This document shows, in pieces, positions 1 to 53,424 of a DNA stretch of 53,424 nt. The notes under the pieces were generated by a model. The model searched no databases, was not told the origin of the DNA, and worked only from the letters and a program-made list of their open reading frames with translations. Within the stretch, counting starts at the first letter, position 1. Each line of letters starts with the position of its first letter. The DNA comes from Eubacteriales bacterium. GTDB lineage: Bacteria > Bacillota_A > Clostridia > Christensenellales > Aristaeellaceae. A program made the position numbers and the translations under genes. The stretch spans positions 1 through 53,424 of the forward strand of contig JARKQG010000107.1 in the NCBI GenBank assembly GCA_029974035.1, read 5' to 3'.

Positions 1-2
1 TC

Positions 3-65
3 GCGCCGGAGGGAACCGCCGCGCCGGAGGGGACCGCCGCGCCGGAGGGAACCGCCGCACCGGAG
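3..65 (+). repeat. 18-bp tandem repeat coding for APEGTA units
   Basis: Three near-identical 18-bp units (GCGCCGGAGGGAACCGCC and a one-base variant) followed by a half unit lie in the reading frame of the first protein and encode Ala-Pro-Glu-Gly-Thr-Ala repeats. They form a low-complexity Pro/Ala linker. The array may continue beyond the left edge of the window. Confidence 0.9.
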
Positions 66-2057
66 AAGAGCGCTTCTCCGGACCCGGCCGCGTCCCCGGC
101 GGCCGCCGCCCTGCTGGGCGACGCGCAGGGGATTGCCGCCAAGTCGGCGGATCTGTTGTCGAAGCCCCTCAACGAAGGGGATGAAGACGCGGAGGCGGGC
201 GACGAGGACGAGGAAGGCGAGGAAGGGGCCGAAGGCGCCGCCGCCGCGGGATATACCGCCACGTTCATTGACTTTGACGGCTCGACGATCTTCACGACGA
301 CGGCGAAGGAGGGCAGCATTCCCTCCATGCCCGGGGGCTACCTGCAGGACAAGTCGCCCATCCGCAAGGTGGACGGCACCTGGAGCCGGTTTTCCGGCTG
401 GACCCCGGAGCCGTCGGAAATGACCCGTGACGCCACCTATATGGCGCAGTATGCGGGCCTGGGGAAGGAGCCGCAAACCACCTACAAGGACAGCTTTGAC
501 GGCGCGGATCTGGGCACGGATCAGGCCGCGGCGGAGACCGCCGCCAAAGCCCACGCGAACCTGGGTTACACCTTTTCCGGCTGGAAAGAGGAAGCCGTTC
601 TGAGCGATGCGGACGACCTTATGGTGACCGCCACCGCCCAGTACGCCGTGACATCCGTCGTCGCCGTGGTTCCGCGCTCGTTCCCGGCGGGCAAGCCCAA
701 GGGATCGATCACCATCGCGCTGCCCGTCTCCTACCAGTTGGGCAAGGAGGGCGACCCCGTGTACAGCGACGCGCTGGCCGAAAGCGGAAAGCGCGCCGAG
801 AAATACACCGGCAAGCAGACCCCCGCGGACTTCAACCAGTCGGCGCTCTCCGGCATGGGCGTCGAGGAAATGTACATTGAACTGGACGCCTTTGACGGAA
901 GCGATCCGGTGACCGCCGCCAGCCTGCCGCGGTCCTACGTGGTGAAGGGCGGCGAGAACCAAGGCTACGCGGCGTTTGACGGCATCACGATCAAAAGTTC
1001 CGCCACCAACGGCTTCTATACGCTGACGGGCGTGCTCTACTGGAAGATGCGCGGCGCCACCCTGACCAACAGCGTCCCCTTCTCCACCCAGATCCGGGTG
1101 ACGGGCGCGTCCTCCTCCTCCGGCGGCAGCAGCTACGGCGGCGGCAGCAGCACCTCCGGCAGCGAAAAGCCCCAGGCCAAGCTGGTGGTGGAGGCCATTA
1201 CCACCGATCCGCTCAGCCCCAAGGCGGGGGACAGCTTTGATGTCGTGCTGTCGCTGAAGAACACCTCCGCCGACCTCTACGTGCAGAACATCGAGCTGAC
1301 CTATACCTCCGAGGAGGACGCGCTGATGCCCGCCGGCGGCTCCAACAGCGTCTACATTGCCCGGATCGACAAGGGCGAATCCTACGAGCAGCGCCTGCCG
1401 GTCAAGGCCAGCCCGGAGCTTGCCAACGAGAACATCAAGGTCGATCTGGCCATGGACTACGAGGACAAGAAGCTGACCGCGCTGACCGCGACCCAGTCGG
1501 TGATGGTCAAGGTGGCCCAGGTGCAGCGCATCCAGCTGGACCAGCTGCAGCTGCCCGCCACCGCGCCCACCGCGGGCGACAGCGCGGAGCTGTCGCTGGG
1601 CATCTTCAACCTGGGCCGCACGGTGCTGTATAACGTGACCGCGAAGGTGGTTTCGGACAACCCCAACCTGGTGGCCGGGCAGTCCTTCTTCGGCGGCAAC
1701 ATGGACCCGGGCACCTCCAAGACCGCCGAGCTGGAGGCCATCCCCGTGGAGGCGGGCCAGTATAGCGGCTCCGTCCAGGTGACCTATGAAAACGCCATGG
1801 GCGAGGTCTTTACCGAAACCAGGCCCTTCAGCCTCAACGTCGCCGCGCTGGAGGAGATCGACTACGGCGAGGGGGATTACGACTACGATATGGAAACCCC
1901 CGCGCCCGAGGCGCCCTCGGCGGCCCAGATCATGCAGTATCTGCCGCCGTGGCTGTACGCCGCGGTGGGGCTGATCCTGCTCGTCGTGATCCTCGCCATC
2001 GCCATGTCGGCGCGCCGCCGCCGCAGGAGGATGTTCGAAGACGATGAGATGGATTGA
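3..2057 (+). CDS. Cell-surface protein with InlB-type and CARDB/S-layer-like repeats (5' partial)
   Basis: The frame is open from the left edge, with no good start seen before residue equivalents at base 156, so the gene is truncated here. In order it shows an Ala/Pro/Glu-rich linker; two beta-repeats ending in the FSGW and AQYA motifs of InlB/Flg_new-type repeats (about bases 250-650); a Ser/Gly linker (about 1110-1165); two immunoglobulin-like domains of the COG1361/CARDB kind (about 1180-1840); an acidic stretch; one transmembrane helix (about 1945-2000); and a short cytoplasmic tail with an arginine run. It is probably an exposed protein anchored by its C-terminal helix. The stop overlaps the start of the permease gene by 14 bases, so the two are translated together and may act together. 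The substrate or partner is unknown. Confidence 0.75.
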   Translation, partial: APEGTAAPEGTAAPEGTAAPEKSASPDPAASPAAAALLGDAQGIAAKSADLLSKPLNEGDEDAEAGDEDEEGEEGAEGAAAAGYTATFIDFDGSTIFTTTAKEGSIPSMPGGYLQDKSPIRKVDGTWSRFSGWTPEPSEMTRDATYMAQYAGLGKEPQTTYKDSFDGADLGTDQAAAETAAKAHANLGYTFSGWKEEAVLSDADDLMVTATAQYAVTSVVAVVPRSFPAGKPKGSITIALPVSYQLGKEGDPVYSDALAESGKRAEKYTGKQTPADFNQSALSGMGVEEMYIELDAFDGSDPVTAASLPRSYVVKGGENQGYAAFDGITIKSSATNGFYTLTGVLYWKMRGATLTNSVPFSTQIRVTGASSSSGGSSYGGGSSTSGSEKPQAKLVVEAITTDPLSPKAGDSFDVVLSLKNTSADLYVQNIELTYTSEEDALMPAGGSNSVYIARIDKGESYEQRLPVKASPELANENIKVDLAMDYEDKKLTALTATQSVMVKVAQVQRIQLDQLQLPATAPTAGDSAELSLGIFNLGRTVLYNVTAKVVSDNPNLVAGQSFFGGNMDPGTSKTAELEAIPVEAGQYSGSVQVTYENAMGEVFTETRPFSLNVAALEEIDYGEGDYDYDMETPAPEAPSAAQIMQYLPPWLYAAVGLILLVVILAIAMSARRRRRRMFEDDEMD

Positions 2058-3450
2058 CATCCTTTCCTCGGCGCTGCAAAACCTCCGGCGGCGCAAGCTG
2101 CGCAGCGCGCTGACCATGCTGGGCGTGGTCATCGGCACGGCCGCCATCGTGGTGACCATTTCGCTGGGCTACGGCGCGGAAAAGACGCAGATGGCGGCGC
2201 TGGAATCGGCCACCAACCTCAGGATGATCCAGGTGTACCCCAACTACGGTTATTCGGACACCGGCACATCCGCCAGCGGCCGGCGCATATCCACCATCAA
2301 CGACGGGGTGCTGCGCCAGATCCGGGCCATTAAAGGCGTCACCGCGGTGACGCCGGTGGTCAGCCTGTACTCGGGCATCAATTTCACCTTCAGCGTGGGC
2401 AAGCGGCAGAACCCCACCATGCTGATGGGCGTGCTGCCCAAGGACTTTGCGAAGATGGTGAAGCTCAAAAGCGGCCACTTCTTTTCGTCCACCACCTCGA
2501 CGGCGGAGTTCATCATGTCGGAGATCAGCATGCTGGACTTCCGCAATCCCGATGCGCCCGGCGAGTACGTGGACATATACACGCTGCTGATGGAGGGCAA
2601 GGCGCTGCCGCTTCCCCCGGTCAACTGGCTGAACGAGCGCTACACGCTGACCATGAGCTGGGAGATTATCGACGAGGACTCCGCCTCCACGGATGACGAG
2701 CCCATCATCAAGACGAAGGAGATCAAGGCCCGCATGGTGGGCATCCTGCCCGCCGACATCAACGACATGACCTATGGTTACGGCGCGGTGGTCAACCTGA
2801 ACTGGCTGAAAAAGCTCTACCGGGACAACAAGCAGCTCTTCAAGGACATGGGCGTGGACAGCATGGACAAGTACGACACCGTGTACGTGCTGGTGAATTC
2901 CGTGGACGATGTGCAGGACGTGTCCAAGGACCTGATGGAGCTGGGCGTGGGCTACTACAGCCCCATGGAATGGGTCAACACCATCCGCAAGCAGATTCAG
3001 ACCATGCAGGCGTTCCTGGGCTTCATCGGCGCGATTTCGCTGCTGGTGGCCGCGCTTTCGATCGCCAACACGATGATGATGTCCATCTACGAGCGCACCC
3101 GCGAGATTGGCGTGATGAAGGTGCTGGGCTGCAAGCTTGGCAACATCCGCGTGATGTTTCTCAGCGAGGCCGCCTACATCGGCGTGTTCGGCGGGGCGAT
3201 GGGCCTCATGGTCAGCTACCTGCTCAGCTACGCGCTCAACAATGTGGAGGCGCTGCAGCGGCTGGCGGGCAGCATCATGCAGTCCGGCGACATGTTTACC
3301 CAGGAGGGCGCGACGGTTTCGATCATTCCGTCGGCACTGGCGCTGGGCACTTGGCTTTTTGTGGTACTGATTTCCATCGGCTCCGGCTTTTATCCGGCGC
3401 AGCGCGCCACGCGGCTGTCGTCGCTGGCGGCGATCCGCAGCGCGGACTGA
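2044..3450 (+). CDS. MacB/FtsX-family ABC transporter permease
   Basis: This 468-residue protein has the MacB layout. An N-terminal cytoplasmic stretch (LRRRKLRSALTMLGVVIG) leads into TM1. A large extracytoplasmic MacB_PCD domain follows (about residues 45-310), then three C-terminal helices of the FtsX domain (about 325-460) containing the typical YERTREIGVMKVLGC motif. No ATPase is encoded in the window, so its partner probably lies upstream, to the left. The start overlaps the preceding surface-protein gene by 14 bases. MacB-type permeases couple cytoplasmic ATP hydrolysis to work on the outer face of the membrane (mechanotransmission), so the overlapping surface protein may be the extracytoplasmic partner, as adaptor proteins are for MacB. 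Substrate unknown. Confidence 0.9.
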   Translation: MRWIDILSSALQNLRRRKLRSALTMLGVVIGTAAIVVTISLGYGAEKTQMAALESATNLRMIQVYPNYGYSDTGTSASGRRISTINDGVLRQIRAIKGVTAVTPVVSLYSGINFTFSVGKRQNPTMLMGVLPKDFAKMVKLKSGHFFSSTTSTAEFIMSEISMLDFRNPDAPGEYVDIYTLLMEGKALPLPPVNWLNERYTLTMSWEIIDEDSASTDDEPIIKTKEIKARMVGILPADINDMTYGYGAVVNLNWLKKLYRDNKQLFKDMGVDSMDKYDTVYVLVNSVDDVQDVSKDLMELGVGYYSPMEWVNTIRKQIQTMQAFLGFIGAISLLVAALSIANTMMMSIYERTREIGVMKVLGCKLGNIRVMFLSEAAYIGVFGGAMGLMVSYLLSYALNNVEALQRLAGSIMQSGDMFTQEGATVSIIPSALALGTWLFVVLISIGSGFYPAQRATRLSSLAAIRSAD

Positions 3451-3568
3451 CGCGCCGGGGCGCGTCGGCCCTTCGGGGCTCTGCGCCCGCCAGAGCTGCG
3501 GCCAACGGGTTTGCATTTTGGATGGTTTCGGCATTGGATGGACATACTGTCACGCGAGAGGTGATGGT

Positions 3569-4198
3569 ATGTCCTTTGGTTTTATCCTGCTGATCGTGGT
3601 CGCCATTCTGGTGATGTTCGGCGTGGGCCAGCGCGCGCTGGACAGGCTCCGGCTCACCGACAAGCAGGCGATGCTGTTCGTGGCGCTGATCATCGTGGGC
3701 GGCATCCTTCCGGATATTCAGCTGACGCCGCTGTTCGCCTTCAATATCGGCGGCGCGCTGATCCCGCTGGCGCTCTCGGTGTACCTGATTGTCCGGGCGG
3801 ATACCGCCTGGGAGAAGTGGCGCGCGCTGATTGCCGCAGTGCTGGCGGGGGCGGCGGTATTCGCGCTGGGCCGCTTTCTGCCCGCGGAGCCGGAGCAGAC
3901 CCAGATTGACCCCAACTACCTGTACGGCATCGCGGCCGCCGTGGTGGCGTACGTGTTCGGCCGGTCCCGCCGCGCGTCCTTTGTGGCGGGCACGGTGGGC
4001 GTGATGCTGGCGGATACCGCGCAGGCGGTGATCAACTGGAGCCAGGGCATCGATCAGGCGCTGGTCCTGGGCGGCGCGGGCGCCTTTGACGCGGTGATCA
4101 TCGCGGGGGTGCTGGCGGTGCTCCTGGCCGAGCTCGTCGGAGAGCTGATCGAGCGCGCGATGCGCGGCGCGCGTACGGGGGAGGAGAGGGGAAAATGA
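3569..4198 (+). CDS. Small multipass membrane protein (DUF1614-like)
   Basis: The product is 209 residues. I chose the ATG at 3569 over an in-frame ATG at 3518 because GAGAGGTG lies six bases before it and the protein then begins directly with a membrane helix. About six hydrophobic segments are visible, with the motif FNIGGALIPLALSVYLI that I associate from memory with the DUF1614 family of Firmicutes. The function of that family is unknown. The stop overlaps the spoIIP start by four bases (ATGA), which suggests co-expression with a sporulation gene. The family name is a recollection, not a search result. Confidence 0.75.
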   Translation: MSFGFILLIVVAILVMFGVGQRALDRLRLTDKQAMLFVALIIVGGILPDIQLTPLFAFNIGGALIPLALSVYLIVRADTAWEKWRALIAAVLAGAAVFALGRFLPAEPEQTQIDPNYLYGIAAAVVAYVFGRSRRASFVAGTVGVMLADTAQAVINWSQGIDQALVLGGAGAFDAVIIAGVLAVLLAELVGELIERAMRGARTGEERGK

Positions 4199-5346
4199 AA
4201 CGGCTGACCGCTCTGGGGCTGATCCTTTTGGTTTTGATGCCCGTTCCGGTCCTGGCGGAGGAATACGAGTACCAGGACGACGTGGTGTACCGCATCTACG
4301 ACGAGGGCGGCGCGTACCTGACCTCCTACGCCGGCAAGGTGTACGCGGACGACGAATACATCGCTTCGGACGACAGGCTCTTTATCGTGACCGCCGTGGA
4401 CGACGCCATGCTGACCGCCACCGCCAGTTATGTGGGCGTTGAAACGTACGAGGCGCGCATCGAAACCCAGTCGGTGTTTTCGGGCGCCGCCGCGGCCGCG
4501 GCGAGCCCCGCCGCATCGCCGGAAGCGCAGACATCCCCCTCCGCTTCCGGCGAGGGCAAGAAGGTTGTGGCCATGTACTCCACCCACACGGACGAATCCT
4601 ACGAGCCATCCGACGGGACATCCTCCAAGACGAAGGGCGCGGGCATCCTGGACGTGGGCAACGCGCTCAAGGAAAACCTCGAAAAGCTGGGCGTTCAGGT
4701 GGTGTACGACGAAACCAGCCACCTGCCCCACGACGCCGGGGCCTACCGCAGATCCCGCCAGACCGCCGAGGAGCTTCTGAAAAAGCAGCCCGACGCGCTG
4801 ATTGACATCCACCGGGACGGCATTCCGGACCCCGGAGAGTACAACGACACCATCGACGGCGAGCAGATGACCAAGGTGCGGCTGGAGGTGGGCCGGTCCA
4901 ACCCCAACGCGGACGCCAACCGCAGCTTTGCCAAACAGATCAAGGCCACCGCCGACAAGATGTATCCGGGGCTGGTCAAGGACATCTTCATCGGCAAGGG
5001 CAATTACAACCAGGAGCTCTATCCGCAGTCGGTGCTGCTGGAGTTCGGCACCCACTCCACCAGCAAGGAGCGGGCGGTCCGGTCCACCGAGCCGATGGCG
5101 AAAGTCCTGGACCAGGTGCTGTTCGGCGGCACGGCAAAAGCGGAAGAAAATGTACAGCAAGGGAACAAATCCGCCGGGAAAGGCGTCTTATGGTTGGTGG
5201 GCGGCTTTATTGTCGCCGGGATTCTCTATGCGCTGGCCGCAACCGGGACTTTTTCCGGCATAAAGCGCAGGCTTGCCCGCGGCGCCAGCGAGGTGACGGG
5301 CGGCACCATCGGGCGCAAGCCCGACGATCCCAAGGACCCCAAATAA
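4195..5346 (+). CDS. spoIIP: Stage II sporulation protein P-type amidase
   Basis: SpoIIP is an N-acetylmuramoyl-L-alanine amidase and endopeptidase that thins septal peptidoglycan during engulfment. This 383-residue protein has a signal peptide (residues 1-21), a short beta domain, and an Ala/Ser/Pro linker (about 96-120). The amidase domain (about 123-310) contains STHTDESY (H131, E134), DIHRDG (H206) and LLEFGTHSTSKE, which are the metal and catalytic motifs of the family. It is odd in ending with a transmembrane helix (about 325-345) and a short basic tail, whereas classical SpoIIP has its anchor at the N terminus. The start overlaps the upstream gene by four bases. No SpoIIM or SpoIID is nearby. 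Confidence 0.88.
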   Translation: MKRLTALGLILLVLMPVPVLAEEYEYQDDVVYRIYDEGGAYLTSYAGKVYADDEYIASDDRLFIVTAVDDAMLTATASYVGVETYEARIETQSVFSGAAAAAASPAASPEAQTSPSASGEGKKVVAMYSTHTDESYEPSDGTSSKTKGAGILDVGNALKENLEKLGVQVVYDETSHLPHDAGAYRRSRQTAEELLKKQPDALIDIHRDGIPDPGEYNDTIDGEQMTKVRLEVGRSNPNADANRSFAKQIKATADKMYPGLVKDIFIGKGNYNQELYPQSVLLEFGTHSTSKERAVRSTEPMAKVLDQVLFGGTAKAEENVQQGNKSAGKGVLWLVGGFIVAGILYALAATGTFSGIKRRLARGASEVTGGTIGRKPDDPKDPK

Positions 5347-5405
5347 AACATGACGGTTGCGTAATAGTTTTGTAACCGTATGGATGCACAAGCGGGGATT
5401 TGCTG

Positions 5406-5414
5406 TGGTACAAT
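5406..5414 (+). promoter_or_regulatory. Extended -10 promoter element for the SH3-domain gene
   Basis: TGGTACAAT forms an extended -10 element 48 bases before the ATG at 5463. No convincing -35 is present at the usual distance. A GGAAGAGAGGGG ribosome binding region follows just before the start. Confidence 0.45.
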
Positions 5415-5462
5415 GGTGCGTAGCGGACGAATGGTACGACCGGGCGGAAGAGAGGGGATCGC

Positions 5463-5954
5463 ATGAAAATCCGCAAGAGTGTGCTTTGGTTGGTTTGCCT
5501 GGCGCTGGTCGCGTCTTTGACGCTCGCGCCGCTGAATGCGCTGGCCGCGAAGGGCAGGATATATAAGTCGACCGCGAGCGGCGTTCGCATCCGCGAAAAG
5601 CCGAAGTCCGGCTCCGAGATCATCGGCAAGCTCAAGAAGGGTGAGAAGGTCATCCATCTGAGCACCAAGAACAACTGGTGGCGCATCAAGACGTCCAGCG
5701 GCAAGACCGGATACGTATTCCCCTCGAACCTCAAGTACTACCGTACCTACGACGTGGGCAAGATCTACCGGGCCAGCGCCTCCAAGGGCATCAAGGTCTA
5801 CAAAAAGGCCACCACGAAGGCCAGCGTCAAGGGCACGCTGACGCGCAAGTACAGCGTGGTGCTGCTGGCCAAGTCGGGCAACTGGGGCCTGATCCGGGTG
5901 ATCAAAAACGGCAAGGTGGGCTACGTACCGCTGAAGAATCTGACCGCCGCATAA
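5463..5954 (+). CDS. Secreted SH3-domain protein
   Basis: This 163-residue protein has a signal peptide of about 29 residues ending in ALA, followed by two bacterial SH3 domains (about 35-95 and 98-160). The first carries the standard GVRIREKPKSGSEIIGKL and TSSGKTGYVFPS patterns. Such domains bind cell-wall peptides or other proteins, and no enzyme domain accompanies them here. The mature protein is strongly basic, which fits binding to the anionic wall. It is flanked by its own -10 element and a strong hairpin terminator, so it is probably monocistronic. Confidence 0.85.
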   Translation: MKIRKSVLWLVCLALVASLTLAPLNALAAKGRIYKSTASGVRIREKPKSGSEIIGKLKKGEKVIHLSTKNNWWRIKTSSGKTGYVFPSNLKYYRTYDVGKIYRASASKGIKVYKKATTKASVKGTLTRKYSVVLLAKSGNWGLIRVIKNGKVGYVPLKNLTAA

Positions 5955-5970
5955 GCTGTGTTTCGTTAAT

Positions 5971-6010
5971 AATGGCGGCCTCCGCGCCCATGGGCGCGGA
6001 GGCCGCCATT
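5971..6010. terminator. Perfect 40-base inverted repeat, terminator hairpin
   Basis: AATGGCGGCCTCCGCGCCCA is followed at once by its exact reverse complement, giving a 20-bp perfect stem with only the innermost bases left as a loop. A T-rich stretch (CCCTTTTCTGTTTG) follows at 6022-6037. It separates the SH3 gene from ugd and could also block antisense transcription. Confidence 0.8.
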
Positions 6011-6033
6011 GCATTGGGCGCGCCCTTTTCTGT

Positions 6034-6062
6034 TTGTAATCCTCGCGGAAGAATGCTATAAT
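6034..6062 (+). promoter_or_regulatory. SigA-type promoter of ugd
   Basis: TTGTAA (6034-6039), a 17-base spacer and TATAAT (6057-6062) with an extended TGC just before it. The start codon is at 6107, giving a leader of about 38 bases. Confidence 0.8.
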
Positions 6063-6106
6063 AACTCCGTCGATGCGGAAATACTTCCGAGAAATGGAGA
6101 GGGCGC

Positions 6107-7435
6107 ATGAAGGCTTACAACATCGCGGTGGCGGGAACGGGGTACGTGGGGCTGGTGGCGGGCGTATGCTTTGCGCACGTGGGGCACCGCGTCACCTGCG
6201 TGGACGTGGACGAGGCGAAGGTTGCGCGAATGCGCGCGGGCGAGTCGCCCATCTATGAGGAGGGCCTTGAGGAACTGATGCGCGAGACGATCGCCGCCGG
6301 GCGCATCCGTTTCACCACCGATTTCCAGGCGGCCTACCGCGAGGCGGACGCCATCTTCATCGGTGTGGGCACCCCCGAGCAGCCGGACGGTTCGGCCAAC
6401 CTCACCCACATCGCCACCGTCGCGCGCCAGATCGCCGAGAGCGTGGAGAAGGACTGCCTGGTGGTGGTCAAGTCCACGGTGCCGGTGGGCACCAACGACA
6501 AGGTGGAGCAGTTCATCCACGATTTTCTGGCCCACGACGTCCGCGTGGAAGTGGCGTCGAATCCGGAATTTCTGGCCCAGGGCACGGCGGTGCGCGACAC
6601 GCTCGAGGCGCAGCGCATCATCATCGGCACGAAGAGCGAGGCCGCGGAGCGGACGATGCGGGAGATCTACGAGCCCTTCGGGCTTCCGATCGTATCGGTG
6701 GGCCGCCGCAGCGCCGAGATGATCAAGTACGCCTCCAGCGACTTTCTGGCGCTGAAGATCTCCTACATCAACGACGTCGCCAACCTGTGCGAGCTGGTGG
6801 GGGCGGTCATCACCGAGGTCGCCCGCGGCATGAGCTACGACGAGCGCATCGGCAAGCGCTTTCTGATCGCGGGCGTCGGCTACGGCGGCAGCTGCTTCCC
6901 CAAGGACACCCAGGCGCTGCGCTTTCTGGCCCGGCAGTGCGGCTACCGGCTTCGCACCGTGGATGCGGCGGTGGAGGTCAACGAGGCGCAGAAGACCGTG
7001 CTGTTTGAAAAGGCGTGCCGCAGGCTCATCACCTTTGATCACCTGAAGGTGGCGGTGCTGGGCGTGGCGTTCAAGGCCGGCACCGACGATCTCCGGGAGG
7101 CGCCCTCCATCGACAACGTGCAGAAGCTTCTGGACGCCGGCGCGATCATCCACTTTTTCGATCCCGCCGCGGCCGCCGCCTTTGAGCGCCGGTTCCCGGG
7201 CAGGGTGTTTGCGGAGCGGACGCCCGAGGACGCGCTCTCCGGCGCCAACGTGTGCTTTGCGTTCACCGAATGGCCGGAGGTCCGCGCCCTTGCGCCGGAG
7301 ATCTTCCGGCGCCGGATGCGCACGCCGCTGGTCTACGACGGGCGCAACCTCTTTGACCCGGCGCGCATGGCCGCCGCCGGCGTCGAGTACTACTGTGTGG
7401 GCCGGTCGGGCGTCGCCCCGGCCGGAAGAAAATGA
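6107..7435 (+). CDS. ugd: UDP-glucose 6-dehydrogenase
   Basis: The enzyme oxidises UDP-glucose to UDP-glucuronate with two NAD+, supplying uronic acids for teichuronic acid or capsule. The 442-residue length is typical. The N-terminal Rossmann motif is GTGYVGLVAG. SNPEFLAQGTAVRD marks the substrate loop, and GVGYGGSCFPKDT carries the catalytic cysteine (C263). The C-terminal UDP-binding domain has VLGVAFKAGTDDLREAPS. GGAGAGG precedes the ATG. The gene has its own promoter and sits alone, without glycosyltransferases nearby. A UDP-N-acetylmannosamine or GDP-mannose dehydrogenase is possible but less likely given the motif set. Confidence 0.92.
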   Translation: MKAYNIAVAGTGYVGLVAGVCFAHVGHRVTCVDVDEAKVARMRAGESPIYEEGLEELMRETIAAGRIRFTTDFQAAYREADAIFIGVGTPEQPDGSANLTHIATVARQIAESVEKDCLVVVKSTVPVGTNDKVEQFIHDFLAHDVRVEVASNPEFLAQGTAVRDTLEAQRIIIGTKSEAAERTMREIYEPFGLPIVSVGRRSAEMIKYASSDFLALKISYINDVANLCELVGAVITEVARGMSYDERIGKRFLIAGVGYGGSCFPKDTQALRFLARQCGYRLRTVDAAVEVNEAQKTVLFEKACRRLITFDHLKVAVLGVAFKAGTDDLREAPSIDNVQKLLDAGAIIHFFDPAAAAAFERRFPGRVFAERTPEDALSGANVCFAFTEWPEVRALAPEIFRRRMRTPLVYDGRNLFDPARMAAAGVEYYCVGRSGVAPAGRK

Positions 7436-7500
7436 ACCAAGCGGCGCGCGCGCGCGTCAGATAGAGTAAATCCTGCCATCATCGGCTGGGAAACGGAGGG

Positions 7501-9045
7501 ATGAGGGTGCTCGCAGCCGTCAATACGGGTTTGAAGGCTTTTTTCCTGTCCGGCGGGATCAACCTGATTCTCTACGTCCTGCTGGCGTCGGTTTTTCTGT
7601 ACGGCCTGATCCGCGCCATCGCGCCGCTTTCCGGCACGCGGCAGGCGCTGGGCCGCGGCGTGCGGTCCCTGAAAAAGGGCGACAAGGCTCGCAGGTCCTG
7701 GCGGGAGGAGAGCTTTCTCGGTCCCGCCTTCGAGGCCCGCTGGAGCGCGTTTCTGAAAAACCAGGTGTTTCTGGAGGAGCACTTCGGCGGCTCTGCCCAG
7801 GTGGAGGATTATATCGGCGAGGACGATGCCTGCCCGCCGGGGGCGGTGGCGCTGGCCGAGTCCATTCCGGGAATCATGATGTCGCTGGGCTTTCTGGGCA
7901 CGCTGATCGGCCTCTGGCAGGGGTTGCCCGGCGCGTCCGATATGGACCAGATGCTCTCCGCCGTCCGCGGCGCCCTGGCGCCCGCCATTACGGGCGCGGC
8001 GCTGGCGGTGCTGTTTTCGGTGGTCTTCCGCGCGTCGATGAGCGGCGTCCAGAGCGCCCTCGCCGCTTTCTACGACGCGCTGGCGCGCCACGCGCTGACG
8101 CCGCAGGTGGACCCCGCCGCCCAGACGGCGCTCGCCCAAAGGGAGCAGGCCAACCGCATCCAGCTGCTGGCGGACGACATTTCCGGCAAGCTGGCCGACC
8201 GCTTTGCGGCGGCGATGGCCAGGGCCGTGGAGCCGATGACGGACGAAATGCAGCGGTTCACCCAGTCCGCCTCGCGGGAGCAGGTGCGCGGCGTGGACGC
8301 GCTGGTCAGCCGCTTTGTGGGCCTTCTGGATGAGCGCATGGGCGGGGGCATGGAAAAACTGGCCCAGACCATCGACGGCCTGACAAAGAACCACCAGCAG
8401 ATTCAGGATGACCTCAGGCGCGCCGCCGACGGCATGGCGCGGGTATCCCGGGATATGTCCGAGGCGCAGCGCGCTTCGGAGGAGATGGTGGAAAAGTTTG
8501 ACGGCTACCTGACCCGGCTGGGCGGCGCCCAGGCGATGGTGGAGGAGGGCTACGCCCGCATTGCCGCCAACGTGGAGCACCTGGAGATCGTCGCGCGGCA
8601 GCAGAACAACTACCTGCTGTCGGTGGGCAAGTTGCAGACCGAGTGGTCCCGGGCGATGACCGGCTTCCAGGCCGCGGCGGACCAGTTCGCCAAGGTTTCC
8701 ACCGACAATACCCTCTCCGCCAGCCAGGCCATGAACCGGGCCGCGGAGGAACTGAAAAAGTCCGGCGAGGCGCTGACGCAGGCGCACCAGGCGCTGTCCG
8801 CGGGCGTGGCGCGGGACCTGGATAAGGCCTACGGCGCCTTCTTTCAGAATGCCGGCAAGGCCACGGATCAGCTCAACTGGCTGATGGAGAACATCAAGGC
8901 CACGCTGGCCCGGCTGCCGGATCTGCTGGATGACACCGCCGCCATCTACGCGGGGCAGGCCGACCGGCTCACCGAGGCGCTGCGCCTGGCGCAGGCCGCG
9001 CTGGAGGACGCCGTTGACCGCATCGGCGCCTACGGAGGGCGATGA
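7501..9045 (+). CDS. MotA/TolQ/ExbB-like membrane protein with long cytoplasmic tail (ZorA-like)
   Basis: This 514-residue protein has three membrane helices. TM1 is at about 17-40. TM2 (about 118-142) is in ESIPGIMMSLGFLGTLIGLW and TM3 (about 159-181) in APAITGAALAVLFSVVF, patterns typical of ion-channel stator subunits of the MotA/TolQ/ExbB family. The remaining 330 residues are helical and mostly coiled coil, as in ZorA of Zorya and related tailed stators. Its stop overlaps the start of an OmpA-domain partner by four bases, so the two form a stator-like pair. No flagellar genes, TonB, ZorC, ZorD or ZorE are present. GGAGGG precedes the ATG. The overall role is unknown. Confidence 0.75.
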   Translation: MRVLAAVNTGLKAFFLSGGINLILYVLLASVFLYGLIRAIAPLSGTRQALGRGVRSLKKGDKARRSWREESFLGPAFEARWSAFLKNQVFLEEHFGGSAQVEDYIGEDDACPPGAVALAESIPGIMMSLGFLGTLIGLWQGLPGASDMDQMLSAVRGALAPAITGAALAVLFSVVFRASMSGVQSALAAFYDALARHALTPQVDPAAQTALAQREQANRIQLLADDISGKLADRFAAAMARAVEPMTDEMQRFTQSASREQVRGVDALVSRFVGLLDERMGGGMEKLAQTIDGLTKNHQQIQDDLRRAADGMARVSRDMSEAQRASEEMVEKFDGYLTRLGGAQAMVEEGYARIAANVEHLEIVARQQNNYLLSVGKLQTEWSRAMTGFQAAADQFAKVSTDNTLSASQAMNRAAEELKKSGEALTQAHQALSAGVARDLDKAYGAFFQNAGKATDQLNWLMENIKATLARLPDLLDDTAAIYAGQADRLTEALRLAQAALEDAVDRIGAYGGR

Positions 9046-9959
9046 CCATGCGCGGGCGAAGGCGCGCGCCGGGGGGCCTGCCGCTTGGCGCGCTGATGGC
9101 GCAGGTGGTGGTGGTGGTCGCCGTGGTGCTGGTGTTTGGAGCCTACCGGCAGCAGGGAGAAAACGTCCGGACGGCGGAGGAGGCCGCGTCCTTTCAGGCG
9201 CAGCTCAACCGCCAGGAGGCGGAGCTTGACCAGCGCCGGTCCGCGCTGGACGGGCGCGAAAAGAGCATCGAGGCGGGCGAAGCGTCGCTGACGGAGGCGC
9301 AGGGGGCGCTGGAAGCGGACCGGCTGCGGATCGAGGCGGACCGGTCCGCGCTCGAGGGCGATCAAAAGGCCCTCGCCGAAGGGCAGCGGGTGCTGGAGGA
9401 GGCGCGCAAGGCGTTTGAATCCGCGCAGGCGGATCTTGAGGCCCGGCAGTCGGGCCTTGAGGCACGGCTTCAGGACTACGAGGCGCTGCAAAAGGCGGTG
9501 GACGACGCGCTGGGCGCGCGGGGCCGCATCGCCTCGGCGCTGCGGTCGGCGTTCCTGTCGGCGGGCGTTTCTGCCACGGTCGATTCAAAGGGCGGCGTGG
9601 CGCTGGACGCCGGCGCGCTGTTCGCGGACGGGACCTCGACGCTGGACGCCGACGGCCGCGCGGTGCTGGACCGGCTCTTGCCCGCCTGGTACGCCGTGTT
9701 GCAAAGCGAGGGCGTTTCGGCGGTTTCGGTGGAGGGCTACGCGCCTCTGGGCGACGGGGAGGCATCCAGCCTGGCCGAACGCCGGGCGAGGGCCGTTTTG
9801 GAATATCTGGCCCGGACGCCCGCGCTGGACGGGGCGTCGCGGGCGGCGCTCGCCGCCGTGGGGCTCTCGGGCACCCGATCCGGCCCGGAGGGCGACGGCC
9901 GCGTCGTGCTCGGGTTCTTCCTGAACAACGACGCGCTCCGCGCGGCCAGGGCCGGATGA
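9042..9959 (+). CDS. Coiled-coil OmpA-domain protein, ZorB/MotB-like partner
   Basis: The 305-residue product has a basic N terminus, one membrane helix (about 16-35, LMAQVVVVVAVVLVFGAY), a heptad-rich coiled coil (about 45-155, repeated EADR.ALE patterns) and a C-terminal OmpA/MotB-like domain (about 165-300, VSVEGYAPLGDGEASSLAER). This is the architecture of MotB, ZorB and TolR-like stator partners that grip peptidoglycan. Its single helix contains no Asp or Glu, whereas stator partners normally carry a proton-binding Asp at the start of this helix. Ion-driven work is therefore doubtful. It overlaps the ZorA-like gene (ATGA), which strongly supports a complex. Confidence 0.72.
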   Translation: MTMRGRRRAPGGLPLGALMAQVVVVVAVVLVFGAYRQQGENVRTAEEAASFQAQLNRQEAELDQRRSALDGREKSIEAGEASLTEAQGALEADRLRIEADRSALEGDQKALAEGQRVLEEARKAFESAQADLEARQSGLEARLQDYEALQKAVDDALGARGRIASALRSAFLSAGVSATVDSKGGVALDAGALFADGTSTLDADGRAVLDRLLPAWYAVLQSEGVSAVSVEGYAPLGDGEASSLAERRARAVLEYLARTPALDGASRAALAAVGLSGTRSGPEGDGRVVLGFFLNNDALRAARAG

Positions 9960-10010
9960 GCACGACCCCCGCATCCCCAAGGGAAGCCAGCTGAAATGGA
10001 GCGTTCTTGA

Positions 10011-10580
10011 GTGAAGTACATTCGCCGGACTCTGTGGTACATTGCGTCGCGCCTTCTGATCTTCAGCGTGATCGCGTCGGTTCTGATCCTCGCGTTCTAC
10101 CTTTCGATGAACGCGTCCAACATCTACATCCTGCTCAGCGACGGCATGCGCCAGCGCACCCAGGTCATCCTGACGCGGGAGGAGCCGGAGTCCCTCAACA
10201 GCTTTTTTCGCGCGGATTTCCTGAAGAGCGACGAGGCGCTGGCGCTGGGGCTGTCCAGCCAGTCGCCTTATGTGAACTACAAGATCAGCGATTTTGAGTC
10301 GAGCGTCAAGCTGGAGTGGATCTGGAGCTGGCCCTGGGAGGATACCGCCCAGGCCACCATCGTCTACCGCGTGCCGGTGATCCACGGCAGCGTGGTGTCG
10401 GGCAAGACCGCGCTGGTCAAGTCGGGCGTGCTTACCAGCACGCCACCGGTCTGGCAGGGCGGGCGCTACAGTATGACCCTTTACCGGGTGAACGGCCAGT
10501 GGAAGATTGCCGGCATGAAGCAGACCCAGATCATTCTCGAGCCGGAGCCCACGCCCGCGCCCACCCTTTCGCCGCAATGA
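10011..10580 (+). CDS. Membrane-anchored extracytoplasmic protein of unknown function
   Basis: The start is a GTG at 10011 with GGAG nine bases upstream. The 189-residue product has one N-terminal helix (about 14-33), an extracytoplasmic alpha/beta region with a Trp-rich patch (LEWIWSWPWEDTAQ), and a Pro/Thr tail. The fold is reminiscent of small NTF2-like or SnoaL-like envelope proteins, but I do not recognise the family. Its stop overlaps the dusB start (ATGA), so it is the first gene of the dusB-walJ-rlmH operon. Confidence 0.7.
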   Translation: MKYIRRTLWYIASRLLIFSVIASVLILAFYLSMNASNIYILLSDGMRQRTQVILTREEPESLNSFFRADFLKSDEALALGLSSQSPYVNYKISDFESSVKLEWIWSWPWEDTAQATIVYRVPVIHGSVVSGKTALVKSGVLTSTPPVWQGGRYSMTLYRVNGQWKIAGMKQTQIILEPEPTPAPTLSPQ

Positions 10581-11539
10581 TCCTCACCCGCGCGCTTGGC
10601 GAGGGCGCCGGCCTCTGCCCGATGGCCGGCGTCACCGACGTCACATTCCGGCTGATCTGCCGGGAGATGGGCGCGGCCTTCTCTACCACGGAGATGGTCA
10701 GCGCCAGGGGGTATCTTTTGAGCCCCGGACACCGTGCGGCCGCGCAGCTTCTCATGCATGCGGAGCACGAAGGGCCGGTGGGCGTGCAGCTCTTCGGTCG
10801 GGATCCAACGGCCATGGCCGAGGCCGCGAAGCGGCTCTCGGACCAGGGCTTTTCCTTTGTGGACATCAACATGGGCTGTCCCGCGCCCAAGATCGTGTCC
10901 GGCGGCGAGGGCGCGGCGCTGATGAAGGAGCCGTCCGTCGCCGCCCGCGTCGTCGCCGCGGTGGTCCGCGCCACCCGCCTGCCGGTGACGGTCAAGATCC
11001 GCTCCGGCTGGGACGCGGACCACGTCAACGCGCCCGAGATGGCGCGCATTGCCGAGGGCGAGGGGGCCGCCGCCGTCACCGTGCATGCCCGCACCCGGGA
11101 CCAGTTTTACGCCGGCCGGGCGGACAGGGGCGTGATTGCCGAGGCGGTCCGTGCGGTAGATATACCGGTAATCGGCAATGGCGACATCGCCTCCGGCCGG
11201 GACGCTGTGGACATGCTGCGTCAGACCGGCTGCGCCGGCGTCGCCGTGGTGCGCGCCGCCCGGGGCAACCCCTGGGTCTTTTCCGAGATCGCGCAGGCGA
11301 TGCGGGGCGGAGACTGGCGGCCGCCCACGATCCGCGACCGGCTCGAAATGGCGATGCGCCACCTGGACATGCTGGCCGCCCTCCACGGCGAGGAGCGCGC
11401 GGTGCGCGAGATGCGCGGCCACGTGGCCGCCTACGCCCAGGGCGCGAAGGGCTGCGCGAAGCTGCGCGGCCGCGTGATGACGCTGACCACCGTGGAGGAT
11501 GTGCGCGGGGCACTCCTTGATTTTTTGAACGAAGGTTGA
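10577..11539 (+). CDS. dusB: tRNA-dihydrouridine synthase
   Basis: Dus enzymes reduce uridines in the tRNA D-loop using FMN and NADPH. The ATG at 10577 overlaps the upstream stop and gives 320 residues, the family length. An earlier in-frame ATG lies within the previous gene and is rejected. The FMN/TIM barrel shows APMAGVTD-like CPMAGVTDVTFR, VGVQLFGRDP, the catalytic cysteine C101 in DINMGCPAPKIV, VTVKIRSGWD, VTVHARTRDQFY and IGNGDI. The C-terminal helical tRNA-binding domain is complete. The subfamily (DusB) is inferred from overall pattern and operon type. Confidence 0.92.
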   Translation: MILTRALGEGAGLCPMAGVTDVTFRLICREMGAAFSTTEMVSARGYLLSPGHRAAAQLLMHAEHEGPVGVQLFGRDPTAMAEAAKRLSDQGFSFVDINMGCPAPKIVSGGEGAALMKEPSVAARVVAAVVRATRLPVTVKIRSGWDADHVNAPEMARIAEGEGAAAVTVHARTRDQFYAGRADRGVIAEAVRAVDIPVIGNGDIASGRDAVDMLRQTGCAGVAVVRAARGNPWVFSEIAQAMRGGDWRPPTIRDRLEMAMRHLDMLAALHGEERAVREMRGHVAAYAQGAKGCAKLRGRVMTLTTVEDVRGALLDFLNEG

Positions 11540-11542
11540 TCG

Positions 11543-12391
11543 ATGCAGATGCGATTTTCGCCGCTTTTCAGCGGCTCCAACGGCAACGCGATTTACGTGG
11601 AGATGGGCGACGCGCGCATTCTGATCGACGCGGGCGTCTCCGGCACCCGGGTAGCCGGGGCGCTGAGGGCTCAGGGCGTCGCCCCGGAAATGCTGGACGC
11701 CATCCTGATTACCCACGAGCACTCCGACCACGTGCAGGGCGCGGGCATTCTGTCCCGCCGGTACGACATCCCGCTCTACGCCACCCGGGGCACCTGGGCG
11801 GCCATGGCGGACAAGCTGGGCCGCGTGACCCCCTCCAACGCGCGGGAGGTGCGCGCGCTGGAGGATTTTTACATCGGGCGCATGAGCGTCATGCCCTTCC
11901 GTCTGCCCCACGACGCGGCGGAGCCGGTGGGCTACTGCGTGTCCGCCCTTGGGCGGCGGATCGCGGTGGCCACCGACATCGGCAAGCTATCGGGCGAATG
12001 GCTGGAGGCGGTCATGAAGTGCGACCTGGTGCTGCTGGAGTCCAATCACGATGTGGACATGCTCAAGGCCGGCCGCTATCCCTATGAGCTCAAGCGGCGC
12101 ATCCTGGGCAGCCACGGCCACCTGTCCAACGAGGACGCGGCCCGCGCCGCGGTGAAGCTGGCGCAGTCCGGGGTGGGGCACATCGTGCTGGGGCACCTGT
12201 CGGGGGAGAACAACTTTCCGGAGTTGGCGCTGCGCACGGTGCACGACGCCCTCGAGGCCCAGGGCATCCGCCCCGGCGTGGACATCGGCCTTGACGTGGC
12301 CCGGAGAAACGAACCCAACGGCGTCTATACCCTCCCCGCGGAGGGCGGCCGCCTTGCCGGAACGGAGGGAATGCCCTTTGTCTGGTTTTGA
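11543..12391 (+). CDS. walJ: MBL-fold metallohydrolase, WalJ/YycJ type
   Basis: YycJ/WalJ proteins are metallo-beta-lactamase-fold nucleases, encoded with the WalKR cell-wall regulators in Firmicutes and linked to coordination of division and replication. The 282-residue protein starts with the family signature LFSGSNGNAIYVE, has the metal motif THEHSDH (H58, H60, D62, H63), and later ATDIGKLSG, LESNHD and GHLSNEDA. The next genes are a protease and rlmH, which matches the walJ-htrA-rlmH order of Firmicutes except that the protease belongs to another family. It follows dusB after three bases. Confidence 0.9.
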   Translation: MQMRFSPLFSGSNGNAIYVEMGDARILIDAGVSGTRVAGALRAQGVAPEMLDAILITHEHSDHVQGAGILSRRYDIPLYATRGTWAAMADKLGRVTPSNAREVRALEDFYIGRMSVMPFRLPHDAAEPVGYCVSALGRRIAVATDIGKLSGEWLEAVMKCDLVLLESNHDVDMLKAGRYPYELKRRILGSHGHLSNEDAARAAVKLAQSGVGHIVLGHLSGENNFPELALRTVHDALEAQGIRPGVDIGLDVARRNEPNGVYTLPAEGGRLAGTEGMPFVWF

Positions 12392-13391
12392 TCCAAACCA
12401 CCTGGAGGACGGGGACTTTCGCTTTTGGGCGCGCCGTCCGGCGATTCTTTCCGCCAACGCGCTGTACCTTCTGGCGGCGGCGGGCATTCCGCTTCTGTCG
12501 GTCGTCCTGGCGACGCTGATGGGCCTGATGGGCGTCCGGGCGACGGACGAGGCGCTCCTCACCCCTACGTCGCTGATCTACTATCCCTTTCTGATCGGGC
12601 TTCCGGTCTTATTGTACGCCCTCCGGCACGACGGCGTGGTCCGCGCGATGCGGCTGAACCCGCTGGCGCCGGGCATGGCCGTGGTAAGCGTGCTGGCGGC
12701 GCTGGCCGGCGTGATGGTGGCGCTGTCGCTGGGGTCCCTCTGGACGCTGGCGCTGGAGGGGATGGGCGCGCGGTTGGTGGACCAGTCGCTGCCGGTGGCG
12801 AAGACGACGGGCGCGCTGCTGATGCTGGTGATCTCCGGCTGCGTGATGCCGGGCATCTTTGAGGAGCTCCTGTTCCGGGGGCTCATCCTGAGCGCCTGGG
12901 AGCGGCGCGGCACCAAGTACGCGCTGGTGGTTTCGACGATGCTGTTTGCCGCGCTCCACGGCTCCATTCTGGGACTGCCCACGCAGATCGTGCTGGGCTT
13001 TGCCATCGGATACCTGGTGATCAATACCGACTCGTTGTACGCCGGCATGATCTACCACACGGTGCACAACGCGGCATTGGTGGCGCTTTCGCAGGTGCAG
13101 GCGCAGCGGCAGACGGCGGACGCCCTGGGGCAGACCCTCTACGAGAGCGTGGGCGGCACGGCGGGCGTGATGCTCCTGGCGCTGCAGGCGCTGGTCTACG
13201 GCGGCGTGTTCTGGGCGATTCTGGCGGTGTCCGGCTGGCACCGGGAAAGGCGTGGGAGGACATTCGAGCAGATCGCGCGGGTCGACCGCACGCCCCTCAA
13301 GTGGCAGGAACTGCTGGTGCTCCTGGCCGGCCTCATCACCGTGGGCGCGATGTACCTGCTGGACGTCCTGCAGATGGCGCGGGTGTACTAG
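12378..13391 (+). CDS. CPBP-family intramembrane metalloprotease
   Basis: The chosen start is TTG at 12378, with GGAGGGA seven bases upstream, giving 337 residues and a 14-base overlap with walJ. An upstream in-frame ATG inside walJ is rejected. The protein has about eight membrane helices and the CPBP/Abi (CAAX protease-like) motifs: EELLFRG (E162, E163, R167), AALHGS (H194) and a later MIYHTVHNAALV. These form the metal site. Members process membrane proteins or act in bacteriocin immunity. Its place between walJ and rlmH, where HtrA is usual, hints at envelope quality control. Confidence 0.88.
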   Translation: MSGFDPNHLEDGDFRFWARRPAILSANALYLLAAAGIPLLSVVLATLMGLMGVRATDEALLTPTSLIYYPFLIGLPVLLYALRHDGVVRAMRLNPLAPGMAVVSVLAALAGVMVALSLGSLWTLALEGMGARLVDQSLPVAKTTGALLMLVISGCVMPGIFEELLFRGLILSAWERRGTKYALVVSTMLFAALHGSILGLPTQIVLGFAIGYLVINTDSLYAGMIYHTVHNAALVALSQVQAQRQTADALGQTLYESVGGTAGVMLLALQALVYGGVFWAILAVSGWHRERRGRTFEQIARVDRTPLKWQELLVLLAGLITVGAMYLLDVLQMARVY

Positions 13392-13865
13392 ATGAACGTT
13401 TTGATCGTCGCGGTCGGCAAGCTGAAGGAAGAATGGCAGCGGGCCGCCTGCCGCGAATATCTGAAGCGGCTGACGCGCTACGGGAATTTCGAGGTAATCG
13501 AGGTGCCGGATCAGCCGGAGCCCGACAGGGCGTCCCCGGCGCAGGTGCGGCAGTTGGTGGAAAAGGAAGGGCGGGAGATTCTGCGCCGCCTGCGCCCGGA
13601 GGACCGGGTGGTGGCGCTGTGCATCCGGGCGGACGCGCCGGATTCGGTGGGGCTGGCGAGGCGGCTCGAGGGCTGGGCGGACGGGCGGCGGCTGGCGCTG
13701 GTGATCGGCGGTTCGCAGGGGCTGTCGGAGGCGGTGCTGGCCCGCGCCGACGCGCGCCTGTCCTTTTCCAACCTCACCTTCCCCCATGCGCTGATGCGGG
13801 TGATCCTGCTGGAACAGCTCTACCGCGCCCAGCGCATTCTCTCAGGGCAGAAGTATCACAAGTAG
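13392..13865 (+). CDS. rlmH: 23S rRNA (pseudouridine1915-N3)-methyltransferase
   Basis: RlmH is a SPOUT methyltransferase that modifies pseudouridine 1915 in helix 69 of 23S rRNA. The 157-residue length fits the family. The knotted C-terminal cofactor site is recognised by VIGGSQGLSEAVL, and the ending FPHALMRVILLEQLYRAQ with GQKYHK is diagnostic. The ATG directly follows the stop of the CPBP gene. Confidence 0.95.
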   Translation: MNVLIVAVGKLKEEWQRAACREYLKRLTRYGNFEVIEVPDQPEPDRASPAQVRQLVEKEGREILRRLRPEDRVVALCIRADAPDSVGLARRLEGWADGRRLALVIGGSQGLSEAVLARADARLSFSNLTFPHALMRVILLEQLYRAQRILSGQKYHK

Positions 13866-13880
13866 AGGGGCGCAACGCCG

Positions 13881-14573
13881 ATGGATTTTTGGGCTGGGGC
13901 GGGAAGGTTTGCATATCTGGCGCTCATGGGCGGCGGGCTGACGCTTGCGGCCATGCTGGGCGCGGGCGGCGCGGCGGCGCTGGCCCGGGGCATGGTGGCG
14001 GACGCGGACAGGCGCCGCATGGCGGGCGCGGCGCTCGGGCTGTGGGCCGCGGCCTCCGCGGCGGTTCTGGCCGGATCGTGGTTTGTGTTGCCGGACGCGC
14101 TGGCGCCGATGGCGGCGGGCTGCGCCCTGGCGTTGATGCGCCTGCTTGCGGCCCTCGGATTCGACGCGCGCGCCGCGCGGCCCCGGAAGGCGGATTTTTC
14201 CGCGCTGCTCCAAGCCGGTGGAAGGCCCCTGGCCGCGGCGGTGGCGTTTTTGATCGCGGCCTCCGTTGGAGGTTCGCTGCCGGGCGCGGCGCTGTGCGCG
14301 GCGCTTTTTTTGCTGCCGAGCGTGGCGCTGCGCCGCGAAGGGGCGGACGCCGCCCGCGCGGCGGGGCGGTTGACCGCGCTGGCGCTTCTGATGGCCGCGC
14401 TGCTGGCGCTTCTCCCCGGGCGGGGCAGGGCGCTGGCCGGGCTGGCCGTGGCATTTCTGGCGTCGGTTTCGCTGACCGCCGGGCCGAAGGCCCTTTTGCA
14501 CCTGCCCTCCGCGCTCTACGAAGCCTACCTGCCCCTTCGGGCCTGGTGGATCCGCCGCAGGGCCTCTCGGTAG
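13881..14573 (+). CDS. Hydrophobic membrane protein of unknown function
   Basis: A 230-residue, alanine- and leucine-rich protein with about six membrane helices separated by short Arg-rich loops. No motif is recognised. It follows rlmH by 15 bases and ends just before a bidirectional terminator, so it closes the operon. GC content and codon use match its neighbours, and the conserved hydrophobic periodicity argues for a real gene. The antisense frames over it are shadows. Confidence 0.6.
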   Translation: MDFWAGAGRFAYLALMGGGLTLAAMLGAGGAAALARGMVADADRRRMAGAALGLWAAASAAVLAGSWFVLPDALAPMAAGCALALMRLLAALGFDARAARPRKADFSALLQAGGRPLAAAVAFLIAASVGGSLPGAALCAALFLLPSVALRREGADAARAAGRLTALALLMAALLALLPGRGRALAGLAVAFLASVSLTAGPKALLHLPSALYEAYLPLRAWWIRRRASR

Positions 14574-14587
14574 GCTCGGCTTCCGGG

Positions 14588-14627
14588 ATAAAGCGCCGCC
14601 CGCGATTCTTCGCGGGCGGCGCTTTAT
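14588..14627. terminator. Bidirectional intrinsic terminator between convergent operons
   Basis: An 18-bp perfect stem (14588-14605 with 14610-14627; core AAAGCGCCGCCCGCGA) and a four-base loop, flanked by A and T runs on both sides. It lies between the plus-strand rlmH operon and the minus-strand histidine kinase. Confidence 0.9.
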
Positions 14628-14636
14628 TCATGGAGG

Positions 14637-15947
14637 TCACACCCCCGGGCGGGCGGACCGGGGCGGCTCGCCGGGCGGTTGGGGCAGCACCACGCGCATG
14701 CGCGTGCCGATGCCTTCGCGGGAGAGCACCTGAACGTAGCCGCCGTGGCTGTCCACGATCCACTTGGCGATGGACAGCCCCAGCCCCGCGCCGCCGGACT
14801 TGCGGCCCCGGGCCGGATCGGAGCGGAAGAAGCGGTCGAAGATTTTCGGCACGTCCTCGGCCTTGATGCCGATGCCCTCGTCCGTCACGCTGAAGGCGGG
14901 CGCGCCCTCCTCCAGCCCCACTTCCAGCAGGACACGCCCGCCCTCCGCGGTGTACTTGACGGCGTTGTCCATCAGGATCCGGGCGGCCTGCTTGATCAGC
15001 GCCTCGTCGCCGGTGACCGCCGGCGCGCCCTTGGCGCGGAAGGCGAAATGGTGGGCGGCGTCGATCATCCGGTATTCGTCGCACACCTCGGACAGGGTTT
15101 TCGCGAGGTCAAAGGGCGCAAAGGACAGGGTGTTCCGGCCGCTGTCGCCCCGGGCGAGGAACAAAAGCTGCTCCACCAGCCGGTTCATGCTGCGGGATTC
15201 CGCCTGAATGGCGGAGATTCCCTCCTCCAGGATGTGCTCGTCGGTCTTGCCCCAGCGGGCGAGCATGTCGGAATACCCCTGGATGACCGCGATGGGCGTG
15301 CGAAGCTCGTGGGAGGCGTCGGACACGAAACGCGTCTGCTCCACGTAGGATTCGTGTACGCGGCCGAGGAGGCTGTTGATGGCTTCCTCCAGCCCCTCGA
15401 GGTCCCGGTCGCCGGTTTTGAGGCGTACACCGCGGGCGGAGGGCGCGAGTCCGGCGATGGCGTCCTCCAGGGAATGCAGCTTGTCGGCGGCAAAGCGCTC
15501 GCTGGAGATGCGCTCGGCGGCACGGGTCATCTGCCGGACGGGCTTCATCATGCGCTCGGCGCTTTTGCGGCCGCCGCCCCACTGAAAGAGGAACACCACG
15601 CCCTGAGCCGTCAGCATCAGCGAAAGGAAGTGCCGGAGCGTGACGAAGTACGCGCCGGCGTCTGCCGAGCCGGACGCGCCCTCGGGCGTGACGAATTGGT
15701 ATCGCGCTTCGTCCAGCCGCCGGTAGAAGGGGCCGTCCGCCCGGACATCCGAGAAGGAACGGCTGCTCATGAGCGAAAAGCCCGCGCCGGAGCCTTTCTC
15801 CGCCCGGTAGCAGAAGGCGCCCACCGCGATGGCGACGAGCAGGATATCCGCCGCCAGCATGGCACCAATCAGCCGCATGAGCCACATGCGGCTGATGCGG
15901 CGCACCGAGCGCGAAGCGCGCGCCTTTTCCCGATCCTTCCGGCTCAT
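14637..15947 (-). CDS. Sensor histidine kinase
   Basis: The start is the ATG at 15947, overlapping the response-regulator stop by four bases; a longer frame would run into that gene. The 436-residue protein has TM1 (about 22-46), an extracytoplasmic sensor of some 60 residues, TM2 (about 103-123), a HAMP-like linker, a HisKA domain with FVSDASHELRTPIAVIQG (phosphorylated H213), and a HATPase domain with N-box MDNAVKYT, DEGIGI and GAGLGLSIAKWIV. It phosphorylates the OmpR-type regulator encoded just upstream. The sensed signal is unknown. It lacks the PAS domain of WalK, although it converges on walJ-rlmH. Confidence 0.93.
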   Translation of the reverse strand: MSRKDREKARASRSVRRISRMWLMRLIGAMLAADILLVAIAVGAFCYRAEKGSGAGFSLMSSRSFSDVRADGPFYRRLDEARYQFVTPEGASGSADAGAYFVTLRHFLSLMLTAQGVVFLFQWGGGRKSAERMMKPVRQMTRAAERISSERFAADKLHSLEDAIAGLAPSARGVRLKTGDRDLEGLEEAINSLLGRVHESYVEQTRFVSDASHELRTPIAVIQGYSDMLARWGKTDEHILEEGISAIQAESRSMNRLVEQLLFLARGDSGRNTLSFAPFDLAKTLSEVCDEYRMIDAAHHFAFRAKGAPAVTGDEALIKQAARILMDNAVKYTAEGGRVLLEVGLEEGAPAFSVTDEGIGIKAEDVPKIFDRFFRSDPARGRKSGGAGLGLSIAKWIVDSHGGYVQVLSREGIGTRMRVVLPQPPGEPPRSARPGV

Positions 15948-16624
15948 GCTTCCGGCTCCTTGATGGCGTAGCCCACGCCGCGCACCGTATGGATCAGCTT
16001 GACGCCGCAGGCCTCGTCCAGCTTGGCGCGCAGGTAGCGGATGTACACGTCCACCACGTTGGTTTCGCCCATGTATTCGTAGCCCCACACCCGCTCAAGG
16101 AGCGTCTCCCGGGTCAGCACGATGGACTTGTGCTCAAGCAGCGTCATCAGAAGCGAAAACTCCCGGTTGGTGAGCTCGAGCTCCCGGGTGCCGCAGGTGA
16201 CCAGCCGCCGGGCCGCGTCCAGGCGGACCGGGCCGCAGGAAAGGAGCGGCTGACCCGCATTCGCGCCGCGCTTTCGCAGCGCAGCGCGAATGCGGGCCAG
16301 CAGTTCCTCGATCTGAAAGGGCTTTGTGATGTAGTCGTCCGCGCCCATGTCCAGCCCGGACACCTTGTCCATCACCGCGTCGCGGGCGGTGAGCATGATG
16401 ACGGGGGCGTTTGAGCTCTTCCGGAAGCGGCGCAGCACCTCCAGCCCGTTCAACTCGGGCAGCATGATGTCCAGCAGCATCAGGTCATAGCCGCCGCTCT
16501 CGGCCATCTCCAGCCCTGCGCGGCCGTCGTGGGCCTTCGCCACTTCGTAGCCCTCGTGGGTCAGCTCCAGCTCCACAAAGCGGGCGATGCGCTCCTCGTC
16601 CTCGATCAAAAGGATCTTTGCCAT
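15944..16624 (-). CDS. OmpR/PhoB-family response regulator
   Basis: The 226-residue protein has a complete receiver (acidic pocket IEDEE, phosphoacceptor D52 in LLDIMLPELNG, Lys in YITKPF) and a winged-helix DNA-binding domain (about 130-224) with LTNREFSLLMTLLEHK and VDVYIRYLRAKLDE. It is co-transcribed with the histidine kinase through an ATGA overlap and is presumably its cognate partner. AGGAGG precedes the ATG. Confidence 0.94.
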   Translation of the reverse strand: MAKILLIEDEERIARFVELELTHEGYEVAKAHDGRAGLEMAESGGYDLMLLDIMLPELNGLEVLRRFRKSSNAPVIMLTARDAVMDKVSGLDMGADDYITKPFQIEELLARIRAALRKRGANAGQPLLSCGPVRLDAARRLVTCGTRELELTNREFSLLMTLLEHKSIVLTRETLLERVWGYEYMGETNVVDVYIRYLRAKLDEACGVKLIHTVRGVGYAIKEPEA

Positions 16625-16653
16625 ATGCCTCCTGCCCCTTGACCGCCCGCATC

Positions 16654-16681
16654 GGGGCCGGCCAAGGGGTTGGCCGGCCCC
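16654..16681. other. Strong hairpin between the UBA-like gene and the response regulator
   Basis: GGGGCCGGCCAA, a GGGG loop and its exact complement form a 12-bp stem. It lies seven bases after the stop of the minus-strand gene at 16688 and about 30 bases before the response-regulator start. No T run follows on the minus strand, so it may be a weak terminator, a processing site or an mRNA-stability element. Confidence 0.5.
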
Positions 16682-16687
16682 GCAGGG

Positions 16688-17200
16688 TTACGGCTTGTCG
16701 TTGGTTCCGGTTTCCTTGCGCACCTCGCTGACGATGTTGTCGGCCACCTCGGAAGCCTTGTCCATCACGCGGTTGACCGCTTCCACGCCCGCGTCACCCT
16801 TGAGCGTGTACTTGAACCCGAAGAACAGCCCCACGATCAGAAGCGGCACCGTGATCCAGAAGCCGAAGATCAGCAGCAGGATCAGCACCATCAGCGGCAG
16901 CTCAAACAGCGCCTCGTCCCTGCGGGTGAACACCACAAAGTAGCGGCCCAGCCGGTTGACGCCGGCGGCGATTTGGCGGCCCACGCGGCCCGCGCGCTCA
17001 CGGCGGCGGTGGCTGTCGCGGTCGTCCCGGGGTTCGCTGCGGGTGGAATAGTCCGCGCCGCCCGCCACCTTGCCCTGATTTTCCAACAGCACCAGCGCGT
17101 CCAGCAGGTTCCAGTCGGCGGCCTCCAGCGCGGCCTTGGCCTCCTCGTAGGATACGTTGGCCTTTTCGCGCAGTTTCTCAACCATTTCGTAGTGATCCAT
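16688..17200 (-). CDS. DUF4342-like protein with UBA/TS-N-type N terminus
   Basis: The 170-residue product begins with a three-helix UBA/TS-N-like domain (about 1-45; VSYEEAKAALEAADWNLLDA), comparable to the N terminus of EF-Ts. A basic linker rich in Arg/Asp follows, then two membrane helices (about 108-142) and a C-terminal amphipathic segment. I associate this pattern with DUF4342 proteins of clostridia, whose function is unknown. It lies upstream of, and on the same strand as, the two-component system, so it may be transcribed with it. The family name is from memory. Confidence 0.72.
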   Translation of the reverse strand: MDHYEMVEKLREKANVSYEEAKAALEAADWNLLDALVLLENQGKVAGGADYSTRSEPRDDRDSHRRRERAGRVGRQIAAGVNRLGRYFVVFTRRDEALFELPLMVLILLLIFGFWITVPLLIVGLFFGFKYTLKGDAGVEAVNRVMDKASEVADNIVSEVRKETGTNDKP

Positions 17201-17331
17201 GATTTTCCCTCCGTTTTGTCCGTTTCTTTCCTTGTGACGGGATCATCATAGCATCCGGAGATTAGCGCGTCCTGACAGCATCATTAGAATGAGATTAGAA
17301 TGCGGACAGGGTTTCCACATTTTGCGCGGGG

Positions 17332-19254
17332 CTACGGTTCCGCGGCGACCTCCGCCGCGGCCTCCCATTCGTCGAGAAGCGCGGCGAGATCCTCCTGGGC
17401 GGCGCGGTGCTCCCGGGCCACCAGCTCGCCGCCGCCGTCCTGATAGGTGGCGGGGTCGCCCATCCGCGCCTCCAGAAGCGCGATGGATTCTTCAGCCCGG
17501 GCAATTTTCTCCTCCAGGTCCGCCACGCGCCGCTCCAGCGCCTTCCTGGACTCCCGGCGCAGCCGCTCCCGCCGCTTCTGCTTTTCCTGCTCGGTGCGGG
17601 TGAGCCCGGCGGATTCGTCCGCCTCCTGGAACGCGGCGCGGCGCTTTTTGTCCAGATAGTCGTCGTAGTTGCCCAGGTACTCGTCGGCGCCGTCGGCGCG
17701 CATCTCCACCACGCGGCTGGCGATCTTGTTGATAAAGTAGCGGTCGTGGGAAACGGTCAGGATTGTGCCGGTGAATTCGGACAGCGCGTGCTCCAGCACC
17801 TCGCGGGAGTCCATGTCCAGGTGGTTGGTGGGCTCGTCCAGGAGCAGCAGGTTGTCCCTGCGGAGCATCAGCTTCGCGAGGGCCACGCGGCCCTTTTCGC
17901 CGCCGGAGAGGGTGGCGATGGGCTGGAACACGTCGTCCCCCGTCAGGAGAAACAGCGCCAGCGCGCCGCGGATCTGGTCGGGCTGCATGTAGGGGAAGTC
18001 GTCCCACAATTCGTCCATGGCGGTCCTTTCCGGGTGCAGCTGGGACTGCTGCTGATCGTAGTAGCCAAGGTCCACGTTGGCGCCGTAGGCCACGGTGCCC
18101 TCGTCCGGCGCGCGCCGCCCGGCGAGGATGTCCATCAGCGTGGTCTTGCCCACGCCGTTGGGGCCGATGATGGCCACCCGGTCCCCGGCGCGCACGGTCA
18201 GGTCTAAGTGCTGAAACAGCGCGCGCCCGCCAAAGCCCTTGGAGAGATTGCGCACCCGCAGCACTTCGTCGCCGGAGCGCCGCCGGGCGGTGAACTGAAA
18301 GCGCACCTTCTTTTCGCTGACGGGCTTTTCCACCCGCTCCATCTTTTCCAGGCGCTTTTCGCGGCTCTCGGCAGCCTTGATGGATTTTTCGCGGTTGTAG
18401 GAGCGGTAACGCTCGATGATCGCCTCCTGCCGGGCGATCTCGGCCTTTTGCATTTCGTATTCCTTCATCTGACGGGCCAAGGCCTCGCCCCGCTTCACCA
18501 GAAACTGGTCGTAGTTGCCCTCGTACTGGGTCAGCCGGGTCATGGAAAGTTCCGCCACCGAATCGCACACGGCGTTGAGGAAGTAGCGGTCGTGGGAGAT
18601 CAGAAGCACCGTGCCCCGATACTTTTTGAGCGTCTCCTCCAGCCATGCGGCGGCGCCGAGGTCCAGGTGGTTGGTGGGCTCGTCCAGCATCAGGAGGTCG
18701 GGCTGGGCCAGCAGCGCCCGCGCCAGACAAAGCCGCGTCTTTTCGCCGCCGGAAAGGGAGGCGGCCTTCTGGTCCTGCCGGTCCCGGGCGAAGCCCAGCC
18801 CCGCCAGCGTGCCCTGGATGCGGCTGGGCCATTCGTAGCCGCCGTCCGACTCAAATCGGGCGGTGAGGCGCGCGTATTCGCCCGACAGCCGCTGAAAAAG
18901 CGCCCCGTCCGCGTGGCTCTCCGCCATTTCCCGCTCCAATTCGCGCAGGCGCGCCTCCTGCTGCTTGAGCGGGTCGAACACCCGCGCCAGCTCCTCCCAC
19001 ACGGTCAGGTCGTCCAGAATGTCGGCCTGCTGCGTGAGCAGGCCCACGGTGGCGCCCTTCATCAGCGAAACGCTGCCCTCGTCGGGGGCGATGTCGCCCG
19101 ATATGATTTTTAACAGGGTCGATTTCCCGCTGCCGTTGACGCCCACCAGGCCCATCCGCTGGCCCTGCTTGAGCGTCAGGCTGACGTCCGACAGCACGCG
19201 GTTCATGACAAAACTCTTTCCAATCCCCTGAAGGGACAAAAGCACCATGCGCAT
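17332..19254 (-). CDS. ABC-F family ATPase
   Basis: A 640-residue soluble protein with two ABC cassettes (about 4-255 and 325-540) and no membrane segment. Walker A motifs GVNGSGKSTLLK and GPNGVGKTTLMD, signatures LSGGEKTRL and LSGGEKGRV, and DEPTNHLD in both halves are intact. The linker between the cassettes (about 240-320) is charged, and a C-terminal coiled coil (about 560-635) is present, as in the YdiF/Uup group. ABC-F proteins act on the ribosome in translation control or antibiotic protection; the pattern here suggests a housekeeping YdiF-like member. An alternative start (second Met) is two codons downstream. Confidence 0.92.
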   Translation of the reverse strand: MRMVLLSLQGIGKSFVMNRVLSDVSLTLKQGQRMGLVGVNGSGKSTLLKIISGDIAPDEGSVSLMKGATVGLLTQQADILDDLTVWEELARVFDPLKQQEARLRELEREMAESHADGALFQRLSGEYARLTARFESDGGYEWPSRIQGTLAGLGFARDRQDQKAASLSGGEKTRLCLARALLAQPDLLMLDEPTNHLDLGAAAWLEETLKKYRGTVLLISHDRYFLNAVCDSVAELSMTRLTQYEGNYDQFLVKRGEALARQMKEYEMQKAEIARQEAIIERYRSYNREKSIKAAESREKRLEKMERVEKPVSEKKVRFQFTARRRSGDEVLRVRNLSKGFGGRALFQHLDLTVRAGDRVAIIGPNGVGKTTLMDILAGRRAPDEGTVAYGANVDLGYYDQQQSQLHPERTAMDELWDDFPYMQPDQIRGALALFLLTGDDVFQPIATLSGGEKGRVALAKLMLRRDNLLLLDEPTNHLDMDSREVLEHALSEFTGTILTVSHDRYFINKIASRVVEMRADGADEYLGNYDDYLDKKRRAAFQEADESAGLTRTEQEKQKRRERLRRESRKALERRVADLEEKIARAEESIALLEARMGDPATYQDGGGELVAREHRAAQEDLAALLDEWEAAAEVAAEP

Positions 19255-19270
19255 TCACTCCCAAGTCTGC

Positions 19271-19299
19271 ATTATAACAGAAACGCGCGTTTTAGGCAA
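19271..19299 (-). promoter_or_regulatory. Promoter of the ABC-F gene
   Basis: On the minus strand, TTGCCT (19299-19294), a 17-base spacer and TATAAT (19276-19271) with an extended TGT. The start codon is at 19254, so the leader is very short (about 10 bases). Confidence 0.75.
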
Positions 19300-19340
19300 A
19301 GAAAATGCCGCGATTCGGGGTTTTGATCGGAAGCGCGGCG

Positions 19341-19349
19341 TGGTATAAT
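19341..19349 (+). promoter_or_regulatory. Extended -10 promoter of the FabG-like gene
   Basis: TGGTATAAT with a weak -35 (TTTTGA at 19321-19326, 17-base spacing). It is divergent from the ABC-F promoter. It contains the ATG at 19348, which therefore cannot be the start codon. Confidence 0.7.
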
Positions 19350-19371
19350 GGAGATTACGGAGGGGATGGGC

Positions 19372-20082
19372 ATGCCGTTTGTCGCGGTGGTCACGGGCGG
19401 ATCGAGGGGCATCGGCGCGGCGGCGGTGGCCGCCTTTGCCGCGGCGGGGTATCGCGTGGCGTTTCTCTACCGCAGCGACGACGAGGCCGCCCAGGCCGTG
19501 GCCGAGAAGACCGGCGCCATGGGGGTCAAGGCCGATGTGGCCCGCTCCGCGGACGTAGAAAAAGCCTTCGCGCGGGTTCGCGCGGGGCTCGGGGGCGTGG
19601 ATGTGCTGGTCAACAACGCCGGAATTTCGGAATTCCGGCTGTTTGACGAGATTTCGGACGACGACTGGCGCAGGATGCTGGCGGTCAATCTGGACGGCGC
19701 GTTCTACTGCGCGCGGGCGGCGGCACGGGAGATGATCGCGCGAAAGCGCGGATGCATCCTGAACGTTTCGAGCGTGTGGGGCGTATCCGGCGCCTCCTGC
19801 GAGGCCCACTACGCCGCGGCGAAGGGCGCGGTGATCGCGCTGACCAAATCCCTCGCGCAGGAACTGGGGCCCTCCGGAATCCGCGTCAACGCCGTGGCGC
19901 CCGGCGTGATCCGGACGGACATGAACGGGGCGCTGGACGACGAGGCCATCCGGGACCTGGAGCAGCGCACGCCCCTCGGACGGCTGGGAGAGCCGGAGGA
20001 AGTGGCGGCGGCGCTGGTCTTTCTGGCGGGGGCGGCGTTCATCACCGGACAGGTGCTGGGGGTGGACGGCGGATTCCGGTGA
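19372..20082 (+). CDS. FabG-like short-chain dehydrogenase/reductase
   Basis: The ATG at 19372 is chosen because GGAGGGG lies six bases before it, and the promoter -10 covers the earlier in-frame ATG at 19348. The 236-residue protein has the SDR cofactor motif TGGSRGIG, NNAG, the catalytic Ser (NVSSVWG) and Tyr/Lys (YAAAKGAV), then RVNAVAPGVIRTDMN and the closing ITGQVLGVDGGF. This matches beta-ketoacyl-ACP reductase, but no other fatty-acid genes lie nearby, so a different substrate is possible. The predicted mRNA leader is only about 16 bases. Confidence 0.85.
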   Translation: MPFVAVVTGGSRGIGAAAVAAFAAAGYRVAFLYRSDDEAAQAVAEKTGAMGVKADVARSADVEKAFARVRAGLGGVDVLVNNAGISEFRLFDEISDDDWRRMLAVNLDGAFYCARAAAREMIARKRGCILNVSSVWGVSGASCEAHYAAAKGAVIALTKSLAQELGPSGIRVNAVAPGVIRTDMNGALDDEAIRDLEQRTPLGRLGEPEEVAAALVFLAGAAFITGQVLGVDGGFR

Positions 20083-20085
20083 TCC

Positions 20086-20799
20086 TCAGGGCATGAGCTT
20101 TGCGGCGTACTGCCGCGCGAGGCGCGCGATCACCTCGCCGTTGGTGAGCCGGGTTGCGTCCGGCGCGCTGCCCAGGGTGCAGGCCGTCCGGATGGCGTGG
20201 CGGATCGCCCGCTCCACGTTGCGCTGGTCCGTCTGAAAGGCGCGGGCGACGGCGGGGTAGATCTCCGTGGTGATCCGGCCCGAAAGGCTTTCCATCCGGG
20301 CGGCCATCGTGACGGCCAGGTGCAGGTAGCGGTGGCCCGCCGTGCCGGGCGTGATGCCCACGGACGCCAGCAGCGGGCTGACCGGGTCCTCCAGGTTGCC
20401 GACGGGCGAGGCCAGCGTTCCGACGTCCTCAAAGTGCACGCTGTCGCGCACGCGGCTGACCAGCACCGCGGGGTCCACCGGCTTGATCATGTAATAACAG
20501 GCGCCGAGGCTCATCGCCTGGCGGATGAAGCAGTCCCGCGTCAGCTCCGACAGCACGACGACGCGGATGCCCAGCTTGGCCCGGAAGAGGGCCTCCATCA
20601 GCGCGAAGCCGTCCAGCACCGGCATGACAAGGCCCGTGACCATCACGTCCGGGCGCGCGGTGAGCGCGGTTTTGAGCGCTTCGGCGCCGTCGTAGGCCGT
20701 GGCGACGACCTCCAGGTCGTCCTCCCGCTGCAGGGTGTCCCGCGTGCCCTTCACGAAGGCGGCATTGCTGTCGACAAGCATGATTCGGACGATGGACAT
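20086..20799 (-). CDS. Spo0A-like regulator lacking the phosphoacceptor aspartate
   Basis: The 237-residue protein has a receiver domain (about 1-120) and a C-terminal domain (about 140-235) of the Spo0A type: GITPGTAGHRYLHLAV, ITTEIYPAVARAF and the DNA-recognition segment NVERAIRHAIRTA. Spo0A is the master regulator of sporulation and needs phosphorylation of D56. Here position 56, in PDVMVTGLVMPVLDG, is Gly, and the usual acidic pair near residue 10 is D-S. The conserved Lys (MIKPVD) remains. It is therefore a pseudo-receiver paralogue, or a divergent Spo0A that works without phosphorylation. A canonical Spo0A may exist elsewhere in the genome. It stands alone between divergent and convergent genes. 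Confidence 0.88.
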   Translation of the reverse strand: MSIVRIMLVDSNAAFVKGTRDTLQREDDLEVVATAYDGAEALKTALTARPDVMVTGLVMPVLDGFALMEALFRAKLGIRVVVLSELTRDCFIRQAMSLGACYYMIKPVDPAVLVSRVRDSVHFEDVGTLASPVGNLEDPVSPLLASVGITPGTAGHRYLHLAVTMAARMESLSGRITTEIYPAVARAFQTDQRNVERAIRHAIRTACTLGSAPDATRLTNGEVIARLARQYAAKLMP

Positions 20800-20819
20800 G
20801 GATGCGCCTCCGTTCCCAA

Positions 20820-20945
20820 GAATGGATATCAGTAAATTTAATTATATCTCAAAATGTGAGAATATAAAAGATTAATTTACTGACCATAAGTGCGTATATA
20901 CGTAAATAGTCATCTTTTTTGAAGGCTGAGTTGTGTTAACAATTG
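20820..20945. promoter_or_regulatory. AT-rich divergent control region with imperfect inverted repeat
   Basis: This is the most AT-rich stretch near here, between the Spo0A-like gene (minus) and the nucleoside kinase (plus). TAAATTTAATTATATCTCA and the partly complementary TGAGAATATAAAAGATTAA(TTTA) flank a five-base centre at about 20833-20879. A TATAAT on the minus strand (20846-20841) could be the -10 for the Spo0A-like gene. A small perfect palindrome CGTATATACG lies at 20893-20902. No 0A-box was found in it. Confidence 0.5.
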
Positions 20946-20988
20946 GCGAAGGCGGACAAAACGCCTTTGCTCCGGAAGGGAGTGCGAC

Positions 20989-22638
20989 ATGACGGTTCTG
21001 ATCGACGGGCGTCCGGTGGAGGCTGCGGAGGGCGCGCAGTACCGTGACCTGATCCAGAGGCTCTGCCCCGAGGCGCCCCGGCGCGTGCTGGGCGTGAGCC
21101 TCCGGGGCAAGACGCTGCCGCTCAGCGCCCGGGCCGAGGCGGGCGCCGCGGTGGAAACGCTGACCTATCAATACGAAGAAGGCGCGCGTATTTACGAGCG
21201 GTCGGTGCGCTTCGTGCTGCTGCTGGCAATCCGGGAGCTGTTTCCGGAGGTCCGGGTGCGCATGGAGAACAGCACGCAGACGGGGCTGTACGCGCGGCTG
21301 ACGGGCGTGACGCTGACCGCCGCCATGGTCCGGCAGATCGAGGACCGGATGCGCGCGCTGGTGGCGGCCGACATGCCCTTTGAAAAAAAGGTGATCACCC
21401 GGGCCGAAGCCATTCGCTACTTTGAGCGCGAGGGGCAGATGGACAAGGTGCAGCTTCTGAAATACCGCCCCTTCGAGCACTTCCAGCTCTACAAGTGCGG
21501 CGAGATGCTGGAGTATTTCTACGGCGAAATGGCGCCCTCCACCGGCTACACGCCGGTATTCAAGCTGGACTTTTACATGCCGGGGCTGGCGCTGTCGCTT
21601 CCGGACCCGGCGGACCCGGCCCGCCCGGCCGAATTCCGCGATCAGCCCAAGCTGATGCGCTGCTTTGACGAATCCTCCCGCTGGGCGGAGATCCTGGGCT
21701 GCGAAAACGCGGCCGACCTCAACGAGATGATCGCCGGCCGAAGGCTGCGCGAGTTCATCCGCATCAACGAGGCGCTGCAGGAGCGCTCGATCAACCTGAT
21801 CGCTGACGAATTTCAGAAGAGCGGCGCGCAGCTGATCCTGGTGGCGGGGCCATCGTCCTCGGGCAAGACCACCTTCGCCCACCGGCTGCGGATCGTGCTG
21901 CAGGCCCGGGGCTTCAGGCCCTACAAGCTGTCGCTGGACGACTACTACATCGACCGGGAGAAGATCCCCGTGGACGAAAACGGCGAGGTGGACCTCGAGC
22001 GCATCGACACCCTGGATCTGCCGCTTTTCAACGAGCAGCTGGTGCGGCTAATGCAGGGGGAGACGGTGGAGGCGCCCTCTTTTGACTTTCCCACCGGCCG
22101 GCGTTTGGAGCGAAAGCACGCCGTGCGCGTCGAACACGGCCAGCCGATCCTGGTGGAGGGCATCCACGCGCTCAACGACCAGCTCACCAGCGAAGTGCCC
22201 CGAGGCAGCAAGTTTCTGATCTACGTCAGCGCGCTGACCACGCTGAACCTGGATGACCACAACCGCATTCGCACCACCGACGCCCGCCTTCTTCGCCGCC
22301 TGGTGCGCGACCACAACTTCCGCGGCGCCACGCCGGAGGACACGCTGGCCATGTGGCCCTCTGTCCGCCGGGGCGAAGCCAACTACATCTTTCCGCACCA
22401 GGAGAAGGCGGACATCATGTTCAACACATCCCTGGTGTACGAGCTGCCGATTTTGAAAAAATACGTCTATCCGCTGCTGTGCGACATTCCGCCGGAGAGC
22501 CCCCACTTTACCCGCGCCCGGTCGCTGGTGAAGTTTCTGAACTACATCCAGACCGCCGACGTGGAGGATGAGATTCCGCCCAACTCCATTTTGCGGGAGT
22601 TCATCGGCGGCTCCTGCTTTTACCGGGAGGACGACTGA
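20989..22638 (+). CDS. Nucleoside (uridine-type) kinase with TGS and ThrRS-like N-terminal domains
   Basis: The 549-residue protein joins a TGS-like domain (about 1-62) and a threonyl-tRNA-synthetase-like second additional domain (about 65-220) to a uridine-kinase/phosphoribulokinase-type P-loop domain (about 280-500). The P-loop is AGPSSSGKTT (about 287-296), with LSLDDYYIDREKIP and FDFPTGRR following. Such fused nucleoside kinases are widespread in clostridia; the role of the synthetase-derived part is unknown. The stop and the mtnA start share one base, implying a link to nucleoside or methylthioribose salvage. GGAAGGGAG lies just before the ATG. Confidence 0.88.
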   Translation: MTVLIDGRPVEAAEGAQYRDLIQRLCPEAPRRVLGVSLRGKTLPLSARAEAGAAVETLTYQYEEGARIYERSVRFVLLLAIRELFPEVRVRMENSTQTGLYARLTGVTLTAAMVRQIEDRMRALVAADMPFEKKVITRAEAIRYFEREGQMDKVQLLKYRPFEHFQLYKCGEMLEYFYGEMAPSTGYTPVFKLDFYMPGLALSLPDPADPARPAEFRDQPKLMRCFDESSRWAEILGCENAADLNEMIAGRRLREFIRINEALQERSINLIADEFQKSGAQLILVAGPSSSGKTTFAHRLRIVLQARGFRPYKLSLDDYYIDREKIPVDENGEVDLERIDTLDLPLFNEQLVRLMQGETVEAPSFDFPTGRRLERKHAVRVEHGQPILVEGIHALNDQLTSEVPRGSKFLIYVSALTTLNLDDHNRIRTTDARLLRRLVRDHNFRGATPEDTLAMWPSVRRGEANYIFPHQEKADIMFNTSLVYELPILKKYVYPLLCDIPPESPHFTRARSLVKFLNYIQTADVEDEIPPNSILREFIGGSCFYREDD

Positions 22639-23675
22639 TGGAGACCATTTTCTGGGAGGATGGCGCGCCGGTCATTCTGGACCAGACGCTTTTGCCGGCG
22701 CGGGAAGACTACCTGCGCATCGAAACGGTGGAGGCCATGGCCGAGGCTATTTGCCGCCTCAGGGTGCGGGGCGCGCCCCTCATCGGCGTGGCGGCGGCTT
22801 ACGGCATGGCCCTTTCGGCGCGGCGAAACGCCGCAGCGCCGGATTTTCTGGGCGCGGTGCGCGCCGACCGCCTGCGGCTCATGGGTACGCGGCCCACGGC
22901 GGTCAACCTGTTCTGGGCGCTGGACCGGGCCATGGCGGAGATCGAGGGCGCCTATGCCGCCGGCGGCGCGGCGGGCGCGGCGGAGGCCGCCCGCGGTCTG
23001 GCGGACCGGATGAAGCGCGAGGACGCGGCCGTCAACCGCACCATCGGCGCCCACGGGCAGGCGCTGATCGCGGATGGGGACGGCATCCTCACCCACTGCA
23101 ACGCCGGCGCGCTGGCCACCGCCGGCCATGGCACCGCGCTGGGCGTGATCCGCTCGGCGGTCGAGGCCGGAAAGCGCGTGCACGTCTACGCCGACGAGAC
23201 GCGGCCGCTCTTGCAGGGCGCGCGGCTGACGGCGTGGGAGCTGCAAAAGGACGGCATCCCGGTGACCGTCCAGTCCGACGGCATGGCGGCGGTGCTGATG
23301 GCGGCAGGCAAAATCCAGCGGGTGATCGTCGGCGCGGACCGCATCGCGCGAAACGGCGACACGGCCAACAAGGTGGGCACCTACGGCCTCGCGGTGCTGG
23401 CAAAGGCCCATGGCATTCCCTTTTACGTGGCCGCGCCCAGGTCCACCATCGACCCGGACATCGCCTCCGGCGCGTTGATCCCCATCGAAATGCGCGATCC
23501 GGACGAAATGCGTCTTTTCCAGGGCGTCCGGTCCGCGCCGGAAGGCGTCGACGCCTTCAATCCCGCCTTCGACGTGACGGGCGCGGCGCTCATCGCGGGC
23601 ATCGTCACCGAGGCGGGCGTGCTGCGGCCGCCCTACGGGGCGTCCATCGCCCGCGCCATGGAAATCCCGGTCTGA
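22638..23675 (+). CDS. mtnA: S-methyl-5-thioribose-1-phosphate isomerase
   Basis: MtnA converts methylthioribose 1-phosphate to methylthioribulose 1-phosphate in methionine salvage; relatives accept 5-deoxyribose or ribose 1-phosphate. The 345-residue protein has RGAPLIGVAAAYG, RPTAVNLFWALDR, the catalytic cysteine C154 in THCNAGALAT, and D234 in VGADRIARNGDTANK. All match the family. It overlaps the nucleoside kinase by one base. No mtnK, mtnB or mtnD is in the window, so the pathway is not complete here. Confidence 0.92.
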   Translation: METIFWEDGAPVILDQTLLPAREDYLRIETVEAMAEAICRLRVRGAPLIGVAAAYGMALSARRNAAAPDFLGAVRADRLRLMGTRPTAVNLFWALDRAMAEIEGAYAAGGAAGAAEAARGLADRMKREDAAVNRTIGAHGQALIADGDGILTHCNAGALATAGHGTALGVIRSAVEAGKRVHVYADETRPLLQGARLTAWELQKDGIPVTVQSDGMAAVLMAAGKIQRVIVGADRIARNGDTANKVGTYGLAVLAKAHGIPFYVAAPRSTIDPDIASGALIPIEMRDPDEMRLFQGVRSAPEGVDAFNPAFDVTGAALIAGIVTEAGVLRPPYGASIARAMEIPV

Positions 23676-23685
23676 CTGCATAAAT

Positions 23686-23721
23686 CCTCCCGCAACGCGC
23701 AAAATATGGGCGCAAGGGAGG
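23686..23721 (+). promoter_or_regulatory. Hairpin covering the ribosome binding site of the lipoprotein gene
   Basis: CCTCCC (23686-23691) can pair with GGGAGG (23716-23721), the Shine-Dalgarno sequence of the next gene, with an inner GCGC/GCGC helix. The fold could hold translation low. This is a pairing seen by eye only. Confidence 0.35.
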
Positions 23722-23728
23722 GTTCTTC

Positions 23729-24280
23729 ATGAACGGTATGAAAAAAGGTTTGCTCTTTCTGATGCTGCCGGTCGCGCTCAGCCTGGCGCTGGCGGGGTGC
23801 TTCCGCACGACCACCGATGTGTCGCCCACCGCCACGCCCGTGCCGCTCGTGACCGGCATGCCCGGCGCGACGGACCTTGCGGGCGGCACGATGATGCCCG
23901 GATCGACCCCGATGCCCGGTTCGACCATGTCGCCCGGCCAGCAGTTTGACTGGGCCACCCAGGCCACCACCGTCGAAAGCCGGATTAACATGTTCTCCGA
24001 AATCCAGGAGAGCAGCGTCGTAACCAGCGGGAACACCGCGCTGGTGGGCGTGGTGTTCACTCCCCAGTACAAGGGGGAGATGACTCAGCGCATCCGCGAC
24101 ATGATCGCCGGCGAGGTCATGGCCGCCGACCCCAGCATTCAGGTGGTGGCGGTGACGGCGGAGGCCCAGGACGTGGCCACCGTCAAGCAGCTGGCGCAGC
24201 AGCAGCGCTCCGGCGCCAGCGCGGACCAGCTCAAGACCGAGGTGGAGAAGATCGTCCGCAACGCGACCACGCTGCGCTGA
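23729..24280 (+). CDS. YhcN/YlaJ-type sporulation lipoprotein
   Basis: The 183-residue protein has a lipoprotein signal with lipobox LALAGC (lipidated cysteine at about residue 23), a Thr/Pro/Met/Gly-rich low-complexity linker (about 28-70), and a C-terminal alpha/beta domain (about 85-180). That domain's NTALVGVVFTPQYKG and later IRDMIAGEVMAADPSIQVV resemble YhcN/YlaJ proteins of the spore inner membrane. It would sit on the outer face of the membrane. The assignment rests on recalled family patterns. Confidence 0.75.
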   Translation: MNGMKKGLLFLMLPVALSLALAGCFRTTTDVSPTATPVPLVTGMPGATDLAGGTMMPGSTPMPGSTMSPGQQFDWATQATTVESRINMFSEIQESSVVTSGNTALVGVVFTPQYKGEMTQRIRDMIAGEVMAADPSIQVVAVTAEAQDVATVKQLAQQQRSGASADQLKTEVEKIVRNATTLR

Positions 24281-24298
24281 CGAAAATCCAGAGAAAAA

Positions 24299-24333
24299 GC
24301 GCCGGGCCTTCCGCGTTCGCGGCGGCCCGGCGC
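24299..24333. terminator. Terminator between convergent genes
   Basis: GCGCCGGGCC (24299-24308) pairs with GGCCCGGCGC (24324-24333), with an inner CCGCG/CGCGG hairpin, followed by CTCTTTG. It separates the lipoprotein gene from the minus-strand aldo/keto reductase; A-rich sequence before it would serve the opposite strand. Confidence 0.75.
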
Positions 24334-24351
24334 CTCTTTGCGCGCCCGCCC

Positions 24352-25497
24352 CTATGCGCCGAAGACCTGCCGAGCCCGCTCCATCCGCGAAATGACCGGC
24401 ACCTCGAAGGGGCAGTTGGCTTCGCAGGCGCCGCAGGCCACGCATTCGTCCGCCCGGTGCCCGAGCGCCAGGTAGTGGGCCCGGACGGTGCCGATCTCGT
24501 CGCCCAGTTCCGCCAGGTCCAGGTATTTCATGACCTGGGCCACGTCAATTTCCGACGGGCAGGGCAGGCAGTGGTTGCAGTACATGCACTGTCCGGCGGG
24601 GGAGAAGCGCATGCGGCTGAGCGCCCGCGCGTAGTCGCGCTCCGGCCCGGGCGTGGTTTCGTAGGCCGCGGCGGCGCGCACCTCCCCGGGCGTTTTGCAG
24701 CCCACCAGCACGCTGGCCACGGCGGGCCGCGTCAGCGCGTAGTGCACGCACTGGGGCGCCGTCAGCGCCGTGCCGAAGGGGGAGCGGCGCGCGTCCAGCA
24801 GCGCGCCGGAACCCAGCGCCTTCATCACGGTCACACCCACGCCCCGCGCCTCGCAGGCGCGGTACAGCTTGACCCGCTCCGGCCGGGGCGTGAAGGCCTC
24901 AAAGCCCGAATAGGCGTCCCGGCTCATCAGGTCCTCCACCTCGGCTTCCGGCGGCATCGCGTCATAGGCCGGATTGACGGAGAACATCAATACGTCAATC
25001 AAACCGGTTTCGATCATCTTCAGCGCCGTGACCGGATCGTGGGAGCTCATGCCCACCGCCCGGATGACGCCCTCCTGCTTCAGCTTCCGCGCATAGTCCA
25101 GCATGCCGCCCTCCAGCACCAGGTCCATGTCCGCCTGGGTGTCCACAAAGTGCAGCATGCCGATGTCCATGTAGTCCGTGCGCAAAAAGGCGAGCAGGTC
25201 CTCAAAGAAGCGCCGGTACTGCTCCGGCTTTCGCACGCGGCAGTACTGCCCGTCCACCCATCCGGCGCCGATGTGGCCCTGGATGTGCATGCGCACCCGG
25301 CGGCCGGAGAGCGCCCGGCCCAGGTCCATGCGCACCTGGGGCTGGGACATGAAGACGTCCATGAGGTTGATGCCCTGCTCAAAGGCCTCGTCCAGCACGG
25401 ACCGGATGGTGGAAAGGGGCTTGTCCTGCAAATGCTCGCAGCCCAGGCCGACCTCGCTGACCCTGAGGCCGGACGCGCCCAGCGGCCGGTAGATCAT
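24352..25497 (-). CDS. Aldo/keto reductase-fold protein with C-terminal [4Fe-4S] domain
   Basis: The ATG at 25497 is chosen because GGAGGG lies seven bases upstream; it gives 381 residues. An AKR-like barrel (about 1-285) is followed by a ferredoxin-type domain with CMYCNHCLPCP and CVACGACEANCP, enough cysteines for two iron-sulfur clusters. The barrel's usual Tyr and Lys of the catalytic tetrad seem absent: after the Asp the sequence reads MDVFMSQPQ rather than D.A..YG, and the strand normally ending in TK reads MHIQGHIG. The His in MLHFVD is present. It may be a non-classical oxidoreductase. It is downstream of kbl and tdh on the same strand. Confidence 0.85.
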   Translation of the reverse strand: MIYRPLGASGLRVSEVGLGCEHLQDKPLSTIRSVLDEAFEQGINLMDVFMSQPQVRMDLGRALSGRRVRMHIQGHIGAGWVDGQYCRVRKPEQYRRFFEDLLAFLRTDYMDIGMLHFVDTQADMDLVLEGGMLDYARKLKQEGVIRAVGMSSHDPVTALKMIETGLIDVLMFSVNPAYDAMPPEAEVEDLMSRDAYSGFEAFTPRPERVKLYRACEARGVGVTVMKALGSGALLDARRSPFGTALTAPQCVHYALTRPAVASVLVGCKTPGEVRAAAAYETTPGPERDYARALSRMRFSPAGQCMYCNHCLPCPSEIDVAQVMKYLDLAELGDEIGTVRAHYLALGHRADECVACGACEANCPFEVPVISRMERARQVFGA

Positions 25498-25523
25498 TGG
25501 CGTTCCCTCCCGAAGCAAAATGG

Positions 25524-26705
25524 CTACAGGTTCATCGCCCGCTTGACCGCGGAAAAGCAGTCCACCGCGAAGGCCAGATCCTCGCGGGTGTGGGCGGCGC
25601 TGACCTGGGTGCGGATGCGCGCCCTGCCCTGGGGCACCACCGGATAGCTGAAGGCCACCACGTACACGCCCATGTCCAGCATGCGGGCCGCAAATTCGGC
25701 GGCGACGCGGGCGTCATAGAGCATCACCGGCACGATGGGATGGGTGCTCTCCGGCACGTCAAAGCCCCGGGCCTTGAGCGCGCCGCGGAACCAGGCGGTA
25801 TTTTCCGTCAGGCGGCGCCGCGCGCCGTCGCTCTCCTTCTGCATGTCCAGCACCTTGAGGGTGGCGGCGCACACCGCCGGGGCCAGGGTGTTGGAAAAGA
25901 GATAGGGCCTGGACTTTTGCCGAAGCAGCGCGACAATCGCCCCGGAGGCGGCGGTATAGCCGCCCGACGCCCCGCCCATCGCCTTGCCGAAGGTGCCCGT
26001 CAGGATGTCCACGCGGCCCATGACGCCCGCGTATTCCGGCGTGCCCCGGCCGTTTTCGCCCATGAAGCCCACCGCGTGGCTGTCATCCACCATGACCAGC
26101 GCGTCGTACTTTTCCGCCAGATCGCAGATGCCCCGGAGGTTTGCCACGAACCCGTCCATCGAAAACACGCCGTCGGTGGCGATGAGGCGGATGCGGGCGG
26201 AGGCCGCCTCCTTGAGCTTTTCTTCGAGGTCCGCCATGTCGTTATTTTTATAGCGCAGCCGCTTCGCCTTGCAAAGGCGCACGCCGTCGATGATGGAGGC
26301 GTGGTTCAGCTCGTCGGAGAGGATGGCGTCCTCCGGCCCGAGCAGCGCCTCAAAGAGCCCGCCGTTGGCATCGAAGCAGGAGGCGTAGAGGATGGCGTCT
26401 TCCATGCCGAGAAACTCCGCCAGATGCGCCTCCAGCTGCCGGTGCAGCCGCTGCGTGCCGCAGATGAACCGCACGGAGGACAGGCCAAACCCCCATTCAT
26501 CGTAGCTGGCCTTCGCCGCGGCGATGATCTCCGGGTCGTCGGCGAGGCCCAGATAGTTGTTGGCGCACAGGTTGAGAAGGCCCTTCGCCTTCGCGGTGTC
26601 GATGCGCGCGCGCTGCGGCGAAGTGATGATCCGCTCGCTTTTCATCGTACCCGCGGCCTCGATGTCCCCGAGCGCCCTCTGAAAGTACCCCAACGCGGTT
26701 TTCAT
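25524..26705 (-). CDS. kbl: Glycine C-acetyltransferase (2-amino-3-ketobutyrate CoA ligase)
   Basis: This PLP enzyme cleaves 2-amino-3-ketobutyrate with CoA to glycine and acetyl-CoA, the step after threonine dehydrogenase. The 393-residue protein has [36 protein letters not shown] and the PLP lysine in [14 protein letters not shown]. The length and motifs match Kbl of the alpha-oxoamine synthase family. It is three bases downstream of tdh, which supports this substrate over those of BioF or HemA. Confidence 0.93.
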
Positions 26706-26708
26706 GGT

Positions 26709-27746
26709 TTACGCCTCCCAGTCCAAAATCACCTTGCCGCTGTGCCCGGTATTCATCGCGGCAAAGCCCTGCTCAAAATCTGAAAAATGGAAGCGGTGGG
26801 TGATGAGGGGCGTCAGGTCCAGCCCGCTCTCCACCATCGCGGCCATCTTGTACCAGGTTTCGTACATCTTGCGGCCGTAGACGCCCTGCAGCGTCAGGCC
26901 CTTGAAGATGACCTCGTTCCAGTCGATCTGGGCGTCCCTGGAGAAGATGCCCAAAAGCGCCACCTTGCCGCCGTTTCGCATGTGGTCCAGCAGCTGATGC
27001 AGCGCCTGGTCGCTGCCGCTCATCTCCAGCGCCACGTCAAAGCCTTCCACCATGTGGTGGGCGCGCATCACCTCGCCCAGGTCGTTTTGCCCCACGTTGA
27101 TGGCGAAAAGGCCCATCTTCCGGGCCAGATCCAGCCGGTATTCGTTGATGTCGGTGATGATCACCTGGCGCGCGCCGTTCTTTTTGCAGATGGCCGCCGC
27201 CATGATGCCGATGGGCCCCGCGCCGGTCACCAGCACGTCCTCGCCCACCACGTCAAACTGCAGCGCGGTGTGGGTGGCGTTGCCGTAGGCGTCAAAGAAG
27301 GCCACCACCTCCTCCGGCAGCGCCTCGTCGATGGGCACCACGTTTTTGGCCGGAAGGCAGAGGTATTGGGCGAATGCGCCGTCGCGGTTGACGCCCACGC
27401 CCACGGTGTGCTTGCACCACTGGGCATTGCCGCCGCGGCAGTTGCGGCAGTGGCCGCAGGTGATGTGGCCCTCGCCGCTGACCCGCTGGCCCGCCTTGAG
27501 CCCTTCGACCCCTTCGCCCAGGGCCTCGATCACGCCCACGTACTCGTGGCCGATGGTCAGCGGCGGGACAATGTGCCTCTGGCTCCATTCATCCCAGTTG
27601 TAGATGTGCAGATCGGTGCCGCAAATGGCGGTCTTGCGAATGCGGATCAGCACCTCGCCGTAGCCGACCTCCGGAATCGGAACCTTTGTCAGTTCGAGCC
27701 CTTTGCCCGGGCGCGCCTTGACCAGCGCGTACATTTCGCCCCTCAT
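26709..27746 (-). CDS. tdh: L-threonine 3-dehydrogenase
   Basis: A zinc-dependent medium-chain dehydrogenase that oxidises L-threonine to 2-amino-3-ketobutyrate with NAD+. The 345-residue protein has the catalytic zinc ligands in [16 protein letters not shown] and IGHEYVG, a structural zinc site [15 protein letters not shown], and the cofactor motif [10 protein letters not shown]. It forms an operon with kbl. GGAGGG precedes the ATG at 27746; an in-frame Met four codons later is a less well supported start. Confidence 0.93.
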
Positions 27747-27798
27747 GCGTGCAACCCTCCTCGTTTACCCGCGGGCAGGAATCAATTCCCAGCCCCAA

Positions 27799-27826
27799 GT
27801 ATAGCACGCCCCGCCCGGAACGTCCA
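27799..27826 (-). promoter_or_regulatory. Promoter of the tdh-kbl operon
   Basis: On the minus strand, TGGACG (27826-27821), a 16-base spacer and TATACT (27804-27799) with an extended TGC. It overlaps a GC-rich inverted repeat (CGCCCCGCCCG at 27807-27817 with its complement at 27839-27849) that probably ends the upstream regulator transcript. Confidence 0.6.
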
Positions 27827-27871
27827 CCGGAAAGTGGCGCGGGCGGGGCGGGGGCGTTTTTACTTTCTTCG

Positions 27872-28648
27872 CTAGCAGGTACCGGGGCGCTCTGTTCCGT
27901 ACAGCACATCAATCCGGTGCTTTTTGAAAAAGTCCATGTACCGGGCGGGGGGCTGGCGGTCCGTGACCACGGTGGAAACCCGCTCCAGCGGACAGTAGGA
28001 GATCATGGCGTCGTGGTCAAACTTGGTGTGGTCGGCCATCAGCACGATCTTTTCACAGTTGGAGGAGATCACGCGCTTGATCTCCGCCTCAAAATACGTG
28101 GTGTTGGTCAGCCCCCGCTTGATGGATACGCCCGTGGCGGCCATCACGGCGATGCGCACCGACAGCGTGCGGATGGAATCCAGGCTGGAGATCCCCACAA
28201 AGGCACCCAGCGACGCGTTGTAGATGCCGCCCAGCGAGATCGTGTTGAGCTCCTTGAGGCGGCTGGCCTCGTTGATGGCGATCAGGCTGTGGGTGACCAG
28301 CGTCAGCCCCTTTTTGGCGCCCAGGTGGCGGATCACGTTGTAGGTGGTGGAGCCGGAATCAATGAAGACGGTGGTGTTGTCGGGGATGGCCGCGGCGGCC
28401 AGTTCTCCAATCAGGCGCTTGCCCGGCACGCTCATCTGAAAGCGCCGCGGCATGGAGATCAGCGAGGCGCTCGTGCGCGCCGCCGCCCCGCCGTAGACCT
28501 TGGAAACGTGGCCCCGGGCCTCCAATTCGTCCAGATCACGCCGGAGGGTGTTGATCGAAACCTCAAAGTGCCGCTTGAGATCGGATATGGTAACTTGCTC
28601 ATTTTGCAGAATGTACTGCTCCATGGCGTCCAGACGGGCGGTTTTCAT
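27872..28648 (-). CDS. iolR: DeoR-family repressor, IolR-like
   Basis: The 258-residue protein has an N-terminal winged helix (about 5-57; LKRHFEVSINTLRRDLDELE and KVYGG) and a DeoR sugar-binding domain (about 75-250) with FIDSGSTTY and MADHTKF. The pattern resembles IolR of Bacillus subtilis, which represses inositol genes and is released by a phosphorylated inositol-derived acid. It is divergent from the inositol operon, the classic place for its regulator. If IolC is truly absent, the usual inducer (2-deoxy-5-ketogluconate 6-phosphate) would not form, so the ligand may differ. Confidence 0.85.
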   Translation of the reverse strand: MKTARLDAMEQYILQNEQVTISDLKRHFEVSINTLRRDLDELEARGHVSKVYGGAAARTSASLISMPRRFQMSVPGKRLIGELAAAAIPDNTTVFIDSGSTTYNVIRHLGAKKGLTLVTHSLIAINEASRLKELNTISLGGIYNASLGAFVGISSLDSIRTLSVRIAVMAATGVSIKRGLTNTTYFEAEIKRVISSNCEKIVLMADHTKFDHDAMISYCPLERVSTVVTDRQPPARYMDFFKKHRIDVLYGTERPGTC

Positions 28649-28683
28649 AAAAATCCCTCGATATGCATGCGGAATTTTTGTGT

Positions 28684-28713
28684 ATCATAGCATAATCATT
28701 GAAGCCCTGTCAA
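28684..28713 (-). promoter_or_regulatory. Promoter of the iolR-like gene
   Basis: On the minus strand, consensus TTGACA (28713-28708), an 18-base spacer and TATGAT (28689-28684) with an extended TGC. The leader to the ATG at 28648 is about 30 bases. Confidence 0.75.
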
Positions 28714-28726
28714 TCCGTATGAGATT

Positions 28727-28748
28727 TTGTGTTGAGAAAATAACACAA
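28727..28748. promoter_or_regulatory. Candidate operator for the DeoR/IolR-like repressor
   Basis: TTGTGTT, an eight-base spacer and AACACAA form a perfect 7-bp inverted repeat lying between the two divergent promoters. A further half-like TTGTGTA occurs at about 28677, beside the regulator's own -10. The position suits control of both directions. Confidence 0.55.
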
Positions 28749-28784
28749 TAAACCAATCATTTTGAGTAACTTCACCATTTTCTA

Positions 28785-28813
28785 TTGACTTTACAAAGCA
28801 CTCTGGATAAAAT
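28785..28813 (+). promoter_or_regulatory. Promoter of the inositol operon
   Basis: TTGACT (28785-28790), a 17-base spacer and TAAAAT (28808-28813). It is the only strong promoter seen before the run of genes from 28911 to 42574. Confidence 0.78.
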
Positions 28814-28819
28814 GATGAC

Positions 28820-28910
28820 AACGTTGATCATGGGGCGGGCGCCCCGATTTTAGAGGATAGCCGGCGGCGGGCCCCGCCCCGGAGATCAATATCGGAACGG
28901 AGGGAAACCC
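28820..28910 (+). promoter_or_regulatory. GC-rich structured leader of the inositol operon
   Basis: Within the roughly 90-base leader, GGGGCGGGCGCCCC can fold on itself, while its GGGGCGGG can instead pair with CCCGCCCC near 28871-28878, giving mutually exclusive folds. GGAGGGAAA precedes the ATG. No known riboswitch was recognised. Confidence 0.35.
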
Positions 28911-29822
28911 ATGAAAAAGACTTTCGCGATCCTGTTGGTTGTGCTCCTCTCGATAATCGCCTTTGCTCCCGGCCTTGCGGAAGGCACCATCGCCGTCAAC
29001 CTCAAGACCCTGTCCAGCGAGTACTGGCAGAACGTGAAGGCCGGATGCGACGCCGCGGCGGCCGAACTGGGCGTGACCATCGACGTGCAGGGCGCGGCGG
29101 CGGAGACGGAAATCGCCGAGCAGGTGGCCCAGCTGGAGACCCAGCTGGCGTCGAACCCGGCGGCCATCGTCATCGCTCCGCTGGACGGCGACGCGGTGAT
29201 CGGCGTGCTTCAGTCCTCCGGCTACACCGGCCCTGTGATCTTCTGCGACACCGACTGCGCCTATGAGCAGAAGACCTCCTTCGTCGGCACGTCCAACGAA
29301 GAGGCGGCCTATACCGGCGGCGTGTACGGCGTCAAGATCAACGGCGACAAGACCGGCGCGGTCATCATCTACGGCCAGGAGGGCGACAACACCTCCAACC
29401 TGCGCAAGGCGGGCTACGAGCGCGCGCTGAGCGAGGCGGGCATTACGCCGCTGGCTGAGCTCTCCGGCAACAACACCACCGACGGCGCCACCAAGGTCAT
29501 GGAAGACCTGCTCAACTCCTATCCCGACCAGATCAACCTGGTGCTGTGCATGAACGACGATACCGCCATCGGCGCGCTCAACGCCATCGAGGCGGCGGGC
29601 GCCGAGGGCATCAACGTCATCGGCTTTGACGGCAACGCCAGCGCCGTGGAGCTGATCGCCGCCGGCAAGCTGACCGCCACCGTGGCGCAGCAGCCGGTGC
29701 TGATGGGCGATCTGTCCATCCGGACCGCCGCCAGCGCCGTCAAGGGCGATAAGGTGGACGAGCGCGTGGTGGTCGACACCGTCATCATCGACGCGTCCAA
29801 CGCCGCCGAGTTCATGAAGTAA
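28911..29822 (+). CDS. Sugar/inositol ABC transporter substrate-binding protein (IbpA-like)
   Basis: The 303-residue protein is a periplasmic-binding-protein-4 (ribose/galactose type) receptor, with VNLKTLSSEYWQNVKAGC, a hinge region and VLCMNDDTAIGALNAIEAAG. The signal peptide (about 1-24) ends in a signal peptidase I-like site and has no lipobox cysteine, unusual for a Gram-positive binding protein, which is normally a lipoprotein. It is the first gene of the operon with iolE, iolB, iolD and iolG, so myo-inositol or a related cyclitol is the likely ligand. Confidence 0.88.
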   Translation: MKKTFAILLVVLLSIIAFAPGLAEGTIAVNLKTLSSEYWQNVKAGCDAAAAELGVTIDVQGAAAETEIAEQVAQLETQLASNPAAIVIAPLDGDAVIGVLQSSGYTGPVIFCDTDCAYEQKTSFVGTSNEEAAYTGGVYGVKINGDKTGAVIIYGQEGDNTSNLRKAGYERALSEAGITPLAELSGNNTTDGATKVMEDLLNSYPDQINLVLCMNDDTAIGALNAIEAAGAEGINVIGFDGNASAVELIAAGKLTATVAQQPVLMGDLSIRTAASAVKGDKVDERVVVDTVIIDASNAAEFMK

Positions 29823-29918
29823 TCCGGGCGCCGGAACGGCCTTCTGCGGACGACCCGGCGCACCCGGGTCGTCCGCAGGTCCATCCGAACCCCGGCCCCG
29901 GCATCAGGAGGTGGCTGA

Positions 29919-31424
29919 ATGAACGAGTACGTCGTGGAGCTCCGGCATGTGACCAAGAAATTCCCCGGCGTGGTGGCGATGCGGGACATGCACATTGGCA
30001 TTCGTCCCGGCGAGATCCACGGGCTGATCGGCGAGAACGGCGCCGGAAAATCCACGCTCATCAAGGTGCTCACCGGCGTCCACGCGCCCGAGGAGGGCGA
30101 GATCTTTGTGGACGGCAAAAAGGTGAACTTTACCAGCCCCGTCAAGGCGCGGGAGCACGGCATCGCCTGCGTGTACCAGGAGCTGGGCATCGTGCCCATG
30201 CTCAGCGTGGTGGACAACGTATTCATGGGCCGGAAGGTGAAAAACCGGCTTGGCCTTCTGGATTATCCGAGAATGCACCGGGAAGCCCACGAGGCACTGG
30301 CCATGCTGGGCCATCCCGAAATCGATACGCGCAGGGAGTGCGGCAAGCTGGGCATCGGCCTTCAGCAGATGGTGGAGATTGCCAAGGCGGTGTCGCTGAA
30401 CGCGAAACTGCTCATCATGGACGAACCCACCTCCTCCCTGGGGGAGCAGGAGGTCCGCCAGCTGATGACCACCGTCCGCAGGCTTCGGGAAAGCGGCATC
30501 GCGATCCTCTTTGTATCCCATAAGCTGGAGGAGCTGTTTGAGCTGTGCGACCGCGTCACCGTGATGCGCGACGGCGAGCACATCCTGACCGAGGACATGC
30601 GCGGCATGACGAACGACCGGTTGATCCGGGCGATGGTGGGGCGCACGCTGGAAAACCAGTTCCCCAAGGTGCCCGGCGTCAAGGGCGAATGCTACCTCAG
30701 GGTGGACCGCCTGAGCGAGGCGGGCGTGCTCCGCGACGTGAGCTTTGAGGCCTACGGCGGGCAGATTCTGACCTTCGCGGGGCTGGTGGGCGCGGGCCGC
30801 ACCGAAACCATGCGCGCCATTTTCGCCGCGGACAGGGCCGACGGCGGCGACATCTACATCAAGGGAAAAAAGGTATCCATCAAAAGTCCCGGCGCCGCCA
30901 TCCGGCACGGCATCGCCTTTCTCACCGAGGACCGGAAGGGCCAGGGCTTGGTGCTCAGCCAGTCGGTCAAGACCAACATGATCCTGGCCAACATGAAGCG
31001 GTTCCAGCGCGGCCCGCTCCTGAAAAACCGCCAGATTGATCGCGACAGCCGCGCGCTGGTCAAGACGCTGCGCATCAAGACGCCCTCGGTCAACGAGGTG
31101 ACCATGCAGCTCTCCGGCGGCAACCAGCAGAAGGTGGTCATCGGCAAGTGGATCAACTGCGACGCCGACATCTACATCTTTGACGAGCCCACCCGGGGCA
31201 TCGACGTGGGCGCGAAGGTCGAGGTCTACAACGTGATGAACGACCTGGTGCGCCAGGGCAAGTGCATCATCATGGTTTCGTCCGAGCTGCCGGAGGTGCT
31301 GGGCATGAGCGACCGCGTGATCGTCATGCGCGGCGGGCGCATCATGGCGGCGCTGGACCGCGAGAGCGATCACTTCAATCAGGAAGACATCATGCGCGCC
31401 GCGTGGGGAGGAGAGGTCGGATGA
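29919..31424 (+). CDS. Sugar/inositol ABC transporter ATPase (RbsA-type, IatA-like)
   Basis: A 501-residue double ABC cassette of the RbsA/MglA family. The first half has Walker A GENGAGKSTLIK and MDEPTSSLG. The second has the degenerate GLVGAGRTETMR typical of this family, with LSGGNQQKVVIGKW and FDEPTRGIDVGAK. It energises import with the permease encoded next, whose start overlaps its stop by four bases. GGAGG lies before the ATG. Substrate is inferred from the operon. Confidence 0.92.
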   Translation: MNEYVVELRHVTKKFPGVVAMRDMHIGIRPGEIHGLIGENGAGKSTLIKVLTGVHAPEEGEIFVDGKKVNFTSPVKAREHGIACVYQELGIVPMLSVVDNVFMGRKVKNRLGLLDYPRMHREAHEALAMLGHPEIDTRRECGKLGIGLQQMVEIAKAVSLNAKLLIMDEPTSSLGEQEVRQLMTTVRRLRESGIAILFVSHKLEELFELCDRVTVMRDGEHILTEDMRGMTNDRLIRAMVGRTLENQFPKVPGVKGECYLRVDRLSEAGVLRDVSFEAYGGQILTFAGLVGAGRTETMRAIFAADRADGGDIYIKGKKVSIKSPGAAIRHGIAFLTEDRKGQGLVLSQSVKTNMILANMKRFQRGPLLKNRQIDRDSRALVKTLRIKTPSVNEVTMQLSGGNQQKVVIGKWINCDADIYIFDEPTRGIDVGAKVEVYNVMNDLVRQGKCIIMVSSELPEVLGMSDRVIVMRGGRIMAALDRESDHFNQEDIMRAAWGGEVG

Positions 31425-32443
31425 CGAACGCCACAAGTACCGCACCGAAGAAAAGGACCGGCATCGGCGACATTTTAATGAGACTGGGGCCGCTGATGGT
31501 CCTGGCGATCCTGTTTATTGTGTTCTCCATCGCGCTTCCGGACAAGTTTCTGCGGGTTTCCAACCTCATGAACATCCTGAAGCAGACATCCATCAACTGC
31601 CTGATCGGCTCGGGCATGCTGCTCACGCTGATCACCGCGGGCATCGACCTTTCGGTGGGCTACAACACCATCCTGGCCACCTGCGTCATCGGCGTGCTGA
31701 TGCAGAATTTCGGCATCACCAACCCCGCGGTGCTGATCCTGAGCGCCATCCTGGTTTCCACGCTGGCGGGGCTTGTCAACGGCGTACTGCTGACCCGGCT
31801 GGACCTGCCGCACCCCTTTGTGTCCACGCTGGGCATGAAGTACGTATTCTGGGGCCTGGCGCTGCTCATCACCAGCTCCAAGACCATCGGCTTCACAAAC
31901 AAAGGCATCGATCCGGTGCTGTGGATCGGCAAGGAGACCATCTTCAGCTTCGGGTTTCCGGTGAGCTTTCTTCTGATCCTTTTGATTTACGCCATATTCC
32001 ACGTGTTTCTCAACCACACCGCGCTGGGCCGCCAGATCTACTGCGTGGGCGGCAACCCGGAGGCGGCGCGCATGTCCGGCATCCGCTCGGAGAACGTGTT
32101 GACCATCGTCTATACGATTTCGGGGCTCATGTGCGGCATCGCGGGCGTGGTGCTGGCAGGGCGGCTCAACACCGCCAACACCGCTTCGGCCGCCACCTAC
32201 GATACCGACGCCATCGCCGCGTGCATCATCGGCGGCGCGTCCTTCCGGGGCGGCAAGGGCACCATCTGGGGAACGCTTCTGGGCGCGCTGCTCATCTCCG
32301 CCATCCGCAACGGGCTGAACCTGTTCAGCGCGGGCAACGACATCCAGTACATCGTCATCGGCTCGGTGATCATCGTGGCGGTAACCATCGACGTGACCCG
32401 CGGCAAAATCGAGGCGCGCGCCCGCAAGATGGCGACCGCGTAG
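31421..32443 (+). CDS. Sugar/inositol ABC transporter permease (RbsC-type, IatP-like)
   Basis: The ATG at 31421 overlaps the ATPase stop (ATGA) and gives 340 residues; longer frames lie inside the ATPase gene. About eight to ten membrane helices are seen with family motifs GIDLSVGYN, GNPEAARMSGI and GGASFRGGKGTIWGTLLGA of the BPD_transp_2 group. With the receptor and ATPase it completes a ribose-type importer. Confidence 0.92.
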   Translation: MTNATSTAPKKRTGIGDILMRLGPLMVLAILFIVFSIALPDKFLRVSNLMNILKQTSINCLIGSGMLLTLITAGIDLSVGYNTILATCVIGVLMQNFGITNPAVLILSAILVSTLAGLVNGVLLTRLDLPHPFVSTLGMKYVFWGLALLITSSKTIGFTNKGIDPVLWIGKETIFSFGFPVSFLLILLIYAIFHVFLNHTALGRQIYCVGGNPEAARMSGIRSENVLTIVYTISGLMCGIAGVVLAGRLNTANTASAATYDTDAIAACIIGGASFRGGKGTIWGTLLGALLISAIRNGLNLFSAGNDIQYIVIGSVIIVAVTIDVTRGKIEARARKMATA

Positions 32444-32452
32444 GAGGGCAGC

Positions 32453-33352
32453 ATGTTTCAGAGCGACAGGGTTTTCCTGGGCATCGCGCCCATCGGTTGG
32501 TGCAACGACGACATGCCCGAGCTGGGCGCGGAGAACACGTTCCGCCAGACCGTCAGCGAAATGGCGCTGGCCGGCTTTGCCGGCACCGAAATCGGCAACA
32601 AGTACCCCGCCGACCCCGAAGCGCTCCGGCGGGAACTGGATCTGCGGGGCCTTAAGGTCGCCTCCCGCTGGTTCAGCTCGTTCCTGCTGGACAAGCCCTA
32701 CGCCGAGGTGGAGGCGGATTTCCTCCGCGCGCTGGACTTTCTTTCCGCGGTGGGCGCGGCGCGCGTCAACGTGTCCGAGCAGAGCGGCTCCATCCAGGGC
32801 CGGCCGGACGTGCCGGTGCTGGACGGCAGAAAGCGCGTGATGGACGAGGGGGAATGGGCCCGCCTCACCGAGGGGCTGAACCGGCTGGGCCGGGCGGCGA
32901 CGGCGCGGGGGTTCAAGCTGTGCTTCCACCACCACATGGGCACCGTGGTGGAGAGCGCCGCGGAGACGGACCGCATGCTTCGGGAAACCGATCCGGACCA
33001 CGTGTTTCTGTGCTATGACACCGGCCACTTCGCCTTCGCGGGGGAGGACCCGCTGGCGGTGCTCCGGGCGCACGCGGGCCGCGTGGGCCACGTGCACCTG
33101 AAGGATGTGCGGCGCGCTGTGGTTGACCGGGTGCGCCGGGAGGGGCTGAGCTTTCTCCAGGCGGTCCGGGCGGGCGCCTTCACCGTGCCCGGCGACGGCT
33201 GCGTGGACTTCGATCCCATCTTCCGGGAGCTTTCCGGCGCGGGCTACGAGGGCTGGCTTCTGGTCGAGGCCGAGCAGGATCCGGCGAAGGCCGACCCGCT
33301 GGAGTATGCGCTCCGCGCCCGCGCCTACATCCGCGGGCACGCGGGGCTGTAA
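32453..33352 (+). CDS. iolE: myo-Inosose-2 dehydratase
   Basis: IolE dehydrates 2-keto-myo-inositol to 3D-trihydroxycyclohexane-1,2-dione. The 299-residue TIM-barrel protein has the family opening GIAPIGWCNDDMPELG, EIGNKYP, FHHHMGTVVE, CYDTGHFAFAG and HVHLKDVR, the metal-binding pattern of this xylose-isomerase-like family. The start is nine bases after the permease stop, with GGAGGG before it. Confidence 0.92.
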   Translation: MFQSDRVFLGIAPIGWCNDDMPELGAENTFRQTVSEMALAGFAGTEIGNKYPADPEALRRELDLRGLKVASRWFSSFLLDKPYAEVEADFLRALDFLSAVGAARVNVSEQSGSIQGRPDVPVLDGRKRVMDEGEWARLTEGLNRLGRAATARGFKLCFHHHMGTVVESAAETDRMLRETDPDHVFLCYDTGHFAFAGEDPLAVLRAHAGRVGHVHLKDVRRAVVDRVRREGLSFLQAVRAGAFTVPGDGCVDFDPIFRELSGAGYEGWLLVEAEQDPAKADPLEYALRARAYIRGHAGL

Positions 33353-33362
33353 AGGAGGCAGC

Positions 33363-34181
33363 ATGTACATTCAAAAGGACATCGGCCCGGGCTACACCCC
33401 CCTTCTGACGACGCCCGGCGAGGACGCGGGAACGGGGATGGACGTGGGGCTTCTGGCGCTGGAGGACGGCGCCCGCTGGGAATTTTACGAGCCGGAGAAG
33501 GAAACGGCGCTGCTCCTTCTGCGCGGCCGCGTGCGCTTCGAGTGGGGCGACGTCGACTGCGAGGCCTGCCGCGTGCATCTGGCCGAGCGAGCGGACGAGT
33601 TCCGCCACGATCCCTGGTGCCTGCACGCGCCCCGGGGCATGCGCCTCAGGGTGACGGCGCTGCGCGGCGCAGAAATCTACGTACAGCGGGCGTTTAACGC
33701 CGGGGATTTCCCCGCAAAGCTCTACGGACCGGAGGACGTGATGGTGCAGCACGCCGGCGCGAACGGGGAATTGGGCGGCGCGATGCGCCGGGAGATCAAG
33801 ACGCTTTTCGACTACGAGAGCGCGCCCTGGTCCATGATGGTGCTGGGCGAGGTGCTGAACTACCCCGGCCGCTGGTCCAGTTATCCGCCCCATCATCACC
33901 CGCAGCCGGAGGTGTACTTCCACCGCTTTGACCGCCCGCAGGGCTTTGGCGTCAGCTTCGCCGACGGCGAGGTATACACCTCGCGGCACAACGGGCTGAC
34001 CGCCATCCGATCGGGCTTCCACAGCCAGGCCGCCGCGCCGGGCTATGCGGAAATGTACGTGTGGGGCATCCGGCACCTGCCGGGAAATCCCTGGGAAAAA
34101 ACCCGCATCGACGAGCCGGAGCACGTGTGGCTTCTGGCGGCCGACGCCGACCAACACATCCTTTCGCCGGAGGGCAACTGA
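33363..34181 (+). CDS. iolB: 5-Deoxy-glucuronate isomerase
   Basis: IolB isomerises 5-deoxy-D-glucuronate to 5-dehydro-2-deoxy-D-gluconate. The ATG at 33363, with AAAGGAGG upstream, gives 272 residues. This two-domain cupin has the metal-binding [18 protein letters not shown] and later [19 protein letters not shown]. The product is the branch point at which the classical pathway would use IolC. Confidence 0.93.
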
Positions 34182-34182
34182 T

Positions 34183-36105
34183 ATGAAAACGGTACGGCTC
34201 ACCATGGCGCAGGCGCTGGTGCGCTTTCTGGAAAACCAGTATGTGCGCTTTGACGGCGAGGAAACGCGCTTCGTGCGGGGCGTCATGATGCTGCCCGGCC
34301 ACGGCAACGTGGTGGGGCTGGGCCAGGCACTCCAGCAGGAGCGGAGGGGCCTTGAGCTCTATCAGGGCAAGAACGAGCAGGGCATGGCCCACGCCGCCAT
34401 CGCCTTTGCCAAGCAGAAAAAGCGCAGGGAGATCTTCGCGGTCACCTCGTCCGTGGGGCCGGGCGCGGCCAACATGGTCACGGCCGCGGGTACCGCCACC
34501 GCCAACAACATTCCCGTCCTGATCCTGCCCGGAGACGTGTACGCCTGCCGGCAGCCCGACCCGGTGCTGCAGCAGATCGAGCAGACCCACGACCTGGGGC
34601 TTTCCACCAACGACGCCTTCCGCCCCGTGTGCCGCTATTGGGACCGGATCAACCGGCCCGAGCAGCTGATGAGCGCGCTGCAAAACGCCTTTCGGGTGCT
34701 GACCGACCCGGCCGACACCGGCGCGGTGTGCCTCGCGCTGCCCCAGGACGTGCAGGGCGAGGCTTGGGACTATCCGGAGCGCTTCTTTGAGCGGCGCGTG
34801 CACGAAATCGAGCGCCGGCCGCCGGCCCCGGAGGCTGTGGCGCGGGCCGCGGCGCGCATCCGCGCCGCGAAGCGGCCCATCCTCGTCTGCGGCGGCGGCG
34901 TGCGCTATTCGGAGGCCCACGAAGCCTTCCGCGCCTTTGCCGAGGCCTTTGAAATCCCCTTCGGGGAGACCCAGGCGGGCAAGTCCGCCGTTCCCTGGAC
35001 GCACCCGATGAACCTGGGCGGCATCGGCGTCACCGGCTGCGGCGCGGCCAACGAGCTGGCCGGCCGGGCGGATTGCGTCATCGGCGTGGGCACCCGCTTT
35101 ACCGACTTTACCACCGCCTCAAAATCGCTCTTTGCGGAGGATGCCGCCTTTGTGGCCATCAGCGCTTCGCCCTTTCAGGCGATGAAGCTGGACGCCGCGC
35201 CGGTGGTGGCCGACGCCAGGGCGGCGCTGGACGCCCTGACCTCCGCGCTTGAGGGATACAAAAGCGGCTGGGGCCGCGAGATCGCCGGCGCGAAGGCGCA
35301 CTGGGCCGAGGAGCTGGAGCGGCTGGACGGGCTTTGCTACACCGGGGCGGACTACGTGCCGGAGGTGAACGACCAAAACGCATCCTCCGCCGGGAAGTTC
35401 GCGCAGGACCTGGGCGCCGGACTCACCCAGACCGAGGTGCTGGGCGCGCTGAACCGGCTGATCGAAAAGGACGCCGTCGTCATCGGCTCCTCCGGCAGCC
35501 TGCCGGGCTGCATGCAGCGCATGTGGCGGCCGGAGGTGCCCGACACCTACAACATGGAGTACGGCTACTCCTGCATGGGGTACGAGATCTCCGGGGCGGT
35601 GGGCGTCAAGCTGGCCATCGGCGCGCGCCAGGTGTACTCCATGGTGGGCGACGGCAGCTTTGTGATGCTGCATTCGGAGCTGCTCACCGCGGTGCAGGAG
35701 CGCATGAAGATCAACATCTGCCTGTTTGACAACGCCGGCTTCGGCTGCATCAACAACCTTCAGGTGGGCCAGGGCAACGACACCATGGCCACCGAGCTGC
35801 GCTACCGTGAGGGCGCGGGCCACCGCGGGAGCTTCCTGAACGTGGACTACGCGAAGATCGCCCAGGGCTACGGCGCGGCGGGCTATTCCATCCGCACCCT
35901 GGCCGACCTCACGGCCGCGCTGGAGGCCGCCCGGGCGATCACAGACAGACCCGTGCTCTTTGACATCAAGGTGCTGCCCAAGTCCATGACGGGCGGCTAC
36001 GGCGCCTGGTGGCGGGTGGGCACGCCGGAGGCATCCGAAAACCCGCGCTGCCGGGACGCCTGGCAGGAACACCTTCAGCACCTCGCGGGCGCGCGTCAAT
36101 ACTGA
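34183..36105 (+). CDS. iolD: 3D-(3,5/4)-trihydroxycyclohexane-1,2-dione acylhydrolase (ring-opening)
   Basis: A ThDP enzyme that opens the diketone ring to 5-deoxy-glucuronate. The ATG at 34183, directly after iolB (stop at 34181), gives 640 residues, the family length. The N-terminal ThDP domain has the activating glutamate in [17 protein letters not shown], the middle domain has [11 protein letters not shown], and the C-terminal domain has MVGDGSFVM with a following asparagine (FDNAGFGC) for the metal-pyrophosphate. It is clearly IolD rather than an acetolactate synthase, given its neighbours and length. Confidence 0.94.
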
Positions 36106-36129
36106 CAGATATAGAAGGAAGGGTTCACC

Positions 36130-37140
36130 ATGGACAGAAAGCTGAGAATCGGCGTCATCGGCGCGGGGCGCATCGGAAAACTTCACGCCGCCAATTTGGT
36201 CAACCGCGTACCGGAGGCGGAGCTTGCCGTCATATCGGATGTGTATTTGCCCGCCGCCCGGGAACTGGCGGATGCGCTGGGCGTCGGAGCCGCCACGGCG
36301 GACTACCACGACATCCTGAACGATCCCTCCATCGACGCGGTGTTCATCTGCTCGTCCACCGATACCCACGCCCGGATATCCATCGAGGCGGCGGCGCAGG
36401 GCAAGCACGTCTTCTGTGAAAAGCCCATCGACCAGGACGTGAAAAAGATCGAATCCGTGCTGGAGGCGGTGAAGGCCGCCGGCATCAAGTACCAGGTGGG
36501 CTTCAACCGGCGGTTTGACCGCAACTTCAAGCGCGTGCGCGAGGTGGTCGCCTCCGGCGGCGTCGGCGACGTGCAGATCGTCAAGGTCACCTCCCGCGAT
36601 CCCGCCGCGCCGCCGGTATCCTACGTCAAGTCCTCCGGCGGCATCTTCGCGGACATGACCATCCACGATTTTGACATGGTGCGCTATCTGTCGGGCAGCG
36701 AGGTGACGGAGGTGTCCACCTTCGGCGCGTGCCTGGTGAACCCGGAGATCGGCGAGGCCGGCGATATCGACACCTGCATCATCAACCTTCGCTTTGAAAA
36801 CGGGGCGCTGGGCGTCATCGACAATTCGCGCCAGGCGGTCTACGGCTATGACCAGCGGGTGGAGGTGTTCGGCTCCAAGGGCATGATCTCCGCCGAAAAC
36901 GAAACCGCCAACAACACCACATGGTACACCGCCGAGGGCGTGATGAAGGAAAAACCGCTGTGGTTCTTCCTCGAGCGCTACAATGACGCCTTCATCCAGG
37001 AAGAGACGGACTTCGTCACCGCCTGTCTGACCGGCGCGGACACGCCCGTCAGGGCCGTGGACGGGCTCAAACCCGTGAAGATCGCCATTGCCGCCAAAAA
37101 ATCCTGGGAACTGGGCGGCGCGCCGGTGAAGGTGGATTGA
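36130..37140 (+). CDS. iolG: myo-Inositol 2-dehydrogenase
   Basis: A Gfo/Idh/MocA oxidoreductase of 336 residues that oxidises myo-inositol to 2-keto-myo-inositol with NAD+. It shows GVIGAGRIGKLHA, the catalytic lysine in CEKPID, VGFNRRFD, and the active-site Asp and His in GGIFADMTIHDFDMVRYLSG. This closely follows the IolG pattern. A scyllo-inositol dehydrogenase is possible, but as the only dehydrogenase in the operon the myo-inositol role is more likely. Confidence 0.9.
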   Translation: MDRKLRIGVIGAGRIGKLHAANLVNRVPEAELAVISDVYLPAARELADALGVGAATADYHDILNDPSIDAVFICSSTDTHARISIEAAAQGKHVFCEKPIDQDVKKIESVLEAVKAAGIKYQVGFNRRFDRNFKRVREVVASGGVGDVQIVKVTSRDPAAPPVSYVKSSGGIFADMTIHDFDMVRYLSGSEVTEVSTFGACLVNPEIGEAGDIDTCIINLRFENGALGVIDNSRQAVYGYDQRVEVFGSKGMISAENETANNTTWYTAEGVMKEKPLWFFLERYNDAFIQEETDFVTACLTGADTPVRAVDGLKPVKIAIAAKKSWELGGAPVKVD

Positions 37141-37163
37141 ATGCTGAAACGGGAGGCTTTCGC

Positions 37164-38201
37164 ATGAGAAAAGTCAAAGTGGGCGTCGCGGGCTACGGCA
37201 CCATCGGCCAGCGGCTGGCCGACGGCGTGGCGATGCAGGGCGACATGGAACTGGTGGGCGTGGCGGATCTGGCGCCCACGCTCTCCATTCGCGCGCTGAA
37301 AGAAAAGGGCATGCCTTATGATCTGTATCTGGTGGACGGCGCGGACAGGGCCGCCTTCGACGCGCTGGACATCCCCGTGGCGGGTACGTTTGCCGACCTG
37401 ATCGGAAAGGTGGACGTGATGCTGGATTCGTCGCCCGGCGGCGTCGGCGCGAAAAACAAGGCGCTTTACGAGGCGGCGGGCGTCAAGGCCATCTTTCAGG
37501 GCGGCGAAAAGAACGCCGTGGCGGATGTGTTCTTTCACGGCTACGCCAACTATGAAAAGGGCATCGGCGCAGATTATCTGAAGCTGACTTCCTGCAACAC
37601 CACCGGGCTCATCCGCGCCGTGGATGCGCTGGACCGGGCGGCGGGGGTTTCCCGGGTGGCCATCACCATCATCCGCCGCGTGGCCGACCCCGGCGACTAC
37701 CACCGGGGGCTGACCAACGCCCTTCAGATGGACAAGGCGCCCTCCCACCAGGCGGTGGATCTGATGACCATTATGCCCCGCGTGGCCGCCACCGGCATCC
37801 TGGTCCACACGCCGGTCACCCACGGCCACATCATCACCGTGGTGGCCAGCGGCATCGGCGGCCGGGAGATTTCCCGCGAACGGGCGCTGGCCGCGTTCGA
37901 GGCCCATCCGCGCATCCGCGTGGTGTCCATCGCCGACGGCTTTATGGGCAACGCCAGCTTTTTCAAGTACGCCCGGGACCTGGGCAACCCCCGCGGCGAC
38001 ATGTATGAGATCGGGCTGTGGGCCGACAGCGTGGTGGAGTCGGGCGACGACATCATGTTTGCCATCAACATCCCTCAGGAGTCCGTCACCATCCCGGAGA
38101 CCATCGACGGCATCCGCGCGGCGATGAAGATGCAATTGACGCGGGAGGAAGGCACCCAAATGACCAACGAATACCTGCGCATCGGCCGCTTCAAAGCCTA
38201 G
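37164..38201 (+). CDS. Archaeal-type (type II) glyceraldehyde-3-phosphate dehydrogenase homologue
   Basis: The ATG at 37164 with GGGAGGC upstream gives 345 residues. The protein begins KVGVAGYGTIGQRLADGV and carries the catalytic cysteine C144 in LTSCNTTGLIRAVDAL and IIRRVADP. These are hallmarks of archaeal phosphorylating GAPDH, which has little similarity to the usual bacterial enzyme. Some family stretches differ from what I recall of archaeal enzymes (GLTNAL for GPIN; PSHQ for PSHH). Lying after iolG and before a PGK homologue, it may phosphorylate and oxidise a different aldehyde. My proposal is D-malic semialdehyde, which resembles glyceraldehyde 3-phosphate with carboxylate in place of phosphate. 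Confidence 0.88.
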   Translation: MRKVKVGVAGYGTIGQRLADGVAMQGDMELVGVADLAPTLSIRALKEKGMPYDLYLVDGADRAAFDALDIPVAGTFADLIGKVDVMLDSSPGGVGAKNKALYEAAGVKAIFQGGEKNAVADVFFHGYANYEKGIGADYLKLTSCNTTGLIRAVDALDRAAGVSRVAITIIRRVADPGDYHRGLTNALQMDKAPSHQAVDLMTIMPRVAATGILVHTPVTHGHIITVVASGIGGREISRERALAAFEAHPRIRVVSIADGFMGNASFFKYARDLGNPRGDMYEIGLWADSVVESGDDIMFAINIPQESVTIPETIDGIRAAMKMQLTREEGTQMTNEYLRIGRFKA

Positions 38202-38239
38202 CGCGGGGTGGCGGCACCGCCCGCAACGGAGGAATATCC

Positions 38240-39514
38240 ATGCACTTTGGAATCCGCACGATGGACGAGTTTGACCTGGAGGGCAGGACGGTCATCTGCC
38301 GCGTGGACATCAACCAGCCGGTGGACCGCCGGACGGGCACGCTTCGGGGCACGCAGCGCATCGAGGCCTGCGTGCCGACGCTGCGGGAGCTGATCGACCG
38401 CCGCGCCAGGCTCGTGGTGCTGGCCCACCAGGGCAGCGACATCGAATACCAGAACTACTTTACCACCGCGCCCCACGCGAAGGTGCTCTCGGAGCTTCTG
38501 GGCCGGGAGGTGCGCTTTATCGACGACGTGTGCGGCCCGGCGGCGCGCGCGGCCATCCGCGCGCTCGAGCCCGGCGAGGCGCTGCTGCTGGACAACGTGC
38601 GCTTCTGCGCCGAGGAGCAGACCCTCTTTGAAAAGCACCTGCGGCTGACCCACGAGCAGCAGGCTGAAACGGAGGTCGTAAAAAAGCTGGCTCCGCTGGC
38701 CGACCTGTACGTCTGTGACGCCTTTGCCGCCGCCCATCGGGACCAGCCGTCGCTTTGCGGCTTTGAGCAGGTGCTGCCCAGCGCCATGGGCCGGCTGTTT
38801 GAGCGGGAGTTCCGCGTGGTATCGGAGCTGATGGAGCGTCCCCGGCGGCCCGCGGTGTTCGTGCTGGGCGGCGCAAAGGTGGCCGACGCCTTTCAGATGC
38901 TGGGCGCGGTGCTGGGCGGCGGCGCGGCGGATACGGTGCTGACGGGCGGCCTCGTGGCCAACATCCTCCTGGCCGCGAAGGGCGAGGCGATCGGCCGGGG
39001 CAGCCGCGAATTCATTGAAAAATCGGGCTACGGCGCCTACATCGAGGACGCAAAGCCCCTGATCGCGCAGTATGGCGGGAGAATTCTGCTGCCCGAAAGC
39101 CTCGCCTACCTGGAGGGCGGGGCGCGCCGCGAGGCGGCGCTTTCCGATCTTCCGGAGGATGCGCTGGCGCTGGACATCGGCAAAGGCGCGGCCCAGGGCT
39201 ACGCGCGCGTCATCAGGGATGCCCAAACCGTCTTTGCCAACGGCCCCATGGGCGTATTTGAGCGCTCGGAAACCGAGGCTGGCACCCGAATCGTGTGGGA
39301 AGCGCTGGGGAACACGGGCGCCTTCACCGTGATCGGCGGCGGCGACAGCGTGACGGCGGCCCGGAAATTTGGCGTGGCCGAAAAGCTGGACTATGTGTGC
39401 ACCGGCGGCGGCGCGCTGATCCGCTTCCTCACCGGCGAGGAACTGCCGGTGGTGAGGGCGCTGCGGCACGCGGCCGCGGCCTTTCCCCCGGAAGGAGGAA
39501 CCCATGCGCCTTGA
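38240..39514 (+). CDS. Archaeal-type phosphoglycerate kinase homologue
   Basis: The ATG at 38240 with CGGAGGA upstream gives 424 residues. It resembles archaeal rather than bacterial PGK: FDLEGRTVICRVDINQPVD, LAHQGS, LLDNVRFCAEE, DAFAAAHRDQPSL, FVLGGAKVADA, ANGPMGVFE and VIGGGDSV. Substrate residues R21, D23, N25, R40, H63, R121 and R167 are kept by eye alignment. Position 66, which is Arg in the HLGRP/HQ.RPG motif of ordinary PGKs and part of the patch around the 3-phosphate, is Ser here. That suggests an acyl phosphate substrate without the 3-phosphate. It would transfer phosphate to ADP and yield ATP. It overlaps the LarA-like gene by 11 bases. Confidence 0.88.
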   Translation: MHFGIRTMDEFDLEGRTVICRVDINQPVDRRTGTLRGTQRIEACVPTLRELIDRRARLVVLAHQGSDIEYQNYFTTAPHAKVLSELLGREVRFIDDVCGPAARAAIRALEPGEALLLDNVRFCAEEQTLFEKHLRLTHEQQAETEVVKKLAPLADLYVCDAFAAAHRDQPSLCGFEQVLPSAMGRLFEREFRVVSELMERPRRPAVFVLGGAKVADAFQMLGAVLGGGAADTVLTGGLVANILLAAKGEAIGRGSREFIEKSGYGAYIEDAKPLIAQYGGRILLPESLAYLEGGARREAALSDLPEDALALDIGKGAAQGYARVIRDAQTVFANGPMGVFERSETEAGTRIVWEALGNTGAFTVIGGGDSVTAARKFGVAEKLDYVCTGGGALIRFLTGEELPVVRALRHAAAAFPPEGGTHAP

Positions 39515-40754
39515 ATTTGGCTTTGGCAGCGGCGTGCAGGCGGTGGAAGCGCCGGATCAAAACGTCGTGGGCGTGCTGACGCCCAACGCGGTGCAGCTGG
39601 GATCAACCGGCGCAAACGCCGTGGCGGAAGCGCTGAACGCCCCCATCGGCTCGCCCCGGCTTCGGGACAGGGTGCGCCCGGGGGAGACCGTCGCCATCAT
39701 CACCAGCGACGCGACCCGCCCCATGCCCACCGCCCTTGTGATGCCGATGCTCCTCGATGAACTCTACGCCGCCGGCATAGGGCCGGAGGACATCATGCTG
39801 GTGTTTGCCCTCGGCAGCCACCGCCGTCAGACGCCGGAGGAGATGCAAAAGCTCGCCGGGGTGCGGGCCTATCGGGAGATCCGCTGCGTCGATTCCGATC
39901 CGGAGGACTGTGTGCACTACGGCGTCACCAAACGGGGCACGCCCGTGGATATCACCCGCGCCGTGGCGCGGGCCGACCGGCGGGTGCTCTTGGGCAACAT
40001 CGAATACCACTATTTTGCCGGGTACTCCGGCGGGGGCAAGGCGCTGATGCCCGGGGTGTCCACCCGGGGCGCCATCCAGCGCAACCACTCGCTGATGACC
40101 AACCCCGACGCCTGCGCGGGAAAGCTCGACGGCAACCCGCTGCGGGAGGACATTGAGGAAGCCGCCGCCATGGTGGGCGCGGACTTTCTGCTGAACGTGG
40201 TGCTGGACGAGCACAAAAAGATTGTGCACGCCGTGGCCGGCGATGTGGTGAAGGCCCACCGGGCGGGGTGCGCGTTTCTGGACCGCTTCTACCTGAAGCC
40301 GATTCCCGCGCGCGCGGACATCGTGCTGGTATCCCAGGGCGGCGCGCCCAAGGACCTGAACCTGTACCAAACCCAGAAGGCGCTGGACAACGCCAAACAC
40401 GCGGTGAAGGACGGCGGCGTGGTGATCCTCATCGGCTCCTGCCGCGAGGGGATGGGCGAAAAAACCTTTGAGACGTGGATGACCGGCGCGCCCTCACCCG
40501 ATTCGATGATTGAGCGCATCCGGCGGGATTTTCAGCTGGGCGGCCACAAGGCGGCGGCCATCGCCATGGTGCTCCAGCACGCGGACATCTACCTTGTCAG
40601 CGAGATGCCGGAGGACTTTGTGCGGCGGATCTTCCTCACGCCCTTCCCTTCGGCCCAGGCGGCCCTCGACGCGGCGCTGCAAAAGCTGGGAAACGACGCA
40701 AGCATTCTTGCCATGCCCTACGGCGGTTCGACGCTGCCCAGGGCGCGGGATTGA
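39504..40754 (+). CDS. LarA-family nickel-dependent 2-hydroxyacid racemase homologue
   Basis: LarA uses a nickel-pincer nucleotide to racemise lactate by hydride transfer; homologues act on other hydroxyacids, including malate. This 416-residue protein has SDATRPMPT (R72), FALGSHRRQT (H106), NIEYHYFAGYSGGGKALMPG (H169, and K179 that would bind the cofactor) and QRNHSLMTN (H195, the nickel ligand). These correspond by eye to R75, H108, H174, K184 and H200 of LarA, so it should be active. The cofactor genes larB, larC and larE are not in the window. Its place suggests the racemised acid is the product of the preceding kinase, for which I propose D-malate. Confidence 0.9.
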   Translation: MRLEFGFGSGVQAVEAPDQNVVGVLTPNAVQLGSTGANAVAEALNAPIGSPRLRDRVRPGETVAIITSDATRPMPTALVMPMLLDELYAAGIGPEDIMLVFALGSHRRQTPEEMQKLAGVRAYREIRCVDSDPEDCVHYGVTKRGTPVDITRAVARADRRVLLGNIEYHYFAGYSGGGKALMPGVSTRGAIQRNHSLMTNPDACAGKLDGNPLREDIEEAAAMVGADFLLNVVLDEHKKIVHAVAGDVVKAHRAGCAFLDRFYLKPIPARADIVLVSQGGAPKDLNLYQTQKALDNAKHAVKDGGVVILIGSCREGMGEKTFETWMTGAPSPDSMIERIRRDFQLGGHKAAAIAMVLQHADIYLVSEMPEDFVRRIFLTPFPSAQAALDAALQKLGNDASILAMPYGGSTLPRARD

Positions 40755-40769
40755 TCCGAGGAGGACAAA

Positions 40770-41618
40770 ATGAAGACCGAACGCGAGCTCAGGGCGCTGG
40801 CGGCGCGCATCCGCATCGGCGCGGTGGAGGCTTTCAAGGCCCGGGGGTTTGGCCATGTCGGCGGCGCGCTCAGCGTGTGCGACCTTCTGGCCGTGCTCTA
40901 CGGCGACGTGATGCGCTTTGATCCCCGGAACCCCGGCTGGCCCGAGCGGGACAAGCTGGTGTGTTCCAAAGGCCACGCGGGGCCGGCGGTCTACGCCGCG
41001 CTGGCCGTCGCCGGGTTCTTTCCCTACGACGAGCTCAGGACGCTCAACCAGCCCGGCACCCGGCTGCCCAGCCATTGCGACCGGCTGAAGACCCCCGGCG
41101 TGGACATGACCACCGGTTCCCTGGGCCAGGGCACGTCGCTGGCGGCGGGCATGGCGCTGGGCGACCGGCTGAAGGGCCGAAATAGCCGCATATACCTGAT
41201 CGTCGGCGACGGTGAGCTGGACGAAGGGCAGGTGTGGGAGGCCGCGATGTTTTCCGCCGCCCGGGGCCTTGACAACCTGATCTGGTTTATCGACGACAAC
41301 AAAAAACAATTGGACGGCTGCTGCTGCGACATCCTGGAGCACTTCGACATCCGGAAGAAGTTCGAAGCCTTCGGCTTTGATGCCCGGCGCGTCCCGGGCG
41401 GCGGCGTGGGCGCGATCCGCGAGGCCATTGCCGGGTGCGCCGCGCACGGCGGCAAACCCCACGCCATCGTGCTGGACGGCGTCAAGGGCGCCGGCATCCG
41501 CGAGGTGGAGGAGACGGAAGCCAACCACAGCATGAACGTGTCGCCCGAAACCTGCGACCGCTGGATTGAGGCGCTCGGGGCGGAGCTTCGGGCGCTGGAA
41601 GGGGGGGAGGGCGCGTGA
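40770..41618 (+). CDS. Transketolase, N-terminal (ThDP-binding) subunit
   Basis: The 282-residue protein is the pyrophosphate-binding half of a split transketolase: GHVGGALSVCDLLAVLY, CSKGHAGPAVYAAL, GSLGQGTSLAAGMALG, and the ThDP motif VGDGELDEGQVWEA ending at DDNKKQ. Its stop overlaps the C-terminal subunit start by four bases, so the two form one enzyme. Split transketolases serve pentose phosphates in many bacteria, but here the pair closes an inositol operon. GGAGGA precedes the ATG. Confidence 0.93.
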   Translation: MKTERELRALAARIRIGAVEAFKARGFGHVGGALSVCDLLAVLYGDVMRFDPRNPGWPERDKLVCSKGHAGPAVYAALAVAGFFPYDELRTLNQPGTRLPSHCDRLKTPGVDMTTGSLGQGTSLAAGMALGDRLKGRNSRIYLIVGDGELDEGQVWEAAMFSAARGLDNLIWFIDDNKKQLDGCCCDILEHFDIRKKFEAFGFDARRVPGGGVGAIREAIAGCAAHGGKPHAIVLDGVKGAGIREVEETEANHSMNVSPETCDRWIEALGAELRALEGGEGA

Positions 41619-42574
41619 ACGCGTTTCGCGGAGAGAGAGACCCCCGGGCGTTCAAGGACGTGCTGGGTGCCACCATCACCGATATTCTGGAAGAGGACCC
41701 CGATGCCATCTACCTGGACGCGGACCTGATGAGCTGTATCGGCACGGCAAAGTACGCCTGCCGGCGGCCTGACCGAGCCATCCAGTGCGGCATTGCGGAG
41801 GCCAACATGATCGGCGTGGCTTCGGGGCTGGCGGCGGCGGGCTTCCGCCCCATCGCCCACACCTTTGGTCCCTTCGCGTCCCGGCGCTGCTTTGACCAGG
41901 TGTTTCTGTCGGCGGGCTACGCGAAAAACGACATCACCGTCATCGGCACCGACCCGGGGGTGTGCGCCGCCTTCAACGGCGGCACCCACATGCCCTTTGA
42001 GGACATGGCCCTCTACCGGGTGCTGCCCGGCGCCACCGTCATGGACATCACCGACACCGTGATGCTGGAATCCGTTCTCCGGCAATGCCAGAACCGCCCC
42101 GGGGTGAAGTACCTGCGGGTGGGGCGCAAAAACGGCTGGAAGGTGTACGAGGCGGGCGCGGAGTTTGCCATCGGCCGGGCCGTGACGCTTCGGGAGGGGC
42201 GTGACGTCACCCTCGTCGCCTGCGGCATCATGGTGGGCGAGGCGCTTACGGCCGCCCAAACCCTCGCGGCCGAGGGCATCGACTGCGCGGTGATCGACAT
42301 GTTTACCGTAAAGCCGCTGGACGCGGAGGCGCTCCTCGCCTCGGCGGGAAAGACCCGTGCGGTGGTCACCGCCGAAAACCACAACCGGGTGGGCGGGCTA
42401 TACGCCGCGGTGTGCGAGGCGCTGGCCGGCCGGCTGCCGTTGCCGGTGGAGTACGTGGCCGTGGAGGACGCCTTTGGCGAAGTCGGCCCGCAGGATTACC
42501 TGCAAAAGCGCTTCAGACTGACGGCGGAGCACATCGCGGAAAAGGCGCGGCGCGCGCTGGCGCGAAAGGACTGA
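41615..42574 (+). CDS. Transketolase, C-terminal subunit
   Basis: The 319-residue protein supplies the pyrimidine-binding and C-terminal domains: QCGIAEANMIGVASGLAAAG with the glutamate that activates ThDP, FGPFASRRCFDQV, AAFNGGTHMPFEDMALYRV, and the C-terminal domain with VVTAENHNRVGGLYAAV. It is the last gene before two hairpin terminators. In the pathway proposed here the ketose donor would be 5-dehydro-2-deoxy-D-gluconate, whose keto-diol end has the same D-threo arrangement as xylulose 5-phosphate. Confidence 0.93.
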   Translation: MNAFRGERDPRAFKDVLGATITDILEEDPDAIYLDADLMSCIGTAKYACRRPDRAIQCGIAEANMIGVASGLAAAGFRPIAHTFGPFASRRCFDQVFLSAGYAKNDITVIGTDPGVCAAFNGGTHMPFEDMALYRVLPGATVMDITDTVMLESVLRQCQNRPGVKYLRVGRKNGWKVYEAGAEFAIGRAVTLREGRDVTLVACGIMVGEALTAAQTLAAEGIDCAVIDMFTVKPLDAEALLASAGKTRAVVTAENHNRVGGLYAAVCEALAGRLPLPVEYVAVEDAFGEVGPQDYLQKRFRLTAEHIAEKARRALARKD

Positions 42575-42594
42575 CGCCAAGGATACGGCTTTTC

Positions 42595-42659
42595 CGGGGC
42601 TCCGCGAAAGGGCGGAGCCCCGCGCCTTTGCGCCCCGGTTTAAAATCCGGGGTTTTTTT
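42595..42659 (+). terminator. Double terminator of the inositol operon
   Basis: An 11-bp stem (CGGGGCTCCGC at 42595-42605 with 42612-42622) is followed by a textbook intrinsic terminator: CCCCGG (42633-42638), loop, CCGGGG (42647-42652) and seven T residues (42653-42659). The T run ends in the -35 box of the next promoter. Confidence 0.93.
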
Positions 42660-42686
42660 GATATTTGGCGGAATGTATGCTATAAT
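42658..42686 (+). promoter_or_regulatory. SigA-type promoter of the ABC exporter gene
   Basis: TTGATA (42658-42663), a 17-base spacer and TATAAT (42681-42686) with an extended TGC. The leader to the TTG start at 42752 is about 60 bases. Confidence 0.85.
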
Positions 42687-42751
42687 CAAAATGATGCACA
42701 AAAAATGATGTTCCCGCTATGCCGGGCAGCCGCCCGAAAGGAGAGATCCCC

Positions 42752-44581
42752 TTGCCGAAGCTGCCGCGCGGCTTTCTGACCGAGGAAGAAAAGAAAAACC
42801 GCCCGAAGATCACCAAGGCGCTGCTTCTGCGCATCGCGTCCTACCTGAAGCCCTACTGGAAGCAGCTGCTGCTGGTGTTCTTTACCATCATCACCTCCAG
42901 CGTGCTGGGGCTGTTTCCGTCGATCATCACGGGCCGCATCGTGGACGAGGCGGTGATCGGTCACGACATGAAAATGCTGATCGAGCTGATGATCCTGGCG
43001 GGCGTGACGCTGGTGGCCTCGCAGGTGATCGGCGTACTGGAGAGCTACGTCAATATCTGGATCTCCCAGCGGATCATCTACGACATGAAAAACGAGATGT
43101 ACCGGCACCTGCAGGGCATGCCCCACGCGTTTTTCACCACCGAAAAGCAGGGCGACATCGTGACCCGCATGAACGGCGACGTGGGCGGTGTCAGCACGGT
43201 GCTGTCCAGCACGCTGTCCAACATCCTCTCCAACATCACCATCGTCGTGACCACGATGGTGGCGCTGTTTTCCATGAGCTGGCAGCTGGCGCTTCTGGGC
43301 ATTCTGGCGATTCCGCTTTTGATCCTGCCCACCAAGGAGGTGGGCAAGACCCGCTGGCAGCTTCTGTCCAAGGGGCAGGCCAAGCAGGACGAGCTCAACC
43401 AGATCATCAACGAAACGCTGTCGGTCAGCGGCTCGCTGCTGACCAAGCTCTTCACCCGCGAGGACAACGACTACGAGCAGTTCAAAAAGGTCAACGAGGA
43501 AGTGACCCTCTGGACCATGCGGGAGCAGCGCTCCGGCAAGTGGTTCAAGATGATGATGAGCATGTTCTCCCAGGCGGGCCCGCTTCTGATCTACTGCGCC
43601 GGCGGCTTCATGATCCTCAAGGGGCTGGACCCGAACCTCAGCGTCGGCGTCATCACCTCCACGGTGGCGCTGGTCAACCGGCTGTACCGGCCGCTGCAGA
43701 GCCTCACGGACGTGCAGGTGGACATCACCCGCTCCATGGCGCTCTTCACCCGCATCTTCGATTATCTGGACCGGAAGAATAACATCCTCAACAAGCCCGA
43801 CGCCGTGCAGCCTCCGCTGGAAAAGATGGACATCCGCTTTGACCACGTGCAGTTTGCCTACGCCCCGGGGCTTGAAATCCTCCGGGACATCGACTTTACG
43901 CTGCCCGGCGGCGAAATGTTCGCCATCGTCGGGCCTTCGGGCGCCGGCAAGTCCACGCTGGTCAACATGATTCCCCGCCTGTACGATGTGACGGGCGGCG
44001 CGGTCCGGATCGGCGGCACTGACGTGCGCGACATTGACCTCACGTACCTGCGCGCCGGCATCGGCATGGTGACGCAGGATACCTACCTCTTCAACGGCAC
44101 CATCGAGGAAAACCTGCGCTGCGCCAAGGAGGACGCCACGATGGAGGAGCTGGAGGCGGCCTGCCGCGCCGCCAACATCCACGACTTCATTGCCGCCCAG
44201 CCCGACGGCTACAAGACGCGGGTGGGCAACCGGGGGCTGAAGCTCTCCGGCGGCGAAAAGCAGCGCATGTCCATTGCCCGCGTGGTTTTGAAGGACCCAA
44301 AGATTCTGATCCTGGACGAGGCCACCTCGTCCCTCGACTCCATCAGCGAGAGCCACATCCAGGACGCGCTGGACGCGCTGATGAAGGGGCGCACCTCCAT
44401 TGTCATCGCCCACCGGCTGTCCACAGTGCTGGCGGCGGATCAGATTCTGGTGCTCACCGACGGCGAGATCAAGGAGCGCGGCCGCCACGACGAGCTGATG
44501 GCGATGCACGGCATCTACCGCGAGCTGTTTGAAACCCAGTTCCGGCGCGCCATTGACATGCACAACGAGGCCGCCAACTGA
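42752..44581 (+). CDS. ABC exporter half-transporter (membrane domain plus ATPase)
   Basis: I place the start at a TTG (42752) because AAAGGAG lies eight bases upstream; the in-frame ATG at 42719 has no ribosome binding site. The 609-residue protein has six membrane helices (about 30-320) and a C-terminal cassette with Walker A GPSGAGKSTLVN, signature LSGGEKQRMS and Walker B ILILDEATSSLD. Fusion of both domains on one chain is the MsbA/LmrA/Sav1866 pattern, active as a homodimer or with a partner. No partner gene is adjacent and it stands as a single-gene unit. The substrate is unknown; lipids, peptides or drugs are possible. Confidence 0.9.
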   Translation: MPKLPRGFLTEEEKKNRPKITKALLLRIASYLKPYWKQLLLVFFTIITSSVLGLFPSIITGRIVDEAVIGHDMKMLIELMILAGVTLVASQVIGVLESYVNIWISQRIIYDMKNEMYRHLQGMPHAFFTTEKQGDIVTRMNGDVGGVSTVLSSTLSNILSNITIVVTTMVALFSMSWQLALLGILAIPLLILPTKEVGKTRWQLLSKGQAKQDELNQIINETLSVSGSLLTKLFTREDNDYEQFKKVNEEVTLWTMREQRSGKWFKMMMSMFSQAGPLLIYCAGGFMILKGLDPNLSVGVITSTVALVNRLYRPLQSLTDVQVDITRSMALFTRIFDYLDRKNNILNKPDAVQPPLEKMDIRFDHVQFAYAPGLEILRDIDFTLPGGEMFAIVGPSGAGKSTLVNMIPRLYDVTGGAVRIGGTDVRDIDLTYLRAGIGMVTQDTYLFNGTIEENLRCAKEDATMEELEAACRAANIHDFIAAQPDGYKTRVGNRGLKLSGGEKQRMSIARVVLKDPKILILDEATSSLDSISESHIQDALDALMKGRTSIVIAHRLSTVLAADQILVLTDGEIKERGRHDELMAMHGIYRELFETQFRRAIDMHNEAAN

Positions 44582-44608
44582 TTGCGCGGCCCGGCCCCAA
44601 AAGCGCGG

Positions 44609-44636
44609 GCGGCCCCGAAGCTTCGGGGCCGCTTTT
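44609..44636. terminator. Terminator after the ABC exporter gene
   Basis: GCGGCCCCGAAG and its complement CTTCGGGGCCGC (44609-44632) form a 12-bp stem, followed by TTTTGTC. It separates the exporter gene from the convergent LysM gene. Confidence 0.85.
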
Positions 44637-44642
44637 GTCTTC

Positions 44643-45221
44643 CTATTCGATGCAGATCACCCGGCCTGCGGTAAAGTCCCGGGGCGCCATGGCAGGGTTC
44701 AGGCGAAGCAGCGCGCCGGGGGAGGTGCGCGTCCGCGCGGCGGCCCGCTCCAGCGTATCGCCCCGCGCCAGCGTATAGGTCCGGCAGCCGCGGGAGCCCG
44801 CGGGCGGCGCGCAGTAGCGCTGGCCGGGCTGCGGCTGGTCGGAAAGGGAGGGGTTGGCGGCGCGCATCGCGCGGTAGGAAACGTCGTAGCGGACGAGGAG
44901 GTCCTCAATCCGCTCGCCCGGCTGCACGGTGCCCCGGCGGTACCCCGGCGCGCAGGGCGGCTCGGGCGCGAGGCGCGGCATCTGCGGGGGCCGGGGTGCG
45001 GGCCTTTGGGGCTGGGGCGCGGGCGGCGGCTGCGCGGGGCCCGGCCCGGCTCCGCGCGGGACGCAGAGCACCTGCCCCGGCTGGAGGCGCAGCGGGTCCA
45101 CCAGCGGGTTCTGGGCGATCAGCGCCCGCTGTGTGATGCCCAGGCCGCGCGCGATGCGCTGCAGCGTGTCTCCCTCCCGCACGGTGTAGGTATCCCCCAG
45201 CGGACAGACGCTTCTTTCCAT
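44643..45221 (-). CDS. Protein with three LysM domains
   Basis: The 192-residue protein consists of three LysM repeats: about 9-54 (TYTVREGDTLQRIA, NP.VDPLRLQPGQVLCVP), about 93-140 (TVQPGERIEDLLVRYDVS), and about 147-191 (TLARGDTLERAAARTRTS). They are joined by a Pro/Arg linker. LysM modules bind N-acetylglucosamine in peptidoglycan. No signal peptide or catalytic domain is present, so it resembles spore-coat LysM proteins such as SafA, which assemble in the mother cell. The ribosome binding site lies inside a terminator-like hairpin directly upstream. Confidence 0.85.
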   Translation of the reverse strand: MERSVCPLGDTYTVREGDTLQRIARGLGITQRALIAQNPLVDPLRLQPGQVLCVPRGAGPGPAQPPPAPQPQRPAPRPPQMPRLAPEPPCAPGYRRGTVQPGERIEDLLVRYDVSYRAMRAANPSLSDQPQPGQRYCAPPAGSRGCRTYTLARGDTLERAAARTRTSPGALLRLNPAMAPRDFTAGRVICIE

Positions 45222-45261
45222 AAAAATCCCTCCCCGCTCAATAGCCTATGCGCGGGAGGGA
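45222..45261 (-). terminator. Terminator-like hairpin that also holds the LysM ribosome binding site
   Basis: On the minus strand TCCCTCCCGC (45261-45252) pairs with GCGGGGAGGGA (45237-45227) and is followed by TTTTT and then the LysM ATG at 45221. It could end the lysine operon transcript. In any transcript that reads through it would hide the GGGGAGGG ribosome binding site. Confidence 0.65.
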
Positions 45262-45295
45262 TTGTGCTTGCGCTCAGAGGCCCAGGATTCTTTGG

Positions 45296-46011
45296 TCAGG
45301 CAAAGGGCCCCTTGCCGGGGCGGCGGGTCTGGATCTCGTCGATGAGGGCGGTTTTCCGCGACAGCATGAAGACCGCCAGCTCCGCGATCTCATCCGGCAG
45401 GATCAGCGCGTCGGGGTCGAGGTCGGGCCGCACCCGCCAGGCCATGTCCGTCAGCACCGTGCCGGGGCTGAGCATCATGACCCGCACGCCGTCTGCGGCC
45501 ACCTCCGCCGCCAGCGCCTTGGTGAACCCCAAAAGCGCGTGCTTTGACGCGCCGTAGGCGCTTTGCAGCGGGTAGCCCTTGTGGGACACCACGGAGCCGA
45601 TGTTGAGAATCGCGCCCCGGGCCGCCTTCAGGTGTGGAAGCGCCGCCTGGCACATCCAAAATGGCGCGCGGGCGTTGACGGCCATCACGCGGTCGTACTC
45701 CTCCGGGGTGATGTCCTCGAAGGGCTTTGACAGCACCTCGCCGGCGTTGTTGACGAGGATGTCCAGCCGGCCGAAGCGGTTGACGGCCCGCCTGACGCAC
45801 GCCGCGGGGCAGCCGTCCTCCGTCAGGTCCCCGGGAAGCGGGACGGCCTCCGCGCCCGCGGCGCGGACGATTTCACAGCTCTCTGAGAGCCGCTGGACGT
45901 TCCGGCCGCAGAGGGCCAGGTTTGCGCCGCCCGAAGCCAGCGCCGCCGCCAGCGCGCGGCCGATGCCGCCGCCCGCGCCGGTGATCAGCGCGGTTTTTCC
46001 GGCAAAGGGCT

Positions 46012-46015
<4 letters not shown>
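45296..46015 (-). CDS. Short-chain dehydrogenase/reductase
   Basis: The 239-residue SDR has TGAGGGIGRALA, NNAGEVLSKPFE, the catalytic Ser (NIGSVVSHKG) and YGASKHALLGFTKAL. The C terminus is divergent and lacks the usual GG(F/Y) ending. Its ATG overlaps the lat stop by four bases, so it is expressed with the lysine 6-aminotransferase and aldehyde dehydrogenase. The substrate is unknown, and it may reduce or oxidise an intermediate or side product of that pathway. Confidence 0.85.
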
Positions 46016-47319
<1,304 letters not shown>

Positions 47320-47341
47320 TGGAGGCGCCTCCTTTCGTGGG

Positions 47342-48844
47342 TCAGTCCAGCCGGAAGTCGATGCCCTGGGAGAGGGGCAGGTCCCGGGAGTAGTTGACGG
47401 TGCAGGTCTGGCGCCGCATGTAGGCCTTCCAGGCGTCGGAGCCGCTTTCGCGGCCGCCGCCCGTTTCCTTTTCGCCGCCGAAGGCGCCGCCGATCTCCGC
47501 GCCGGAGGTGCCGATGTTGACGTTGGCGATGCCGCAATCCGAACCGGCATAGGACAGGAAGGTCTCCGCCTCCCGCAGGTCGTTTGTGAAGATGGCGGAG
47601 GACAGGCCGTGGGCCGAATCATTCTGGATTCGGATGGCTTCCTCGATGCCGCCCGCGTAGGGGATCAGGTAGAGCGCCGGGCAGAAGTTTTCCTCCCGGA
47701 GGAGGGGCATGCCCGGTTTCATGGCCAGGATGGCGGGCCGCACGTAGCAGCCGGAGGGGTTGGGCAGCACCTCGCCGCCGGTAATGAGCCGCCCGCCCTG
47801 GGCCACGGCGCGCTCAATGGTGTTCCGGAACAGCGCCACGCCGCCCTGGTCGATCATCGGGCCGATGTGCATGGCCTCGTCCAGCGGATCGCCCACCCGC
47901 AGCTTGGCATAGGCATCCGCGAGGCTGGCGGCGGTCTTTTCAAACACGCTTTCGTGGATGATCGCCCGGCGGATGGTGGTGCAGCGCTGCCCGGTGGTGC
48001 CCGCCGCGCCGAACACGACGCCCGGCACCACCAGACGCATGTCCGCGGAGGGGGCGACGATCACCGCGTTGTTGCCGCCCAGTTCCAAAATGGTGCGGCC
48101 GAATCGGGCGGCCACGGTTTCGGACACATGCCGCCCCACGCCGGTGGAGCCGGTGAAGGACACGAGGCTGACCCTGGGGTCGCGCAGCAGCGCCTCGCCC
48201 ACGCTCTTTCCTCCGCCCACCACCAGGCTGAACACGCCCTCGGGCACGCCGTTTTCCTTCAGCACCTCGCCCAGAAGCTCCATTACCATCACCGCGCACA
48301 GCGGCACCTTGCCGGAGGGCTTCCATACGACGACGTCGCCGCACACCGCCGCCACCATCGCGTTCCAGGACCACACCGCCACCGGGAAGTTGAACGCGCT
48401 GATCACACCCACGACGCCCAGCGGATGGTACTGCTCCATCATCCGGTGGCCGGGGCGCTCGGAGGCGATGGTGAGGCCGTAGAGCTGGCGGGACAGCCCC
48501 ACCGCGAAGTCGCAGACGTCGATCATCTCCTGCACCTCGCCCATGCCCTCCTGCAGGATCTTGCCCATCTCCCGGGACACCATTTCCCCCAGCCTGCGCT
48601 TGTTTTCCCGAAGCTTCAGCCCGAACTGGCGCACAATTTCGCCCCGGCGCGGCGCGGGAACCGCGCGCCACGCGGGAAAGGCCGCCGCCGCAGCGTCCAG
48701 CACGCGGGAAAGGTCGGCCGGGGTCGCCTGGCGCACGCGGCCCAGCACCCCGCCGTCCACCGGCGACACGGAGGGCACCGCCTCGCCTTCCGCAAACCAT
48801 TCGAGCCCCGTGCAGGCGCCCGGGATCACTCTGTTTTCCAGCAT
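47342..48844 (-). CDS. Aldehyde dehydrogenase, ALDH7 (antiquitin)-like
   Basis: It probably oxidises 2-aminoadipate 6-semialdehyde (or its cyclic piperideine form) to 2-aminoadipate with NAD+. The ATG at 48844, with GGAAGG upstream, gives 500 residues. Key residues are N152 in SAFNFPVAVW, K175 in WKPSGK, FTGSTGVG, E254 in ELGGNNA and the catalytic C288 in TTGQRCTTIRR. The ELGGNN and GQRCTT motifs are those of ALDH7A1-type enzymes. It is the first gene of the operon with lat and the SDR. Confidence 0.9.
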   Translation of the reverse strand: MLENRVIPGACTGLEWFAEGEAVPSVSPVDGGVLGRVRQATPADLSRVLDAAAAAFPAWRAVPAPRRGEIVRQFGLKLRENKRRLGEMVSREMGKILQEGMGEVQEMIDVCDFAVGLSRQLYGLTIASERPGHRMMEQYHPLGVVGVISAFNFPVAVWSWNAMVAAVCGDVVVWKPSGKVPLCAVMVMELLGEVLKENGVPEGVFSLVVGGGKSVGEALLRDPRVSLVSFTGSTGVGRHVSETVAARFGRTILELGGNNAVIVAPSADMRLVVPGVVFGAAGTTGQRCTTIRRAIIHESVFEKTAASLADAYAKLRVGDPLDEAMHIGPMIDQGGVALFRNTIERAVAQGGRLITGGEVLPNPSGCYVRPAILAMKPGMPLLREENFCPALYLIPYAGGIEEAIRIQNDSAHGLSSAIFTNDLREAETFLSYAGSDCGIANVNIGTSGAEIGGAFGGEKETGGGRESGSDAWKAYMRRQTCTVNYSRDLPLSQGIDFRLD

Positions 48845-48997
48845 GTTTGCACCTTCCTTCCAAAAATGGCGCGCGCCGGCCGGGCATCTTCGCCCGCGCA
48901 GCGCGCAAGTTGTCGTCTGTGGCGCGCGGGGCGGGCGTCTTCGTCCTTCGGGCGCGCCGGAATGCGCGCTCCAAGCCTCGTGCGTTGATCTGACGCC

Positions 48998-49006
48998 ATT
49001 GTACCA
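48998..49006 (-). promoter_or_regulatory. Extended -10 promoter of the lysine operon
   Basis: On the minus strand TGGTACAAT (49006-48998), without a good -35. It is about 150 bases before the ATG at 48844. The intervening leader is GC-rich and I see no other gene or known motif in it. Confidence 0.5.
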
Positions 49007-49050
49007 CATTTACAGAGAAAATGGAAGACGGGCCACCTGTTAAATGCATA

Positions 49051-49069
49051 ATATGTATAAATATACATT
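49051..49069. promoter_or_regulatory. ArgR/AhrC-box-like palindrome
   Basis: ATGTATAAATATACAT is a palindrome with 7-bp arms inside a stretch that fits the recalled ARG-box pattern (T.TG.ATWWWWAT.CA.A) at all but the last fixed base. It lies about 50 bases upstream of the lysine operon -10, where an activator might bind. Confidence 0.45.
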
Positions 49070-49106
49070 TTTTGATTGGGAAATATCCGGACATAAGGCG
49101 TAAATA

Positions 49107-49143
49107 TCCCATAAAAGCGCACGCATAGTGCGCTTTTATGGGA
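49107..49143 (-). terminator. Terminator of asnB
   Basis: TCCCATAAAAGCGCAC and its exact complement (49107-49122 with 49128-49143) form a 16-bp stem with a five-base loop, about 65 bases after the asnB stop. Together with the palindrome and -10 element just described, it accounts for the 365-base gap between asnB and the aldehyde dehydrogenase gene. Confidence 0.82.
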
Positions 49144-49209
49144 ATGCCCGCCCGGGGGCACACGACATTTTGCGCGGATAATGAATGGCCGATCCGGCGC
49201 GGCCGCGCG

Positions 49210-50787
49210 TCACACGCCGCTGGCGCCGTAGTTGGCCAGCACGCGGGCGGAGGGGTCGTTGACATTGCAGCCCGCCCAGCGGCGGTTGGGCATCCAGAAG
49301 TCGTCCACCATCCGCGCCTGGCCAGGGTAAAAGGACTCGAACAGGTCGCGGTACAGCAGGCTCTCCTTGGTAAAGGGGGTGGCGAAGTCGTACTTCGCGG
49401 CCCCGGCGGCAAATTCCGCGTCGGTATACCGCGCTTCGGCGAAGGCCTTGAGGTCCTCGACCATGGAGTGGCCCACCGCGTCGCTGAAGGCCGCCTTGTC
49501 GCGGTAGAGGATCGAAAGGGGCAGCCAGTCGCCTTCAAAGGCGCGGCGCAGCAGGTACTTGCCCATCTTGTAGGTGTTCATCTTGCGCCGAGGGTCGATG
49601 GCCATCACATAACGCACGAATTCCAGGTCGCCGAAGGGCACCCGCGCTTCGATGGAGTTGACCGAGATGCAGCGGTCGGCGCGCAGCACGTCGTACATGT
49701 GCAGTTCGCGGATGCGCTTTTCGGACTCCCGCTGGAAGGCCTCGGCGTCGGGCGCGAAGTCGGTGTACTTGTAGCCGAAGAGCTCGTCGGAGATCTCGCC
49801 GGTGAGCAGCACCCGCACGTCCGTGTGCTCGCGGATGTACCTGCACACCAGGTACATGCCGATGGAGGCGCGGATGGTGGTGATGTCGTAGGTGCCCAGG
49901 AGCCCTACCACGCGAGGCAGCGCCTCCAGCACGTCCTTTTCGGAGATGATGACCTCCGTGTGCTCGCTGCCGATGTAGTCGGCCACCACGCGGGCGTACT
50001 TGAGGTCGATGGCGTCCACGTCCATGCCCACGGAAAAGGTGCGGATGGGTTTTTGGATCAGCCGCGCGGAGATGGCGCACACCAGGGAGCTGTCCAGTCC
50101 GCCGCTCAAGAGGAAGCCCAGCGGCGCGTCGGCGTCCAGCCGCTTTTCCACCCCGGCGATCAGCCGGGTGCGGATGCCCTCGCAGAGGGTTTCGATGTCG
50201 GCGTCAAAGTGGGATTCGACATGGGCGATGTCCGCATAGCGGGTGATTTCGCCGTTCACCGCGTAGCAGCCCGGCGGAAAGGGGAGGATCGTCTGCACCA
50301 GCCCCACCAGGTTCTTGGGCTCGCTGGCGTATACCAGCGAGCCGTCCGCCAGGCGGCCGTAATACAGCGGGCGGATGCCGATGGGGTCCCGCGCGGCGAT
50401 GAGCGCGTCTTTTTTGGAATCGTAGAGGATCATCGCGAATTCCGCGTCCAGGTTCTTGAACATGTCCAGCCCCTGCTCCCGGTAGAGGGGCAGCAAAAGC
50501 TCGCAGTCGCTGTCGCTCTCAAAGGCATACTTTTCGGACAGCGCCTCCTTGACGGGGCGGAAGCCGTAAAGCTCGCCGTTGGCCACCACCATGTCGCCGT
50601 CCAGCGCAAAGGGCTGCATGCCGCGCTCCGTCAGGCCCATGATGGCCAGCCGGTGAAAGCACAGCCAGCCGCGCCCGGCCTCCTCCACGCGGGACATGTC
50701 CGGCCCCCGGGACGCGCTCCGGCCAAAGGCCTCCAGCATGGCTTCAAAGGGGATGCTCCGCTTTTCAAAACCCATGATCGAACACAT
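49210..50787 (-). CDS. asnB: Asparagine synthase (glutamine-hydrolysing)
   Basis: AsnB makes asparagine from aspartate, ATP and glutamine. The ATG at 50787 exposes Cys2 (MCSIMGF), the catalytic nucleophile of the class II glutaminase domain (about 2-190); any longer N terminus would destroy it, so the start is secure. The synthase domain has the ATP-binding loop LLSGGLDSSLV, FSVGMD and LLTGEISDELFGY. The 525-residue length is standard for the E. coli-like type. GGAGGT precedes the start. An asparagine-specific T-box lies upstream. Confidence 0.94.
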   Translation of the reverse strand: MCSIMGFEKRSIPFEAMLEAFGRSASRGPDMSRVEEAGRGWLCFHRLAIMGLTERGMQPFALDGDMVVANGELYGFRPVKEALSEKYAFESDSDCELLLPLYREQGLDMFKNLDAEFAMILYDSKKDALIAARDPIGIRPLYYGRLADGSLVYASEPKNLVGLVQTILPFPPGCYAVNGEITRYADIAHVESHFDADIETLCEGIRTRLIAGVEKRLDADAPLGFLLSGGLDSSLVCAISARLIQKPIRTFSVGMDVDAIDLKYARVVADYIGSEHTEVIISEKDVLEALPRVVGLLGTYDITTIRASIGMYLVCRYIREHTDVRVLLTGEISDELFGYKYTDFAPDAEAFQRESEKRIRELHMYDVLRADRCISVNSIEARVPFGDLEFVRYVMAIDPRRKMNTYKMGKYLLRRAFEGDWLPLSILYRDKAAFSDAVGHSMVEDLKAFAEARYTDAEFAAGAAKYDFATPFTKESLLYRDLFESFYPGQARMVDDFWMPNRRWAGCNVNDPSARVLANYGASGV

Positions 50788-50795
50788 AAAAAACG

Positions 50796-51084
50796 CACCT
50801 CCGAATTTTCGCGCGGCCCGTCCTGAATATTTCAGGACGAATTGCCGCCAATCCGTGGTGCCACCTGATTTACCGCCGAAGCGGTCTCTCCTAAGGCTCA
50901 ACAAAGCCCGTGCGGTTGTAACGTGCCGCCTTCACGTCTCCTCTACTGGCCCGGGGGCGTTCGATTTGCCGCTACGGAGTGTTCTTCCCCGGGATGCACG
51001 TGCGGGATTCCCACCGTCGCCCGCTCTCTTGGACAGCATCTCCCCGGTACTTTTCTCCATCATCGCATTTGGTATTCGATTATG
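50796..51084 (-). promoter_or_regulatory. T-box leader, Asn-specific, upstream of asnB
   Basis: On the minus strand the leader contains the T-box sequence GGTGGCACCACGG (50865-50853), an AGAGA element and a GGGAAT-type element in stem I, and a specifier region GGGGAAGAACACTCCG with AAC (50983-50981), an asparagine codon. A hairpin CGTCCTGAA-TAT-TTCAGGACG (50839-50819) follows the T-box as expected for the terminator, though no T run directly follows it. T-boxes sense uncharged tRNA, so asnB should rise when asparagine is short. Confidence 0.9.
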
Positions 51085-51090
51085 GCCCGT

Positions 51091-51119
51091 ATCTTACCAC
51101 GGAAGCCCGCCGATGTCAA
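51091..51119 (-). promoter_or_regulatory. Promoter of the T-box-asnB transcript
   Basis: On the minus strand consensus TTGACA (51119-51114), a 17-base spacer and TAAGAT (51096-51091). Transcription should begin near 51084. Confidence 0.85.
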
Positions 51120-51226
51120 GCGAAAATTTTTGAAGCTCACAATTTCAATCCTGCACATTTCGGGCAAGATGCGCGGGCGTGGCCGAAAAGTTTGCAATAA
51201 TTTTATTCCTGGTTTTCATTTCTACA

Positions 51227-51256
51227 TTGACAGGTCGGTTTTCAGCGTGCTATAAT
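51227..51256 (+). promoter_or_regulatory. Promoter of glnA
   Basis: TTGACA (51227-51232), an 18-base spacer and TATAAT (51251-51256) with an extended TGC. The leader of about 70 bases holds no GlnR-type site that I could see. Confidence 0.85.
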
Positions 51257-51333
51257 CGGCCATCAAACGAGCGACGGCGCTCTTTTTCAATGCCCGTCGT
51301 CCGGGAATATGCAAGGAAACGAGGAGTCGGCGC

Positions 51334-52665
51334 ATGGCGAAGTATACCAGGGACGACATCGTCCGGATCGTGACCGAAGAGGACATCAAGTTCATCCGGA
51401 TGCAGTTTACCGACATCTTTGGCCAGCTGAAGAACGTGGCCATCACCGCCTCGCAGATCGAAAAGGCGGTCAACAACCAGATCATGATCGACGGCAGCTC
51501 CATCGAGGGCTTTGTGCGCATCCACGAATCGGATCAGTACCTGCGCCCGGACCTTTCCAGCTTTGTGGTGCTGCCCTGGCGGCCGCAGCACGGCAAGGTG
51601 GCGCGGCTGATCTGCGATGTGTACAACCCGGACGGCACGCCCTTTGTGGGCGACCCGCGCAGCGTTCTGAAGCGCATGCTGGCGAAGGCGGCGTCGATGG
51701 GGTACGCCTTCAACGTGGGGCCCGAGTGCGAGTTCTTCCTGTTCCAGACCGATTCCGAGGGCAGGCCCACCACCCAGACTGGCGACGAGGCGGGCTACTT
51801 TGACCTGGGTCCGCTGGATCACGGCGAGGGCACCCGCCGCGAGATCTGCCTGGCGCTGGAGCAGATGGGCTTTGAGATCGAGGCGTCCCACCACGAGGTG
51901 GCCGCCGGCCAGCACGAGATCGACTTCAAATACGCCGACGCGCTGTCCGCCGCAGACAACATCATGACCTTCAAGCTCACCGTCAAGACGCTGGCCCAGA
52001 AAAACGGGCTGCACGCCACCTTCATGCCCAAACCGCTCTTCGGCGTCAACGGCTCCGGCATGCACACCAACATGTCGCTTTTCAAGGATGGCAAAAACGT
52101 GTTCCACGATTCGTCGGACAAGCGCGGCCTATCCAAGGAAGCCTACAGCTTCATCGCGGGCCTGCTGGCCCACGTGAAGGGCATGTCCGCCGTCACCAAC
52201 CCGCTGGTCAATTCCTACAAGCGGCTGGTGCCCGGCTACGAGGCGCCCTGCTACCTGGCCTGGTCCGCCAGCAACCGGAGCGCGCTGATCCGCATCCCGG
52301 CCGCCCGCGGCCAGTCCACCCGCGTGGAGCTGCGCTGCCCCGACCCGGCCTGCAATCCCTACCTGGCGCTGGCGCTTTGCCTTGCGGCGGGCCTGGACGG
52401 CATCGAGAAGGGCATGACGCCGCCGCCGGAGATCACCGAGAACATCTTTGAAATGTGCAGCGGCGAGCGCTGCGAGAAGGGCATCGACAACCTGCCGGGC
52501 TCCCTCAAGGAGGCGCTGGAGGCCCTGAAGCAGGACGATCTGATGATGGATGCGCTGGGCCCCCACGCCAGCGTCCAGTACGTCGCGGGCAAGGAGGCGG
52601 AGTGGAACGACTACCGCACCCGCGTCACCAACTGGGAGATTGAAAAGTACATCGTCACCTATTGA
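51334..52665 (+). CDS. glnA: Glutamine synthetase, type I
   Basis: GlnA makes glutamine from glutamate, ammonia and ATP. The 443-residue length and absence of an adenylylation segment fit the Firmicute GSI-alpha type. Motifs include [23 protein letters not shown], the metal-binding [31 protein letters not shown] and [29 protein letters not shown] precedes the ATG. It has its own promoter and is followed by an ANTAR-domain gene, a pairing seen in clostridia. Confidence 0.95.
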
Positions 52666-52710
52666 CGCGGACGCGCGCCATGGATTCGGTCCGCGGAAGG
52701 GGGGACGCGC

Positions 52711-53244
52711 ATGAACCGCCTCATCGTCGCCTTTGAGGGCGAAAAGCAGTGCAATCTCGTCCGGGAAACGCTGGAGAGCGGCGGCATGCCGCCGAAGATG
52801 GTGTGCCATACGGGCGCGGAGGTGCTGCGCGCCGCCCACGAGATGGGCCGCGCGCTGGTGGTCTGCGGCTACAAGTTTCAGGACATGACCGCGGACGGAC
52901 TGGCCTACGACCTGGGTCCCGCGTCCATCGTGCTGGTCGTCGCCAAGAACGTGCAGCTGGATTTTTGTGAAAACGAAGCCATCTTCAAGCTGCCCGCGCC
53001 CTTCTCGCGGAGCGAACTATTGACCTCCGTGTCCATGCTGCGGCAGCTGGCGGAAAAGGCGCAGGCGAACCCGCCCCGCCGTACCGCCGGCGAGGAGGCG
53101 CTGGTGGGCGAGGCCAAGTCGATCCTGATGCGCACCGGCATGACCGAGTCCGAAGCCCATCGCTACCTGCAAAAGCGCAGCATGGAAACGGGCGAGCGGC
53201 TGGTGAGCGTCGCCCGGCGCATCGTGCAGAAGCCGCCCATCTGA
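52711..53244 (+). CDS. ANTAR-domain RNA-binding regulator with pseudo-receiver
   Basis: The 177-residue protein has an N-terminal receiver-like domain (about 1-112) and a C-terminal ANTAR domain (about 120-172: AKSILMRTGMTESEAHRYLQKRSME). ANTAR proteins bind paired RNA hairpins and prevent termination, often of nitrogen genes. The receiver lacks the phosphoacceptor Asp (VVCGYKFQDM at that strand), so it is probably controlled by ligand, protein contact or amount. It follows glnA by 45 bases with GGAAGGGG before the ATG, and may be co-transcribed with it. Confidence 0.88.
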   Translation: MNRLIVAFEGEKQCNLVRETLESGGMPPKMVCHTGAEVLRAAHEMGRALVVCGYKFQDMTADGLAYDLGPASIVLVVAKNVQLDFCENEAIFKLPAPFSRSELLTSVSMLRQLAEKAQANPPRRTAGEEALVGEAKSILMRTGMTESEAHRYLQKRSMETGERLVSVARRIVQKPPI

Positions 53245-53256
53245 CCCGTGTGAAAA

Positions 53257-53284
53257 GGCCCGCCCCGGATACACGGGGCGGGCC
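53257..53284. terminator. Hairpin after the ANTAR gene
   Basis: GGCCCGCCCCG, a six-base loop (GATACA) and the exact complement form an 11-bp stem. The T run (TTTT) is on the minus strand, so it would work best as a terminator for a minus-strand gene to the right, and perhaps for both. Confidence 0.7.
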
Positions 53285-53296
53285 TCAGACCATCAA

Positions 53297-53337
53297 CAAA
53301 CGGCCACTTTCCGGGACGACCGGAGAGTGGCTGTTTG
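53297..53337. repeat. Second long hairpin near the right edge
   Basis: CAAACGGCCACTTTCCGG (53297-53314) pairs with CCGGAGAGTGGCTGTTTG (53320-53337), with only two non-Watson-Crick positions. Bases 53338-53424 are purine-rich with no gene seen. Confidence 0.6.
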
Positions 53338-53424
53338 CAAGAAGGCTGGAGGGAGGAAGAAAAACGGAAGGAAGAAGGGCCTGGCGAGCCTTTTCATGTT
53401 TTGAACCGCGGCGGTCAGGAAGGA

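Follow-up and report, generated by a model that had tools for sequence, protein, structure and literature searches.

Inositol, which is set free from the phytate commonly found in plants, is broken down to a ring-opened sugar acid, from which a kinase and an aldolase provide the textbook continuation. What role, then, do homologues of two glycolytic enzymes, a racemase and a split transketolase play in an operon that also encodes the upper steps of inositol breakdown? The question is raised by a window of 53,424 nucleotides (the whole stretch of DNA analysed; contig JARKQG010000107.1 of an Eubacteriales bacterium). The answer developed below is a predicted route from 5-dehydro-2-deoxy-D-gluconate (DKG) to malate.

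Layout of the operon

Profile searches of the open reading frames in the window revealed one operon of 12 genes, running from an ABC importer to the C-terminal chain of a transketolase, and all 12 were found on the + strand where the original prediction had placed them (Table 1). The same prediction held that the genes are tightly spaced and share one promoter. The spacing is indeed tight, with a widest gap of 96 bp among the listed reading frames (29823-29918); a single promoter for the whole operon is no more than plausible, since the scan returned 4 promoter-like and 12 terminator-like sites compared to shuffle means of 1.7 and 10.6. In the window, no RNA family of Rfam scored above its gathering score, and ARAGORN found no tRNA. 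The proposed assignments of IolE, IolD and IolG are upheld by curated NCBIfam cut-offs, and that of IolB stands at the level of the family (PF04962, 163.5 bits), with a TIGR04378 score under the cut-off.

Table 1. Features of the operon (positions 28911-42574) and its flanks
Feature	Position	Strand	Evidence or remark
Promoter-like site TTGACT-17-TAAAAT	28785..28813	+	5' of operon; consensus scan only
Sugar-type ABC importer, substrate-binding protein	28911..29822	+	PF13407 7.9e-50
ABC importer ATPase	29919..31424	+	PF00005 1e-48, two stretches
ABC importer permease	31421..32443	+	PF02653 4.8e-40
IolE, myo-inosose-2 dehydratase	32453..33352	+	TIGR04379 392.8 bits vs cut-off 290
IolB-like 5-deoxy-glucuronate isomerase	33306..34181 (longest ORF; probable start ~33363)	+	PF04962 7.8e-48; TIGR04378 91.1 bits, under 205
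IolD, trihydroxycyclohexanedione hydrolase	34045..36105 (longest ORF; homology from ~34195)	+	TIGR04377 891.4 bits vs cut-off 715
IolG, inositol 2-dehydrogenase	36130..37140	+	TIGR04380 467.4 bits vs cut-off 355
Type II GAPDH homologue, predicted phosphorylating D-malic semialdehyde dehydrogenase	37164..38201	+	NF003251, TIGR01546; SCNTTG motif; differs from archaeal enzymes
PGK homologue, predicted D-malyl phosphate:ADP kinase	38198..39514 (probable start ~38240)	+	PF00162 1.5e-109; R65 equivalent is S
LarA homologue, predicted malate racemase, LarAH6 subfamily	39504..40754	+	NF052593 561.5 bits vs cut-off 500; Mar2 (6d6z) closest solved chain
Split transketolase, N-terminal chain (TktN)	40770..41618	+	PF00456 9.7e-43; best solved chain 6yak, split transketolase
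Split transketolase, C-terminal chain (TktC)	41615..42574	+	PF02779, PF02780; best solved chain 6yaj
Intrinsic terminator-like hairpin, then T run	42632..42653	+	directly 3' of TktC; sequence scan

Predicted route from DKG to malate

In our model, the IolG, IolE, IolD and IolB homologues would produce DKG. The split transketolase would pass the ketol unit C5-C6 of DKG to a sugar phosphate, for example to glyceraldehyde 3-phosphate with xylulose 5-phosphate as the product, and release D-malic semialdehyde (3-hydroxy-4-oxobutanoate), a carboxylate look-alike of glyceraldehyde 3-phosphate; since the transketolase likely cuts DKG directly, neither a kinase nor an aldolase would be needed. The type II GAPDH homologue may then oxidize D-malic semialdehyde with phosphate and, as predicted, NAD+ to malyl 1-phosphate, from which the PGK homologue would form D-malate and ATP with ADP as the acceptor. 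The LarA homologue would convert D-malate to L-malate, and a malic enzyme, whose gene is absent from the operon and lies near the module in many relatives, could yield pyruvate and CO2. Our own derivation of the stereochemistry agrees with the D-malate expected beforehand: C3 of DKG has the sense of D-glyceraldehyde and its oxidation would give (R)-malate, which is D-malate, and therefore a racemase would be useful. It is probable, in our judgement, that the operon encodes this route from DKG via D-malic semialdehyde and malyl phosphate to D-malate (with a gain of ATP) and L-malate. The direct basis is the gene content, the membership in subfamilies, the recurrent co-occurrence of the genes, the mutual exclusion of IolC and the GAPDH in one sampled class and the altered residues of transketolase, PGK and GAPDH.

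The first enzyme after DKG is a transketolase whose N domain is encoded by one gene and whose pyrimidine and C domains are encoded by the next. H26, H66, H100, D155, E160, N185, E411 and H473 (E. coli numbering), which we take to be the functional transketolase residues, are conserved both in the window and throughout the close relatives compared (55 N chains and 54 C chains). H461 and D469, presumably part of the canonical substrate site, are replaced by D and N in TktC of the window and in 54/54 close relatives, all 54 of which have kept the equivalent of R520. As read from the sequence, the substrate pocket is altered compared to the canonical enzyme. The D/N pair is also present in 5 of 19 more distant transketolases and is therefore not unique to the DKG pathway. 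For an Asp at position 461, beside an anionic substrate, we have no explanation to offer.

A precedent for the cleavage is the action of transketolase on 5-keto-D-gluconate, which is DKG with an additional 2-hydroxyl and is likewise cut at the C4-C5 bond; an excerpt of PMC12016104 cites the work of Wang et al. 2022 and Salusjarvi et al. 2004 and a TktA variant of E. coli (R358I/H461S/R520Q) whose activity on 5-ketogluconate, yielding tartaric semialdehyde, was raised by 55.3%. H461 is changed in both cases. However, the engineered TktA has Ser at this position and a changed R520, whereas enzymes of the operon type have Asp and keep R520, which counts against the comparison. Furthermore, according to the same excerpt, the engineered system serves production and forms tartaric semialdehyde, whereas the operon is natural and its predicted product is malic semialdehyde.

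The GAPDH homologue passes the cut-offs of NF003251 (386.3 versus 185) and TIGR01546 (288.7 versus 232.9) and has kept the SCNTTG motif. Compared to four archaeal chains, it has D for K35, Q for H196 (the second H of PSHH) and L for P183, and so do all of the 80 loci used (the best of 525). The PGK homologue scores 367 bits with PF00162 and passes no NCBIfam cut-off. Its Ser replaces R65, which we assume to be, in residue and numbering, the basic residue of the 3-phosphoglycerate site; R or K is found there in 0 of 86 distinct cluster copies versus 28 of 30 housekeeping copies, the other 2 of which have D. The cluster copies were drawn from all fetched loci, some of them without iol genes (92 rows, 89 distinct after removal of 3 duplicates, 86 after removal of 3 with a gap at the R65 position). 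Most of the glycolytic active site is retained in both homologues, and this counts against the proposed route.

The malate racemase role foreseen for LarA is borne out at the level of the subfamily: the protein passes the cut-off of NF052593, "nickel-dependent malate racemase, LarAH6 family", and its best match in the PDB is the malate racemase Mar2 with 412 bits, followed by a chain with 222 bits. Q293, H350 and K351 of Mar2 are kept in the window and in 55, 54 and 54 of 55 LarA relatives of at least 50% identity (one row is gapped). The LarA homologue is thus placed in the malate racemase subfamily, with a predicted activity to match. A lactate racemase was considered and rejected (NF033504, 338.4, under the cut-off of 460). 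LarC, presumably the cofactor gene for LarA, is present in 29 of 39 genomes with a related GAPDH locus, in 8 of 11 IolD genomes with the GAPDH and in 11 of the 16 other IolD genomes, and some carriers of LarA are without it; since its spread is similar with and without the GAPDH, it neither supports nor refutes the route. LarA matches in spirochaetes are only 33 to 37% identical.

Distribution of the genes among relatives

The original prediction dispensed with IolC and IolJ. In the relatives, IolC over the curated cut-off, and PF09863 (an aldolase-like domain, which we take to have an IolJ-like role), were found in 0 of 39 genomes with a related GAPDH locus. These genomes were selected by us among the 80 best of 525 loci, and most of them have iol genes there (L033 was left out, and the source genome of the window lies outside the set). 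A further view came from a sample of one class, in which IolD is present in 27 of 391 genomes: 11 of the 27 have IolC over the cut-off, 11 have the type II GAPDH, and none has both (one-sided Fisher p 3e-4, or 1e-4 if the below-cut-off IolC of genome G096 is counted; kinship ignored). The GAPDH is present in 11 of the 27 genomes with IolD versus 4 of 363 without (Fisher p 2e-11, kinship ignored). The centre genome, Dorea D27 (G018), in which the module is present and no IolD was found at the 1e-150 limit, was excluded from the tests because it had been selected for having the GAPDH.

Could GAPDH, PGK and transketolase nevertheless do ordinary glycolytic and pentose phosphate work, quickly consuming the triose and pentose phosphates of a normal IolC/IolJ route? 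Their families are the right ones and most catalytic residues are kept, but IolC over its cut-off was found in none of the 39 genomes and never beside the GAPDH in the class sample, which argues against it. So do a separate ordinary GAPDH in 34 of the 39 genomes and at least two PGK matches in 35 of them (partial genes counted), the loss of the R65 equivalent and the altered transketolase site; moreover, malate racemase and malic enzyme find no place in such a scheme, which we hold to be very unlikely.

A close transketolase (at least 46% identity, a line chosen after inspection of the data) is present in 10 of 11 IolD genomes with the GAPDH versus 1 of 16 other IolD genomes, and in 31 of 39 genomes with a GAPDH locus. 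One genome with the GAPDH (G361) gave no transketolase at the 1e-55 limit, and in G375 the close transketolase lies in a second iol cluster, one without GAPDH. No transketolase of at least 46% identity was found in the remaining 8 of the 39 genomes (G001, G007, G022, G025, G026, G030, G037 and G039), 5 of which have iol genes beside the GAPDH (L001, L039, L044, L046 and L056). The copies of G022 and G030 are 44 to 45% identical, and distant copies read from these two genomes carry the D/N pair.

The gene set recurs. Loci were collected with the GAPDH as the query, and of 525 confirmed stretches the best 80 were used; the following counts therefore apply to the close relatives of this GAPDH and not to all of its relatives. 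PGK was present in 74 of the 80 loci, LarA in 55, TktN and TktC in 37 each, IolE in 39, IolD in 35, IolB in 32, IolG in 25 and a malic enzyme homologue in 34 (the L076 copy was verified with Pfam, and the other 33 were assigned by their similarity to it); a distance line of 700 bp was passed by 72. At least one of IolE, IolB and IolD together with PGK, LarA and both transketolase chains was found in 22 of the 80, in 16 gene orders. Since related sets, with their genes rearranged, are spread over several bacterial phyla, the set of the operon is more than chance.

Among the best 80, however, 39 loci are flanked by at least 7 kb on both sides, and 16 of these have none of IolE, IolB and IolD; in Acetobacterium, GAPDH, PGK, malic enzyme and LarA lie beside a PDH-like complex, with no transketolase in the locus. 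The lower module is therefore not tied to inositol alone. It is imaginable that it handles another sugar acid, for example a 5-keto-hexonate that is converted via tartaric semialdehyde to tartrate, and that iol genes feed it in some species only. The loci without iol genes speak for this, as do the 5-ketogluconate activity of the transketolase variant and the secondary tartrate activity that an excerpt of PMC11770544 reports for malate racemases. According to that same excerpt, though, the measured activity of LarAH62 is far higher with malate than with tartrate; furthermore, the recurrent partner is a malic enzyme homologue, and 11 of the 15 GAPDH-containing genomes of the class sample (centre excluded) have IolD. 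We regard a dedicated role for another sugar acid as quite unlikely.

In the four IolD genomes that have neither IolC nor the type II GAPDH, the iol cluster includes a transaldolase, which possibly represents a second kinase-free inositol route. An acylating semialdehyde dehydrogenase is also present in some other iol clusters. These genes, and the PDH-like complex adjoining the module in Acetobacterium, could be taken to indicate that DKG is cut by a reaction like that of a 2-oxoacid dehydrogenase or an aldolase to other products, with malonic semialdehyde as the substrate of the GAPDH. Yet none of the three is present in the operon, and the combination of racemase, phosphorylating dehydrogenase and kinase would fit a 2-hydroxy aldehyde. 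Malonic semialdehyde, which leaves the racemase unexplained, was rejected as the substrate, and we consider this reading extremely improbable. The transketolase route to malate was thus supported by most tests, and the original prediction has to be trimmed in two respects: some loci have the GAPDH-PGK-LarA core and no iol genes, and there is a variant with a transaldolase. In one outlier cluster (L213), two proteins of 466 amino acids match transporter families, and no malic semialdehyde oxidiser was assigned from them.

Relation to known pathways

The upper steps to DKG (IolG, IolE, IolD and the IolB-like protein) are common to the operon and the canonical IolG-E-D-B-C-J catabolism of Bacillus, Salmonella and Anaerostipes (for the last, the route to DKG is described in an excerpt of PMC8355322). 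The canonical pathway has IolC; the operon is without it and has homologues of transketolase, GAPDH, PGK and malate racemase instead. Among the titles of the matches listed from the open-access PMC literature, none points to inositol breakdown by a transketolase or transaldolase, and a search of PMC12482443 and PMC7618129 found no mention of transketolase, malate, racemase, glyceraldehyde or phosphoglycerate kinase. A large survey, as excerpted from PMC9430895, defines an inositol cluster by three of iolB, C, D and E and attributes gaps at the fourth gene possibly to incomplete sequence, assembly errors or frameshifts; therefore, genomes with the transketolase route might be classed as having the ordinary pathway with one gene missing.

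A close parallel is the sulfo-TK pathway, which acts on sulfofructose and includes the isomerase SqwI, and in which, according to PMC9594981, SqwGH is likewise a split transketolase that acts on an unphosphorylated ketose, with an anionic phosphate mimic at the far end and glyceraldehyde 3-phosphate as the acceptor. The mimic is a sulfonate there and a carboxylate in the operon, and the sulfo-TK pathway ends with the reduction or oxidation of a sulfonate, whereas in the operon the GAPDH-PGK pair would lead the released aldehyde into central metabolism. We think it likely that anaerobes possess a parallel lower glycolysis in which the carboxylate of DKG stands in for a sugar phosphate, and in which transketolase, GAPDH, PGK, racemase and malic enzyme would produce pyruvate and one ATP by substrate-level phosphorylation. 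A transaldolase with an acylating semialdehyde dehydrogenase would be its sister form, the two kinase-free inositol routes would mirror sulfo-TK and sulfo-TAL, and D-malate would explain the nickel malate racemase subfamily.

If this is true, the GAPDH and PGK homologues gain a non-glycolytic pair of substrates, and there is an additional ATP-yielding way to malate. The LarAH6 racemases would gain a cellular role as well: an excerpt of PMC7583248 reports activity of Mar2 on malate and leaves its role in the cell open, and the context of the operon, whose LarA shares the curated subfamily and the substrate-site residues, would supply one. The route can be tested by specific, cheap assays on five proteins.

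Malic semialdehyde as an intermediate and D-malate as a product are also shared with the breakdown of L-carnitine in Acinetobacter. In the excerpt of PMC11353897, the malic semialdehyde dehydrogenase is of a different family and no phosphorylation is mentioned, and D-malate is converted to pyruvate by D-malate dehydrogenase, whereas the route proposed here would use a racemase.

The inositol operon and the proposed route

Judged from sequence, the operon in the window very likely encodes, in outline, a new variant of inositol catabolism that runs through transketolase, GAPDH, PGK and a racemase. Written from its ketone end, 5-dehydro-2-deoxy-D-gluconate (DKG) is CH2OH-CO-CHOH-CHOH-CH2-COO-, and derivation from the configuration of D-gluconate gives the D-threo diol of xylulose 5-phosphate. 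Transketolase would cut DKG between the ketone and the adjoining carbon, leaving OHC-CHOH-CH2-COO- (3-hydroxy-4-oxobutanoate), whose stereocentre would, upon oxidation, be that of D-malate; a racemase would thus be the natural last step. This agrees with the stereochemistry (D-threo diol, D-malate) put forward in the original prediction. L-Malate would pass to malic enzyme, the step needed next in a fermenter. In sulfo-TK, the transketolase SqwGH can act on a ketose that is anionic but not phosphorylated, GAP being the acceptor (PMC9594981), and malic semialdehyde and D-malate are natural intermediates of carnitine breakdown (PMC11353897). Literature searches aimed at a transketolase route for inositol or its intermediates yielded, among the titles listed, no description of such a route.

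The whole set of genes originally listed is present on the forward strand, although the IolB-like protein falls below the curated NCBIfam cut-off; IolE, IolD, IolG, GAPDH and LarA pass theirs, and PGK and transketolase are family-level matches only.

Coordinates of features in the window and of related loci (L) in other genomes
Feature	Location	Strand	Remarks
Operon	28911-42574	+	ABC importer, IolE, IolB-like, IolD, IolG, type II GAPDH, PGK and LarA homologues, two transketolase halves
ABC importer	within 28911-42574	+	binding protein, ATPase, permease
TktN (N-terminal transketolase chain)	40770-41618
Promoter-like site	28785-28813		pattern match only; one flank of operon
Terminator-like hairpin	42632-42653		pattern match only; other flank of operon
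MsbA-like ABC exporter homologue	42719-44581		directly after the terminator-like site
Promoter-like site of exporter homologue	42658-42686		separate from that of operon
iol cluster with transaldolase and acylating semialdehyde dehydrogenase homologues	L093:4573-7986 (also L094, L095, L096, L098)
Acetobacterium cluster	L076:4294-14840 (also L074, L079, L080)		GAPDH-PGK-malic enzyme-LarA; PDH-like E1 alpha, E1 beta, E2, E3 homologues; hydroxyacyl-CoA dehydrogenase-like protein
Diplocloster modestus cluster	L078:3865-9939		radical SAM protein, PFL-like glycyl radical enzyme and aldehyde dehydrogenase homologue directly before GAPDH-PGK-LarA-malic enzyme-transketolase set
Second iol cluster of genome G375	L213:1492-13000		split transketolase; two 466-aa neighbours match transporter families

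Recurrence of the gene set and the textbook kinase

A GAPDH alignment was scanned against a genome collection (according to the tool description, one genome per species, 84,980 species), and the best 80 of 525 confirmed loci were taken. They are mostly metagenome-assembled and are titled Clostridia, Treponema and other Spirochaetes, Chloroflexi/Anaerolineaceae, Synergistaceae, Planctomycetaceae and others. Among these 80 loci, PGK is found in 74, LarA in 55, TktN and TktC (the C-terminal chain) in 37 each, IolE in 39, IolB in 32, IolD in 35 and IolG in 25. PGK, LarA, the two transketolase chains and at least one of IolE, IolB and IolD occur together in 22/80, so the cluster for which a genome search had been suggested does recur, and its 16 different gene orders point to selective pressure that holds these functions in one place. 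In 34/80, a malic enzyme homologue lies in the same stretch (PF00390 plus PF03949 in the one copy scanned, from L076; other copies were called by similarity to it). It is an extra element absent from the reasoning of the original prediction.

The textbook route uses the kinase IolC and the aldolase IolJ, as in the inositol pathway of Anaerostipes (PMC8355322). In contrast, IolC (TIGR04382) was above the cut-off in none of the 39 genomes chosen from these loci (controls, 3/14), as had been anticipated; their best other sugar kinases reached up to 199 bits against a cut-off of 300. PF09863 was found in 0/39 (controls, 1/14). A survey of inositol clusters that required three of iolB, C, D and E lists incomplete sequence, assembly errors and frameshifts as possible causes for a missing fourth gene (PMC9430895).

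To avoid choosing genomes for the answer, we drew 391 genomes of one class. IolD was above the cut-off in 27, of which 11 had IolC above the cut-off and 11 the type II GAPDH, and none had both (one-sided Fisher P = 3.4e-4, or 1.0e-4 if genome G096, with a below-cut-off IolC match of 283 bits, is counted as positive; kinship ignored). The GAPDH was present in 16/391 genomes, 11 of them with IolD: 11/27 IolD-positive versus 4/363 IolD-negative genomes (P = 2e-11, centre genome left out and kinship ignored). By coordinates, it lies less than 10 kb from IolD in 7 of the 11 genomes having both. A transketolase of at least 46% identity is found in 10 of these 11 and in 1/16 other IolD-positive genomes.

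Active sites of the enzymes

The LarA homologue falls within LarAH6, a curated subfamily of malate racemases (561.5 bits, cut-off 500), and its nearest solved structure is the malate racemase Mar2; among 55 relatives of at least 50% identity, Q293, H350 and K351 of Mar2 are kept in 55, 54 and 54 (one row is gapped at the latter two). Since malate racemase had originally been assigned by pathway logic, the LarAH6 match is independent support. LarC is not discriminating (29/39 locus genomes).

In PGK, the position of R65 (yeast numbering; R62 in E. coli), a basic residue of the 3-phosphoglycerate site, is S in 64, D in 20, A in 1, G in 1 and a gap in 3 of 89 distinct cluster copies; 30 housekeeping copies from the locus genomes have R (17), K (11) or D (2). 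In 80/80 best loci the GAPDH departs from all four archaeal chains at positions that include 35 (K to D), 183 (P to L), 196 (H to Q) and 304 (H to P), and the SCNTTG motif is kept. D at position 35 suggests the use of NAD+. Because an ordinary GAPDH is present in 34/39 locus genomes and at least two PGK matches (partial genes included) in 35/39, the operon copies are extra in most.

In 54/54 close transketolase relatives, the positions of E. coli H461 and D469 are D and N, R520 is kept and the R358 position is K (44), R (9) or N (1); in 19 more distant transketolases, H461/D469 are H and D in 9 and D and N in 5. For a carboxylate-ended ketose the pocket would have to change, and the E. coli TktA variant R358I/H461S/R520Q, 55.3% more active on 5-keto-D-gluconate (work cited in PMC12016104), fits this expectation. 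However, the natural enzymes have Asp, not Ser, at 461 and keep R520. At the position of E. coli I187 in TktN, 29 of 55 close copies have K and 19 have R, and 13/16 distant ones have L; the basic residue may pair with Asp at 461.

The module outside inositol loci and a possible transaldolase variant

A transketolase of at least 46% identity is found in 31/39 locus genomes. The eight without one (G001, G007, G022, G025, G026, G030, G037 and G039), many of them incomplete assemblies by title only, include five with iol genes in the locus. In the class sample, G361 has the GAPDH and no close transketolase, and G375 has a close transketolase without the GAPDH; the L213 cluster of G375 has no GAPDH or PGK match.

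None of IolE, IolB and IolD was found in 16/39 well-flanked GAPDH loci. Dorea D27 has the GAPDH and lacks IolD at the limit used, Acetobacterium groups the GAPDH with a PDH-like complex as well as PGK, malic enzyme and LarA, and in Diplocloster modestus, also among these cases, homologues of a glycyl radical enzyme and of an aldehyde dehydrogenase adjoin it. Malic semialdehyde from any source could probably be handled by the lower module. Parts of L023 and L069 are similar to the L076 cluster.

With G096 counted as IolC positive, four of the 27 IolD-positive genomes have neither IolC nor GAPDH. The iol clusters of all four contain a transaldolase homologue (120.7 bits against a model cut-off of 367, hence family-level), with a homologue of CoA-acylating methylmalonate-semialdehyde dehydrogenase (3/4) or of a SauS-like acylating aldehyde dehydrogenase (1/4) as its partner; no IolC is found in the L093, L094, L095, L096 and L098 stretches. 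Close relatives (at least 63% identity) occur in 6/27: these four, G194, which has IolC (the iol cluster examined there, L216, did not show the transaldolase), and G218, which also has the GAPDH. The kinase occurs in 12 (including G096), the GAPDH set in 11 and transaldolase in 6, so none of the 27 genomes lacks all three of these ways forward from DKG. By analogy, transaldolase would take dihydroxyacetone from DKG and pass it to GAP, leaving malonic semialdehyde, and these clusters could possibly serve inositol breakdown by transaldolase, as a counterpart of sulfo-TAL.
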